Below, piece after piece: positions 1 to 64,000 of a DNA stretch of 64,000 bases. This DNA comes from Miscanthus floridulus. Its lineage: Eukaryota > Streptophyta > Magnoliopsida > Poales > Poaceae. Below the pieces are notes generated by a model, which had not been told where the DNA came from, did not search any database, and saw only the letters and a list, made by a program, of their open reading frames with translations. The translations under genes were made by a program, and so were the position numbers. The stretch is taken from contig NC_089581.1 in assembly GCF_019320115.1 (NCBI RefSeq), positions 72,027,155 to 72,091,154 on the forward strand, read 5' to 3'. How positions within the stretch are numbered: the stretch's first letter is position 1; each line of letters starts with the position of its first letter.

Positions 1-87
1 CCAGCATAGCCTTAATAAAATGATAGAATCACAAATAGCTCCGCTGGCAGCTATTGTTCCTTCTACCGACAAAGGTAAGATTCCAAG
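1..87. other. unassigned sequence left of solo LTR
   Basis: No coding or repeat boundary is visible here. It could be host sequence, or the 3' internal end of the element whose LTR starts at 88. Confidence 0.3.
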
Positions 88-576
88 TGTCAGAGATATG
101 GGCCTGGGGTACCCTCACCAACCATATATCTAGCCCATAAATAGAGGACAACCGAGGAGGAAGCCTACAAGGACTAGGCACAACTACCAACTTGGAGATC
201 ATGACGTATCAAGGATATCTGCCGCCATCACAGCTATGGTAGGATAGAATTGATTTGTTGTAACTGACTAGGAATCCAATCTATAATGCCGATCACCTTC
301 ATTGTAACCCTACCCCTCTACCTATATAAAGAGGAGTAAGGACTCCATGATCATCAGGTCCACCATGACACCATTGCCTCATTCCAATCTGCCTTGTAGC
401 TAGGAGCATTAGCCCCTGTAACCGAGCATACGAATACATGTTGCAACTAGACGTATGACTTTTACTCGCTTCCTAGGGGGCCGAACTAGTATAAATCTCT
501 ATGTCTTGTGTGCAACCATCTAGATCAATCTATGTGGTCACATTGCTAGGCATTATCGAAGCTAAACAATCCGACA
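88..576 (+). mobile_element. probable solo LTR of a Tat-type gypsy element
   Basis: The segment begins TGTCAG and ends CCGACA, with a TATA-like box (tatataaa, 323-330) and a following stretch reading gggggccgaactagtataaa that resembles the R/U5 part of element E's LTR (ggcggccgaacctagataaa near 53075). No primer-binding site follows it and no clear polypurine tract precedes it. The flanking pentamers ccaag (83-87) and ccagg (577-581) differ at one base, as an aged target-site duplication would. A solo LTR is favoured; a 3' LTR of an element lying to the left is the alternative. Confidence 0.45.
323..330 (+). promoter_or_regulatory. TATA box of the solo LTR
   Basis: TATATAAA followed by a purine-rich stretch, placed like the TATA box of element E's LTR (52979-52985). 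Assigned by position and resemblance only. Confidence 0.4.
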
Positions 577-674
577 CCAGGGCAGCCGGAAGATCTAAAA
601 ACTACAAATCTTGTCGATATTCATAATGCAGCAAGATACTACATAGAACCTTATAGTGGAGGATGGAAGGATTA
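577..674. other. short spacer between solo LTR and element A
   Basis: About 100 bases with no recognisable feature. It contains the unknown target site into which element A inserted. Confidence 0.3.
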
Positions 675-3600
675 TGTAACACCCTAGTGTTAAGCATTGC
701 ATTTGGCACCTGCATTTCATGAGCACAAGCATCATCCAAGCATTCATGAACATGAGCATATGAAATTTCATCTCATTCTTATACCTTATCACATGAAATG
801 TTGATTTTATATATATATGCATATGCTTACAATCATGTATGACCAATGTATGAGATAGTTGTGTGGTCATTAAAACACCTTATACACATCTAGAATGATA
901 ATTGGAACAATGTTTATATTCATGACTTAAGCCAATTTTGCTTCTAAGTGTTGGTTTTATTTGAAATGCCATTTTCATAATGCTAGTTTGACTAAAGTTG
1001 AACAGTAGCTTAGATTGTTTGCATGGCTATGTGATCTAAATAAAAGTTGTAGTTCTAGTCATGAGTAATAAACTTTATTTAAGGGTTATGAGCTAATTCA
1101 GTGTCTAACATGGTCAAATAGATCTCACAAGTATCAACAAAACGTTGTTTTCAAAACTTAAAATTTCGCTGTCTTTAACTGAGTTTCAGTTTCAATGTAT
1201 TCTACTTTGGAACATTGTAGTTTGAAAACCATTGAGAATTAGACAAAACTCCTTTAAGAAATATTGTAGTACTCATGTAGATCTATAATTTTTATTAAGG
1301 AAGTTTTTGCTAAATCACCACGGATTAGGAGGACTGATCACTTGAACTTGCTTTGTCAGTCAGGTTCAGAGGCGTCGGAACCAACGCCGCGTGTGAGCGT
1401 CGTGGCCGACTAGAGTTAGGCTGTGGGTGGTGCATGGAGTACATCTGCCAGTGTAGGGCCCATGTGTCAGGCCAATGTGGGCATCAAAATGGTAGCGACG
1501 CACCCTCCCTCCTCACTCGCTCTCACTCGCCTCACTCTGCCTCTCTCTCGCCTTCACCGCGCCCGAGTAGAATTGAGCACCACGCCATAGCCGCCGCACC
1601 ATTACCGAGCTTGCACACCACTGCTACCATGCCATTGTTTGATTGCTCATGCACACCACTCGGCCACCACCTCCTCCACCTCGCCGACCCGCCATTGCCT
1701 TAGTTAGAGCCCAAGTAATGCGACATTTTACGTCACCATCGCCACATGGTCAAAGAGCGCCACCGAGCTCTGAGCTCGCCATGGCCAGCCCTATCCACTG
1801 CTCCTCCCATCTCTCTCTCTTGATTCATCTTCATCGGAGGTCCTATAAGCTGTAGCCGTAGCTCATTGAGCCGCTACAACGTCGTCAGTGTCAAAACGCG
1901 GGCCGCATTGCCGTGAGACGAGAGCGCCACCGCCATGCCCGCCGCCATGGCTGTGCATGCCTGGTTAGCTTCCTCATGCGCTTTTAGATGTTAGATTTAG
2001 GTTTGAGGTAGGTCTAGCTTGAGGCAAGAGCCTAAGGCCAATGCCGGCCTCGTCAGAGCAGAATGCCACTGAGCCGCCGTTGCGCTCATGCCACCATGCC
2101 GCCATGCACGCGGCCAAGCTTTGCTGTCGCTCCACCCTGACCTAATCCATGCCATAGAGCTTCGCTAGGGTTTGTAGATGCCATAGCCATGCTCGCCTAA
2201 CCATGCCATCGCTGGGGATGGCCAGAGCACCACCGCGCACCACCGCTGAACCACCATGCTCGCCGGTGAGCTAGCTCCGGTGATCCTCCGAGCAAACCTA
2301 GGGTACCAGTAGGTGCATAGGAGAGTGGGGAACACGACATCGGTGACCCCACCGCTGGTGACCTCGCCGTCGATGAGCTTTTCACCAGTCAATCTGCGCC
2401 CCTGCTCTATGTGTCGCTGACATGTGGGTCCCGTTGACCCATGGGTCCCAGCTGTTAGTCAGTTTTTTAAATGTTTTTCCTGATTTATTTTCATAGATTT
2501 GAATGCAAACTTGCAAAAATTATATCTTGAGCTAAGAGTATCCAAATGGGGTGAAACAAATTTTGTCGGATTCATCATGAAGTGTAATATTTAATCAAAA
2601 TATGAAATCTACTATTTATGGTATTTTTCTGGGAGAATTAAATTGAGCAATATAAGTGCTTTTAAAGTAGTTTATATCTTGTAAAATGCATAACTTGATC
2701 TAGGAAAGTGATAAAAATGTGATTCCAATTTTTCTAGTCTTGTGTTGACATGCTCTATCTAGAAAAAATGCTAAACCGGCATTAGTTATACTTGAAATAT
2801 GGTCTTCATATTTAGCTCTATTTAATTATAGTTTCTAGTGAAATTAATTGGGGGTAAAAACACATAACATATGATCATACAAATTTTTACACAATATTCT
2901 TATGCTAGGATGAAAGTAAGAAAAATATTAAATATATTACTAAACACTTTTCACTATGCTAAACTATTTTTGCTAAAATAAGCACATGTAAATTATCATT
3001 TTTGTAGAGGTAGCTATACTTGTCCAAATGGTGTGAAATTTGTACAGTAGACTATTAGGGTCATTTTTAGGCTATTGTAATTTTCTTAGAATTTAATAAG
3101 CAATGAAATTATTTATCCTTTAAATCACCTGATTATATAAGAAAAATGATAAATGAATATAAATAAATTAGTCTTGTTTAACCATGATGTTTTCTGTGGT
3201 ACTTGTGATGCATATGATCGGTTTATGTTATTAGTTAGGTTTAGAAGTAATTGGTTGTATGCAACTAGTTAATTATTGCTTTATAATTCAACTAGATGGC
3301 TGCATGTATAGTTTTTGCTGTGATGATAATTTCATGATGATAATGGTATTTTATGTAAAACTTGTTAATAACAAAGTTGTAGATAACTTACTGATATACC
3401 TCGTGTTAAATTTTCATAGTCATTGGTCTTATGGTTTAAGAATTATAGCTGTTAGAAATCTGCTATTAGAAATGCTTACTCTCTAGATAGATCTCAATGA
3501 TTGAATTATTTGACCTAGATAACTACTGAATAACCTTAAGATGATTAAAAGATAGTTGTAGAAAATTTCATAAGCTTTCTAGAAAGTCCACAACCATATT

Positions 3601-3854
3601 ATTTTGATGTGTAGAACTCTAGTTATGATGAAAACAATTGACTGTTGTCTTATAGTCGAGAAAATAATTTACATAAGCGTTTGTTTAAGTTGCTAGAGAA
3701 AAGATATGCACCTACTCAGTAAAAGAAAATGTAACTTGTTATCATCGTAATGCAATGCTACTGAGAACACTTATGAGGATGCATTCATCACATCATATCA
3801 TCTTATAAATGTCATTATATATGCATTCGTGATATCTTATTTCATGCTCAAGAA

Positions 3855-4045
3855 TATAGGAACGTCCGAAGGGATAACTCTTTTGGAGTTCAATGAAGAA
3901 GAAGAGGAGAAACAGTAGGAAACACCTTAGGCCGTAGCTCTAGAAGAAAGGAGCAAACTCTTGAGGACCTCCCTGAGTGCCCAGATCACCATCCAACCTC
4001 TTTCCTCAAAGGCAAGCCCCGTAGCATTCTATGTCTCCTATGTTT
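3855..4045 (+). other. decayed LTR-embedded short ORF (TLLEFNE...GKPR)
   Basis: Conceptual translation gives a peptide with TLLEFNEEEEE, then PECPDHHPTSFLKGKPRSIL, broken by two TAG codons and one indel. The same peptide is open in B's left LTR (10311-10673, minus strand) and partly open in B's right LTR. An equivalent acidic frame ending in EGKPR occurs in the LTRs of C and F. Its function is unknown; it could be a leader ORF in the R/U5 region. Confidence 0.45.
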
Positions 4046-4209
4046 TAAAAAACTTCACTTGAGTCCTTTATGTTTGATGCATTAGGTTATAAGATTTGAT
4101 TGGAAACACTTGATGCATAGAACTACCTTGTCTAGATATATACACCTTTAACCCTATGTACATCTAGGATCGAATATATGCTTAGTTATGCTTAGACAGG
4201 TAGAAGTCC

Positions 4210-4226
4210 GGTGATTTCCTATCACC
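4210..4226 (+). promoter_or_regulatory. conserved LTR inverted repeat GGTGATTtCCTATCACC
   Basis: A short hairpin-capable sequence preceded by two copies of atgcttag. Equivalent blocks occur at the matching LTR position in B (10222-10238, 21784-21800), C (24869-24885, 46776-46792) and F (63643-63659). Role unknown. Confidence 0.5.
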
Positions 4227-5477
4227 TGCAAGATATAGGTGGATACCGAAGCACAATTGGCTATATTTGCTATCGTGGAAAAGAACCATGGGGTAATGTA
4301 ACTAGATGCTGAGCGGAGTCTTTGTGTAGGTTGACTCATGTGATTTCGTCTATGTCGATTAAGGACTATACCATTGTTGGAACTTCTATTGAGATTGAAT
4401 GCATGCCTCTCACTTAGCTGGCCGGATAACTCATTTGGACCATGAAGCCGAGTAGCTCAACTTAGGCTAGGCCCTGTTCTATAAAAGTGCGCACTCTGGA
4501 TGGTAGTAAAGATGTGTGGGGAGCCAGACATGAGCCCAAGGGCAGGCTGGGCCTGAACATCCTGGTAGCTGGTTGTCCCTGATTGTGCGGCATTGGGCGA
4601 ACCCACGAAATGTGGACCTGAGTTGTACCAAATGTGACCTAAGGTGACCATTGATCTAGTGTGCCTAGGTTTGTGTTAGGAATAAATTCCTAGCTAGTTG
4701 AAATCGATTCAAATCGCCGTCTCTCCTAGACAGTAAGAAACTTTGCTAGCTCCAGCACTGTAGTAACTGTATTATGGAATGATGGTTATGATGAACATGG
4801 AATTATTATACCAGCTATGGTTACTATTGTTATGCTACTAAATGATATACCACATGTTTGTCACAGGTTGGTTGCTAATCTAGAGATGAATAGCTATAAT
4901 TAACTTGATGACCGAATTATAAATGTACAACTGAATTAGTCACTTTTATGCAAAATGTTGTCAAGCTAGCTCCACTTATAAAGCCTTGCATAATCCTTGG
5001 AGTTACTTTATTTTTAGTTTATGATGGATAAGTCTAGCTAAGTACCTTCTCGTACTTAGGGTTTTATTCCCATTGTTGTAGATAGTACAGTTTATCATGG
5101 CTATTGCAAGAACTGCTTCTGTCTTGCCATGGACGAGGAGTAAAGCCCTAGGCAGGCATCTCTTATTAATTCCTCTCTTATGCTTTTGTGGAAGTGTTAT
5201 AGTGAGCTAGCACTATATTTAAACAATGTTGCAGATGTTGGTTTCAAACTTTTAATTTGCTTCCGCTACTATCTTACCTGAACGTGGTTTGTAATAACTT
5301 CAATTCGTACTCTGATGGATGAATTGTATTTGTGAACTTTATGTAACGTGTGACATGTATGTTGAATCATGTATGATCTTGGTTGTATGTTGATGGTTAA
5401 TCGAGACCTTCGTGGCACTCGATGGACTACCAGGTTTATATGGGCTCAAGTATGACAGAGCGATCGCTTGCTACAGC

Positions 5478-5489
5478 TGGCATCAGAGC
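5478..5489 (+). other. primer-binding site of element A
   Basis: TGGCATCAGAGC, one base from the common initiator tRNA-Met site TGGTATCAGAGC, two bases after the LTR end. B has the same variant, which supports a shared family. Confidence 0.8.
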
Positions 5490-6263
5490 AAGATTCAACA
5501 TTAATGGCCACATGTGTATTTAAAACAAAGGTTTTTGTTTTCCAAAACTAATTTTTAGCAACTTATAGCTATATATAGGTGTTTAAAACCTAGAGTTTGA
5601 ATCTAAAGTGTGCCGGTGATCACTTTCCTTTATGCCTAGTTAAGGACTTTGGGTGGCTAATTAAGTACTAACTTTGTGGTTTTCCATTTCATCGTCCATA
5701 CGACGTGCTATTGTATGGATGCCATTCAATTGAGTGGTAATATATGGATCAAATGCCTCTACACCCAAGGTAAGATGCCACTCATCATCATAGTGGCATG
5801 ACTGCAAGTTGTGAGCATGTGGTCTAATGCGGAGAGTTAGCTTTGGTACTGAAGTGTATATATGCCTCATATATATACAGAAGTATTTAATTGTGGGTTA
5901 GCTTTGATGTGGCTATATATGCATATTTATATGTATATATAGGACGTATTTATCCTTGGGTAGCTTTGATACGGAAGTATATATAAATGGGTATATATAT
6001 GGAAGTATTTATCTTGCAACCTAGAGCCCAGATTTACATTCTGCATATATAATTGTGGGGTTGGGCTGAAATGAAATTATTGTGCAGGTACACTAACAGT
6101 GAAATATGCAGCCTGACTAGTTACGTTATATATGAGAGAATACTTGTATGCTACCGTGTATGCCGTTAGAAGTTTTAAATTTTTCCTAAGTTTGTGAGGA
6201 CATACAGAATGTGCATGCATCATGATAAATTATTATTATTACACTTGCATTGTTCCTCCCCTC
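5490..6263 (+). other. untranslated leader of element A with AT-rich degenerate repeats
   Basis: No gene. Between about 5830 and 6010 the phrase gttagctttgatacggaagtatatata recurs in several degenerate copies mixed with (ta)n runs. The matching leader of B (19792-20480) contains similar tata-rich copies. Confidence 0.6.
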
Positions 6264-7427
6264 ATGGATTTCTTACTCGGTTATGTAACTCTTATCCATT
6301 ATGACATTGTCTCACGAGAGTTCCACCATGTTGTTGGTATGGATGGCAGCACCAGCTGGAAGTGAGAATTTCCTATTGATGTTTGGTACCCCTGCCGTAC
6401 TTTGGAGAGTCTTGAATTATGTGGGGTATTACGAACCACCCCTCTATTACTGGAATGAAGTATACCTAGAGGGACAACCATGGCATGAAGTACAACTGAC
6501 CATACTAGATCATAACCAAGCACCCTTCTGGCAGGAATGGAGGGAAGAATCTGAAGGAAGAACTCCTTGGGAGGCTACCCAAGTAGTGGCTTTTGAGGTG
6601 CTGAGTTAGATATGTCAACAGCACAGGGACGAGCTTACCGGTAGTGTTGCTGGTACTTTTCCTTGGGTGGATTGATCCATAGCAATTTGGGCACAACTCA
6701 ACCATAATGCGTTGATCCAAGACCAAGATGAGCAGGTAGATGGTTCTATTCCCACTAGAGTGTAATGTTTGCAGTGATGAAGATGTTTTATACTCATTAG
6801 GACACTAGGAACTTCTGGCAGGTGTCCTATACCACTTGCATGGATAGGCTCATGAGAGCCGAAGCTGCACAACATAAGCTAAGGAAGCATGTGTGTAAGC
6901 ACATAAAGGCAGCAAGTGAGGCTCGATGGGAAACTGATCAGGCATATGTAGCATTGGGAAATCTACACACCCAAATGGAGCAAGTTGATCACCAGAGAGC
7001 TACCACCCAAGAGGCAAGAGCGAATGATAAGGCAGTGCTAGCAGGATTGTAGGAGCATCTGGAGGCCGCTCATGCTGAGGCACTCATAACTACGTGCCAG
7101 TAGATCCAAGCAAACAACCATGTAGCCCTAGCAGAAGCAGCACAAAATAGGGCTGAAGCCCTAACCGTGCAACAGGACCATGTTGAGAGGGACTTGCACT
7201 AGCAGCTTGCACAGACCTAGAACTTGGTGGTTGACCTTCAGCATGAGGTGCATTTTCTGAACAACCAACTACACCCGATCCTAGATGAGGAAGATGAAGA
7301 TCTAGAGATGTTGGTTGAAGATGACGGTTGGGAGGAAGAAGAAGTGGATCTAGAGGATGAGGATGATGCTATCTTTGACCTCGACAGTGAGCACGCTGAA
7401 GATGAGAGTCACCTAGTGACTAGTTAA
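6264..7427 (+). pseudogene. ORF1 of element A: coiled-coil protein with acidic tail
   Basis: An extra gene between leader and gag. The likely start is ATG at 6264 (MDFLLGYVTLIHYD), with a one-base shift joining it to the frame opening at 6301. The N-terminal region has FGTPAVLWRV, EPPLYYW, YLEGQPWHEVQLT and TPWEATQVVAFEVL. The middle (about 6830-7210) is an Ala/Gln/Arg/Glu-rich coiled coil. The last 45 residues are almost all Asp/Glu. It matches B's ORF1 at 18652-19791 throughout, but several TAG codons and shifts break it. I know of no enzymatic motif; a structural or chromatin-interacting role is a guess. Confidence 0.7.
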
Positions 7428-7777
7428 AGCGCTAGATGTATCCCTGTTATTCATGTAATGGACTTGTAGCTTGATGTTTGGTATTCGTGATGTAACTTCG
7501 ATGTAATATTGGCACTTTGCATGTTGTTTCAATATGGTTGAACTTTGATGAAATTCTAGTTTCATTTTACTGGTGGATTATGACATGCATATTAACGTGT
7601 TGTGAGTATGATAAGTGATCTAATTGGTGATGTCATGTTGCGAGAATGAATTATTATACCTCTGTTGTATTGTATGAATTTAAGATTCTCTTTAGTAATT
7701 TTAGTTGGCATGATTACACAATTCACCTGCAATCTTGTGACATCATCCAATAATCACTTATTGTTGCAACTTTGTAG
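7428..7777 (+). other. spacer between ORF1 and gag of element A
   Basis: AT-rich and non-coding, with no clear signal. The same spacer occurs in B (18284-18651). Confidence 0.5.
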
Positions 7778-8931
7778 ATGACTCTCACTCGTGCTAGAGC
7801 AGGCACCAGCCTAGGTGGCAACGAAGGTGACTTACCACCACCATCACCATCTACGAATGAATTCCTCGCATAGTTCCTAGGTAATCAGAGAGCTATGGAG
7901 GATATGATGCGCCTCATTGCATAGAATACCGCTCACGCCCATCAGCAACATCAAGGGCCTGAGCCAAATCAATATAGCTCTTTCAAGGATTTCCAAGACA
8001 CCAAGCCTCCTATCTTCAAAGTGGTCAAAGAACCACTCTAGATGGATGAATGGCTAAACACGATCGAGCAAAAGTTCCGTCTGTTGAGGGTTATGAGCAT
8101 CAGAAGGCAGAATATGCGTCCCATCAATTGCAGGGACTGACCAGGATATGGTGGACCCATTTCCTATCCTCTCTACCTACCAACTCATAGGTCACATGGG
8201 AGCAGTTGAAGTTAGCCTTTAGGGGACATCACATTCACCCAAGGCTAATGCGCATGAAAGCCACCGAGTTCATGAGACTCACACAAGGGACCAAGACCCT
8301 TACCGAGTGCATGCATGCCTTCAACAATCTGCCCTAATATGCCCTAGGGTTCATCAATACGGAGGAAAAGAAGATAGAAAGCTTCAGGAGAGGCATTGGT
8401 ACCAAATTGATGAAGACCATGGCCAACTCGAGGTGTACCACATACAATGAGTTTGTCAGCGATGCCTTGACCTAGGAGAACCAGAACAATTTGCACGCAG
8501 CAGCAAAGGGCCACAAAAGAGCAGCTGAGGTAGATGCCTCAGGATCTTCCTAGTCCAGAGCTCTAGTGGTGGCTAGGCCACAGTTTCATCCACCAGCACC
8601 TAAGTTTAGGCCTCCTCCTCTAAAAGCTCAGGCCAATCGCCCCTAGAAGACATTCCGTAGGGTGTTCATGATTGCCCTACCCAAGGGAAATGGAGGGCAA
8701 GGAAGCTTAGTAGGACCAAGGAGCAATCAACCATGCTTCAACTATAACCAGTTGGGCCATTGGGCTAAGGAGTGCCCTCATCCCAAAAAGAATGGCAATC
8801 AAAACCAGGGTAATCAGAAATAGGCAAATCCAAAGGCACGTCCTGGATAAGTGCATCACATAGCTGTTCAAGAAATCCCTATAGGAGAAGTTGTCACTGT
8901 CGGTATGTTTCTTGTTAACAAACACCCCGCT
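7778..8931 (+). pseudogene. gag: gag of element A, cut by insertion of B
   Basis: Starts at ATG 7778 (MTLTRARAG in conceptual translation). The capsid region includes WLNTIEQKF, TRIWWTHFL, EQLKLAFRGHH, MRLTQGTKTLTE and FNNL. A zinc-knuckle region reads CFNYNQLGHWAKECPHPK; the second Cys expected in CX2CX4HX4C is Tyr, as in B. Many in-frame TAGs occur where B or a typical gag has Gln, for example DALT*EN near 8473 versus DALTQEN in B. The frame runs into the protease-proximal FLVNKHPA and is cut there by B. Confidence 0.8.
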
Positions 8932-10221
8932 TGTCGCAGAACCGACCAATTTATAAGAGCACAAGTACAATGGCAGCCCGCAAGCGGTCGCACTATCATA
9001 CTTGAGCCCATATAAACCCGGTAGTCTGTCGAGTACCACGACAGGTCTTGGTAAACGATACACAAACAAGCAAGATCATACATGATTCAACATACATGTT
9101 ACATATTACATAAAGTTCACAAATACATTTTCATCATCAGAGTATGAAACAAAGTTATTATAAACCAAGTTTGATAGATAATAGCGGAAGCAAATTAAGT
9201 TCTAAAGTAGCTTTTGCCAACATAGTTTAATACAGTGCCAACATACGATCACAGTCCACAAAAGCATATAGAGGGATTAGTAAAGAAGCCTGCCCAAGGC
9301 TTACTCCACATCCACAGCGGGATATAAGCAACTCTTGCAATATCCATGATATACTGTGCCATTTGCAACAATGGGAATAAAACCCTGAGTACGAGAAGGT
9401 ACTCAACTAGACTTACCCGTCATGAACCAGAAATAAAATTGACTCCAAGGATTATGCAAGGCTGTATAATTGGAGGTAGCTTGACAACATTTGCGTAAAA
9501 AGCGATTAACTTAGTTATACAATTATAATTCCGTTATCAAGTTATTTGTAACTATCCATCTCTAAATTAGCAACTATCCTATGCCAAACATGTTGTATAT
9601 CATTTTAAGAGCATACAATAGTAACCATAGCAGGTATAGTAATTCTATGTTTACCTGAACCATCATATTCCATAATACAATTACTACGATGTTGGGACTA
9701 GCCAAGTTTCTCACTATCCGGGAGAGATGGTGATTCGAATCGATTTCAACCAGCTGGGAATTTATTCCTAACACAAACCTAGGCGGACTAGATCAATGGT
9801 CACCTTAGGTCACCTTTGGTACAACTCAAGTACACATGTCACGGGTTCTCCCAGTGCCGCACAATTAGGGACAACCAACTGCCAGGACGTTCAGGCCTAG
9901 CCTGCCCTTGGGCTCACGTCTAGCTTCCCCGCATATCCTTACTACCATCTAGAGTGCGCACTCTTACAGAGTAAGGCCCGGCCTGAGTTGAGCTACTCAG
10001 CTTCGTGGTCGGAACGAGTTATCCGGCCAGCTAAGTGATAGGCATGCATTCAATCTTGTCAGAAGCGCGAACAACGGTACGGTCCTTAATCGACATAGAC
10101 GGAATCACATGAGTCAATCTACCATAGACTCCGTCCAGCCTTCATTTACTTTTACCCCATGGTTCTTTTCCATGATAGCAAATATAGCCAACCGTGCTTT
10201 GATATCCACCTATATCTCGCA

Positions 10222-10238
10222 GGTGACAGGAAATCACC
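10222..10238 (-). promoter_or_regulatory. conserved LTR inverted repeat in B's left LTR
   Basis: GGTGACAGGAAATCACC on the plus strand, the counterpart of 4210-4226 in A and of similar blocks in C and F. Confidence 0.5.
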
Positions 10239-10310
10239 CGACTTCTATTGGTCTAAGCAGGGCTAAGCATATATTCGATCCTAGACCTACACAGGGTTAA
10301 AGAGATATTT

Positions 10311-10673
10311 CTAGACAAGGAAATTATATGCATCAAGTGGTTCGAATCGACTCTTATAACCTAATGCATCAATCATAAAGGACTCAAGTAATATTTTGTA
10401 AAACACTAGGAGACTTAGAATGCTCCGAGGCTTGCCTTTCAGAAAGGAAGTGGGGTTGTGGTCAGGGCATTCTATAAGCTCTTCTGGGGTCTGCTCCTCG
10501 CCTTCGAGAGCTGTAGCTTGAGGAATCTCCTGCTGGTCCCCTTCCTCTCCTTCGTTGAACTCCAGCAACATTATCTCCTCTGTCGACCCTAGATGCATGA
10601 ATATGGCATAAGATATTACGAATGCATCTATGCTGACAAGTATAGTATGATGACACCTGATGAATGCATTCAT
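10311..10673 (-). CDS. LTR-embedded short ORF, 120 aa, unknown function
   Basis: An open frame inside B's LTR. Residues about 30-100 are acidic (TEEIMLLEFNEGEEGDQQE, then EEQTPEELIECPDHNPTSF) and end in LKGKPRSIL. The corresponding frame is recognisable in A, in B's other LTR (22053-22253, shortened by a stop), and as a related acidic frame ending EGKPRMH in C and F. No family is recognised. It may be an upstream ORF in the long R/U5 leader, or a chance frame kept by recent shared ancestry. Confidence 0.35.
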   Translation of the reverse strand: MNAFIRCHHTILVSIDAFVISYAIFMHLGSTEEIMLLEFNEGEEGDQQEIPQATALEGEEQTPEELIECPDHNPTSFLKGKPRSILSLLVFYKILLESFMIDALGYKSRFEPLDAYNFLV

Positions 10674-13600
10674 GTAAGTATTCTTAACCGCATGGTGTTA
10701 AAGTAATAACAAGTGCATCACATTTTACTGAGTATGTGCATATCTCTTCTTGATTACTTAATCAAACACTTCAACAATTCATTTACTAAATCATAAAATA
10801 GCAGCTACTTGTTGTACACATAACTGAAGTTCTACTTATCCAAATACTGTGATCTTGGAGTTTCTAGAAAGCCTATAAAATTGTCTACAACTCTTATTTA
10901 ATCACCAAAAGCTAATTCACATTCTATTCTAACCAAAACATGCAATCAATCCACTGCTGTCCAGAAATTCCAGAGAGCGAGCATTTCAGAATACTAACTT
11001 TAAACAGCTATAACTCCTAAACCCTTTTTCCTATTGTCCTGAAATTTTAACACAAGATATATGAAGAAGTTGCCTACAACTTTGTTATTAACCATTTTTA
11101 CAGCAAACATCATTTTTACCATACAACATACCAAACCACAGAATCTGTCCAAAAACCCTTCTCACCCGAATTATAAAGCAACGATATTTTTACTGCATAT
11201 AAACATTCCAATTTGACCTCACCAAGCATACCCACAGTTCAAAGACATCAAATAAACTCAAGAAAACATAATGTCCATTCCCAAACTATTCATTTAAATG
11301 CCTTTATCAATTTAACTAGATAATTAGGTTAAATAATAAACATATACCCAATGTGCATAATAAATTCTCAGCAAATTACAGTGGACTCCTAATGCTCACA
11401 ATAGGCTACTGTGAAAATTTCATACCATTTACACATGTATAACTTCCTATGCGAAAATGATAAGCTAGCAAGGGTTAATTTAGTGAAAATAGTAAACCTT
11501 ATAGAAAAGTGTCAAGCAACAGATTATATATTTTTCCTAGCTTCATATTAGTGCCATACCACTGTACAAAATTTTGCATAGCAATATATTACATATTTTT
11601 ATCCCGACAAATTTCCTTGGAAAATGCCATTTATTAATAAATAAATGGAAAGACCATTTTTTAATCAAGTTTACAGCAAACTTATTATTTTTCCTAGCTA
11701 GAGCATGTTAATACAAAACCCACAAAATTAGAATCACAATTTTAGGAGTTTTCTAGCTCAAGATATCTAATTTACAAAATTGCAAACATACAAATAACAT
11801 TTATCTAAATGCATTTTAATCCTTAATAAATACATCAAAAACTTTACCTATCATATTTTTATAAAATACTAAACTTCCTAAGGAACACTACAAAATTTGG
11901 TTCACAAGATTTGGATCTCTATAGCTCAACTTATCATTATTCAAAGATTGTATCTAAATCTGTGAAAGAAATATAAAAAACCCTAATACACAGTCGCTGA
12001 CAGAGGGGTCCCACAGGTCAGCGGTGGGGGCCACCCATCAACGAGCCAGAAGCAGGGCATGATGTTTCCTCGGCGGTATCTCGCCGATGGCGAGGTCTCT
12101 GGCCAAAACAACTGCACCGACGTGATCTACAGACCAACCCGCATCTAATGACCTAGGTGGTGGCAGCGCAGGTATGGCGGAGCGTGCTCGTCGTCGACCA
12201 TGGCGGCACAGCGACGCTGCTCTACGGTGCGCTGGCCATCTCCGGCCTTGGCGAGTCCAGGCGAGGAGCGCACCAGCATAACGGTGACCATACTGATCTA
12301 TCTAGGTGACCTAGGTGGCGCGAGGTGGTCCGACGAGCTCCGGCCACGTGCACGGTGGTGCAGAGGTGTGAGCGCGGCGGCACGGGTCGCCGTGTTTCGC
12401 GCTGGCAGAGCAACGAGTCATGGTAACATCATGACACAAGCTAACACACATCCTAACCAAGCCCTAACACAAAGAATCAGGAAGAATGCGCATGCGAGTA
12501 GTGCGACGGCGAGCTCGCCATGGAGGCGGCCATGGAGGCCGAAATCTCCGGCGAGAAGAAATCAGTGAATACGCCCTCACCGAAGCTCTTCCGACACAAC
12601 AATTATGTCGAGGAGGTGGAGGGGATGTGGCATAGTTGTGGGCTAGATGGAGGCGGTGGTAGTGCGGTGGAGCACGCGTGAGGCGTCGGCGGAGGTGGTG
12701 CGGTGCTCGCGCGGGCGCGCTGTGCTCTTCCGTGGCGAGAGGGAAAAGGCGAGTAGCTAAGACATGAAGGAGCGGACAGGAGTGAGTGGAAAGTGGTGCG
12801 GGGTGGTGCAGATAATGGGCCTCAGCTCACGGCATCGACGGGCCAGGCATCGGCTAACAGTGGCCACGTGGCGGCCATGCTCTGACTGCCCGGTCGGCCA
12901 TTTCCTGGGGGCACGCGCAGCGTTCTTCATGGCGCGATTAGAAGCCTAACAGCGCGATTTCAAAGCTTCCAAACTCCTAACGGTAGCGAATTCGTAGCAC
13001 CAACGAGCCAAAACCAAAAATTGTAGAGCGATATACTAGCTACAAAGATTGCTTAAGATAGCCTTTCCTCCCAATTCATAATGGATAGAGAGTAAAAATT
13101 AGCCCAAAGTTAAGCTCGGTACACAGCGGTTACCAGGCGAAAATGACTTAGCACAAAATTCTAAGTGTTGAAAAAACAGTGAAACCTGTGATGCTTGTGA
13201 GCTAATTTCAAGCATGTTAGGAGTCTAAATAGCCTAATGACCCCAAAAAAGTAAAAGGTTTTTTTCCTCGCATCAAATAACTTAACCAAACGTTTCGTTT
13301 AGGGAACAGCCATCCTGCAAAGTCTCTGTGGACAATGGTGTCAAACTAACTAGGTCAAACATAGCACTTAAAAGGAGGTCATACACCATATTCAAGGTCT
13401 TAGTGGACCAAACTAACCTTAGGGCATGAATAACCAAAGTTGTTCATAATGACAATTCTAAACATGATGTAAGCTATTCATCAAGGTCACACACAATCAT
13501 TTCATACATTGGTTACACATAAGCTTTCTAGGTCAACATACATAGCATCACTAAAGGACTTGATTAGACAAAGTGGATCTTCATGAACAATGTTCCATTA

Positions 13601-13821
13601 GTCATCCTAAGTGTAGCTAAGATGTTTTAGTGACCTCACATCAACCATTTACATGTATTCACTCATGATCATATGCATATATACAAAGAAACATAAAATA
13701 ACCAACATGTTATATATTTCAATCACATGTTTCAATGTTAAAAGCTTAAATATGAATGCTTGATGCTCATGCTCATGCAATGCAAGTCAAGTTATGCAAG
13801 TCTAACACCTAGGGTGTTATA

Positions 13822-13835
13822 GCCCCTCCCCTCTT
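13822..13835 (-). other. polypurine tract of element B
   Basis: On the minus strand AAGAGGGGAGGGGC immediately precedes the 3' LTR, the expected place for plus-strand priming. Confidence 0.75.
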
Positions 13836-13844
13836 ATAAAAATC

Positions 13845-15395
13845 TCATCCCGAGATTTGCAAAGACCTACCATTCTTGGAAAAAGGCGGGATAAACCTCT
13901 CGTAATAATCCTCTCATTCCCATGTGGCATCTTGTTCACTGTGATTGTTCCACACCACCTTATAGAACTTAATGATCTTACTCCTGGGTCACTCTTTCCA
14001 TCTCTTCTAACACTTCGGAATTGGCTTCTCTTCATAGGTCAAATCCGATTGGAGCTCAATGCTGGTGGGTGCAGTGGCTTCCTCTAGGTACACGAAGACA
14101 TCTCTTAATAACTAAAAAAAACATGGAAGACCTCGAATATGCACTCATCTCCGGTGGAAGTTGTAACTATAAGCAACATTCCCTTTCGTTCAATAATCTT
14201 GTATGACCCTACATATCTAGGCACAGCTTTCCTTTTCACTCCAAATCTATGCACTCCTTTCATGGGTGACACTTTCAAGTATACGTAGTCTCCCACTTCA
14301 AAAGTCAGTGGTCTTCTTCTTTTATTAGCATAACTCTTTTGTCTAGATTGAGCTGCTTTCATATGTGTTGATAATACGCACTTGCTCTTCAGCTTAGTGA
14401 CAAAGTCAATACCCAAAGTATCTCCTTTCACCTGGGCTCAATCCAATTCAACGGGGTTCTACATTTTTTGCCGTACAAGGCTTCAAAAGGAGCCATCTTG
14501 ATGCTTGCTTGATAACTGTTATTATAGGAGAACTCAGCTAAAGGTAACCCTTTCTCCCATGAACCCTTGGAAGATATAACACAAGCTCATAGCCAAATCT
14601 TTTAAGATCTGGTTCCACTCTCTCAGTCTGTCCTGAAGTTTGTGGATGGTATGCTGAACTTCTAATAAGCTTCGTTCCCAAAGCCTGGTGCAAGTGTTCC
14701 TAGAAACAAGCTATAAACTGGGGTCCTCGATCTAAGATTATAGTCCTAGGTACTTCCATGTAGTCTCACGATCTAAGAAACATACAGCTCAGTGTATTTC
14801 CCAACTAGATACCTTGTGTTCACCCGGTATAAATATGCTGACTTGGTGAGATGATCTACAATGACCCATATGGAATCATGACCTTGCTGTGTCAATGGAA
14901 GGCCTATGATAAAGTCCATACTAATTTCTTCCCATTTCCAACCTGGGATAGGCAATGACTGAAGTAATCCAACAGATTTCATATGAACAGCTTTTACTCT
15001 ACTGCAGTTATCGCACCTAGCGACATAGGCTGCGATCTCCTTCTTCATTTTAGTCCACCAAAACGGGTTTTCAAATCTTGATACATCTTACTACTACCCG
15101 GATGGATAGACAATTTGGACGAATGAGCTTCATCTAAAATTTGATTTCTAAGCTCATGGTCTTTTGGCACCACAAGTCGGTCCTCAAACCATAGCACACC
15201 CCTTTCATCTAATTTGAAATGCTTGGTTTCTTGCTCTCGCATCTTTCTCTTGATGTGAAATATACCTACATCTGTCTTCTATCGTTCTATGATTTTGCTC
15301 TCAAGTGAACAACTAATAGTGATATTGTGCAGTACAACAGGATGTAACAATTTAAATCCATCTTCCAACAATGATTCCATAGTGTTGCAATGAGA
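13845..15395 (-). pseudogene. pol: integrase and chromodomain remnant of element B
   Basis: The zinc-binding region has HPGSSKMYQDLK and RCDNCSRVKAVH, split by a one-base shift at about 15045. The core has WEEISMDFIIGLP and DSIWVIVDHLTKSAYL. The C-terminal part has RQKSYANKRRRPLTFEVGDYVYLKVSPMK in two frames. The last part (about 13880-13990) translates to KIIKFYKVVWNNHSEQDATWE, then a stop and EDYYERF, a chromodomain pattern. Multiple stops and shifts make it non-functional. Confidence 0.8.
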
Positions 15396-17198
15396 TTACT
15401 GACTAAGTGCATCGGCTACAACATTGGCTTTCCCTGGATAGTAGTGCACTTCCAAATTGTAATCCTTAATCAGCTCTAGCCATCTTCGCTGTCTCATGTT
15501 CAGCTTAGGATGGGTAAAGATATACTTGAGACTTTTGTGGTCAGTATATGTGTGACATACATTGCCCAACAAATAATGTATCCATATCTTTAATGCATGA
15601 ACAACTGCTACAAGTTCTAAATCATGAGCAGGGTAGTTGACTTCATGTTTTCTGAGTTGCTGAGAAGCATATGCAATAACTCTTCCTTCTTGCATGAGCA
15701 CACACCCCAAACCTATACCCGATGCATCACAAAACACATCGAAAGGCTTTTCAATGTCGGGTTGTGCTAAAATAGGAGCTATAGTTAATAGAGTCCTGAG
15801 GGTGTGAAATGCTGCTTCACATTCTGGTGTCCACTAGAACTTCTCATCTTTCTGAAGTAGCCTAGTCATGGGCTTAGCTATCTTGGAGAAATCTAGAATG
15901 AAACGACGATAGTAGCCTGCTAACCCTAGAAAACTTTGAACTTCATAAACCGAAGTTGGGGCCTTCCAATCCATGACCTCTTGTACTTTTGATGGGTCTA
16001 CAGATATTCCATCTCTTGATAAGATATGACCTAAGAAAGGTACTTTACTCAGCCAAAATTCACACTTGCTAAACTTTGCATATAGCTTATGCTCCCTCAA
16101 TCTAGATAGAACAATCCTCAGATGCTCTGCATGATCTACCTCATTCTCTGAATAAATCAGTATATCATCGCTAAACACGACCATGAACTTGTCGAGCTCG
16201 GGCATGAATACCGAATTCATCAGGTACATAAAGTAGGTAGGATCATTCGTTAGTCCGAAAGACATAACCAAATACTCATACAAGCCATACCTAGTGGAGA
16301 AAGTAGTTTTAGATATATCCTCTGGCCTGATCTTTATCTAATGATAGCCTGATCTCAAGTCAATCTTGGAGAATACCTTTGCTTTTGCCAACTGATCGAA
16401 CAAGATGTCGATGCGTGGCAATGGGTACTTGTTCTTGATGGTCATAGCATTGAGTGGCCTGTAATCCACACACATTCTCAAGGACTTGTCCTTCTTCTTC
16501 ACCAACAATGCTGGACATCCCCATGGAGATGAACTAGGTTGAATGAGACCTTTGTCCAATAGATCTTGTAGCTGAATTTTAAGTTCTGCTAACTCATTTG
16601 GTGGCATCCTATAAGGCCTTCTTGAGATAGGTGCCGTACCTGGCACCAACTCAATCTTAAATTCCACATCCCTATCAGGTGGTAAACCTGGTAACTCATC
16701 TGGGAATACATTAGGAAACTCACAAACCACTGGGATATCACAAAGGGTAGTGGTTTGGATAGCACAAGCTAAGTGTTGGAGTTCAAAATTTTGGGAGAGT
16801 GGTACTAGAAAAGCATTTCCTCCCTTGGGTTCTGTCAACATAACAGTCTGAGTGCTAGTGTCAATGAGAACAACATGATCTTTCATCCAATTCATGCCTA
16901 AGATTACACTTATGGATAACCCGGGCAATACTATCAAATTCGTTGTATACTCCCTCTCTAGTATAGAGATGAGCACGTTTCTAACTATCTTATTTGTAGA
17001 AATAGTAGCCCCAGCTGAACTTATATTATAACCACCCTTGCTTACTTCAATTACTTTCTAATCATGTCTAGATGCAAATGCTTGGCTCATAAATGAATGA
17101 GAAGCTCCTAAATCAAATAAAACAATAGCAGGATGCTTGTTAACAAGAAACATACCAGCCGTGACAACTTCTCCCGCGGGCACTTCCTCAATAGCAGT
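15396..17198 (-). pseudogene. pol: protease, reverse transcriptase and RNase H of element B
   Basis: The protease site reads LFDLGASHSF, with Leu where the family normally has Ser or Thr after the catalytic Asp. RT has [53 protein letters not shown] followed by a stop, [10 protein letters not shown] and FSDDILIYS (the xxDD box, usually FIDD). RNase H has [38 protein letters not shown] and VVADALSQ. Internal stops at several expected Gln codons separate open pieces of 113, 149 and 212 residues. Confidence 0.88.
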
Positions 17199-18283
17199 AT
17201 AGCGCACGTATCTAGGACGTGCCCTCGAGTTCGCCTGCCTCTGATTGTTCTGATTCTGATTGCCATTCCTCTTAGGGTGGGGGAATTCTTTGGCCCAATG
17301 ACCCACTTGATTATAGTTGTAGCAAGGTTGATTGCTCCTAGGTCCTATGGAGCTTCCTTGACCGCCATTCCCTTTGGGTAAGGCAATAGTGAACACCTTA
17401 TGAAATACCTTCTAAGGCCTGCTGTTCTGAGCTTTTGGTGGTGGAGGCCTAAACTTAGGTGTAGGTGGGCGAACCTGTGGTCTAGCTATTATAGGAACTA
17501 GGACTATGAAGATCCGGAGGCACCTACCTCAATTGCCCTCTTGTGGCCCTTAGCTGCCGCATGCATATTGTTATGGTTTTCCTGGGTCAAAGCATCACTA
17601 ATAAACTTGTTGTAGGTGGTGCACTTGGAATTGGCCATAGTCTTCATTAGTTTCATGCCAAGACCCCGCTTAAAGCTCTCTATCTTCTTCTCTTCGGTAT
17701 CGACAAAACCTAGAGCATACCTGGATAGGTTGTTGAAAGCATGCATATATTCTGTAAGGGTCTTTGTCCCTTGTGTGAGCCTCATAAATTTAGCTGCCTT
17801 CATACGCATCAGCCCTGGGGGAATGTGATGTCCCCGAAAGGCCAACTTGAATTGCTCCCATGTTACATGTGCATTAGCAGGTAGAGAGGACAAGCAATAT
17901 GTCCACCGAATCCCTGCCAGTCCCTACAACTGATGGGACGCATACTCAGCCTTCTGGTGCTCGGTGACCCTTAGTAGACGAAACTTCTGCTCAATCATAT
18001 TGAGCCACTCGTTCGCCTATAGCGGTTCCTCTACCACCTTGAAAATAGGAGGCTTTGTATCTAGAAATTCCTTGAAGGTACTATGTTGGTTTGGCTCAGG
18101 CCCCTATTGGTGTGGGTGGGAATGAGCTGTGTTCTGCGCAATGAGGCACAGGGCTTCCTCCATAGTTCTTTGGCTTCTCAAGAATTGGGCAAAGAACTCC
18201 TGAGCAGACGGTGGCGGCGGTGGTGGTAAGTCACCGTCGTTGCCATCATGGCTGCTGCTAGCTCCTGCACGGGTGCGAGTCAT
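17199..18283 (-). pseudogene. gag: gag of element B
   Basis: Starts at ATG 18283 (MTRTRAGASSS). The open piece 17504-17893 contains VTWEQFKLAFRGHHIPPGLM, MRLTQGTKTLTEYMHAFNNL and DALTQENHNNMHAAAKGH. The zinc knuckle reads CYNYNQVGHWAKEF: two of the three Cys are replaced (second by Tyr, last by Phe), so it cannot bind zinc normally. A poly-Pro stretch follows the start. Several TAG codons sit at expected Gln. Confidence 0.82.
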
Positions 18284-18651
18284 CTGTAAAGTTGCAACAA
18301 TAAGTGATTATTGGGTGATGTCAGGAGATTGCAGATGAATTATATAATCATGCCAAACTAAATTTACTAGAGAGAATCTTAAATTCATACAATAAATACA
18401 GAGGCATAATAACTCATTCTCGCCACATGACACCACCAATTTGATCACTTATCAGACTCATAGAGCGTTAACATTCAAATCATGATCACTGATAAATGAA
18501 CTGGAATTGCATTAGCATTTAACCAAACGTGAACTAACATGCAAATACCAATATTATATGATAGTCCAATCACCAACACCAAACTCAAACTACAGGTCCA
18601 TTACATAAATAGCGATGATACATCAAGCTTTTCCACTAATCATTAAGCGAT
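18284..18651 (-). other. spacer between ORF1 and gag of element B
   Basis: AT-rich and without a coding frame; counterpart of 7428-7777 in A. Confidence 0.5.
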
Positions 18652-19791
18652 CTAATCCTCATTATGATCACTGTCGAGGTCAGAGATAGGATCATCTCCT
18701 TCCTCTAGCTCCACTTCTTCCTCATCCTCATCATCATCGTCTTCCATATTTGGACCATCTTTTTCCCCATCAAGGATTGGGTTCAGCTGGTTTTTCAGAT
18801 AGTGCACCTCATGCTGAAGGTCCATCACTCGAAGCTAAGCTTGTGCAAGCTATTGACATAAGCCCCTTTTAGCATGGTCCTTCGTGGTACTTATGGCACG
18901 GTGCCTATCTCATTCTATTCTTGCTGCAGTGGCATGGTTGTTTGCTGCGTCTCGCTGGTGCGTAACTGTGGACGCCTTAGCATGGGCGGCCTCCAGCTGC
19001 TCCCGCAGTCCTACAAGCAATGCTTGATCATCAGTTCTTGCTTCTTGGGTTGCTGCTCTCTGTTGATCCACTGGCTCCATTTGGGTATGGAGATTGCCCA
19101 AAGCTGCATAGGCTTGGTCAGATTCCCATCAGGCTTCACTTGCTGCTTTCTTATGCTTGCGCACACGCTTCTTGAGCTTACGTTGTGCGGCTTCAGCTCT
19201 CATGAGCTTGTCCATGCAAGTGGTGTATGATTCCTGCTAGAAATTTCTGGTGTCCTAGCATGTACAAAACATCTTCATCACCGCAAACATGGCACTCATA
19301 GCGGAACTAGAGCTATTGGCCCGCTCATCCCAATCTCGGATCAATGCATTTTGGTTGCGTTGTTCCCATATTGCTGTGGATGGATCCACCCGAGGAAACA
19401 TACCAGTGGCACTGCTGGTAAGTGCATCCCCATGCTACTAACAGATCCGACTCAATACCTCAAAGGCCACTACTTGGGTAGCCTCCCAAGGAGTTTTCCC
19501 TTCGGAATCCACCTTCCACTCCTGCCAGAAAGGAGCTTATGTGCGGGCTGGTATGGTTAGCTGCACCTCATACCATGGTTGTCCCTCCAGGTACTCTTCA
19601 CTCCAATGATAGAGAGGTGGCTCATGATACCCCGCAAAGTGCAAAACTCTCCAAAGCAAAGCAGGAGTTCCGAACACCATCAGGAAATTCTCACATCCAA
19701 CTGGTGCTACCATCTGTACCATGAACATGTACAACCTTTGTGAGACAAGGCCATAATGGATAAGAGTTACATAACCGAGTAAGAAATTTAT
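18652..19791 (-). pseudogene. ORF1 of element B: coiled-coil protein with acidic tail
   Basis: Homologue of A's ORF1. The frame (NFLLGYVTLIHYGLVSQRLY) runs from about 19791, where the start codon appears mutated to ATA, through MVAPVGCENFLMVFGTPALL, EPPLYHWSEEYLEGQPWYE, TPWEATQVVAFEVLS, then a long Ala/Gln/Arg coiled coil (ALGNLHTQMEPVDQQRAATQ, LREQLEAAHAKAS) to an Asp/Glu-rich end. At least seven stops break it. The order of N-terminal domain, coiled coil and acidic tail equals that of A. Confidence 0.72.
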
Positions 19792-20480
19792 AAGGGGAGG
19801 AACAATGCAAGTATTGATTAATTATTATCATGATGCATGCACGTTCCGTACGTCCTCACAAACTTAGGAAAAAAATTTATTTCTAACGGCATACACGGTG
19901 GCATACATACATTTTCTCATATATAGCGTAACTAGTCGAGCTACACGTTTCGTTGTTAGTGTACCTGCATAAGAGTTTAATTTCAGCCCAACCCCACAAT
20001 TATATATGCAGAATGTAAATCTAAATACTTCCATATATGTATACCCATACATATACTTCCGTATCAAAGCTACCCGATGACAGTTTATACCCACAATTAA
20101 ATACGCACCATGTACACATGCAAGCATGCATACATAGCTGTACCAAAGCTAACTCTCCCTGATCGGACGCTCACATCTTGCAGTCATGCCACTCATCAAC
20201 TTACCTTCTTACCTTGGCGTAGAGGCATTTGATCCATACATTACCATTCAAGTGAATGGCATCCATACAATAGCACGTTGTATGGACGACAAAAATAAAA
20301 ACCCCCAAGTTAGTACTTAAATAGCCACCTAATAGTCCTTAATTTGGGCATAAGGAAAATGATCACTGGCACACTTTAGATTTCAAATACCTATTTATAT
20401 AGCTATTAGTTGCTAGAAAAGGGTTTTGGAAAACAAAACCTTTGTTTTAAATACACAAGTGGCAATTAATGTTAAATCTT
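19792..20480 (-). other. untranslated leader of element B
   Basis: No gene. It has AT-rich stretches with tatata runs and degenerate copies of the leader repeat seen in A at 5830-6010. Confidence 0.6.
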
Positions 20481-20492
20481 GCTCTGATGCCA
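20481..20492 (-). other. primer-binding site of element B
   Basis: TGGCATCAGAGC on the minus strand, two bases from the LTR end (20495), identical to A's site. Confidence 0.82.
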
Positions 20493-20494
20493 GC

Positions 20495-23400
20495 TGTCGC
20501 AGAATCGACCAATTTATAAGAGCACAAGTACAATGGCAGCCCGCAAGCGGTCGCACTATCATACTTGAGCCCATATAAACCCAGTAGTCTGTCGAGTACC
20601 ATGATGGGTCTCGATAAACGATCTACAAACAACCAAGATCGTACATGATTCAACATACATGTTACATATTACATAAAGTTCACAAATACTTTTTCATCAT
20701 CAGAGTATGAAACAAAGTTATTACAAACCAAGTTTGATAGATAATAGCGGAAGCAAATTAAGTTTGAAAGTAGCTTTTGCCAACATAGTTTAATACAGTG
20801 CCAACATACGATCATAGTCCACAAAAGCATATAGAGGGATTAATAAAGAAGCCTGCCCAAGGCTTACTCCTCATCCACAGCGGGATAGAAGCAACTCTTG
20901 CAATATCCATGATATACTGTGCCATTTGCAATAATGGGAATAAAACCCTAAGTATGAGAAGGTACTCAGCTAGACTTACCCATCATGAACCAGAAATAAA
21001 ATTGACTCCAAGGATTATGCAAGGCTGTATAATTGGAGGTAGCTTGACAACATTTGCGTAAAAAGCGATTAACTTAGTTATACAATTATAATTCTGTTAT
21101 CAAGTTATTTATAACTATCCATCTCTAAATTAGCAACTATCCTATGCCAAACATGTGGTATATCATTTTAAGAGCATACAATAGTAACCATAGCAGGTAT
21201 AGTAATTCCATGTTTACCCGAACCATCATATTCCATAATACAATTACTATGATGTTGGGACTAGCCAAGTTTCTCACTATCTGGGAGAGACGATGATTCG
21301 AATCGATTTCAACCAGCTAGGAATTTATTCCTAACACAAAACCAGATGGACCAGATCAATGGTCACCTAAGGTCAACTTTGGTACAACTCAAGTACACAT
21401 GTCGTAGGTTCGCCCAGCGCCGCACAATCAGGGACAACCAACTGCTAGGACGTTTAGGCCCAGCCTGCCCTTGGGCTCATGTCTGGCTTCCCCACATATC
21501 CTTACTACCATCCAGAGTGCGCACTCTTATAGAGTGGGCCCGGCCTGAGTTGAGCTACTCGGCTTCACGGTCGGAACGAGTTATCTGGCCAGCTAAGTGA
21601 TAGGCATGCGTTCAATCTTGTCAGAAGCGCCAACAACGGTACGATCCTTAATTGGCACTGATGGAATCACATGAGTCAATCTACCATAGACTCCATCCGG
21701 CCTCCATTTACTTTTACCCCATGGTTCTTTTCCACGATAGCAAATATAGCCAACCGTGCTTTGGTATCCACATATATCTCGCAGGTGACAGGAAATCACC
21801 CGACTTCTACCGGTCTAAGCAGGGCTAAGCATATATTCGATCCTGGACCTACACAGGGTTAAAGGGATATTTCTAGACAAGGAAATTATATGCATTAAGT
21901 GGTTCCAGTCAACTCTTATAACCTAATGCATCAATCATAAAGGACTCAAGTAATATTTTGTAAAACACTAGGAGACTTAGAATGCTCTAGGGCTTGCCTT
22001 TCAGAAAGGAAGTGGGGCGGTGGTCAAGGCACTCTGGAAGCTCTTCTGGGGTCTACTCCTCGCCTTCAGGAGCTGTGGCTTGAGAAATCTCCTGCTGGTC
22101 CCCTTCCTCTCCTTCATTGAACTCCAGCAACGTTATCTCCTCTGTCGACCCTAGATGCATGAATATGGCATAAGATATTGCGAATGCATATATGCTGACA
22201 AGTATAGTATGATGGCACCTGATGAATGCATTCGTGTAAGTATTCTTAACCACATGGTGTTAAAGTAATAACAAGTGCATCACGTTTTACTGAGTATGTG
22301 CATATCTCTTCTTGATTACTTAATCAAACACTTCAACAATTCATTTACTACACCACAAAACAACAGCTACTTGTTTTACTCATAACTGAAGTTCTACTTA
22401 TCCAAATTGTGCAATCTTGGACTTTATGGAAAGCTTATAAATTTTCTACAACTCTTATTTAACCATCAAAAGCTAATTCACATTCTATCCTAACCAAAAC
22501 AGGCAATCAATCTAGTGCTGTCCAGAAATTCCAGAGAGCGAGCATTTCGGAATACTAACTTTAAACAGCTATAACTCCTAAACCCTTTTGCCTATTGTCC
22601 TAAACTTTTAACACAAGATATATGAAGAAGTTACCTACAACTTTGTTATTAACCTTTTTTACAGCAAACATCATTTTTACCATGCAACATACCAAAACAC
22701 AGAATCTGTTCGAAAACCCTTCTCACCCGAATTATAAAGCAACGATATTTTTACTGCATATAAACATTCCAATTTGACCTCACCAAGCATACCCACAGTT
22801 TAAAGACATCAAATAAACTCAAGAAAACATATTGTCCATTCCCAAACTATTCATTTAAATGCCTTTATCAATTTAACTAGATAATTAGGTTAAATAATAA
22901 ACATATACCCAATGTGCATAATAAATTCTCAGAAAATTACAGTGGACTCCTAATGCTCACAATAGGCTACTGTGAAAATTTCATACCATTTACACATGTA
23001 TAACTTCCTATGCGAAAATGATAAGCTAGCAAGGGTTAATTTAGTGAAAATAGTAAACCTTATAGAAAAGTGTCAAGCAACAAATTATATATTTTCCTAG
23101 CTTCATATTAGTACCATACCACTTGACAAAATTTTGCATAGTAATATATTACACATTTTATCCCTACAAATTTCCTTGGAAAATGCCATTTATTAATAAA
23201 TAAATAGAAAGACCATTTTTAAATCATGTTTACAGCAAACTTATTATTTTTCCTAGCTAGAGCATGTCAATACAAAACCCACAAAATTGGAATCACAATT
23301 TTAGGAGTTTTCTAGCTCAAGATATCTAATTTACAAAATTGCAAACATACAAAAAGCATTTATCTAAATGCATTTTAATCCTTAATAAATACATCAGAAA

Positions 23401-23589
23401 CTTTACCTATCATATTTTTACAAAATACTACACTTCCTAAGGAACACTACAAAATTTGGTTCATAAGATTTGGATCTCTATAGCTCAACTTATCATTATT
23501 CAAAGATTGTATCTAAATCTGTGAAAGAAATATCAAAAACCCTAATACATAGTCGCTGGCAGAGGGGTCCCACAGGTTAGCGGCGGGGG
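20495..23589 (-). repeat. 5' LTR of element B, truncated by Sirevirus G
   Basis: Collinear with 8932-12026 of the left LTR and very similar over most of its length. It breaks at gcggcggggg, after which TGAAAGG of element G begins. The left copy continues with ccacccatcaacg at the same point, which locates the insertion exactly. No gene. It carries a shortened copy of the LTR-embedded ORF (22053-22253). Confidence 0.85.
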
Positions 23590-23662
23590 TGAAAGGTCCT
23601 AATGGCTAGAGGGGGGGTGAATAGCCTAATACAAATTTCTACAACAACACTTAACAAGATGC
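23590..23662 (-). repeat. terminal 73 bases of Sirevirus G's 3' LTR
   Basis: Plus-strand start TGAAAGGTCCTAATGGCTAG followed by gagggggggtgaatagcc, a typical Sirevirus LTR end read in reverse. It is cut at 23662 by C. Together with 49256-51067 it makes an LTR of about 1.9 kb with TGAAAG/CTTTCA ends. Confidence 0.82.
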
Positions 23663-24868
23663 TGTGGCAGAACTTCCTAAATTATAGGACCCACATGCAC
23701 CTGTCACTATCCAACGACCATTGACAACTATGCATATATTCTTGGTAACTTAAAAAGTCTATCGGGTGTCCTCGGGGAACCCCGAATCATCCACAATTTC
23801 CGAGCATTATCACATTACAGAGTCATTGCAGTATTACAACATTTATTCAAATATATACATCAGAGTAAATTAGCGGAAGTCTTACGATAACATAGTTTAC
23901 AAACCAGTTATTTCAAACCTTACAAACTAAGTTCGATAATTATTACAAACCATAGTAGTAGTGGAGTGGCATAATAACATAAATAGAACACACAAAATAA
24001 ACATCCTACCCAAGGATCACACATTTACTTATCGTCATCGACCTGAACAACAGTCATGCAGCAAGGTCCAAAATAGACCTAATCATGAGGCTCACCTGCA
24101 ACAAGGGTCAACGAACCCTGAGTACAAAAGTACTCAACAAGACTTAACCAAAATAAAAACTGAGAAGACTCAGGAATGCAGGCTTAGGGATTCAAGGTAT
24201 AGCTTTAGCAATAATCAAAGTTCATTTGCATAAAAACTCTTTAACAAAATTTTAGTATTTTAACATTTAAACTTCATCAGAACCATATATGAATCCACCA
24301 TGATCCGTAATGAGATCATGAACTTCATATCAAACTCCTTCTCAAATCCAGCTCACATTTCGGTTATTAACTACGATGATGAACAGTGAGTTGAGTCTCC
24401 ATAACCGAGGAGCAACGATGATTCGAACCGGTTATAACCCAGCTGGGGATTCCAGACCACATGACATATGCAGGTCCCCAACTTACATATATCAACCTAC
24501 CCTCGGGTCTTCTAAAACAGGAACGGGTCCACGCCACCCGAGAATACAGTACTCCACCAATCCGGCCCATTGCCACGTGGATACATGCTATTCCCGCCAT
24601 CTCTCCACTCCCAGTGCGCGATTAGCCATTCTCATAATAGAATCGCCAAGTTAAGGCTTACCGGAGTATGTGGTTAGTACTATAAAGTCTCATCTCATGC
24701 AATTCAACAACGGATGGACCTTAATCGACATAGGCGGAAAGAAGCCACTCACAAGACCTCCATGTCTTGTGGCTCTCACACACCGAGTCCGCCCGGTCTA
24801 GATTTATTACTTCACATGTTCATATCTCATGATAACATAAGTAACCAAAGATCCATTTGAAACTTGCA

Positions 24869-24885
24869 GGTGATAGGTAATCACC
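24869..24885 (-). promoter_or_regulatory. conserved LTR inverted repeat in C's left LTR
   Basis: GGTGATAGGTAATCACC with adjacent direct repeats ctaagcatgactaagcat; counterpart of 4210-4226. Confidence 0.5.
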
Positions 24886-26553
24886 CGGCTAAGCATGACT
24901 AAGCATAACTAGGCATTTACGAATAAAACTGTTAACAAGGTAAATATGGAAAAACAAGGTTGGTAATGCACCAATTAGGTTTCCACTTGACTTCTAATCA
25001 CTTAATGCAGTATATAAAAGCAAAAGCGATAGAATTTGTAAAACACAAGGTAGGGTTAAATGCATCCGGGGCTTGCCTTCGTTGACGGAAAGGTTAGGTT
25101 CCTACGACGTTCCACAAGTATCTGATCCGACCTCAACAGACGGATTAACCTCCTCCGCAACTTGATTAACTACCACGTGTTCACCTTCGTTCACTACACG
25201 TAGTAATAATGCTATGTTTACCATGATGCGGGATGTGAAACATGATGCTCGATAATGTATGCAAAAATTAACAATTCAAATACAACTTTCCTTCGTGGTA
25301 CAGTTGCAAGTCAAGCTTAACTAAATCTTTTTCATAACACATACATCACTTGCCAAGGATCATTATCAACTAATGACCCAAGGTCATCACTCAATCCAAA
25401 ATTTCAAACAAAACCTAAATCATTAAAGGTTACTATTTGCTTTTATGAATTAATTATTTAATTCAAAATTATGAAATAAATCAACTTATTCCAATTGAGC
25501 TCAAAATTTTTGTAAAGATTCATCACATGATAAGTAAGTGGCAAAACAAATTTCATAATTTTTGGATAACTAATTGAGCCTAGAAAAATCATGGAAATCC
25601 ATTTATTAATTAATTTAGCAATTTTCATCACACTCAAAAATTACTGTAAATCAATATTTCATATTTTTCCTAAATAATATTCATCACAGGGAGTTCACAC
25701 AAAAATTTTCATAATTTTTGGAGCTCTAAATAAATCTACACAAAAATAACAAAAATAGACAATATTCATTCAATTCTGAAAAAGGAAAAATTATTTTCAA
25801 ACTGCACAGTCGCTGACATACGGGACCCACTTGTCATCCCTAACCTTCGGCTTTGACCGCGACGATGATGGTGCTGACCGATGCTAACTCGCTGACGGCG
25901 AGTCCAACGGCGACGGCTAAGGTACCAAAATAATCACCATGACTAGGCGCATCGATTGAAGGCATTAACTTAAGCTATTACACCATGAATCAAGGCTGAC
26001 GCTGGCCATGGCGGATGCAATAGCATGGCGGTGCTATGCCAGCGAAACAAGGCCAGTAGAGATCAAACAAAAGGCATAGGAAGATTCAGCAGCTCACCAT
26101 GATCACGTTGGAGCAAAGAACGAGACTGGAGAAGCTACGGTGACGTGGTTCGATGGTGACAGCGATCACGGCGGAGCAGACTTCGTCGACGGCTGTGTTC
26201 CGGCGACTGCAGTGGGCAAAATGACCATGCAAGAATGGATTAAGCACCACAGCATTGAGACAAAGCTGTAGAGACAACAAGCAAGGGCAACGGCTCACCG
26301 GATGACGCTGGCCGCGGTGAAACAGAATTTTGGGTGAGGTCGCCGGCCGCGAGGAAGAAGGGTCTCTAGAGGCGGTTCTCGGTGGACTCAGACAACCACA
26401 ATTCGTGGGATGGTTCACAAGGAGGAGATGGAGCTGGAACACTTCTTTGCCGAGACTAGCTTGCGCTGAGGAGGCGAGGGGAGCTCGACGGAGCTGAGGC
26501 GACGGCGTCGGGAAACAGAGGAGAGAAAGAAAAGCCGATGACGGTGTCAGAGC

Positions 26554-26559
26554 TTTATA
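26554..26559 (-). promoter_or_regulatory. TATA box of C's left LTR
   Basis: TATAAA on the minus strand in the context cgcgcTATAAAgctc, about 790 bases into the LTR. The right copy is at 48458-48463. The following GC-rich, Ct-rich stretch would be the start of the transcript. Confidence 0.5.
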
Positions 26560-27345
26560 GCGCGGCCAAAAGAGCGAGGGAACGACATGCAGTGACCTCC
26601 TCGTGCCAGCACGAAGCCAAGGGTGGCCACAGGCGTGACTGGAAGGCCGGAGAAACAACGCCGGCGGTGGGGCGGTGGTCATGGTACTGTTCACAAGAAC
26701 TACAGAATTGCCACCGAGTTCATTTTACAAATTACTCCCAAATTTTCTAAAGAAGTTGAAAATCTCCAAAAATAAAAGTTGCTCAAAATTCAAAGTTCTA
26801 CAACTTTGCTTAAATAAACATTTCAAATTCTACCTCCATTTTGAAATTTGAATTTGGGGTGAATTTGAGCATTTGAATGATTTCAAAATTACTCCAAATT
26901 TTATATGTAAACTTTAAAAACTTTGAATACCAAAGTTGATCCTTATAAAATAAGCCTCAACTTTGCTTTTTGTCACACCCCCAAATTCCAAATGGATTTT
27001 GAAATAGATAGAAGGGGCAAAAAGGGACTTTTATAATTTGAATTTGAATTCAAATTTAACTTGTTTACCTTTTTACTTAACTATGATTTTTGACCATTTA
27101 CATGGCCCATTAGGGTTATTTGAGTCAATTGACACATGGTCTCACATGATCACATGAAAACTGACCCTTGTGGTCATGATCTTTATTTAGAGTTTTGGAT
27201 CACATCACATCACATAAAATAACAACTTATGAAATAAAGCTTATTTAGTGAATGCATTCAAAATTTTCTAGTTTATGAATGCTTTGCAGTGCATATGATG
27301 ATATGTCAAGTTTTAGTTCTAGGTCAAAACACCAGAGGTGTTACA

Positions 27346-27362
27346 ATCCTTCCCCCTAAAAG
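27346..27362 (-). other. polypurine tract of element C
   Basis: Minus strand TTTAGGGGGAAGGAT directly precedes the LTR start. Confidence 0.75.
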
Positions 27363-27508
27363 AAATCTCGCCCCGAGATTCAAAGTCATAAGGTAAGTAA
27401 TGGAAAAGGAAACGTGTCAGTCCAAAAACATCCAACACTTGTCCATAAAACAACTGAGGTTCCTTTACAAAACACAACTTGTAACAACCGAGCTCAACTA
27501 ACATTACT

Positions 27509-28975
27509 CTATATTGACACAAGAAACTCAAGAAACTTTTCTAGCAAGTAATCTTCGGATTCCCAAGTAGCTTCTTCTTTGGAATGTTGATTCCATTGTA
27601 TCTTGTAGAACTTGATTGTCCTCCTCCGAGTAACATGGTCTTTCTGATCCAGAACTCAGATAGGATATTTGGAATAGGTCAATTCAGGTTCAAGTTCCAC
27701 TCCTTCAACCTCAACATTCTGCTCAGGCACTCGAAGACACTTATTTAATTGAGAAACATGAAACACATCATGCACAGCTGAAAGATGTTCGGGTAGCTTC
27801 AAGCGATACGCCACTTTTCCATACCTCTCTAAAATTTGAAATGGACCAATATATCGAGGTGCCAACTTGCCTTTAACACCAAAATGGGTAACCCCCTTCA
27901 TCGGTGATACCTTCAGATATACAAAATCTCCCTTGTTGAACACCAATGGTCTACGTCGTTTATCGGCATAACTCTTTTGTCGGGACTGAGCTATCTTCAA
28001 ATTACTTTGTATTTGCCTAACCTTGTCTTCTGTTTCTTTCACAAGATCAACTCCAAAGAATCTTCTTTCTCTGGGCTCAGACCAACTCAGTGATGTTCTG
28101 CATCTACAACCATAAAGTGCTTCAAATGGAGCCATTCTAATACTCTCCTGATAACTATTATTGTATGAGAATTCAGCCAAAGGCAGACATTCATCCCACT
28201 TCTTGGAATAGTTAAGGACACAACACCTTAACATATCTTCAAGTACTTGATTGACCCTTTTAGTTTGACCATCAGTCTAGGGATGATAAGCTGTACTATA
28301 CAGGAGTTTGGTACCTAACGAAGTATGCAAATGTTTCCAAAAGCTAGAGACAAATTGTGTACCCCGATCTGACACTATGGTCTTTGGTACTCCATGTAGA
28401 CTCATGATTCTTGCTAGGTACATCTTGGCATACTGGATAGTAGGATATATACTCTTGACTGGAAGAAAATGTGCTGACTTAGTTAGTCGATCTACAATGA
28501 CCCATACTGAATCAAAACCTTTTGATGTCTTGGGTAGACCAACAATAAAGTCCATACTAATATCCTTCCACTTCCAAGCCAGAATAGGTAATGGTTGTAA
28601 CTCTCTAGCAGACCTCAAATGTATAGCTTTCACCTTTTGACAAGTGTCACACTTTGCTATATACCGGGCATTTTCTATCTTCATCTTGGTCCACCAAAAC
28701 CTTTGTTTCAAGTCATGGTACATCTTATTACTTCCCGGATGAATAGATAATCTGGTAGTATGTGCCTCCTCAAGAATTGACGGTCGCAACTCCAGAACTT
28801 TTGGCACCACTAAACGATTCTTGAACCATAACACACCTTTATCATCTATGCTGAAGCATTCCGCCTTCCCATTCCTAACTCTTTCCTTGATATGGGCTAT
28901 ACCCTTGTTTTCTTTCTGAGCAGCAATGATCTGATCTCGAATAGTGGCTTCAATAGTTATATTGGTTAAACTTCC
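27509..28975 (-). pseudogene. pol: integrase with C-terminal chromodomain of element C
   Basis: Zinc-binding part: HTTRLSIHPGSNKMYHDLK and AKCDTCQKVKAIH. Core: ISMDFIVGLP (first Asp), IVSDRGTQF (second Asp), then HP*TDGQTKRVNQ where the catalytic Glu is Lys and a TAG precedes it. C-terminal part: RQKSYADKRRRPLVFNKGDF, APRYIGPFQILERYGKVAYR, VHDVFHVSQLNKC. After a single in-frame TGA (27656-27658) the same frame continues through VLDQKDHVTRRRTIKFY, KIQWNQHSKEEATWESEDY to a stop at 27509, a clear chromodomain. In chromoviruses this domain guides integration to methylated-histone chromatin. Confidence 0.9.
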
Positions 28976-30553
28976 TTATTGAATTACCTCTATACTCAAC
29001 TTTTCCATCTCTTGGCATAAAGTCAAACCCATTGTTCTTAATGTTAGACAATTGCAATGACTCTTTCGATTGAGGGCATCTGCAACTACATTTGCTTTGC
29101 TAGGATGGTAATGTACTTCCAAGTCATAATCCTTAATTAATTCTAACCATCTTCTTTGTCGCATGTTCAAATCCAATTGAGTAAAGATATACTTTAAACT
29201 CTTGTGATCTGTGTAAATATGGCACGTATTACCAAGCAGGTAATGCCACCAAATCTTTAGAGCATGGACAACTGCTGCTAACTCTAGATCATGAGTCGGA
29301 TAGTGTTCTTCATGTTGCTTGAGTTGTCTAGAAGCATAGGCAATAACTCGGCCTTCTTGCATAAACACACATCCAATACCAATACCTGAAGCATCACAAT
29401 AAACATCAAACGGCTTCTCGATATCAGGTTGGGCTAATATTGGTGCAGTGGTCAACAGTCTCTTCAAGGTCTGGAAAGCCTCTTCACAATCAGATGACCA
29501 GACAAACTTAACTCGGTTCTTCAACAATTTAGTTATGGACTTTGATACTTTAGAGAAATCTGGAATAAACCGATGGTAATACCCTGCTAATCCTAGAAAA
29601 CTCTGAACTTGATGAACTGTGGTTGGTGGTTTCCAATCAAGCACATCTTTAACTTTGCTTGGATTAATAGCAACTCCTTCAGCTGATAAGACATGTCCAA
29701 GAAACTGTACTTCCTTGAGCCAGAAGTCACACTTACTGAACTTGGCATATAGTTGATGTTCTCTTAAGCGGGTCAGGACAATTCTGAGATGTTCCGCATG
29801 TTCCTTCTTATTCTTGGAATAAACTAGGATGTCGTCAATAAACACCACTACAAACTTGTCTAGCTCAAGCATGAACACTGAATTCATCAGATACATGAAA
29901 TGAGCTGGGGCATTTGTCAAACCAAAAGACATTACCAAATATTCATATAACTCATATCTCGTGGTAAATGCCATTTTGGGAATATCTTTAGGCTTAATCT
30001 TGATTTGGTGGTAGCCTGACCTTAAATCAATCTTGGAGAAAACTTTGGCTCCAGCCAGTTGATCAAAAAGCAAGTCTACCCGAGGTAAGGGATACTTATT
30101 CTTAATGGTCACTTCATTCAACGGACGATAGTCAACACATAACCTCAGGGTTTTATCTTTCTTCTTCACAAAAATTGCAGGGCATCCCCAAGGTGATGAA
30201 CTAGGTTGAATAAATCCTTTCTCAATCAATTCTTGCAACTGAGTCTTCAGCTCGGCTAATTCCTTAGGAGGCATCCTATAAGCTCTCCGAGAGATTAGAG
30301 TTGTTCTAGGCTTTAACTCTATGTTAAACTAAACATCCCTATCTGGTGGTAGACCGGGTAAATCCTTAGGAAAAACATCAGGGAATTCACAAACTACCGA
30401 GATATCTCTAATCTCCTTGATAAAAGTTACACAAACTCTTTCCACTGTTCTCCTTAAGGTAGGAAGCCAGATAAGAAGCTGAGAATGACTATCAGGCAAA
30501 CTCACCCTTAATGTCCTATTCAAAACATCTATAATAGCCTTATGCTGATACAT
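28976..30553 (-). pseudogene. pol: reverse transcriptase and RNase H of element C
   Basis: A single open piece of 432 residues (28976-30274) carries RT with [83 protein letters not shown] (catalytic Asp pair intact) and [11 protein letters not shown]. RNase H has [43 protein letters not shown] and VVADALNRK. Residues upstream (30329-30553) contain [21 protein letters not shown], the usual linker before RT. RT itself looks intact, but stops on either side break the polyprotein. Confidence 0.92.
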
Positions 30554-30990
30554 CTAATTCATTCCCAAGATCACATCTATATCTTGATCCTTGAGAATAA
30601 TCATGGTAGTGGGAAAAATATGCCCACCCAGGTTTATGGGTACCTAGTATACCATTTCCTTAGTACACAGACGTCCCCCGGGCGACTGTATAAAGAAAAT
30701 TTCCTTTGTTTCCCCAATTGGAATTGCATGCTTTACGACAAAGGTTCTATTGATGAATGAATGAGATGCACCAGAATCAAAAAGCATAATAGCAGGGTGA
30801 TTGGTAATAGGGAACATACCCATCATCACTGGCTCCCCTTCCAGAATTTCTCCAGCTTGAATATAGAACACCAGTCTTGTCTTCCTTTCATCTTTGCCCT
30901 TCTGAGCATTCTGATTGTGGTTCTTGTTCTGCGCTTGACCCTATTGTTGATTGGCAGGGGCCTTCTGGTAATTTTGATTTGCCTGCCTAG
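30554..30990 (-). pseudogene. pol: aspartic protease region of element C
   Basis: Contains MFPITNHPAIMLFDSGASHS, the DSGA catalytic signature of retropepsin, intact here and unlike B's DLGA. It is preceded by a short EGEPVMMG linker typical of the gag-protease junction. A TAG after EMVY and another in VILGMN* interrupt the downstream part. Confidence 0.8.
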
Positions 30991-32035
30991 GATATGGACA
31001 TTCCCTAGAGAAATGACCGGTCCTTCCACAATTGTAACACGGATAATTGTGACCCTAGGACGCTGGAGCATTGCCACCAGGAGCATTGGTCTATTGTGCA
31101 CTCGGGTAAGTTATAGTAGGATGGACATTTGACTGTTGCCTGGCTTGGAATTGCGGCGGACGATAAGGAGGACGATAATGGTTGACTAGATGATAGATTA
31201 TCTTTTGCCTCTTTTGATTTCCACCAAAGGATCTAGTTGGCACACTCTTCTTTTTCTTGATGTCCTTATGCTGCCTATACTTTTCCTCAGAAGCAACTGC
31301 AATATTCACTGCCTCATGATAAGTAACATTGGCACATGCAGTCATCATTGTCTGTAATTTGGTATTTAGACCTCTCATGAACCATTTCTTTTTCTTGGCA
31401 TCTATATTGACATGTTCAGTTGCATACTTTGACAGATGATTGAATCTACCCACATATTGCATAACCATTTGATCCCCTTGCCTCAAAGCAAGGAACTCAT
31501 CCAACTTCATGACCATCACCCCTTCTAGAATATAATGAGCTCTGAAGGCAGTACAGAACTTAGCCCAAGTTATTGGAATGCCAGCTGGCTACATAGCCAC
31601 TAGATTTGCCCACCAGGCACCTGCTGCACCTCTAAGTTGATGGGCAGCAAACACAGGTTTCTGCATCTCCATGCATGGAATAAGATTAAACTTCTGCTCC
31701 ATGGTCCGAAGCCAGTCATCAGCCTCCAATGGTTCATCTACCTTAGTGAACACTAGGGGTCTTGTATCTGTAAAATCAACATACGTAGCCTCTTGCCTAT
31801 TGTGATTGCGGCCATGGTTTCCTTGCACCACATTCTGATTATGCACCATATTCTGATTACTCTGAGCTATCTCTCGAAGCAGTCGAGCATTCTCTACGGT
31901 CACATGGACCAGTGCTGCTATAGCATCAGCTAAAGTCGGTGGAACTGGTGGTGGCTCAGGAACACCATCATCTTCATGTGAAGAACTAGCAATATCTGAA
32001 GCATGAGTACGAGGCATCTGTTCATAACTAACCAA
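30991..32035 (-). pseudogene. gag: gag of element C
   Basis: Begins MVSYEQMPRTHAS at 32035. The capsid region has EADDWLRTMEQKFNLIPC, RGAAGAWWANL, KFCTAFRAHYI, FLALRQGDQMVMQYVGRFNH and ANVTYHEAVNIA. The zinc knuckle near 31030-31070 is complete: CYNCGRTGHFSREC (CX2CX4HX4C). It is interrupted by TAG codons after WWANLVAM and PSAQ. It lies about 150 bases downstream of ORF1's stop. Confidence 0.85.
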
Positions 32036-32186
32036 ACTTTACTCACAAGCATTTATTGAAATAAACGAGCTTACTTCAATACATTACACTAGGTTCACTT
32101 ATTTAAGCACAAGTCCATACCCACACAAGACTACTAAACTTAACCAGATCTCCTATTTTACAACACTACTCTTCTCCTTGACCACG

Positions 32187-32606
32187 TCAAACTTCATGAT
32201 CGGTATCCATGTCAGAAACATTTCTGCCTTCATCATCACTTTCATCAACCATCACTAATTCTTCAGGATCTTCTTCTTCTTCCTCTTCTTCAAGTTCATC
32301 ATCATCAGCAATGACGACACCGGGGTCCATTGCATCAGCTTGAGGTTCATGATTTGGATCCAGGAGGTTGCTTAGCCTATGGACTTCTTCATGCAAAGTA
32401 GTATTATGTTCTTCTAAATCTTCTACATAAAATTCTAACTCATGCGTTCTAGCTCTAGCTACATCTTCCCTATGCCAAGCCTCATTTCTTCCTTCCACCA
32501 TACGAACTAACATACGTTCGTAGTTCTTATGAGCGGTGGTGCTACACTTCAATTGCTCCTTTAACTTGCCCAGCCGGATGGTATCCAAGGCTCTATCCCT
32601 AGTAGC
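32187..32606 (-). pseudogene. ORF1 of element C, C-terminal part: coiled coil and acidic tail
   Basis: Continuation of the ORF1 that starts at 45176, separated from it by element D. With D and one target copy ignored the frame is continuous. It reads RDRALDTIRLGKLKEQLKC, a heptad-rich coiled coil (YVEDLEEHNTTLHEEVHRLS), then about 45 residues rich in Asp/Glu (ELEEEEEEEDPEEL, DESDDEGRN). The domain order of coiled coil then acidic tail is the same as in A and B. The acidic end resembles histone-binding acidic patches in composition only. Confidence 0.72.
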
Positions 32607-33427
32607 TGTTGATGCAAAAGTGGATCTGCAAACACAAAGGGCTAATACCCGAATCGATATCCAAAGCGTGCCAGTCGATTTGACCTGCTAATCGACAAGG
32701 ATGAAGATACGAACACTTTGGTCCTGACAACAGCGATACGCCCGGAAGTCACGGCCAAGAGGTGTTCACGCGGAACTCGAGAATCGCCGAAGGTCGTACT
32801 GAAACGATGCAGCTCGCCGAATCAATGAGAACTCGTAAAAAGAAAGAAAATATGCAAATTGACGAAGTCGCCGAAAAGTAAGTAGATGCAAATAGGAATA
32901 AAAGTTGGTTTTTATGTTGATTGATATATCTTTTTACATTGCCCCTTACTCCATATTTATACCCTGATCTAAAGAGACACAACCGAACACAACTAGGACA
33001 CCAATCCCATATCTTAAGGAAACACGTGACTCTTACACGAATCATACTCTAACTAATATAGAAAAGGAAATCAACTCCTATCTATTTCCCTGTCCGCCTC
33101 AATTACGATGGAAATCTCACCGTCCTCCTTCCCATCGGCATACTCCCTGTTTCATTGGCAGTAGTCCTCAAGCCTCCCTTCATCGGCATATTCCCTGTTT
33201 CATCGGCAGTAGTCTTCCAGCCTTCCTTCATCGGCATATTGACAACACCACCTCCAACCTCATCGGCAACGTCCGAGTCCAAATCAACCTTTCCATCGAC
33301 CATCACCAGCTATCGGCAACCATCTTTACAAGCTGGCTTTCATCGGTTATCAAAGTATCCAATAACTTTCCCCTTGCCGATTAGTCCACTCCGATTATTT
33401 TGACACGTGCAAAAAACGGTGTCAACA
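32607..33427 (-). repeat. 3' LTR of element D (821 bp)
   Basis: Plus strand TGTTGATGC to GTGTCAACA, with six-base perfect inverted ends. TATAAATAT on the minus strand at 32953-32961. About eight copies of catcggca or its complement cluster at 33130-33380, partly as degenerate 40-60 bp direct repeats (cttcatcggcatattccctg). Confidence 0.92.
32953..32961 (-). promoter_or_regulatory. TATA box of D's left LTR
   Basis: TATAAATAT on the minus strand; the equivalent site in the right LTR is 44546-44554, where it would drive gag-pol. Confidence 0.55.
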
Positions 33428-33441
33428 CATGCCCCCCAATT
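33428..33441 (-). other. polypurine tract of element D
   Basis: Minus strand AATTGGGGGGCATG immediately before the 3' LTR. Confidence 0.75.
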
Positions 33442-33857
33442 TCGGAGTATAAAACCATTAATGCTCCGAAATTTACTCCAGATAACGCTTGCCTTCACCC
33501 GATTACCGTAACTCATTCTCCAAGCCAAAACTTGATTTGTTATCAAATCCAATCAAATCTAATCTTGATTCACGCACTTCACTAAATATCGCACAATCAC
33601 CAACCACTCTTGCCCTGATTATGGTTAAGATACCGAAGCAATAACCCATCGGCAAGATCTTAACATGATAATGCTGCCATTTTCAAAATTAAAATATCCT
33701 GTATCGATATCCCTTCCAAGTCATGATTACTTGTCATCAACTCATCTGTACAATCCCCTGATTATCGTGCGAACAGTTACCATATCTTTCTGAACCGTCT
33801 CGACCTATATGCGCGCGATATAGAGATAAGTCCAAAATACCCTTACTCCGGGCGGCT
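33442..33857 (+). other. non-coding region upstream of D's antisense gene
   Basis: No ORF. It contains a GC-core inverted repeat, ctatatGCGCGCGatatag (33805-33823), and ends in a TATA box. Its position makes it the promoter region of the plus-strand gene and the 3' UTR of gag-pol at once. Confidence 0.5.
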
Positions 33858-33866
33858 TATAAATAG
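33858..33866 (+). promoter_or_regulatory. TATA box of D's antisense gene
   Basis: TATAAATAG in a context typical of plant promoters, about 150 bases upstream of the ATG at 34009, followed by a C/T-rich leader with ctctctccggcggcgactcc. Confidence 0.6.
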
Positions 33867-34008
33867 ATTTCTCTGGAACCCTCATTTTCTACTTTCAGCC
33901 TCCAATCCTTGGCATTTTCTCTCTCCGGCGGCGACTCCGACGAACAACCGCGCGACCTCAACCAAGAAGAACCCTCCTCCGGCGCTAACTTCAAGTTTCC
34001 TCAAGACC

Positions 34009-37000
34009 ATGGCCATCAACTTCGACGTTCCCGCGGTTCGCTCCACTTCCATTACCCTTTACTTTGATCTTCTCGCAAATTCATTCAGTTGGTGATTTTT
34101 CCTTTCTTCTATTCTCTGGATTCTATAACCTTAGGAACTGCGCAACAAATTAATTATCCCAACCGATCAGCCGCACGTCCAATGCCTCGGACCAATGGGC
34201 AATCCAGATCCAACCGATCTGATCAATGCAGAAGTTAACAGAATCCCCTTTAGAGCCCAAAATTTCTCTCTGAATTTGTGGAAAGACACATTCCGATCTT
34301 GGCCCAAAACCACCAAGGGGTGGAAAGATTGGTACTTGAGAGTTAATAGATCAATGCAAGTATACTGGGCAGAACGAAGATTAGACCAATGCATTAGGCT
34401 ATCTATTGCCGATATGCAGAAAAATGAATCAATGATAATTGCAGCTGCTTATTTCTGGTCAGACACGACCAATACTTTTATGTTTGGACATGGCCCAGCC
34501 ACTCCTACCCTTGCCGATATCCATATGCTTACTGGCTTGGACATCTCAACTGCCGATGAAGGCTCCATCTATGGTAGAAAGTCTGAATACAGGGTAAATA
34601 CCCGCAACATCGGCGGTTGGACAGGATACATTCAAGAATACCAGAAGACCGAGACAGTTAACCAGAGGGAACATGCCACATTCCTGAATATGTGGTTGGA
34701 AAAATTCATCTTCTGTGGTCGATCAGTAGGACCAACCAACGCCTTCCTCCCCGCAGCTGAACTTTTGGCTAATGGCGTAAGGTTTCCTCTTGGCCGATAC
34801 CTTCTGAGCTCCACTTATCATCTTCTTCATCAAGTGTCTCAGAAACTTTTGCTCGGCGAACCCATCGGCAACCTGGGAGGCCCGTGGTGGTTTATCAACA
34901 TGTGGCTGAATGCCCATATGCACAAACGTTTGCAATGGGACTTTTTTGCTCAACAATTCCCACGAGAAATTGCTGAAGACCATGTGCTTGGGGATGATGA
35001 ATCGGCAACACGCTCACCCCTCAATTTTGGTGAAGCCATAATTGTCCTTCCTGGAACAGAAGCCAACGAAGACCAAATCGGCAGATTCTTTCAAAGCTTC
35101 TACAATGGTCTTTCTCGTGATCATAGGGCCTGGGTGCCTTATATTGACGAAGAAAACAGATTCCCCCTTCTTTTCAACTTTGCCGATGACACTCTGAATC
35201 AAGATAATGAGCTCATGATGGCTATCATCACTCCCAGGGCAATTCCAGTAAACACATTCGGCAGCGGGAAAAACACCAACATTACGTATGAATTTTACAA
35301 CCCATCGGCAGTATCCCGCCAATTGGCTTTTGGGCAATTGCCGATCAAACTCTGCTTTGCCGATGTGATCAAACCTAGGGAAACAATCACCTGCGGAACA
35401 GATTGGAACAAGGTAGTACAACTCTCCCCTGATGCCGATACTACAGATGTTGATATATCCACCTGGACACCAATATCTTTCATCACCGAGTCATATAAGC
35501 AATGGTGGCAAGAGTGGAAAGAACAACTGTTCGCAACTTCTGCTCACACATATCGGCACATGATCGACCCTGAATACGCCATCCCTGACGATGCGGTAAG
35601 TTTCCTTTAACTCCCTTCTGCTTTTCCCTTCATATATCAGTAACCGATTCTCTTGTAACAGGTTAACAACCCAGCACCATCGGTGAGCAAAAGTGGGAAA
35701 CCCTTCAATCTCCGGCCTGTTTCCCCAACATCGCTGATTGGCTACAACGCTCCCACCTTAGCCGCTTTGACCCACCAGAAGATTCGTACCAAGACCATCA
35801 CTTCCAAGTCCAAATTGGCTACATCCAGGGCTACTCCATCGGCTGCTGCTACAACCTTGGTCAAAGCATTTAAGGTAACAACCTCGTTTATTTTTACTTA
35901 TGCCGATCACAAACTGTATTAACCTTAATCATCAGGGGGTAAGGGCTGCTACTGGATCGTCATCGGCAATTCCGCCGATATCAAGCACCACTTCCTTCGA
36001 TGAACCTTCAGAGGTAGCTTCTCGACTTTACATTTTACTTGTTAAATATCATCTCTTACACTTGTTTTGCAGCAACAATTGGGTACATCGGCAATCGTAC
36101 CAGATGTCCAAGCTTCACAACCAACAAGTGTCGATGCCCCCCAGCCCATCGTTGCCGATGCCCAAGCAAAACGCAAAGCTTCAACAGATACTGAAGCACA
36201 GCCAAAACGACAAAGGTCTATGCCGATCCCTACATCTGCCCCAATGTTATCGGCAGTCATACCTCAAGAGCCCACCATCGATGAAGTCACAGAGGATATC
36301 CCATCGGCAAGCTCAGCCGATCCCCCACACGACATACTCCAGGTTGCTTCCTCCAGTCAAGCACAAGAAATTGCCTTGAAACAGGTAAACCGATCAGCCT
36401 AGTTGATTTACAATACTCATACTTACCCCTAACTGATCTCCTTCTCTCTCTCTCAGGAACAAGACTCCCCGAACAGCCTATTTTCCTTTGCCATTGACAT
36501 TTCTGACTGACGATGGAGAGGAGACAAGTTCCTCCCTTGCACTGGGAACAATATCGGCAGAGACTAAATCCAAGTTGGAAGCCCTCCTGAACTTGCTACA
36601 ACAAGGTACCGCCCAGCTGGTAGATGACTCGGACCCCGCAAAGGCAATTTTCAAAACAATTCATGGCCAGGTCCCTGCCGATGTAGAAGAAGCACTTTTC
36701 CCAGCAGCTCACTTAGAAAGTCCGCCAACTGCAATATCAACGGGCTGCTCAGCGCATTGCCGATAGAGCAACTCAGGCTCAACTCAAAGAAGAGATGCTA
36801 CAACTGAAACAGATTGCCGATGAGAAGCACAAGGGCATCGGCAACTTGCAGACTTCGGGCGCTGAACTTAAGCAGAAAATCTTAGATTTATCAGCAAGGA
36901 AGATGGCTCTATTGGCTGAACTGAAGGAAGTTGAGGCAGCCTTAACTCATGCCCAACAAGAAGAAAACCAGCTACCCGATGCCATCAAGACCCTTCAGCA

Positions 37001-37154
37001 AGAAAGAGATATCCAAGCTCGCAAAGCTTTAGCCATGAAGAAAAAACTCAAGCCTGTGGAGGGTGCCGCCGATGACGATATCAAGGAAATGGAGGAAGCC
37101 GACCAGATTCGCCTGCGTGCGATATTAGCTATCCAATCCTTGTTGAACGTGTAA
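34009..37154 (+). pseudogene. antisense gene of element D: plant-mobile-domain-like, NLS and coiled-coil protein
   Basis: Predicted exons: 34009-34035, 34135-35595, 35662-35874, 35936-36013, 36073-36384, 36457-37154. All introns are GT-AG and phase 0. Exon 1 gives MAINFDVPA and joins in frame to ELRNKLIIPTDQP. Residues about 100-330 have a plant-mobile-domain pattern (AAAYFWSDTTNTFMFGHGP, TPTLADIHMLTGLDIS, GGPWWFINMWLNAHMHK). Exon 5 has a bipartite basic cluster (AKRKAS, PKRQRS), a likely nuclear localisation signal. The end is a coiled coil (KEEMLQLKQIADEKHKG, LAELKEVEAALTHAQQEENQ). Two single-base shifts in exon 6 (near 36510 and 36720) break this copy. The full product would be about 930 aa. 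The gene converges with integrase, 86 bases apart. Confidence 0.8.
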
Positions 37155-37240
37155 TCTTATTTATTGTATCGGCACTTTATGAGACATTGACATCCTTGCA
37201 TAATTCTAACCGATAGTACTGTTATCGGCACCTTATACTT
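37155..37240. other. gap between convergent genes of D
   Basis: Contains two tatcggcac motifs and the 3' ends of the antisense gene and pol. No terminator could be defined. Confidence 0.5.
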
Positions 37241-39050
37241 TTATGCATCTATCCAGATACTAGGGTAATATTTCTTTAAATATTTTCCATTTATCGCTCT
37301 GGGAAACACAACCCCTTCGAGGGTTTCTAAAATATATGCATTACCAGGAACAGACTGATTTATCCGATATGGACCTTCCCAATTAGGAGACCACTTTCCA
37401 AACTTTGAACTTTTAGTCCCAATCGGTAAAATCAATTTCCAGACCAGATCTCCATCGGCAAACTCTTTTACTTTCACCTTCTTGTTATACCATCTAGCTA
37501 CTCTTTTCTTATTTTCTTCGATACTAACTAAAGCCCTTAACCGATGACCCGCCACATCTTCCAACTCATCCTTCATAAGAGTATTATAATCATCGGCTGT
37601 CAGCTGATCTTGAGAACGTATTCGTCTAGAGCCAACCTTAATTTCCCAAGGCAATACTGCATCGTGTCCATATACTAACTGATAAGGCGTTACTTTGGTT
37701 GCACCATGACATGACATCCGATATGACCACAAGGCTTCATTTAATACTGTATGCCACCTCCTAGGATTTTCTTCAATTTTGCGCTTAATGAGTTTGATGA
37801 TCCCTTTGTTAGAAGCCTCAGCTTGACCATTAGCTTGAGCATAATATGGAGAAGAATTTAAAATTTTAATTCCCATACCTACAGCAAACTCATCAAATTC
37901 TCCTGATGTAAACATAGTGCCCTGATCGGTAGTGATAGTCTGAGGAATACCAAATCGGTAAACAATATGCTCTTTCACAAAATCAATCATATTGACCGAT
38001 GTCACCTTTTTCAAAGGAATTGCCTCAACCCACTTTGTAAAATAATCGGTAGCAACCAGGATAAATTTATGTCCTTTACTCGATGGCGGATAAATCTGAC
38101 CAATGAGATCAATAGCCCATCCCCGGAACGGCCACGGTTTGATTATAGGATTCATAGCCGATGCAGGCGCTCTTTGAATATTACCAAACTTTTGACACCC
38201 CTGGCATCCTTTAAAATACTTAAAACAATCTTCAAGAATAGTCGGCCAATAGTATCCATTCCTTCTGATCATCCATTTCATCTTGAAAGCCGATTGATGT
38301 GCCCCACATACTCCTTCATGAATTTCACCCATCAAGCTTTTCGATTCATCATTGCTGACACATCTAAGTAAAACTCCATCTATAGTTCGATAATATAATT
38401 CATCATCGAGGAGCACATATTTGGTAGCTTGGAACCTTATACGTCTCTCAACCTTTCTATGTGGATCCTTTAAATAATCGACAATCTCTTTCCTCCAGTC
38501 ATCGGTATCAACTGCCGATGCTAGCACTTCCTGAATAGGCTGATACCCTGAAGCATGCTGAGCTAGTCGATTAGCTTCCTCATTATGCAATCGAGAGATA
38601 TGTTCAAGACGAAAACCTCTAAATCCTTTCAACAATTGCAAACATCTTTCATAATACGAAATCAAAGCTCCACTTCGGCATTCATAACTTCCAGCCAATT
38701 GATTTATAACTAGCATAGAATCACCAAAGATTTCAACAACATCGGCACGTATCTCCTTCAGCAATTCTAACCCTTTTATCAAGGCTTGATACTCAGCTTG
38801 ATTGTTTGTTGCTGTAGCAACAATCGGCAATGAAAACTCATACTTCCTTCCCTAAAGGTGAAATCAACACAATGCCGATACCTGCTCCTTCACCACATGT
38901 GGACCCATCGAAGAAAAGTGTCCAGGGAGCAATCTCCAGAAGAGTCCACTGTATTACAATGCTGAGTGACAAAATCAGCCATCACTTGCCCTTTAACTGC
39001 CTTAGTTGATTCGTAACGTAGCTTCAAATTCTGATAATGCTAAAATCCAT
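37241..39050 (-). CDS. pol: archaeal-type RNase H and integrase of element D
   Basis: The upstream part (about 38850-38930, another frame) reads WTLFFDGSTCGEGAGIGIVL, giving the first catalytic Asp. After a single-base shift, a 529-residue open frame (37241-38830) continues with ATNNQAEYQALIKGLELL, EIFGDSMLVINQLAGSYECR and HNEEANRLAQHASGY. Integrase follows: zinc-binding CQGCQKFG, catalytic AIDLIGQIYPP, TTDQGTMFTS and NGQAEASNKGIIKLIKRK, so the DDE triad is intact. The end has WNKKVK-like basic residues and GPYRINQSVPGNAYILETLE. No chromodomain is seen, consistent with Tat. Confidence 0.9.
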
Positions 39051-39059
39051 TTGCCGATT

Positions 39060-40481
39060 CTACCACTTAATATCGGCATCGACAAGCATATACTTGACCA
39101 CATCGTCTTTGCATATGACCGTACATTCGGCAGATAACAAATAATGCCTTAATTTGACACAAGAAAAGTATAAACACAGACACAATTTTTCGATGGCCGA
39201 ATACCTCGTCTCAGCATCCACTAACCTTCTGCTCAAATAATAAATAACACGTTCTTTCCCTTCAAATTCTTGAATAAGAGCTGAACCGATAACTGTATCA
39301 TCAGTTGACAAATATAATCTGAAAGGCTTTCCATGTTGAGGTGGAACTAACACTGGAGGATTTGATAAATATTTCTTAATTTCATCAAGGGCTAATTGCT
39401 GTTCAACTCCCCATATGAATTCCTGATCAGCTTTTAATTTAAGTAGTGGGCTGAAAGCCTTGATCTTACCCGACAGATTAGATATGAATCTTCTAATGAA
39501 ATTAATCTTACCGATCAAGGATTGCAATTCAGTCTTATTGGCAGGAGCAATCACCTTGTTAATTGCATCAATAGACTTCCTACTGATTTCAATGCCTCGC
39601 TGATGCACCATAAAACCCAAGAATTGTCCTGCCGATACACCAAATGCACATTTATTAGGATTCATCTTCAATCCATGCTTCCTTGTGCACTCCAGTATCT
39701 TTCGCAGATCGGCTAAATGTGCTGTGATATCTCCAGACTTAATCACTACATCATCAATGTAGATCTCCACTAATGTGCCGATGTATTCATGAAAAATAAA
39801 GTTCATAGCTCTTTGATAAGTAGCACCGGCATTTTTCAAACCAAATGTCATGACTATCCACTCGAACAACCCCACATGACCTGGACATCTGAAAGCAGTC
39901 TTGGGAATATCTTCCTCAGCCATGAATATTTGATTGTAACCTGCATTACCATCCATGAAACTGATAATTTGATGTCCAGCCGCAGCATCAATCAACAAAT
40001 CAGCAATCGGCATTGGATAACCATCCATTGGTGTGGCTTTGTTGAGATTCCTGAAATCAATACAAACACGAAGTTTTCCATTTTTCTTATAAACAGGAAC
40101 CACATTAGAGATCCACTCTGCGTATCGACATTGCCGAATAAACTTTGCTTCAATTAATTTAGTTATTTCGGCCTTAATGTCAGGAAGTACATTAGGGTTG
40201 CATCGGCGCGCTGGCTGCTGATGTGGCCGAAATCCAGATTTGATAGGTAACCGATGTTCAACTATCGATCGGTCTAATCCAGGCATCTCAGTATAATCCC
40301 AAGCAAAACAATCTTTATATTCTTTTAACAAATCTGTTACTCGCTGCTTACACTTGGAATCTAACTTAGCACTAATAAAAGTAGGTCTTGACCTATCACC
40401 ATCACCAATATCTACTTCTACTAAATCATCTGCCGATGTGAACCCTTGACCTAATTTTCCATCATCGGCAAACCTATCCAT
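39060..40481 (-). CDS. pol: reverse transcriptase and first RNase H of element D
   Basis: An open frame of 473 residues. RT motifs: FAWDYTEMPGLDRSIVEHRL, AEWISNVVPVYKKNGKLRVC, IDFRNLNKATPMDGYPMP, FMDGNAGYNQIFMAEEDIPK, WIVMTFGLKNAGATYQRAMN and EIYIDDVVIKS (catalytic Asp pair). RNase H: LYLSTDDTVIGSALIQ, VIYYLSRRLVDAETRYSAIE, and YMLVDADIKW before the stop. The block is shifted in frame from the protease by a stop at 40481. Confidence 0.92.
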   Translation of the reverse strand: MDRFADDGKLGQGFTSADDLVEVDIGDGDRSRPTFISAKLDSKCKQRVTDLLKEYKDCFAWDYTEMPGLDRSIVEHRLPIKSGFRPHQQPARRCNPNVLPDIKAEITKLIEAKFIRQCRYAEWISNVVPVYKKNGKLRVCIDFRNLNKATPMDGYPMPIADLLIDAAAGHQIISFMDGNAGYNQIFMAEEDIPKTAFRCPGHVGLFEWIVMTFGLKNAGATYQRAMNFIFHEYIGTLVEIYIDDVVIKSGDITAHLADLRKILECTRKHGLKMNPNKCAFGVSAGQFLGFMVHQRGIEISRKSIDAINKVIAPANKTELQSLIGKINFIRRFISNLSGKIKAFSPLLKLKADQEFIWGVEQQLALDEIKKYLSNPPVLVPPQHGKPFRLYLSTDDTVIGSALIQEFEGKERVIYYLSRRLVDAETRYSAIEKLCLCLYFSCVKLRHYLLSAECTVICKDDVVKYMLVDADIKW

Positions 40482-41341
40482 TAAAACTCCTCTTCAGAAC
40501 CGACTGCTTGGATCGGTGGAATTTCATAATCAGCAACTCTAAGGAACTCTTTTTCCCAAGCTTCTCCTGATATGCATTTAGTCCGCTCATAAGTATCTGA
40601 TTCTGCCGATGCGATGATATAAGAAGAATCACCAGGGACGACCTCAATCTTATCCCCAATCCACTGTACGAGGCATTGATGCATTGTAGAAGGAACACAA
40701 CAATTAGCATGAATCCAATCCCTCCCTAGAAGCAGATTATATGCACCTTTGCCGTTAATAACAAAGAACGTCGTTGGCAAGGTTTTGCTGCCGATGGTCA
40801 ATTCAACGCACACTGCCCCTTTAGCCGGTGACACATTGCCTTCAAAATCTTTCAACATCATATCGGTTTTGGTCAAGTCTTGATCTCCCTTACCAAGTTT
40901 CCGATACATCACGTAAGGCATAATATTAATCGCAGCCCCTCCATCAATAAGTACCTTAGACACAGGCTGCCCATCAACTCTGCCCTTCACAAATAAAGCC
41001 TTAAGATGCTGTCTCTCGTCATCGGTAGGTTTCTCAAAAACAGCCATCATTGGATCTAGTGTTAACTGAGCTACTTGATCAGAGAGAACAACTTCTTCCT
41101 CATTATCAGATAGTGCCAAAAACTCCATCGGCAACATGAATACCATATTAACATCTGCCGATGGACCCTTATTTTTGTGTTTTACCTGCCACTGCTGATG
41201 ACCAGGGCCTTTCATTGGAGGAATTTTCCTCTTGGTATAAATCCTCCTGACGCTCACGTTGCATCCTCCTTCCTCTGCGTCTTTGTCAGACCCTCTGGGC
41301 ACCATCGAGGAAACTTGGTTTTCCAAACCGGCTGATAACAA
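40481..41341 (-). CDS. pol: aspartic protease region of element D
   Basis: Open frame of 286 residues. The active site reads VSKVLIDGGAAINIMPYVMY, the DGG variant common in Tat proteases. Downstream are TTFFVINGKGAYNLLLGRDW and IHANCCVPSTMHQCLVQWIG, the flap and C-terminal signatures. It is preceded by the linker KGPSADVNMVFMLPMEF. It overlaps the gag-distal frame at 41254-41625 and sits one frame away, so an indel or frameshift joins them. Confidence 0.85.
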   Translation of the reverse strand: MLSAGLENQVSSMVPRGSDKDAEEGGCNVSVRRIYTKRKIPPMKGPGHQQWQVKHKNKGPSADVNMVFMLPMEFLALSDNEEEVVLSDQVAQLTLDPMMAVFEKPTDDERQHLKALFVKGRVDGQPVSKVLIDGGAAINIMPYVMYRKLGKGDQDLTKTDMMLKDFEGNVSPAKGAVCVELTIGSKTLPTTFFVINGKGAYNLLLGRDWIHANCCVPSTMHQCLVQWIGDKIEVVPGDSSYIIASAESDTYERTKCISGEAWEKEFLRVADYEIPPIQAVGSEEEF

Positions 41342-41554
41342 GTCCTAGTTGATTCTACACGACGTATATTAGGGTCCCTGTAGAATATTTCCTCATCGGG
41401 AACTCTTGCGTTTGCCATCTCCTCAAGCTCCTCTTGATTCCTTGGAAAATATCCAGCGCGTTTACCAAGCCTCTCATGTACACTAAGTCTGCCCCCCAGC
41501 CGATCATGCACTGATGCTCTGCCTCTGATCGGCTCATTGATAGACAAACCCTGA
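41342..41554 (-). pseudogene. gag-protease linker of D in a shifted frame
   Basis: The frame 41254-41625 continues gag past its stop with RGRASVHDRLGGRLSVHERL, NQEELEEMANARVPDEEIFY and TRTCYQPVWKTKF. A single-base change near 41600 separates it from the main gag frame. Confidence 0.6.
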
Positions 41555-44161
41555 TTACCATGTTGAAACCTTCCTTTCTGAGCGATTGACTCCGTAATAA
41601 CCATTACACTCAGGGCAATTTTCAACAGTTGGCAATTTAATACCTTCTTCCCAGCAATGGATGAAAAACGGACATCTCCAATGATCTTTATGTCGATTCC
41701 ATTCTTCCTGACGTCTCACTTCTTGCTGTTGTCGATATCGGTCATTACGTTGACGCCAACCCTCCTGCTGCCTTCGATGAGTAATTACAATGCCAGGTCT
41801 AGGAGGATTTTTGGAACTACTGCTTTCTCCTAGCAAACCCTTACTTTTTGCATCATCGGTAGTTATCCGATGTTGGGGGTCCACTGACGCGTTTTTCTCA
41901 GCAGCCTCTGACGTTAATACCTTGGTCTTTCCTTTGGCATCCAACATATTTGCTGGAAAAGGGTGTTGATCAATTTTCATCGGCTTCTGGGCCTTGGAAG
42001 TACCAAACTTAATCCTCCCAGATTCAATAGCCGATTGTAACTGTTGCCTGAATACCTTGCACTCATTTGTACTGTGTGAAGTTGCATTGTGCCATTTGCA
42101 GTACAAGATCTTCTTCAACTCTTCTGCCGATGGGATCACATGATTAGGTGACAGCTTAATTTGGCCCTCTTGAAGCAGAAGATCAAATATTTTATCGGCC
42201 TTGGTGATATCAAAGGTAAACTTTTCTGGCTCTTTTTGACCAAAGGGACATGATATCGGCTTTTTATTCTTAACCCACTCAGCTAAGCCGATAACTGGTT
42301 CTTCATCAGAGTCAGAATCTCCTACTTCTTCAACAAATGATACCTTTTTACTCCAATTCTTTTTAGGTTCAAAAACCCTAGTATCTTGATCAGAGATCCT
42401 TTGCACAAGATGACTGAGGCTTTCAAACTCCTGAGAAGCATATCTGTCTTTAAGATGTGGCAATAACCCTTGGAAAGCCAGATCGGCAAGCTGCCGATCA
42501 TCCAGCACCAGGCTGTAGCACTTATTTTTTACATCTCGTAGCCTTTGTACAAAGCTTTCTACCGATTCATCATTACGCTGTCTCAATTTTACTAAATCGG
42601 TAAGCTTCTTTTCATGGATTCCAGCAAAGAAATACTTATGGAATTGTTTTTCTAGATCAACCCAAGTAATAATAGAATTTGGTGGTAATGAAATGAACCA
42701 TGTAAATGCTGATCCAGACAAAGATGATGAAAATAATCGAACTCTTAATTCATCTCTGTTAGCTGCCTCTCCACATTGAATAATGAAGCGATTGACATGT
42801 TCCATTGTTGATGTATCATCTTGCCCAGAGAATTTAGTGAAATCCGGTACCTTGTACCGATTTGGGAGAGGAATTAAATCGTATGCAGGAGGGTACGGAG
42901 TCCGATAAGAATACGTATTGACCTTGGGCTTTATCCCAAACTGATCCTTCATAATTTCTGCTATCTTATCGGCCCAAAAAGCATCAGCCTCCTGCTGACG
43001 AACTGGTTGAACTTCTACCGGAGGTACCTGCTGACATCCCTCCACATATCTTTGTGGCCCACGATCTCCAGCAATCGGCATATTTGCCGTTACTTGTGGT
43101 CCATTAGCCTGTTGGAAAGGATTCATCGGCTGAGCTGCCGATGCTTGATTCTGGAAACCAGCTTGCATATGACCTTGTTGAATCCCTGCGACCTGCTGAT
43201 TTCGCTGAACTGTATGTTGAACAGGTAATTGTCCTGACCAATCATTATTAGAACTCATCGGTACAAAACTTACCGATGGCTGGTAATTTGCTGATATTGT
43301 TGGATAATTATAACCGGTTTGAGGCATGAACTGAACCCCAGTTTGACTCATAGCAGGGGCTTTCTGCTGCATCGGCAGTAAGCTCGCCGATGGATTTGAA
43401 TTGAATGTTTGAACCATAGGCATCTGGAAACCTCCTGGAGTTGGTTGCACAGAAGTAGCTGCGGCATATTGAGGCACTTGAGCCATCGGCGAAACGGCCG
43501 ATGGTATAGGAGCTCTCCCTACTGCATCAAACACTTGAGGTAATCTAGGATTGAAAACAGATGACTCCGGAGGCATACCATATCCCCACCAATTAGTAGG
43601 AATCTGGCTATTCTGAGACACAGGGCCTGACATAGCTGATGCCGATAGATCTGTATTAAGCTGAATTCGCCCTCCTGGTAGTACCTGATCTGATCGTATC
43701 GGTGTAGATTGAATATTAGGTGAACCTGCCGATACTGGAGGGGAAGAAACTTCTGTACCCACAACGGCCGAAGGAGCCGATAGAGTTTTGACAGATGTCG
43801 GCTCTGGTTGATGATAGGCAGGCCCGACGTAATGTGGTGCCACTTGTCCCTCTTTGAGAGTTCGAACCACAGCATTATGAACAGTATTGGACAGCACATT
43901 GGAATGATTAATCAAAGCATGATTTACTGCAGAATTAACCATCTCTTGAAGTTTACCAGGATTGGAGTCAAAGGTAACCTGCCGAGGCAACGGCAAATCT
44001 TGCTTCTGGATGACTTGTCCACTCTTGTTCAAGCTAAACGATCTCAGACAAAGCTGCTTATATTCTTCTACAGCCTTTTCCATAGCCTGCCTCTGTTCTT
44101 CCTTGAGATCTTCTTCTGATACTGCGATAATGTTCCCTGCATCGATCTCGGGATTGAACAT
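41555..44161 (-). CDS. gag: gag polyprotein of element D
   Basis: Start chosen at ATG 44161 (MFNPEIDAGNIIAVSEEDL), just after the primer-binding site; the longer frame to 44227 runs into the LTR. The N-terminal half is Gln/Pro/Met/Ser-rich low complexity (about residues 80-390). The capsid core has MEHVNRFIIQCGEAANRDEL, RVRLFSSSLSGSAFTWFISL, PNSIITWVDLEKQFHKYFFA, LVKLRQRNDESVESFVQRLR. Cys/His clusters follow: CKWHNATSHSTNECKVFRQQ and WRCPFFIHCWEEG with VENCPECNGYYG. About 870 aa. Confidence 0.9.
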   Translation of the reverse strand: MFNPEIDAGNIIAVSEEDLKEEQRQAMEKAVEEYKQLCLRSFSLNKSGQVIQKQDLPLPRQVTFDSNPGKLQEMVNSAVNHALINHSNVLSNTVHNAVVRTLKEGQVAPHYVGPAYHQPEPTSVKTLSAPSAVVGTEVSSPPVSAGSPNIQSTPIRSDQVLPGGRIQLNTDLSASAMSGPVSQNSQIPTNWWGYGMPPESSVFNPRLPQVFDAVGRAPIPSAVSPMAQVPQYAAATSVQPTPGGFQMPMVQTFNSNPSASLLPMQQKAPAMSQTGVQFMPQTGYNYPTISANYQPSVSFVPMSSNNDWSGQLPVQHTVQRNQQVAGIQQGHMQAGFQNQASAAQPMNPFQQANGPQVTANMPIAGDRGPQRYVEGCQQVPPVEVQPVRQQEADAFWADKIAEIMKDQFGIKPKVNTYSYRTPYPPAYDLIPLPNRYKVPDFTKFSGQDDTSTMEHVNRFIIQCGEAANRDELRVRLFSSSLSGSAFTWFISLPPNSIITWVDLEKQFHKYFFAGIHEKKLTDLVKLRQRNDESVESFVQRLRDVKNKCYSLVLDDRQLADLAFQGLLPHLKDRYASQEFESLSHLVQRISDQDTRVFEPKKNWSKKVSFVEEVGDSDSDEEPVIGLAEWVKNKKPISCPFGQKEPEKFTFDITKADKIFDLLLQEGQIKLSPNHVIPSAEELKKILYCKWHNATSHSTNECKVFRQQLQSAIESGRIKFGTSKAQKPMKIDQHPFPANMLDAKGKTKVLTSEAAEKNASVDPQHRITTDDAKSKGLLGESSSSKNPPRPGIVITHRRQQEGWRQRNDRYRQQQEVRRQEEWNRHKDHWRCPFFIHCWEEGIKLPTVENCPECNGYYGVNRSERKVSTW

Positions 44162-44173
44162 ATTGATTGATTG

Positions 44174-44191
44174 GTCCCACCGGGCGTGCCA
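44174..44191 (-). other. primer-binding site of element D
   Basis: Minus strand TGGCACGCCCGGTGGGAC, seven bases from the 5' LTR end. This differs from the tRNA-Met sites of A, B and C. The cognate tRNA was not determined. Confidence 0.7.
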
Positions 44192-44198
44192 AAAGATG

Positions 44199-45019
44199 TG
44201 TTGATGCAAAAGTGGATCTGCAAACACAAAGGGCTAATACCCGAATCGATATCCAAAGCGTGCCAGTCGATTTGACCTGCTAATCGACAAGGATGAAGAT
44301 ACGAACACTTTGGTCCTGACAACAGCGATACGCCCGGAAGTCACGGCCAAGAGGTGTTCACGCGGAACTCGAGAATCGCCGAAGGTCGTACTGAAACGAT
44401 GCAGCTCGCCGAATCAATGAGAACTCGTAAAAAGAAAGAAAATATGCAAATTGACGAAGTCGCCGAAAAGTAAGTAGATGCAAATAGGAGTAAAAAGTTG
44501 GTTTTGATATTGATTGATATATCTTTTTACATTGCCCCTTACTCCATATTTATACCCTGATCTAAAGAGACACAACCGAACACAACTAGGACACCAATCC
44601 CATATCTAAGGAAACACGTGACTCTTACACGAATCATACTCTAACTAATATAGAAAAGGAAATCAACTCCTATCTATTTCCCTGTCCGCCTCAATTACGA
44701 TGGAAATCTCACCGTCCTCCTTCCCATCGGCATACTCCCTGTTTCATCGGCAGTAGTCCTCAAGCCTCCCTTCATCGGCATATTCCCTGTTTCATCGGCA
44801 GTAGTCTTCCAGCCTTCCTTCATCGGCATATTGACAACACCACCTCCAACCTCATCGGCAACGTCCGAGTCCAAATCAACCTTTCCATTGACCATCACCA
44901 GCTATCGGCAACCATCTTTACAAGCTGGCTTTCATCGGTTATCAAAGTATCCAATAACTTTCCCCTTGCCGATTAGTCCACTCCGATTATTTTGACACGT
45001 GCAAAAAACGGTGTCAATA
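44199..45019 (-). repeat. 5' LTR of element D (821 bp)
   Basis: Same length as 32607-33427. The last bases read gtgtcaaTA instead of gtgtcaaCA, a single change, after which the target copy gtagc follows. TATAAATAT at 44546-44554 (minus strand). Confidence 0.92.
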
Positions 45020-45176
45020 GTAGCCTATGCTAACTCTGTTGAAAGCCTTTGTATCCCTGCCTGGGGATCAGGCCTAGAGCTACTACTGCTAGCACCATCA
45101 TTTCTAGGGGCAAGTTGATGATGAAGAACTCCTTTAGGTCCAACAGACTTACGGGGAGTTACCTTGGTGCAAGCCA
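45020..45176 (-). pseudogene. ORF1 of element C, N-terminal part: histone H3 tail-like peptide
   Basis: ATG at 45176. The first residues are MACTKVTPRKSVGPKG. Without Met they align to the histone H3 tail with no gap to position 14, keeping A1, T3, K4, T6, R8, K9, S10, G12 and K14; H3's QLA (19-21) recurs one residue further on (HHQLAPR). Cys2 is TGC, one CpG-type transition from an Arg codon. A Ser-rich, disordered-looking linker follows. A TAG interrupts the frame four codons before the D insertion, where Gln is expected. The remainder is at 32187-32606. The whole protein would be about 190 aa. Histone mimicry is inference from the alignment. Confidence 0.7.
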
Positions 45177-45563
45177 TACTGTAGGAAGCAAGATTAATCC
45201 AATTAAGACCATTAGATCAAAATCTAAAGAGCAGCCAGGATGGATTATATAACTCAACCCAAACTCACTACCCAACCCAGACTCAGGGTGAAGGAAGTAA
45301 CAAGTGAATTAATCATGATGCATGAATCATTCTTACGAACAAAAACATCAAAGCTATAAGGTACATAACTACAGTTATTTATATATAGGGCATAATAAGA
45401 TTACTACTCCACCACACAAAACCTTTTTAATCAATTAAGGAAAGGTGAGAATGAAATAAGATAAGTCAGAAGCAATTTGGACCAAATTAACAGGTAATAG
45501 CTAGTTGTCCCAAATCATTTTGAAGTTTTTGTTAAACAATACAACAAAGACTTTGTAACGATC
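45177..45563 (-). other. untranslated leader of element C
   Basis: Roughly 390 AT-rich bases between primer-binding site and ORF1. No ORF or recognisable structure seen. Confidence 0.5.
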
Positions 45564-45575
45564 GCTCTGATACCA
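45564..45575 (-). other. primer-binding site of element C
   Basis: TGGTATCAGAGC on the minus strand, the standard initiator tRNA-Met site, three bases from the LTR. Confidence 0.85.
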
Positions 45576-46900
45576 TTCTGTGGCAGAACTTCCAAAATTA
45601 TAGGACCCACATGCACCTATCACTGTCCAACGACCATTGACAACTATGCATATGTTCCTGGTAACTTAAAAAGTATGTCGGGTGTCCTCGGGGAACCCTG
45701 AATCATCCACGATTTCCGAGCAGGATCACATTATAGAGTCATTGCAGTATTACAACATTTATTCAAATATATACATCAGAGTAAATTAGCGGAAGTCTTA
45801 TGATAACATAGTTTACAAACCAGTTGTTTCAAACCTTACAAACTAAGTTCGATAATTATTACAAACCATAGTAGTAGTGGAGTGGCATAATTAACATAAA
45901 CAGAACACACAAAATAAACATCCTGCCCAACGATCACACATTTACTTATCATCTTCGACCTGAACAACGGTCGTCCAAAATAGACCTGCTCATGAGGCTC
46001 ACCTACAACAAGGGTCAATGAACCCTGAGTATAAAAGTACTCAACAAGACTTAACCAAAATAAAAACTGAGAAGACTCAGGAATGTAGGCTCAGGGATTC
46101 AAGGTATGGCTTTAGCAATAATCAAAGTTCTTTTGCGTAAAAGCTCTTTAACAAAATTTTAGTATTTTAACATTTAAACTTCATCAGAACCATATATGAA
46201 TCCGCCATGATCCGTAATGAGATCATGAACTTCATATCAAACTCCTTCTCAAATCCAGCTCACATTTTAGTTATTAACTACGATGATGAACAGTGAGCTT
46301 AGTCTCCATAACCGAGGAGCAATGACGATTCAAACCAGTTATAACTCAGCTGGGGATTCCAGACCACATGACATATGCTAGTCCCCAACTTACATATATC
46401 AACCTACCCTTGGGTCTCCTAAAATAGGAACGGGTCCGCACCACCCGAGAATATAGTACTCCACCAATCCGGCCCATTGCCACATGGGTACATGCTATTC
46501 CCGCCATCTCTCCACTCCTAGTGCGCGATTAGCCATTCTTGTAATAGAATTGCCAAGTTAAGGCTTACCGGAGTATATGGTTAGTACTAAAAAGTCTCAT
46601 CTCATGCAATTCAACAACGGACGAACCTTAATCGACATAGGCGGAAAGAAGCCGCTCACAAGACCTCCATGTCTTGTGGCTCTCACACACCGAGTCTGCC
46701 CGGTCTAGATTTATTACTTCACATGTTCATATCTCATGATAACATAAGTAACCAAAGATCTATTTGAAACTCATAGGTGACAGGTAATCACCCGGCTAAG
46801 CGTGACTAAGCATAACTAGGCATTTACGAATAAAACTGTTAACAAGGTAAATATGGAAAAACAAGGTTGGTAATGCACCAATTAGGTTTCCACTTGACTT

Positions 46901-47131
46901 CTAATCACTTAATGCAGTATATAAAAGCAAAAGCGATAGAATTTGTAAAACACAAGGTAGGGTTAAATGCATCCGGGGCTTGCCTTCGTTGATGGAAAGG
47001 TTAGGTTCCAACGACGTTCCACAAGTATCTGATCCGACCTCAACAGACGGATTAACCTCCTCCGCAACTTGATTAACTACCACGTGTTCACCTTCGTTCA
47101 CTACACATAGTAACAATGCTATGTTTACCAT
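46901..47131 (-). CDS. LTR-embedded short acidic ORF of C, 76 aa, unknown function
   Basis: Open in this LTR only; the left LTR and F share a TAG at one codon. It contains NEGEHVVVNQVAEEVNPSVE and ends in the NEGKPRMHLTLPCVLQIL stretch, which parallels LKGKPRSILSLLVFYKIL in the B-family LTR frame. Initiation within a long transcript leader is uncertain. It may not be translated. Confidence 0.35.
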   Translation of the reverse strand: MVNIALLLCVVNEGEHVVVNQVAEEVNPSVEVGSDTCGTSLEPNLSINEGKPRMHLTLPCVLQILSLLLLYTALSD

Positions 47132-48457
47132 GATGCGGAATATGAAACATGATGCTCGATAATGTATGAAAAAATTAACAATTCAAATACAACTTTCCTT
47201 CGTGGTACAGTTGCAAGTCAAGCTTAACTACATCTTTTTCATAACACATACATCACTTGCCAAGGATCATTATCAACTAATGACCCAAGGTCATCACTCA
47301 ATCCAAAATTTCAAACAAAACCTAAATCATTAAAGGTTACTATTTGCTTTTATGAATTAATTATTTAATTCAAAATTATGAAATAAATCAACTTATTCCA
47401 ATTGAGCTCAAAATTTTTGTAAAGATTCATCACATGATAAGTAAGTGGTAAAACAAATTTCATAATTTTTGGATAACAAATTGAGCCTAGAAAAATGATG
47501 GAAATCCATTTATTAATTAATTGAGCAATTTTCATCACACTCAAAAATTACTGTAAATCAATATTTCATATTTTTCCTAAATAGTATTCATCATCGGGAG
47601 TTCACACAAAAATTTTCATAATTTTTGGAGCTATAAATAAATCTACACAAAAATAACAAAAATAGACAATATTCATTCAATTCTGAAAAAGGAAAAATTA
47701 TTTTCAAACTGCACAGTCGCTGACATACGGGACCCACTTGTCATCCCTAACCTTTGGCTTTGACCGCGACAACGACGGTGCTGACCGACGCTAACTCACC
47801 GACGGTCCAACGGCGACGGCCAAGGTACCAAAATAATCACCATGACTAGGCGCATCGATTGAAGGCATTAACTTAAGCTATTACACCATGAATCAAGGCT
47901 GACGCTAGCCTTGGCGGATGCAATAGCATGGCGGCGCTATGCCGGTGAAACAAGGCTGGCAGAGATCAAACAAAAGGCATAGGAAGGTTCAGCAGCTCAT
48001 CACGATCACGTTGGAGCAAAGAACGAGACTAGAGAAGCTACGGTGACATGGTTCGATGGTGACAGCGATCACGGCAGAGCAGACTTCATCGACGGCGGTG
48101 TTCCAGTGACTGCAGTGGGCAAAACAACCAAGCAAGAATGGATTAAGCACCACAACATCAAGACGAAGCTATAGAGACAACAAGCAAGGGCAACGGCTCA
48201 TTGGATGACGCTGGCCGTGGTGAAACGGAATTTCGGGTGAGGTCACCGGCCGCGAGGAAGAAGGGTCGCTAGCGGCGGTTCTCGGTGGACTCAGACAACC
48301 ACAGTTGGTGGGATGGGTTCGCAAGGAGGAGATGAAGCTGGAACACTACTTTGCCGAGACTAGCTTGCGCTAAGGAGGCGAGGGGAGCTCGACGGAGCTG
48401 AGGCGGCGGCGTCGGGAAACAGAGGAGAGAAAGAAAAGCCGATGACGGTGTCAGAGC

Positions 48458-48463
48458 TTTATA
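48458..48463 (-). promoter_or_regulatory. TATA box of C's right (5') LTR
   Basis: TATAAA on the minus strand, counterpart of 26554-26559. As part of the 5' LTR this is the copy that would have driven C's genomic RNA. Confidence 0.5.
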
Positions 48464-49255
48464 GCACGGCCAAAAGAGCGAGGGAACGACACGCAGTGAC
48501 CTCCTCGTGCCAGCGCGAAGCCGAGGGCGGCCACGGGCGCGACTAGAAGGCCAGAGAAACAACGCCGGCGGTGGGGCGGTGGTCGTGGTACTGTTCACAA
48601 GAATTACAGAATTGCCACCGAGTTCATTTTACAAATTACTCCCAAATTTTCTAAAGAAGTTGAAAATCTCCAAAAATAAAAGTTGCTCAAAATTCAAAGT
48701 TCTACAACTTTGCTTAAATAAACATTTTCAAATTCTGCCTCCATTTTGAAATTTGAATTTGGGGTGAATTTGAGCATTTGAATGATTTCAAAATTACTCC
48801 AAATTTTATATGTAACCTTTAAAAACTTTGAATACCAAAGTTGATCCTTATAAAATAAGCCTCAACTTTGCTTTTTGTCACACCCCCAAATTCCAAATGG
48901 ATTTTGAAATAGACAGATGGGGCAAAAAGGGACTTTTATAATTTGAATTTGAATTCAAATTTAACTTGTTTACCTTTTTACTTAACTATGATTTTTGACC
49001 ATTTACATGGCCCATTAGGGTTATTTGAGTCAATTGACACATGGTCTCACATGATCACATGAAAACTGACCCTTGTGGTCATGATCTTTATTTAGAGTTT
49101 TGGATCACATCACATCACATAAAATAACAACTTATGAAATAAAGCTTATTTAATGAATGCATTCAAAATTTTCTACTTTATGAATGCTTTGCAGTGCATA
49201 TGATGATATGTCAAGTTTTAGTTCTAGGTCAAAACACCAGAGGTGTTACAGATGG

Positions 49256-51067
49256 TTAGACAATTATGAAGCGAAGCAAGTGTTGCGCTAGCCTACTCAA
49301 AATGCAAGCCACCTACAATAATTCTAGTTTAGATAGTATCTATTCACACAATAGCTATGACACTACTCTATGTTAGTGTGCTCTCAAAGGCTAACTAAAG
49401 AGCCACACCAACCAAGCATGCAAGCTCTCACAACTAGCTACATTAAAGAGCTTGACAACTAGATTGCGGTAATGTAAAGAGAGTGATCAAGAAGATTATA
49501 CCGCTGTGTGGATGAAGGAATCAATCAATCACAAGAGTGAACAACAATGAAGACCAATCACCTCGGAATCAAAGGAAGAACACAATGATTTTTACCGAGG
49601 TTCACTTGCTAGCCGGCAAGCTACTCCTCATTGTGGTGATTCACTCACTTGGAGGTTCACGCGCTAATTGGCATCACATGCCAAACCCTCAATAGGGTGC
49701 CGCACAACCAACACAAGATGAGGATCACACAAGCCACGAGCAATCCACTAGAGTACCTTTTGGCTCTCCATCGGGGAAAGGTCAAGAACCCCTCACAATC
49801 ACCATGATCAAAGCCGGAGACAATCACCAACCTTTGCTCAATGATCCTCGCTACTCCAAGCCATCTAGGTGGCGGCAACCACCAAGAGTAACAAGCGAAA
49901 TCTGCAGCAAAACACGAACACCAAGTGCCTCTAGATGCAAACACTCAAGCAATGCACTTGGATTCTCTCCCAATCTCACAAAGATGATGAATCAATGATG
50001 GAGATGAGTGAGAGGGCTTTGGCTAAGCTCACAAGGTTGCTATGTCAATGCAAATGGCCAGGAGTGTGAGCTTGAGCCGGCTATGGGGCTTAAATAGAAG
50101 CCCCCATGAAATAGAGCCATTGTACCCCTTCACTAGGTGCAGCACGGGGTGATCGAATGCTCCGGTCCAATCGATCGGATGCAGCACCGGACGCTCTGTT
50201 CATGAATATCGAACACGTCCGGTCAGCCTACCGAACATGTCCGGTAGCTCCCAGACTACCACGTGTCCACTTCAAACCAACATAGCCATTGCTGCCCATT
50301 CCGCTGACGACCAGATGCTCATAATGGACGCACAAACACAAATGACCGGACGCTGAGCCACCGAGTCCGGTCGAGTCCAGTAAGCCCCCTAGACCAACCG
50401 GACGTGTCTGTTAGAAACTGACCGGACGCTGAGCCTCAGCGTCCGATGGAGTACATTAAGCATCTATGCTCAATCGGACATGTCTGGTCACATCGGATCG
50501 GACATTGCCAGCGTCCGATCAACTGTTCTGCTGAACACTGCGTTTGCTAATTCACATCGGACATGTCCGGTGTGGCGACCGGACGCGTCCGGTCACTCTG
50601 TAACTAGCGCGACTAACTCCTTTTCAACTCTATCTTCTTCACCCTTGCTCAAATGTGTTAACCACCAAGTGTATCACCTTGTGCACATGTGTTAGCATAT
50701 TTTCACAAACATTTTTCAAGGGTGTTATCACTCCACTAGATCCTAAATGCATATGCAATGAGTTAGAGCATCTAGTTCACCCCTCTTAATAGTACGGCTA
50801 TCAAACCTAAATGTGATCACACTCTTTAAGTGTCTTGATCACTAAAATAAAATAGCTCCTATGGTTTATACCTTTGCCTTGAGCTTTTTGTTTCTCTTTC
50901 TTCTTTCCAAGTCCAAGCGCTTGATCATCACCATGGCATCATCTTTATCATGCTATGATCTTTGTTTGCTTCGCAACTTGGAGTGTGCTACCTATCTCAT
51001 AATCACTTGATAAACTAGGTTAGCACTTAGGGTTTCATCAATTCACCAAACCAAACTAGAGCTTTCA
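49256..51067 (-). repeat. main part of Sirevirus G's 3' LTR
   Basis: Ends in CTTTCA before the polypurine tract. Between 50150 and 50600 it is rich in ccggacg/cgtccgg units, including a perfect 18-base palindrome at 50577-50594, a 12-base palindrome at 50558-50569 and a 10-base-arm inverted repeat at 50423-50445. Such palindrome clusters are a known mark of Sirevirus LTRs. A likely TATA box, CTATTTAAG on the minus strand, is at 50089-50097. No gene. Confidence 0.85.
50089..50097 (-). promoter_or_regulatory. TATA-like box of Sirevirus G
   Basis: CTATTTAAG on the minus strand followed by ccccatagccgg, located downstream of the palindrome cluster in transcription order, as expected for enhancer-like motifs upstream of a core promoter. 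Confidence 0.4.
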
Positions 51068-51083
51068 ATCTCCCCCTTTTTGG
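51068..51083 (-). other. polypurine tract of Sirevirus G
   Basis: Minus strand AAAAAGGGGGAGAT directly before TGAAAG of the LTR, preceded by TTGTCATCAATTACC, the usual Sirevirus arrangement. Confidence 0.85.
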
Positions 51084-52209
51084 TAATTGATGACAACCCT
51101 TTCACAAAGATATAAATTGAAATTCAATTGAATCCATGTTGCTTGTCCAAGCATATTTACTATGTGTAAAAGGATATGGAAAAGTTTCATGAACCCCAAA
51201 TGGTAGCAATTGCTCCCCCTACATATGTGCTAAGAGTTTGGATTGAAGCTTGCACATATGTTTAGATAGGAAATATAGGAGACAATGTCTACCAAATGAT
51301 GCTAACGTATAAACGATGGACCTTTGAAGCGTGATACCAATTGGAGTGCACCATATACCATCCTTAGCAGTATGGTTAGCGTGATACCATTTGGAAACAA
51401 CACTTGGAAATGAAAGTCATCTAGTGATTTCATTTCACCATTCAATCTTACAACTAGCATACATCACACAAGCATGGATATTTTGAATTTAGAACTTATG
51501 CCATGCAAGCAAACATATGAAATGCACATTCAAATGCACCATACAAGTTCATGAGCTTGCTCCCCCTACTTGTGTGCTCAAAATTTTTAGTTGATCCCTT
51601 TCCTTTGTCATATCTCTCCCCCTATGTCATATATCAATATATCTCTCCCTTTATGATATTTCTCCCCCTTTTTTAGTATCTTTACTACTATCTTTGTTTC
51701 TCTCCCCCTTTGTCATCAATGACCACAAAGGTTTAAAATATAGATAGTATTACTAGTAGGGTCGAGATTATCAATGTCAATCAATGGGATGAGGATCAAA
51801 GTTCCGAATTTGGTTCAAACTAGAATATATGCCAAAGATATTTAACTCGGTTTGATCCAAGGACAAGCTTCTTCACACCTCTAGATAAGGGTTATCTTGT
51901 ACCATGTTGAGTTAAACACTTAGGGCTCATTTTCTAGATTAAACACTAGGTTTACAAGCCCATAAACATGTCATATGCCATCACTAGATCAAGTCAAGCA
52001 TAGAAGCAATAGTGATATCATATAAACATCAAATTCATTTGATTTTCATGAATGAGCCTAATAAAATTGAACCACTTGAAAGGTTCTAATGAGATTGAAG
52101 ATATGACTAGATGCACTAAACATGTCCTTAGCAAGGATGTATGTCATGCCAATCAACTTTTACCTTGGATTGCTTGAAGGAGAGGCATATCATATGAGTG
52201 GGGAGTGTA
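51084..52209 (-). other. 3' untranslated region of Sirevirus G with multiple polypurine tracts
   Basis: No gene. At least five ctcccccttt-type tracts on the plus strand (polypurine on the element strand) lie at about 51211, 51560, 51617, 51662 and 51702, one of them followed by gtcatcaatgacc like the tract at the LTR. Repeated polypurine tracts are known for Sireviruses. Confidence 0.7.
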
Positions 52210-52733
52210 TCAACACATATTTGAGAAATCCAATATGTTCAACTCATTCCTTAGCTTGCAAAACCTTTTCTCATCCAATGGCTTGGTGAATATATCGGCA
52301 AGTTGATCTTTGGTGCCCACACTATCAATGCAAATGTCCCCTTTTTGTTGGTGATCTCTTATGAAATGATGGCGGACATCAATGTGCTTTGTTCTTGCAT
52401 GTTGAACCGGATTGTTGGTCAACTTGATTGCACTCTCATTGTCACATAGCAATGGCACCTTTTTTTAACTTGATTCCAAAGTCACTCAAAGTGGCCTTCA
52501 TCCAAAGTACTTGTGCACAACAACTACCGGCGGATATGTATTCAGCTTCGGCGGTTGATAATGCAACAATATTTTGCTTCTTTGATGACCATGAAACAAG
52601 TGATCTTCCCAACAATTGACATGTGCCCGAGGTGCTTTTCCTTTCAACCTTGCATCCCGCATAATCTAAGTCGGAGTAACCAACTAGCTCAAACTTTGCT
52701 CCTTTGGGATACCACAAACCAACATTTGGTGTA
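52210..52733 (-). pseudogene. pol: RNase H end of Sirevirus G pol, cut by E
   Basis: Copia RNase H: ELVGYSDLDYAGCKVERKST (first Asp), SWSSKKQNIVALSTAEAEYI (Glu), CDNESAIKLTNNPVQHARTK (third Asp), HIDVRHHFIRDH and DIFTKPLDEKRFCKLRNEL at the end. The two open pieces (52442-52717 and 52210-52458) are in different frames, joined across a run of seven A on the coding strand, so an extra A is the likely cause. Upstream the frame (PNVGLWYPKG) is cut by E at 52733. Confidence 0.88.
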
Positions 52734-53201
52734 TGTGGGGGTATTAACCCCTATACCCTTACGGCTAGGCTTGGGCCAGCCTAGATCAGAGGGTCCAGTC
52801 CACCAAAAGACGACGCGTGGCCCGGCCAACCTGTTCGGAGTCCCGCGCAAGGAGTCAAGATAGATTTGGCGATCAAGCAAGATCCTGGTTGGTTAGAATA
52901 GGAATCCTTATCCGGCCACCTATGGCAATTGTAACTGGCTAGGATTAGTTTCCAGATCTATAACCCTGCCCTCCGAACTATATAAGGTGGGTAGGGGACC
53001 CCTCTAAAAAACATATCTCATTGACATACAACAATACAATCAGACGCAGGATGTAGGTATTATGCCTTCTTGGCGGCCGAACCTAGATAAAATCTCGTGT
53101 CTATCTTGCGTCACCGTCTTGTTTGTGGCTTGCGCATCTGTCTACCAACAATCTACTACCTTGGGCATACCCCTAGGTAGACTACCGACCGTATTTCATC
53201 A
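52734..53201 (+). repeat. 5' LTR of element E (468 bp)
   Basis: TGTGGGGGTATTAAC to TTTCATCA. TATATAA at 52979-52985. R/U5 contains ggcggccgaacctagataaa, related to the solo LTR at 88-576. Confidence 0.82.
52979..52985 (+). promoter_or_regulatory. TATA box of element E's LTR
   Basis: TATATAA followed by ggtgggtaggggacccc; position in the LTR fits a core promoter. Confidence 0.6.
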
Positions 53202-53205
53202 ATAG

Positions 53206-53223
53206 TGGCGCGCCAGGTAGGGG
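53206..53223 (+). other. primer-binding site of element E
   Basis: TGGCGCGCCAGGTAGGGG four bases after the LTR. The cognate tRNA was not determined. Confidence 0.7.
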
Positions 53224-53273
53224 GTGTGCGTACTGCTCTCCAAGCAAACAAGACGGTCATCATCCCTGGCTCC

Positions 53274-55842
53274 ATGGCTACACCGAATGGCCTCACGTTC
53301 ACCGTCGGTCAGATCACCTGGACCACCGGCTCCGATGACTTCATCACCATGACAATGGAGGAGGCACAGATTCAATCTGCGTCGACCACTGCTTCACCTG
53401 CATCGGCTATGTCTCCGACCATGGTGGATACGACTCCGACCACGGTGGATACGGCTCCGACCATGGTGGATCTGACTCCGACCATGGTATATCAAGCTCC
53501 GACCATGCCCGCGTCATCTTCAGCCACGCTGACCACCCGTCGTCTGCTTCCTCGCTACAAAGGGAAGCAGATCGACAACACCGACCTGCTCAACTCCATC
53601 GATCGGGTCGGCACCAAACTCGCTGAAACCCTAGCTCTGGTAAGTTCAATTCAAAGTCAACCTAATAAGCAGGTAACCGCTCCCCACAACAGATCTACCC
53701 GACCAGCTCGGGCCAGTCGTCCTATGCGACTTGGTACAGATCTCATGGTCATATCTACTCCTGAAGGGCGCTCCGCTCGTCGCCAGCCAGCCTCCGCGAT
53801 GGGTCTCTAGCTCTCCGAGTACGAAGCCTCGACGGAGAACTACCATGCCCAGCCCTATGGCCTGTGAAATGTTGCCTCCAACTACACGTACAATATACAA
53901 CGCCGCTTGGATCTGTGTTTTATACATCGACCTCGGCCGAAGCCACGCAACTTCATCAACATGATCCGGATTGAGGATTATCAAGAAGGATCCATCCACA
54001 CAGTCCAAGAGGGTGACTCTAGCTCCTCGTCAGGCACCACATCTAATGCCTCCGTCCACACTGAGCTCCAGCATCATGACGATGCAGTCATCGAATACGA
54101 TCTGGATATCCCAGACCACGCCCTGGGGTTCCCATAGTTCCTGTCTTTTCCACCAAGGCGAGGGATTTGATCAATGTTGTCAGTAATGACGAACCACCAG
54201 TAGTCAGCGAAACAGAACAAGAAAGGATTGCCTACGAAGCACGCAATATTGACCGGTTTAATCGCCGACAAATCGAAGCCAAAGAAGAAGAGGAGGCACG
54301 ACGCATAAGGGTCCAGCCACGCGACCTTAACAATGCCTTCAACAGGGTGGGGGACAAACAGGTCTTCAGAACTCCAAGTGCCAACGTAGCTGTTGCCATG
54401 GCGACAATGCAACGGCTACCCAATACCCTAGAAACTCAGGCAATTCACGATGAAATACAAGCCTATCTGACGGCTGCTATGGCCCAGACCGCAGAGATTG
54501 TAAATCAAGCCTGGGCTCCATCCATCTCAGTCGAGTCAAGCCACAGCCGCTAGTACTCAAGTCGTTCACAGCCACCCAACCAACATGGCTCGCGCAACAA
54601 TGACCCATCAGACAACCGTCAAGGTGGAAACGGTGGCCATGATGGTGGTCGAGATGACAACCGCCGTCGGGAGGACAACCGCCGCAACGTCTGGGACGAC
54701 AACCGTCGAGACAACCGCGATAATCGCCGTGATAACCATGGCTGCAGGGCTAATCTAGATGGCAACCGAGATCGCCACGATGGCAATAACGATCTCCGCC
54801 ATTACCTCGGAGGACGTGATCTACGCGATCGCATCAACCAGAGAGCCAATGATCGTGCATCCCACGAAAGCTATCGCCGTATGGAATATGATACTGCCCA
54901 TGGCCCACCAGGTTTGAAGCAGTTTACTCCACACCTTCGCCAAGTCATATGGCCCAAGAACTTCAAGCTCGAAAAACTTTAGAAGTACGACGGCAAGGAG
55001 AACCCCGAATTATGGGTCATGCTCTACAAAACTACGTGCAGATCAGCTATGGCCGACGAGCACGTCATGTCTAACTACTTTCCAGTCACTGTTGGCCATG
55101 CAGGTCACCAATGGCTGGTCAGCTTGCTGGCGAACTATTTTGATTCTTGGCAAGAGCTCAAGCAAGCCTTCATCGACAACTTCATTGCTACTTGCGAGCA
55201 ACCCGGCAACAAATATGATCTATAGTGGATCCGAGATCAGAAGGATGAGCCATTATGAGAGTATGTCCGGCGTTTCTCGGAGATGCGCATCAAGGTCCCG
55301 TCAATCTCCGACAATGAGGCAATCGAGGCTTTCATCACTGGCCTATGGTTCCACAATGCCCTAAGGGATAAGCTTCTCCGCAAGAGACCTGAATCAGTTA
55401 CAACGCTCCAGGCCACTGCTAAGAAATATGCGGACGCCGACGACGCTAAAAAGATAATTATCGAAGAAGCAGCAAGGGTTCCACGCTCCGACCACCCCCC
55501 ACACCGCGATGACTACCGGGCAACCATGGTTGGAACAACAATTTTGACTGCCGCAATCAGCGCAACGACTCCCGCGACCACCGCAACCAACGTAATCAGC
55601 GGCGTAACCGCCGTGACAATTACAGGGGCAAGCGTGCTCGAGAAGACGACGGCGAGGTCAACACCATCAAAAAAGGTGGCGGACATCGTAACTATGAAGA
55701 AGACTATGCCAAAGCATTGAAAGGGCCCTGCCAGCTCCATCCCAAGTCAAACCATACCATGGAGAATTGCCGCGTTCTCAAGTCTATCTACACGCGTCAA
55801 CAGGCTCCGGATACGTCTGACAAGCCTAGCGACGTAGGGGAA
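53274..55842 (+). pseudogene. gag: gag of element E
   Basis: Start at ATG 53274 (MATPNGLTFTVGQITW). Early on a 21-bp tandem repeat encodes five PTMVD-type heptads (53412-53515). Further features: EARNIDRFNRRQIEAKEEEE, a long Asp-Asn-Arg-rich basic region (54600-54870, many DNRR repeats), and the capsid region with LKQFTPHLRQVIWPKNFKLE, YDGKENPELWVMLYK, WLVSLLANYFDSWQELKQAF and RFSEMRIKVPSISDNEAIEA. The C-terminal part has CQLHPKSNHTMENC, a Cys/His cluster. At least two frame changes (near 54135 and 55510) and several TAG/TGA codons break it. Confidence 0.82.
53412..53515 (+). repeat. 21-bp tandem repeat in E's gag, about five units
   Basis: Units tctccgaccatggtggatacg, with the first base varying among t, a and g, start at 53412, 53433, 53454, 53475 and 53496. 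Each encodes a seven-residue unit around PTMVD. Every unit includes CCGACCA, the motif enriched across E. Confidence 0.85.
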
Positions 55843-56751
55843 TAGCGCAATGAGGACAACGACGATGAAGACACAGATCCCCATCACAAGTATGTCAAGC
55901 CAACCGATTGCGTGCACACCATCATTGGAGGCAAAGTGTCCATCGAGACCAAACGAGAACGCAAGCTGCTCGCCCGCGCTTGCTTGAACGTGGCCAACAC
56001 CGACAACCTCACCGCCGATCCACGGCTCCCTCCTTGGTCTCACCACGAGATCTCCTTCAGCAGAAAAGACCAATGGGCCACAATACCTGAACCAGGACGT
56101 TTTCCTCTGGTCCTCGATCCTTGTATCAACAAAGTTCAATTCGACAGAGTGCTGATTGACGGCAGCAGCTCCATCGATATACTGTTCAAGAACAGTCTGC
56201 CGGCCCTGAAGATAACCCAAGCGGATCTCAAGCCATACGAGGCACAATTCTAGGGTGTTCTCCCTAGACAGAGCTCTACACCTCTTGGGCAGATCACGTT
56301 ACCTGTGCAGTTTGGGACCCTAGACCACTTCCGCACCGACTACATCAACTTCATGGTCGCTGACTTTGACGGCACCTACCATGCTATCCTTGGTCGACCA
56401 TCGCTCACCAAGTTCATGGCCATACCTCATTACAGGTATCTAGTGCTCAAGATGCCTACCGAGAAAGGAGTTCTAACCCTCAGGGGTAACGTGTACGCAG
56501 CTTATACCTATGAAGACGATAGCTTTAAAATAGCAGAGGCTCATGACCTCTCTATTCGCATGGCTGAGACCGTCCTCGACGCCAAGAAGACCTTAGCCGA
56601 CCACCTAGAGATCTTGGAGCTCGAGGCTCCATGCAAGAACGTCAAGTCCAAGGAGCACAAGGTGATCCAGCTGGTCGACGGTGATCCCAGCAAAATGGCC
56701 CTTATCGGGGCCAACCTGGATCCCAAATAGGAAGACGCGCTCGTCAAGTTC
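55843..56751 (+). pseudogene. pol: protease region of element E
   Basis: Contains FDRVLIDGSSSIDILF (DGSS-type active site of Tat proteases), GQITLPVQFGTLDHFRTDYI and YHAILGRPSLTKFMAIPHYR, the conserved ILGRP helix region. TAG codons at 55843, 56251 and 56728 interrupt one continuous frame. Confidence 0.85.
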
Positions 56752-57186
56752 TTGAGGAGCAACGTGGATGTGTTTGCATGGAAACCTGCTGACATGCCCG
56801 GTGTACCTCGGAACTTGGTCGAGCACTCCTTGAATGTCAACGGCAAGGCAAAACCTATCAAGCAGAAGGTACGACGGTTCGCTCGCGACAAAAAGGAGGC
56901 GATTAGGGTAGAAGTTACACGGCTTTTGGCAGCCAGATTTATCAAAGAAGTGTATCATCCGGAGTGGTTAGCTCACCCAGTTCTTGTACGCAAAAAGAAT
57001 AATGAATGGAGAATGTGCGTTGATTACACTGATCTCAACAAACACTGCCCTAAGGACCCCTTCGGCTTACCTCGCATAGATGAGGTCGTAGATTCAACCG
57101 CTGGTTGCGAGCTGCTTTCCTTTCTCGATTGCTACTCTGGTTATCACCAGATCGAGTGGACAGACTTAAGCATGCCTACTTCTTAG
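56752..57186 (+). pseudogene. pol: truncated reverse transcriptase of element E
   Basis: Begins with VDVFAWKPADMPGVPRNLVE, then RFIKEVYHPEWLAHPVLVRK, NNEWRMCVDYTDLNKHCPKD and ELLSFLDCYSGYHQI. Right after YHQI the frame passes through EWTDLSMPTS and a TAG into the second RNase H. RT palm motifs with the YxDD box, the thumb and the first RNase H are absent. The fusion keeps the frame. RT cannot be active. Confidence 0.88.
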
Positions 57187-57675
57187 GGGCCCAACGAGTA
57201 TTGGAAGATGTACTTCGACTGTTCTCTCAACATCGACGGCGTAGGGGCAGGAGTCCTTTTTGTGTCACCATCCAAGGAGCAGCTCCGGTACGTCCTTAGG
57301 ATTTATTTCCCAGCATCTAATAATGCCACCGAATACGAAGCATGCCTACATGGTTTGCGCATTGCGGTCGAGCTCAGTGTTAAACATCTCTATGTATACG
57401 GAGACTCGGCTCTGGTCATCAACCAACTCAACAAGGACTGGGACATGACCAGTGAAAGGATGGATGCATACTGCAAATCGATCGGAAAGCTGGAAGGCAG
57501 GTTTTATGGCATCGAGTACACACACATGGTCTAGGACAAAAATCAAGTACCAGATGCGCTGTCAAAGTTAGGATCATCCTGAGCCAATGTCCCACATGGT
57601 GTATTTGTCCAAGACCTGCTCACGCCTTCCATCGAGGAGGAAGATCCCACGGTCGACAAGCCTCTAGACAAGCAA
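57187..57675 (+). pseudogene. pol: archaeal-type RNase H of element E
   Basis: WKMYFDCSLNIDGVGAGVLF (first Asp), YFPASNNATEYEACLHGLRI (Glu), VYGDSALVINQLNKDWDMTS (Asp) and KNQVPDALSKLG (last Asp) are all present. Stops TAG at 57532 and TGA at 57580 lie at the end. This second RNase H confirms the Tat lineage. Confidence 0.88.
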
Positions 57676-58977
57676 TTGGTGGCTACGGTTCCGACGTCGA
57701 GCACCATTGAGCCACCTACGACCACGCATGAGCCCGACTGGAGAGAACCTTTCATCAAGTACCTGACAGATGGCAGCGGTTACACTGATCGGACAGAAAA
57801 TGAGTGCCTGATGCGTCGCAGTAAGCAGTATCTACTCGTCGATGGCAAGTTATGGCGCAAGAACGCAAAGGAGGAAATCTTGATGAAATGTATAACCTGG
57901 GAGGATGGCAAACATCTCCTAGACCAAATCCACTCCAGCTCCTACGGCAATCACGCGGCCTTGAGAACACTGGTCGGCAAGGCTTTCTGAGCAAGGTTCT
58001 ATTGGCCGTCAGCGGTAGCTAATGTAGAGAAGCTAGTCTGGCACTATGAGGGTTGTCAGTTCTTCACCAAGAGAATCCACGTACCAGCACAAGAGATCCA
58101 GACAATACCAGCCTCTTGGCCCTTCGCATGCTGGGGACTGGATATGATCGGGCCCTTCAAACCGACTCCTGGGAAATTTACATGTGTCTTTGTGCTGATC
58201 GACAAATTTTCTAAGTGGATAGAGTACATGCCTCTGGTATAGGCATCCTCAGAAAAGGCTGTTACGTTCCTTGACCAGGTCATCCACCGCTTCGGCATAC
58301 CCAACAGCATCATCACTAATCTGGGTACTCAGTTCACCGGGAATGCTTTTTGGGACTTCTATGATGAAAGGAGCATAGTAGTAAAATACATCTCGGTGGC
58401 GCACCCTAGAGCTAATGGACAGGTCGAGCGGGCAAACGGTATGATTTTGGACGCATTAAAGAAGAGGATGTATAGAGAAAATGACAAAGCTCCCGGAAGA
58501 TGGCTCAAAGAGTTACCAGCCGTGGTCTGGGGCCCCAGAACTCAGCCCAGTCGTAACACCGACGTCTCACCATACTTTATGGTTTACGGCCCCGAGGCAG
58601 TCCTCCCAGCAGATATAGCTTTTAGATCAGCATGGGTAGAGAACTTCGATGAAGGCAAGGTCAATGAAGTACGGGAGCTAGAAGTGAATAGTGCAGAAGA
58701 GAAGCGGCTCGATTCTTGCATACGTACAGCCAAATACCTTGCTGTTTTGCGCAGGTACTACAACAAGAACGTTAAAGAGTGGTTCTTTGTGGTCGGGGAC
58801 CTAGTCCTGAAGTGGAAGATGAATTAGGCTGGTGTCCATAAACTCGCAACCCCATGGGAGGGGCCCTTCATAATCAAGGAAGTCACACGACCAACATCTT
58901 ACAGGTTAGCTCACCTGGACGGTACGGACATACCAAATTCATGGCACATCGACAAGCTTAGACGTTTCTATGCTTAA
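57676..58977 (+). pseudogene. pol: integrase of element E
   Basis: Same frame as the RNase H. Zinc-binding region: HSSSYGNHAALRTLVGKAF, a TGA, then YEGCQFFTKR where Tyr stands for the first Cys of the pair. Catalytic core: ACWGLDMIGPFKP keeps the first Asp; SIITNLGTQFTGNAF has Asn for the second Asp; NGQVERANGMILDALKKRMY keeps Glu. The end has EGPFIIKEVTRPTSYRLAHL and SWHIDKLRRFYA with stop at 58977. TAGs at 58240 and 58825. Inactive. Confidence 0.88.
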
Positions 58978-59531
58978 CTACTAAGATATGTACTCCTCTT
59001 GTACTTTTGATTTAATTCAATAAAGCTATTATGATTTCTCCGACCACTATGATTGTGTCACTTCGAATTTTACGGTTATTCTAACTTAGCCAGCCAAAGC
59101 CGACCACCATTCCTTCATGGGTTTTTGGAGCAGGCCCTGTCTCTGGTTCCTCTCAATGCATGCATGGGATCCGCTCTCTACACTATGGGTGATCGGCAGG
59201 TCCCCCCGAGTTTGACTTGTTCACGTCTACGTGTGCACAGGTCACGCACCTCACACTCCGACCACATGCCAAATCAGGGTCGTACAAACTTTTTAGGATG
59301 ACGTGTCGAGTAAACTAGTACAACTAAACAGAACGCTAACATGTTCTCACTTAGTTACGCCAACACGAGTTTCAAGCTTAAATACGTTTTATACAAAACA
59401 AATAAGCTTATAATGATATACAATTACGTTATTACAAGCTTGCCCGAAGAGGTACAAGTTTAAAATAACACAACTACATCCTTCTTCTATAGCTCTAGCC
59501 TATCCTGTTGGCTGGTCGGGGCACGCGGCAC
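58978..59531. other. non-coding stretch between E's pol and its antisense gene
   Basis: No ORF of note. aataaag shortly after pol (about 59018) could serve polyadenylation. The segment contains four CCGACCA/TGGTCGG motifs. Confidence 0.5.
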
Positions 59532-61220
59532 CTACTGCTCGCTGCTTCCGACATCCCGCTCGAGTCTCGGGGACTCTTGTACTAGTCGAGCTGAAGAGGA
59601 TGGCCTCGCCGATGCCTGGCTGGTCAAGACTGAAGGCTTCACCGGTTGGCTCACCACTGATGGCGTTTCCAGCTGGCTTGTTGATGGCGTACCCTGTACA
59701 GGTGCTGTCGCACCTCCACACAGGTTAATGTCGCCAATTATCTTTGAGGATAGGTCCAGCTGGGTCATCCGAAGCTCCTCAGCCTTGTTTGGATTTACCT
59801 CCTTTGGGTACCCAGCCTCCAGGCGCTTGAGATCGATCAGGGGGTAGTAGGCACGCACCATGCTTAGCACATGTGCGCCTGTGTACTCACCCGCCTCCTT
59901 CATGAACTCTTGGAACCATTCCCATGCCTTTTGGCATCTCTCGACCAGTCCGAGCTGCGGCGTCCTTGGCGTTTCCTCTGTAAGCGCTGGGTCGATAAGG
60001 TTGAGGACGGGCAAAATGCCAGTTGCCACTTCTTGGCACCGGTTCTTCCATGTGTCCCGATCCTCAATGATTTCTAGGCATCACGCCTTCCAGCCATCAC
60101 GATCTTTCATCACGGTTTCCAGATGCTTCTTGGCATTGACTTTCAAAACTACAAACCGCACAAGATATTAAAATGTCACGTCATGACAAGATAACATGGG
60201 CAGCAGAATGAGCAAGGTGGTCTGGAACACTTACTTTTTAGCTCCTCCTTCATCTTGGTTGTGTGGTCCCGGAGTTGCGACTAGTCGTGCGCCAGTTTCT
60301 TGTTTCCTCCTTTAGGCGACCACACTCTACGGCCACATGGCTATTCTCCTCTTGGAGACAGACTACTTCGGCTTCTAAGTCTGCACTATAGCTGTTACTA
60401 CCAACAATGCAACAACACGTGTCATGCACTAGCTGTGATAAAGTGACAACTTACTTATTTTTTCCTACTCTTTGTTACTGAGCTGGACGACCAGGTTCTG
60501 GTTCTGTGCCTCTTGCTCTGTCCTCTCCTGGTCGGTGGCTTCAAGTTGGTGGCGCAAGCATTCCACCTCGGCCACTAGTTCTCTATTGCTTACTGTGATC
60601 CCCTCAATCTGGTCGAAGCACTTCTTTCGGTACCTTGCGGTCTTCATCAAGTCCTGCATGTAAAAAAGCTAAGTCAGACAGTTTGACTGGATAGCAGGAT
60701 CAAGTGGTCAAGCCAAACATACTTGGACTTCCGTCACTAGATATTTTGCCGCTCGTTCAACTTTCATGGTCTCTTCGACCTCTGGGATTTCCTCATGCAT
60801 AACCCATTGGTCGTTCCGCCAGCGCGACACATATACATGTTATCGCTTGTCCTGGGGACGGCCCAGGACCTCTTCTACTTCGTCCTCTTCGGCTTCTTGT
60901 TCAGGTAGCGGTGTTGGTCTAGAGTTTGCAGTCTCTGCGATCACTATGGCTTTCCCACGGGCCGTAGTATCGGCAAACGTGCTCTATGCCACCTCCGGCT
61001 GCTGCTCCTCGGCTTGGTCTGATACCCTTGGCGCCGAAGTATCTTCCTCAGTAGGGTTAGTGCTCGGAGCACTTGTACTTGGCTCGGCTCTCCTCTCGAC
61101 CAGCTGCTCGGGGACTGTTGTCTGGCCGCTCATCTGCTGAGTCTCCGGCGGACTTTCTGCTATAGGTTCTTCCATAGCCGTCTGCTGGGCAGTTCTCTCC
61201 GCCATTGCTGGCAGAGCCAT
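59532..61220 (-). pseudogene. antisense spliced gene of element E, coiled-coil protein
   Basis: Minus-strand gene with probable exons 61220-60723, 60653-60455, 60391-60235 and 60148-59532, each bounded by GT-AG. Exon 1 starts MALPAMAERTAQQTAM and is Glu/Ser/Pro-rich, with a TAG and a TAA. Exons 2-3 form a coiled coil (EVECLRHQLEATDQERTEQE, AEVVCLQEENSHVAVECGRL). The last exon has ALTEETPRTPQLGLVERCQK, AWEWFQEFMKEAGEYTGAHV and AYYPLIDLKRLEAGYPKEVN, then a Ser/Thr-rich end. It occupies the place of D's antisense gene. An upstream mobile domain, if any, would lie beyond F. Function unknown. Confidence 0.65.
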
Positions 61221-61221
61221 G

Positions 61222-64000
61222 TGTAACACCTCGGGTGTTTAAATATTAAAAATAGGACATGTCATCATATGCATTGCAAGGCATTGGTCATATTGCAAAC
61301 TTTGATATGCATTCACTAAAACAAGTTTACATTTATGTTATGAGTGTTGAATTGAATTGTTTGAATCAAGTTCAAAAATTTGGTTTGGATTTGGAATTTT
61401 CGAGAAAACCCGGATTTTCAGCATTTAAATTCTACCCTGAAAACTCATTTCAAAATCTAAGCATATTTTGGGGTTGAGCCCAAAAGCAAAAGTGTAGAGC
61501 TTGTCAAGTTATACAAAGTTTATTTTTGGAGTTTTCAAAGTTGTTATGAAAAATTTGAAGTAATTCGAAAAGGCGTAATTTGTTAAATATCCCCTATTTG
61601 AATTAAAAAGTTCATTTCAAAATGTAGGCCGAATTAGGGGTTGGTTATAAAAGAAAAGTTGTAGAACTTTGAATTTTGAACAACTTTTATTTTTGGAGAT
61701 TTTTGAGTTGTTATACAAATTTGGGAGTAATTTGGAATTTAAAATGAATGGCAAATTTGTAATTAAGGTGAACAGTGGCCGCCGCTCTGGCTACACCGCC
61801 GGCGACCTTCGGTTTGCTTCCAGGCGCGTCGTGGCCGCCTGTGGCATCGCGCTGGCATGGGAAAGGGCTCCGTCATGGCTTCCTTGAGCTTCTGAGCCGC
61901 TCTTTAAGGCCGAGACGCCGTCGCCGTCGCCGTCGCTCTTTCTTCTCCTCTGCTTTTGCCGTCGCCACTGCCATAACTCCGGCGAGCTCTCACCATGGCT
62001 TTAGCGCACTCCAGCCGCTGCAAAGCTTGTCATAGCTTCGCCTTGCCCTTGCGCTTTGATTGAGCCCAGCCTAGCTACTGCTACCGGCCGGAATCGCCTT
62101 GTTTGCCGGAACGCCGTCGCGACGTCGGTGCGAGCCGCCGTGACTGTCGTCGTCGTCTACAGAAGCCTCCAACACATCTCGGCTTCATCTAGTTAGCCGC
62201 TCAAGTCATGGTGAGTCTCTTCATGCCTAATCCAGCTCCATCTTGATCAGTTTTGCGCCGTAGTCACCATTCCAGCGTTGCGCCGTCGTGGTCAGCCGTG
62301 TGCGCCGCTGATTGCCGTGGGCAGGCCGGTCGGGGTCATCCCAGGCCACGCCAAGTCCACCTATCGGTGCGGGCGAGTCTGGCGATGATCTTGCGCCACC
62401 TCACCGCCATCTTTACTGCCTTGATCGACCAGCAGCATCGCCGCCGTGTTTCCTGGCGCGGCTCAGCTCGGGGAAGAAGACGATGGACTGTAGTGGCTGT
62501 TGAATGAAAAGTCCGTGATTATTTTAAATAGTGCTGTGATTTGTTATTTTTGTGTAGAATTAAATAGAGCTTTAAAGATTATGAAAATTTTTGTGTGACC
62601 TCTCTAAGATGTAAACTATTTAGGAAAAATATGAAACCATGAAAATCAACAGTTTTTGGATGCTTAAAAATTAGTCCTTTTAATTAAGAAATGCTTGCTG
62701 TGTAATTTTTATAGGCCAAAATAAATATCCAGTGACCATAAAACTTTTATTGTATCTGTTTATTGTTAAAACCTGCCTCCACAAAAAGTTTGGGATTAAT
62801 TTGATGATGTTTAATTATACTCTTATTTATATGTCTTAATTATTAGTTAATAATTGTCAAAATGATAAACATAGATCATGAGATGTCCTGATTGATTTTT
62901 GGAGTTGATTATAGATCATGAAACACCCCACCCCTGCTGTGTCATGGCCAAGTGATTACCTTCTTGATATGTTTAGATTCACCCTTTAATTAATAATTCT
63001 AAATGACTTAGTTAAGAATTTCGTTAGTAAATGCATGTTAATAAACTTGATTGCTTCTTAGATGCAACCTCTTGGGTAAAAAGTAAAAGTTATACATTTC
63101 CTTGTATATTGTTTATACATGTCTTTTCATGATGAAGCTTTAGTTGGTAAGCATGTATAATAAGTGAACCTTTGACTTGTTAGAAGAACGACTAAAAATG
63201 CTTTATGATAATTATTTGTAACTGTACCGCGAAGGAAAGTTGTATTCCAGTTGTTAACTTTTGCATCCATCATCAAGCATCATGTTTCGCATTTCCGCAT
63301 TATGTTAAACATGGCATTGTTACTACGTGTAGTGAACAAAGGTGAACATGTGGTAGTTAATCAAGTTGTGGAGGAAGTTAATCCGTCTGTTGAGGTCGGA
63401 TCGAATACTTGTGGAACATCGTAGGAACCGAACTTTTCCGTCAACGAAGGCAAGCCCCGGATGCATACAACCCTCCCTTGTGTTTTACAAATTAATTTCG
63501 CTTTTGCTTTTCTATACTGCATTAAGTGATTAAGAGGTAAGTAAAAACCTAATTGGTGCATTACCAGCCTTGCTTTTCCATATCTACCTTGATTACCTGT
63601 TTTATTCGTAAATGACTAGTTATGCTTAGTCATGCTTAGTCGGGTGATTACCTGTCACCTGAGAATTTTAAATGGATTTTTGGTTACTTATGTGATCATA
63701 AAATATGAGCATGTGGAGGAATAAATCTAGACCGGGCGGACTAGGTGTGTGTGAGCCACAAGACATGGAGGTCTTGTGAGCGGGTCCTTTCCGCCTGTGT
63801 CGGTTAAGGCCCGTCCGTTGTTGAACTGTGTGCGGTGAGACTTTGTAGTACTAACCACATACTCCGGTAAGCCTTAACTTGGCGATTCTATTATGAGAAT
63901 GGCTACTCGCGCACTGGGAGTGGAGAGATGGCGAGAATAGCATGTACCCACGTGGCAATGGGCTGGATTGGTGGAGTACTATATTCTCGAGTGGCGCGGA
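61222..64000 (+). mobile_element. C-family LTR F, forward orientation, runs off the window
   Basis: Starts TGTAACACCTCGGGTG, matching the reverse complement of C's LTR, and stays collinear to the window end, which corresponds to about position 24535 of C's left LTR. About 0.9 kb of LTR is therefore missing. It could be a 5' LTR or a solo LTR. It contains the GC-rich island (61780-62500), the short acidic ORF with EGKPRMH interrupted by TAG (about 63310-63490) and the inverted repeat (63643-63659). No gene. Confidence 0.85.
63643..63659 (+). promoter_or_regulatory. conserved LTR inverted repeat in F
   Basis: GGTGATTACCTGTCACC preceded by atgcttagtcatgcttagtc; counterpart of the blocks in A, B and C. 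Confidence 0.5.

Follow-up and report, generated by a model that had tools for sequence, protein, structure and literature searches.

The question raised by this locus is whether a reading frame at the 5′ end of a plant retrotransposon begins with the tail of histone H3, and what such a tail might do for the element. In the window, that is the whole stretch of 64,000 nucleotides of Miscanthus floridulus DNA that was analysed, the frame on the minus strand opens with an ATG at 45177–45175 and reads MACTKVTPRKSVGPKGVLHHQLAPRN; the start given in a preliminary description of this DNA, 45176, is one base lower. The H3-like N-terminus comprises 26 codons (45100–45177, minus strand). Ungapped alignment with residues 1–14 of H3 bears out the nine matches of the preliminary description (A1, T3, K4, T6, R8, K9, S10, G12, and K14; 9/14), and the QLA of H3 does recur one residue further on. 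The frame is not ORF1, as it was labelled there, but the one known in the literature as ORF0 or 5′aORF: what lies in the window is the decayed beginning of this additional 5′ open reading frame of a Tekay-type chromovirus.

The host element, here called element C, lies on the minus strand between a 5′ LTR at 45579–49250 and a 3′ LTR at 23663–27345. These LTRs are 95.5% identical, which gives an age of ∼1.8 My with a rate of 1.3e-8, and with a length of ∼3.7 kb they are as long as those of the group of Tekay-type elements with ORF0 (∼3 kb or longer). On the same strand follow the primer binding site TGGTATCAGAGC (45564–45575), a gag region (31091–32035) with a Retrotrans_gag match within 31091–31519 and no such match in 31589–32035, the reverse transcriptase with RNase H (28976–30274; Pfam RVT_1 and RT_RNaseH), and the C-terminal part of the integrase with a group II chromodomain (27520–28234), a region that is interrupted by a stop in this copy. 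This chromodomain is identified by its motif only, EEATWESE located after the integrase part; EEXTWEXE is given as the Tekay motif of group II chromodomains in part of an earlier study (PMC3350952). The extra reading frame is situated between the 5′ LTR and gag in element C, and open copies of it exist elsewhere in the genome.

Two related elements are found in the same window: element A (8932–23589, minus strand, LTRs 94.6% identical) and element B (2489–8931, plus strand), which is interrupted by element A. The 5′ reading frames of both have a different N-terminus and an acidic end, and no H3-like tail was seen in them. The fragment of the element B frame has no Pfam match. Shared descent of the ORF0 frames of elements B and C is not claimed, as the B fragment gave E-values of 1.6 and 0.003 in single comparisons.

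The ORF0 copy of the window is split by a nested LTR retrotransposon of ∼12 kb (32607–45017, minus strand; LTRs at 44199–45017 and 32607–33425, 99% identical), which is younger than its host. Piece 1 (45018–45177, minus strand) carries the H3-like tail and a Ser-rich linker, and piece 2 (32187–32606, minus strand) a probable coiled coil and the acidic tail. An in-frame TAG at 45025–45027 limits the product, counted from the ATG, to a maximum of 50 residues. With this stop and the nested element the copy is dead, and we reject the reading of this ORF0 as an intact gene. Open copies elsewhere code for ∼188 residues, in which the H3-like tail (1–26) is followed by a linker rich in Ser, a stretch that is probably a coiled coil, and an acidic end. 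The preliminary description had proposed this arrangement for the rest of the frame. The acidic tail is indeed plain (net charge −19 in the database protein P0022, whose H3-like tail is strongly basic with net +8), the frame in the window is not continuous, and the coiled coil is suggested by Pfam matches below the cut-off and a crude heptad count only. Disorder and a coiled coil in ORF0 are predictions from the sequence.

In order to see how the tail behaves in other copies, the 2.68-Gb assembly with its 19 large contigs was surveyed. With a DNA query containing the tail there were 2,005 first-look candidates; 40 of them were scored, and all 40 matched. The protein P0119 as query gave 9,593 loose first-look candidates; among the 150 scored, 102 were stop-free by hand count and the best identity was 74%, so that P0119 itself probably stems from elsewhere. 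We examined 109 loci, namely 39 from the tail query, 30 from the P0119 query, and 40 further rows of the P0119 query picked as stop-free. The intact copies that the preliminary description had proposed to look for do exist: in 75 of these loci the frame is open over 175 amino acids or more, and all 75 carry the tail and start M[AT][RH][TA]K.[TMI]P.KS. Since 40 loci were picked as stop-free, 75/109 does not tell how frequent intact copies are. Copies from the tail query were chosen by likeness to the tail of the window and those from the P0119 query by likeness over the whole ORF0, tail included; blind to H3 positions 1–9 were only the search with piece 2, one other protein search, and a separate sample of 30 copies. 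Some loci are redundant: L024 and L049 denote one place, as do L018 and L052, and L118–L147 include several places already present in L009–L047.

Among 65 distinct open haplotypes, K4, K9, S10, G12, and K14 are present in all 65, A1 and R2 in 64 each, T6 in 63, T11 in 51, and T3 in 24, with Ala in the other 41. Arg is found at position 8 in 53 haplotypes, His in nine, Cys in two, and Tyr in one. Free variation at K4, R8, K9, and S10, named beforehand as the finding that would speak against the proposal, is not what the copies exhibit. A7 and G13 of H3 are replaced by Pro in 65/65. Five T3A copies on four contigs (L058–L062) have an identical ORF0 protein sequence, which suggests a recent multiplication of this subfamily.

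The exceptions follow a pattern. All 12 at R8 are due to transitions in the CpG that the codon contains, and Tyr requires two of them. In the 38 copies most similar to that of the window (39, one being left out for a frameshift), R2 is kept in 33, R8 in 21, and K4 and K9 in all 38. The codon of position 2 is CGC in 33 of these copies and TGC in the window; Cys2 is a decayed Arg codon, one CpG transition away as the preliminary description had proposed, and R2C and R8H are CpG decay. Premature stops in L009–L047 recur at the same Gln codons (positions 38, in 9/38, and 42, in 5/38, and also 50 in H3-style numbering), which fits the expectation for CHG-methylated DNA. The losses of R2, R8, R18, and T6 and the stops in CAG codons are mostly C-to-T or G-to-A changes, as expected of methylated, silenced DNA. 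In a tree built without the tail the losses of R8 and R18 are confined to tips or clades of two to three copies. Thus, K4 and K9 (65/65) and R8, which is Arg-1 relative to the substrate lysine, are retained in the lineages that multiplied, the R8 losses being tips or small clades.

The resemblance to H3 is a property of the family and is stronger in many members than in the window copy. Protein P0022 starts MARTKKTPRKSTGPKGVPRHQLAPRN and has 11/14 identities to H3 1–14, the maximum of the family, followed by PR.QLA after one inserted residue; P0119 and the genomic copy L009 have 10/14. At a fixed N-terminus, 9/14 identities or more would arise by chance with a probability of 1.6e-8 under generic composition and of 2e-6 under that of the P0022 tail; for 11/14 or more the corresponding values are 1.2e-11 and 4e-9. 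PRKQLA, matched at 5/6, adds a factor of ∼2e-5 to this estimate, and none of 1,000,000 permutations of the P0022 tail reached 11 or more identities. When the first 26 residues of P0022 were compared with 177,635 distinct PDB sequences, H3 was the best match (E 5.6e-4), and the 60 matches shown of 129 were all H3. The tail of the T3A subfamily also retrieved H3 first (E 4.1e-3). The 26 and 50 residues of the window copy retrieved nothing from the PDB sequences.

Relatives were also found without reference to the tail. Piece 2 as a query (141 amino acids, H3-like part excluded) had 214 matches among database proteins with E-values up to 0.001. All 12 proteins of at least 150 amino acids among the 120 matches listed have the H3-like tail, in P0062 from position 6 onwards. 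In P0125, P0126, and P0132 the predicted protein lacks the residues up to position 9. Compared with P0119, P0128, and P0135, the tail of P0022 is kept at 92%, 84%, and 84% and its residues 47–187 at 68%, 67%, and 69% (P0128 and P0135 after trimming of 20 upstream residues); the resemblance persists in relatives that differ in about one third of the remaining protein. Tail identity exceeds body identity in 20/21 pairs of the seven full-tail proteins, which are not independent pairs. P0131 deviates, as its tail is less well kept than its body in six of seven comparisons. In plasmid, viral, and prokaryote collections no relatives of ORF0 were confirmed. This abundant family of plant retrotransposons probably belongs to the grasses.

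Is the tail itself under selection? Outside the tail the dN/dS ratio of the 65 haplotypes is 0.17, which marks ORF0 as a genuine protein under selection. For the tail the ratio is 0.33 (bootstrap 0.11–0.73), which is not below that of the rest, and a constraint in excess of the rest of ORF0 does not appear within the genome. Replacements on internal branches showed no significant deficit, with P 0.24 for nine sites that match H3 (0.055 when R8 is set aside) and P 0.27 for all 25 codons of the tail, so that selection specific to the H3 sites within the genome is not shown by this test. In the sample drawn blind to positions 1–9 (30 copies, one of which could not be parsed) K4 and K9 are kept in 29/29, and 22 of these 29 copies carry stops. 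As stop-bearing copies keep both lysines, their invariance in the genome is partly a lack of mutation and, taken alone, is not evidence of selection. The comparison between distantly related proteins is the better evidence for conservation of the tail.

Where might the tail come from? We read nine intron-containing H3 genes in the genome, which we take to be of the H3.3 type. Their first coding exon, the end of which was placed at the GT donor, comprises Met and residues 1–23, and this span, Met and H3 1–23, is covered by the likeness of ORF0. At the DNA level, ORF0 copy L048 shares the 15 identical bases ATGGCTCGTACCAAG with the H3 genes L150–L152 and the identical stretches AAGTCCACTGGA and CAACTTGCC with the H3 gene L153. 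Of the 16 codons shared by L048 and the intron-containing gene L153, 12 are identical, versus at most five with any of nine intronless H3 genes. Under the codon usage of ORF0 this sharing has a P of 0.004, best of nine allowed for, and for L058 of the T3A subfamily (12/15 codons identical) P is 0.0007. L009, of the subfamily of the window, has no signal (P 0.42). With H3.3 codon usage as the null the values are 0.08 (L048), 0.04 (L058), and 0.89 (L009). A comparison of the flanks of the tail with H3 genes reached P<0.05 in 3/27 downstream and 0/27 upstream cases; this similarity is unconvincing, and homology of the flanks was not found. Compared with most H3 genes, synonymous sites are close to saturated (pS 0.45–0.91 for three copies and 18 genes), so that descent is unprovable from DNA. 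The alignment to H3 genes, which the preliminary description had suggested for separating capture from convergence, favours capture of the first exon of an H3 gene on the basis of the exon span and the codons of L048 and L058, and the codon evidence is mixed. We consider it probable that an ancestor of the family long ago captured the first coding exon of an H3 gene with introns (H3.3 type), from which the tail stems.

The surroundings of the start codon may bear on this. A pyrimidine-rich stretch ending in CAG, similar to a 3′ splice site, lies at 45178–45192 (minus strand), with the CAG one base ahead of the ATG in the context AGTATGG. This strong start context is present in 73 of the 75 open copies, and the leader of ∼400 nt contains 5–13 upstream ATGs in the 17 copies measured. 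The CAG, the strong context, and the upstream ATGs suggest that an intron is perhaps removed from the ORF0 leader. Among the nine intron-containing H3 genes the ATG directly follows a CAG in three. A further step, which we put forward tentatively and hold to be somewhat less probable than its opposite, is that the H3.3-type first exon was captured, perhaps together with a splice acceptor, and fused to a coiled-coil, acid-tailed protein, giving a many-tailed pseudo-nucleosome that would engage host readers and writers of H3.

What the sequences show is the resemblance to H3, its presence in every open copy examined, a constraint on the coding sequence of ORF0, and the persistence of the resemblance in the subfamilies that multiplied. 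As the likeliest role of the tail we suggest that it serves as a bait for host H3 readers or writers, a function for which we see an even chance. Removal of the initiator Met is expected before Ala and would leave a free A-R-(T/A)-K N-terminus followed by a (P)R-K-S site. An oligomer would display several tails beside the acidic end. PHD-type readers could bind the bait at A1-R2-K4 and SET-type enzymes at K4, R8, and K9, and as a consequence silencing of the element would be weakened or its particles would be tethered to chromatin. Oligomerisation, binding, and benefit to the element are steps that we infer. Against the bait count the Pro at positions 7 and 13 in all 65 haplotypes and the change of T3 to Ala in 41 of them. 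Of 123 human PHD fingers screened, 31 bound the H3 N-terminus, as stated in part of one report (PMC6979384), and the relevant part of another (PMC2797608) describes H3R8 as the main contact of the H3K9 enzyme GLP after the substrate lysine, with H3K4 also touching the enzyme, and reports that G9a tolerates no substitution of H3R8. The same source adds that this Arg-1 matters little for Dim-5 and is not critical for all H3K9 enzymes.

The tail could instead be a basic, disordered peptide for nuclear import or nucleic acid binding, in which H3 readers and writers have no part and the likeness is inherited or convergent. We regard this as rather unlikely. Its strongly basic character (net +8 in P0022) beside an acidic end would be well explained, as would the conservation of the residues up to 26 as a block instead of the K4 and K9 sites alone, and the dispensability of T3. 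A plain import signal, however, requires neither A1 nor such an order of residues, and the match is anchored at the exact N-terminus and runs in order through 11/14 positions and PR.QLA in P0022, a degree of identity absent from the million permutations. Much the same figures bear on a resemblance that arose by chance or convergence, with neither a history nor a role connected to H3. The near saturation of synonymous sites against most H3 genes and the missing codon signal of the L009 subfamily would be compatible with it, but the probabilities for at least 11/14 (1.2e-11 and 4e-9 with generic and own composition) are small even when many proteins are allowed for, and PRKQLA contributes its further ∼2e-5; we consider such an origin improbable. 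Just as improbable in our view is that the K9-methylated tail is bound by the chromodomain of the element's own integrase and couples ORF0 to integration. Element C does carry a chromodomain-like stretch with the Tekay motif. Pro at position 7, however, is unfavourable for chromodomains, and the Pro at positions 7 and 13 may spoil binding of this kind. In addition, the cage of group II chromodomains is missing its first aromatic residue and usually its third, and part of the same account describes their ligand as not known (PMC3350952). The element's own chromodomain is a less likely partner of the tail than the host proteins to which the bait would be directed.

If the proposed binding to readers or writers is true, an endogenous retrotransposon of plants would be mimicking a histone against the very pathway that silences such elements, and a high-copy plant retrotransposon would carry a histone-mimic anti-silencing or targeting factor. 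Publications have described ORF0 of Tekay-type elements in grasses since 2012 at the latest, and no credible function has been put forward for it; an H3 tail at its exact N-terminus makes a function directly and cheaply testable. ORF0 itself is thus already published, and its resemblance to H3 is without a report that we could find: searches of the open literature listed none on a retrotransposon-encoded H3 tail, and a 2025 review of host factors that mentions aORFs does not use the word "mimic".

The closest known elements are Retrosat2, RIRE3, and RIRE8 of rice and their relatives in sorghum and maize. According to the main text describing them (PMC3485330), these grass elements have an extra ORF0 upstream of gag-pol and LTRs of ∼3 kb or more, as is the case for element C, which we place beside them by these features. 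That main text does not contain the word "histone" and reports no resemblance to H3; its structure-based guesses at the function of ORF0 are metabolic enzymes. The additional 5′ reading frames of Tekay elements in sunflower occupy the same position and have long disordered parts and a predicted nuclear location (PMC11728184). On the other hand, they are ∼400 amino acids long and, by this account, without amino-acid similarity to the grass frames, and "histone" and "mimic" are absent from the main text of this study.

A parasite protein with an H3-tail-like peptide, comparable to ORF0, is NS1 of influenza A H3N2, as summarised in a section of a review (PMC12937675). The NS1 mimic is located at the C-terminus and has a reported function, whereas the likeness of ORF0 lies at the exact N-terminus of a plant retrotransposon protein.

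Proteins of the VANC type bind DNA. In the available part of their description (PMC10398659) they act sequence-specifically and an H3-like tail is not seen; nevertheless, these proteins of the Arabidopsis VANDAL transposons are anti-silencing factors encoded by a plant transposable element and as such a possible functional parallel to ORF0.
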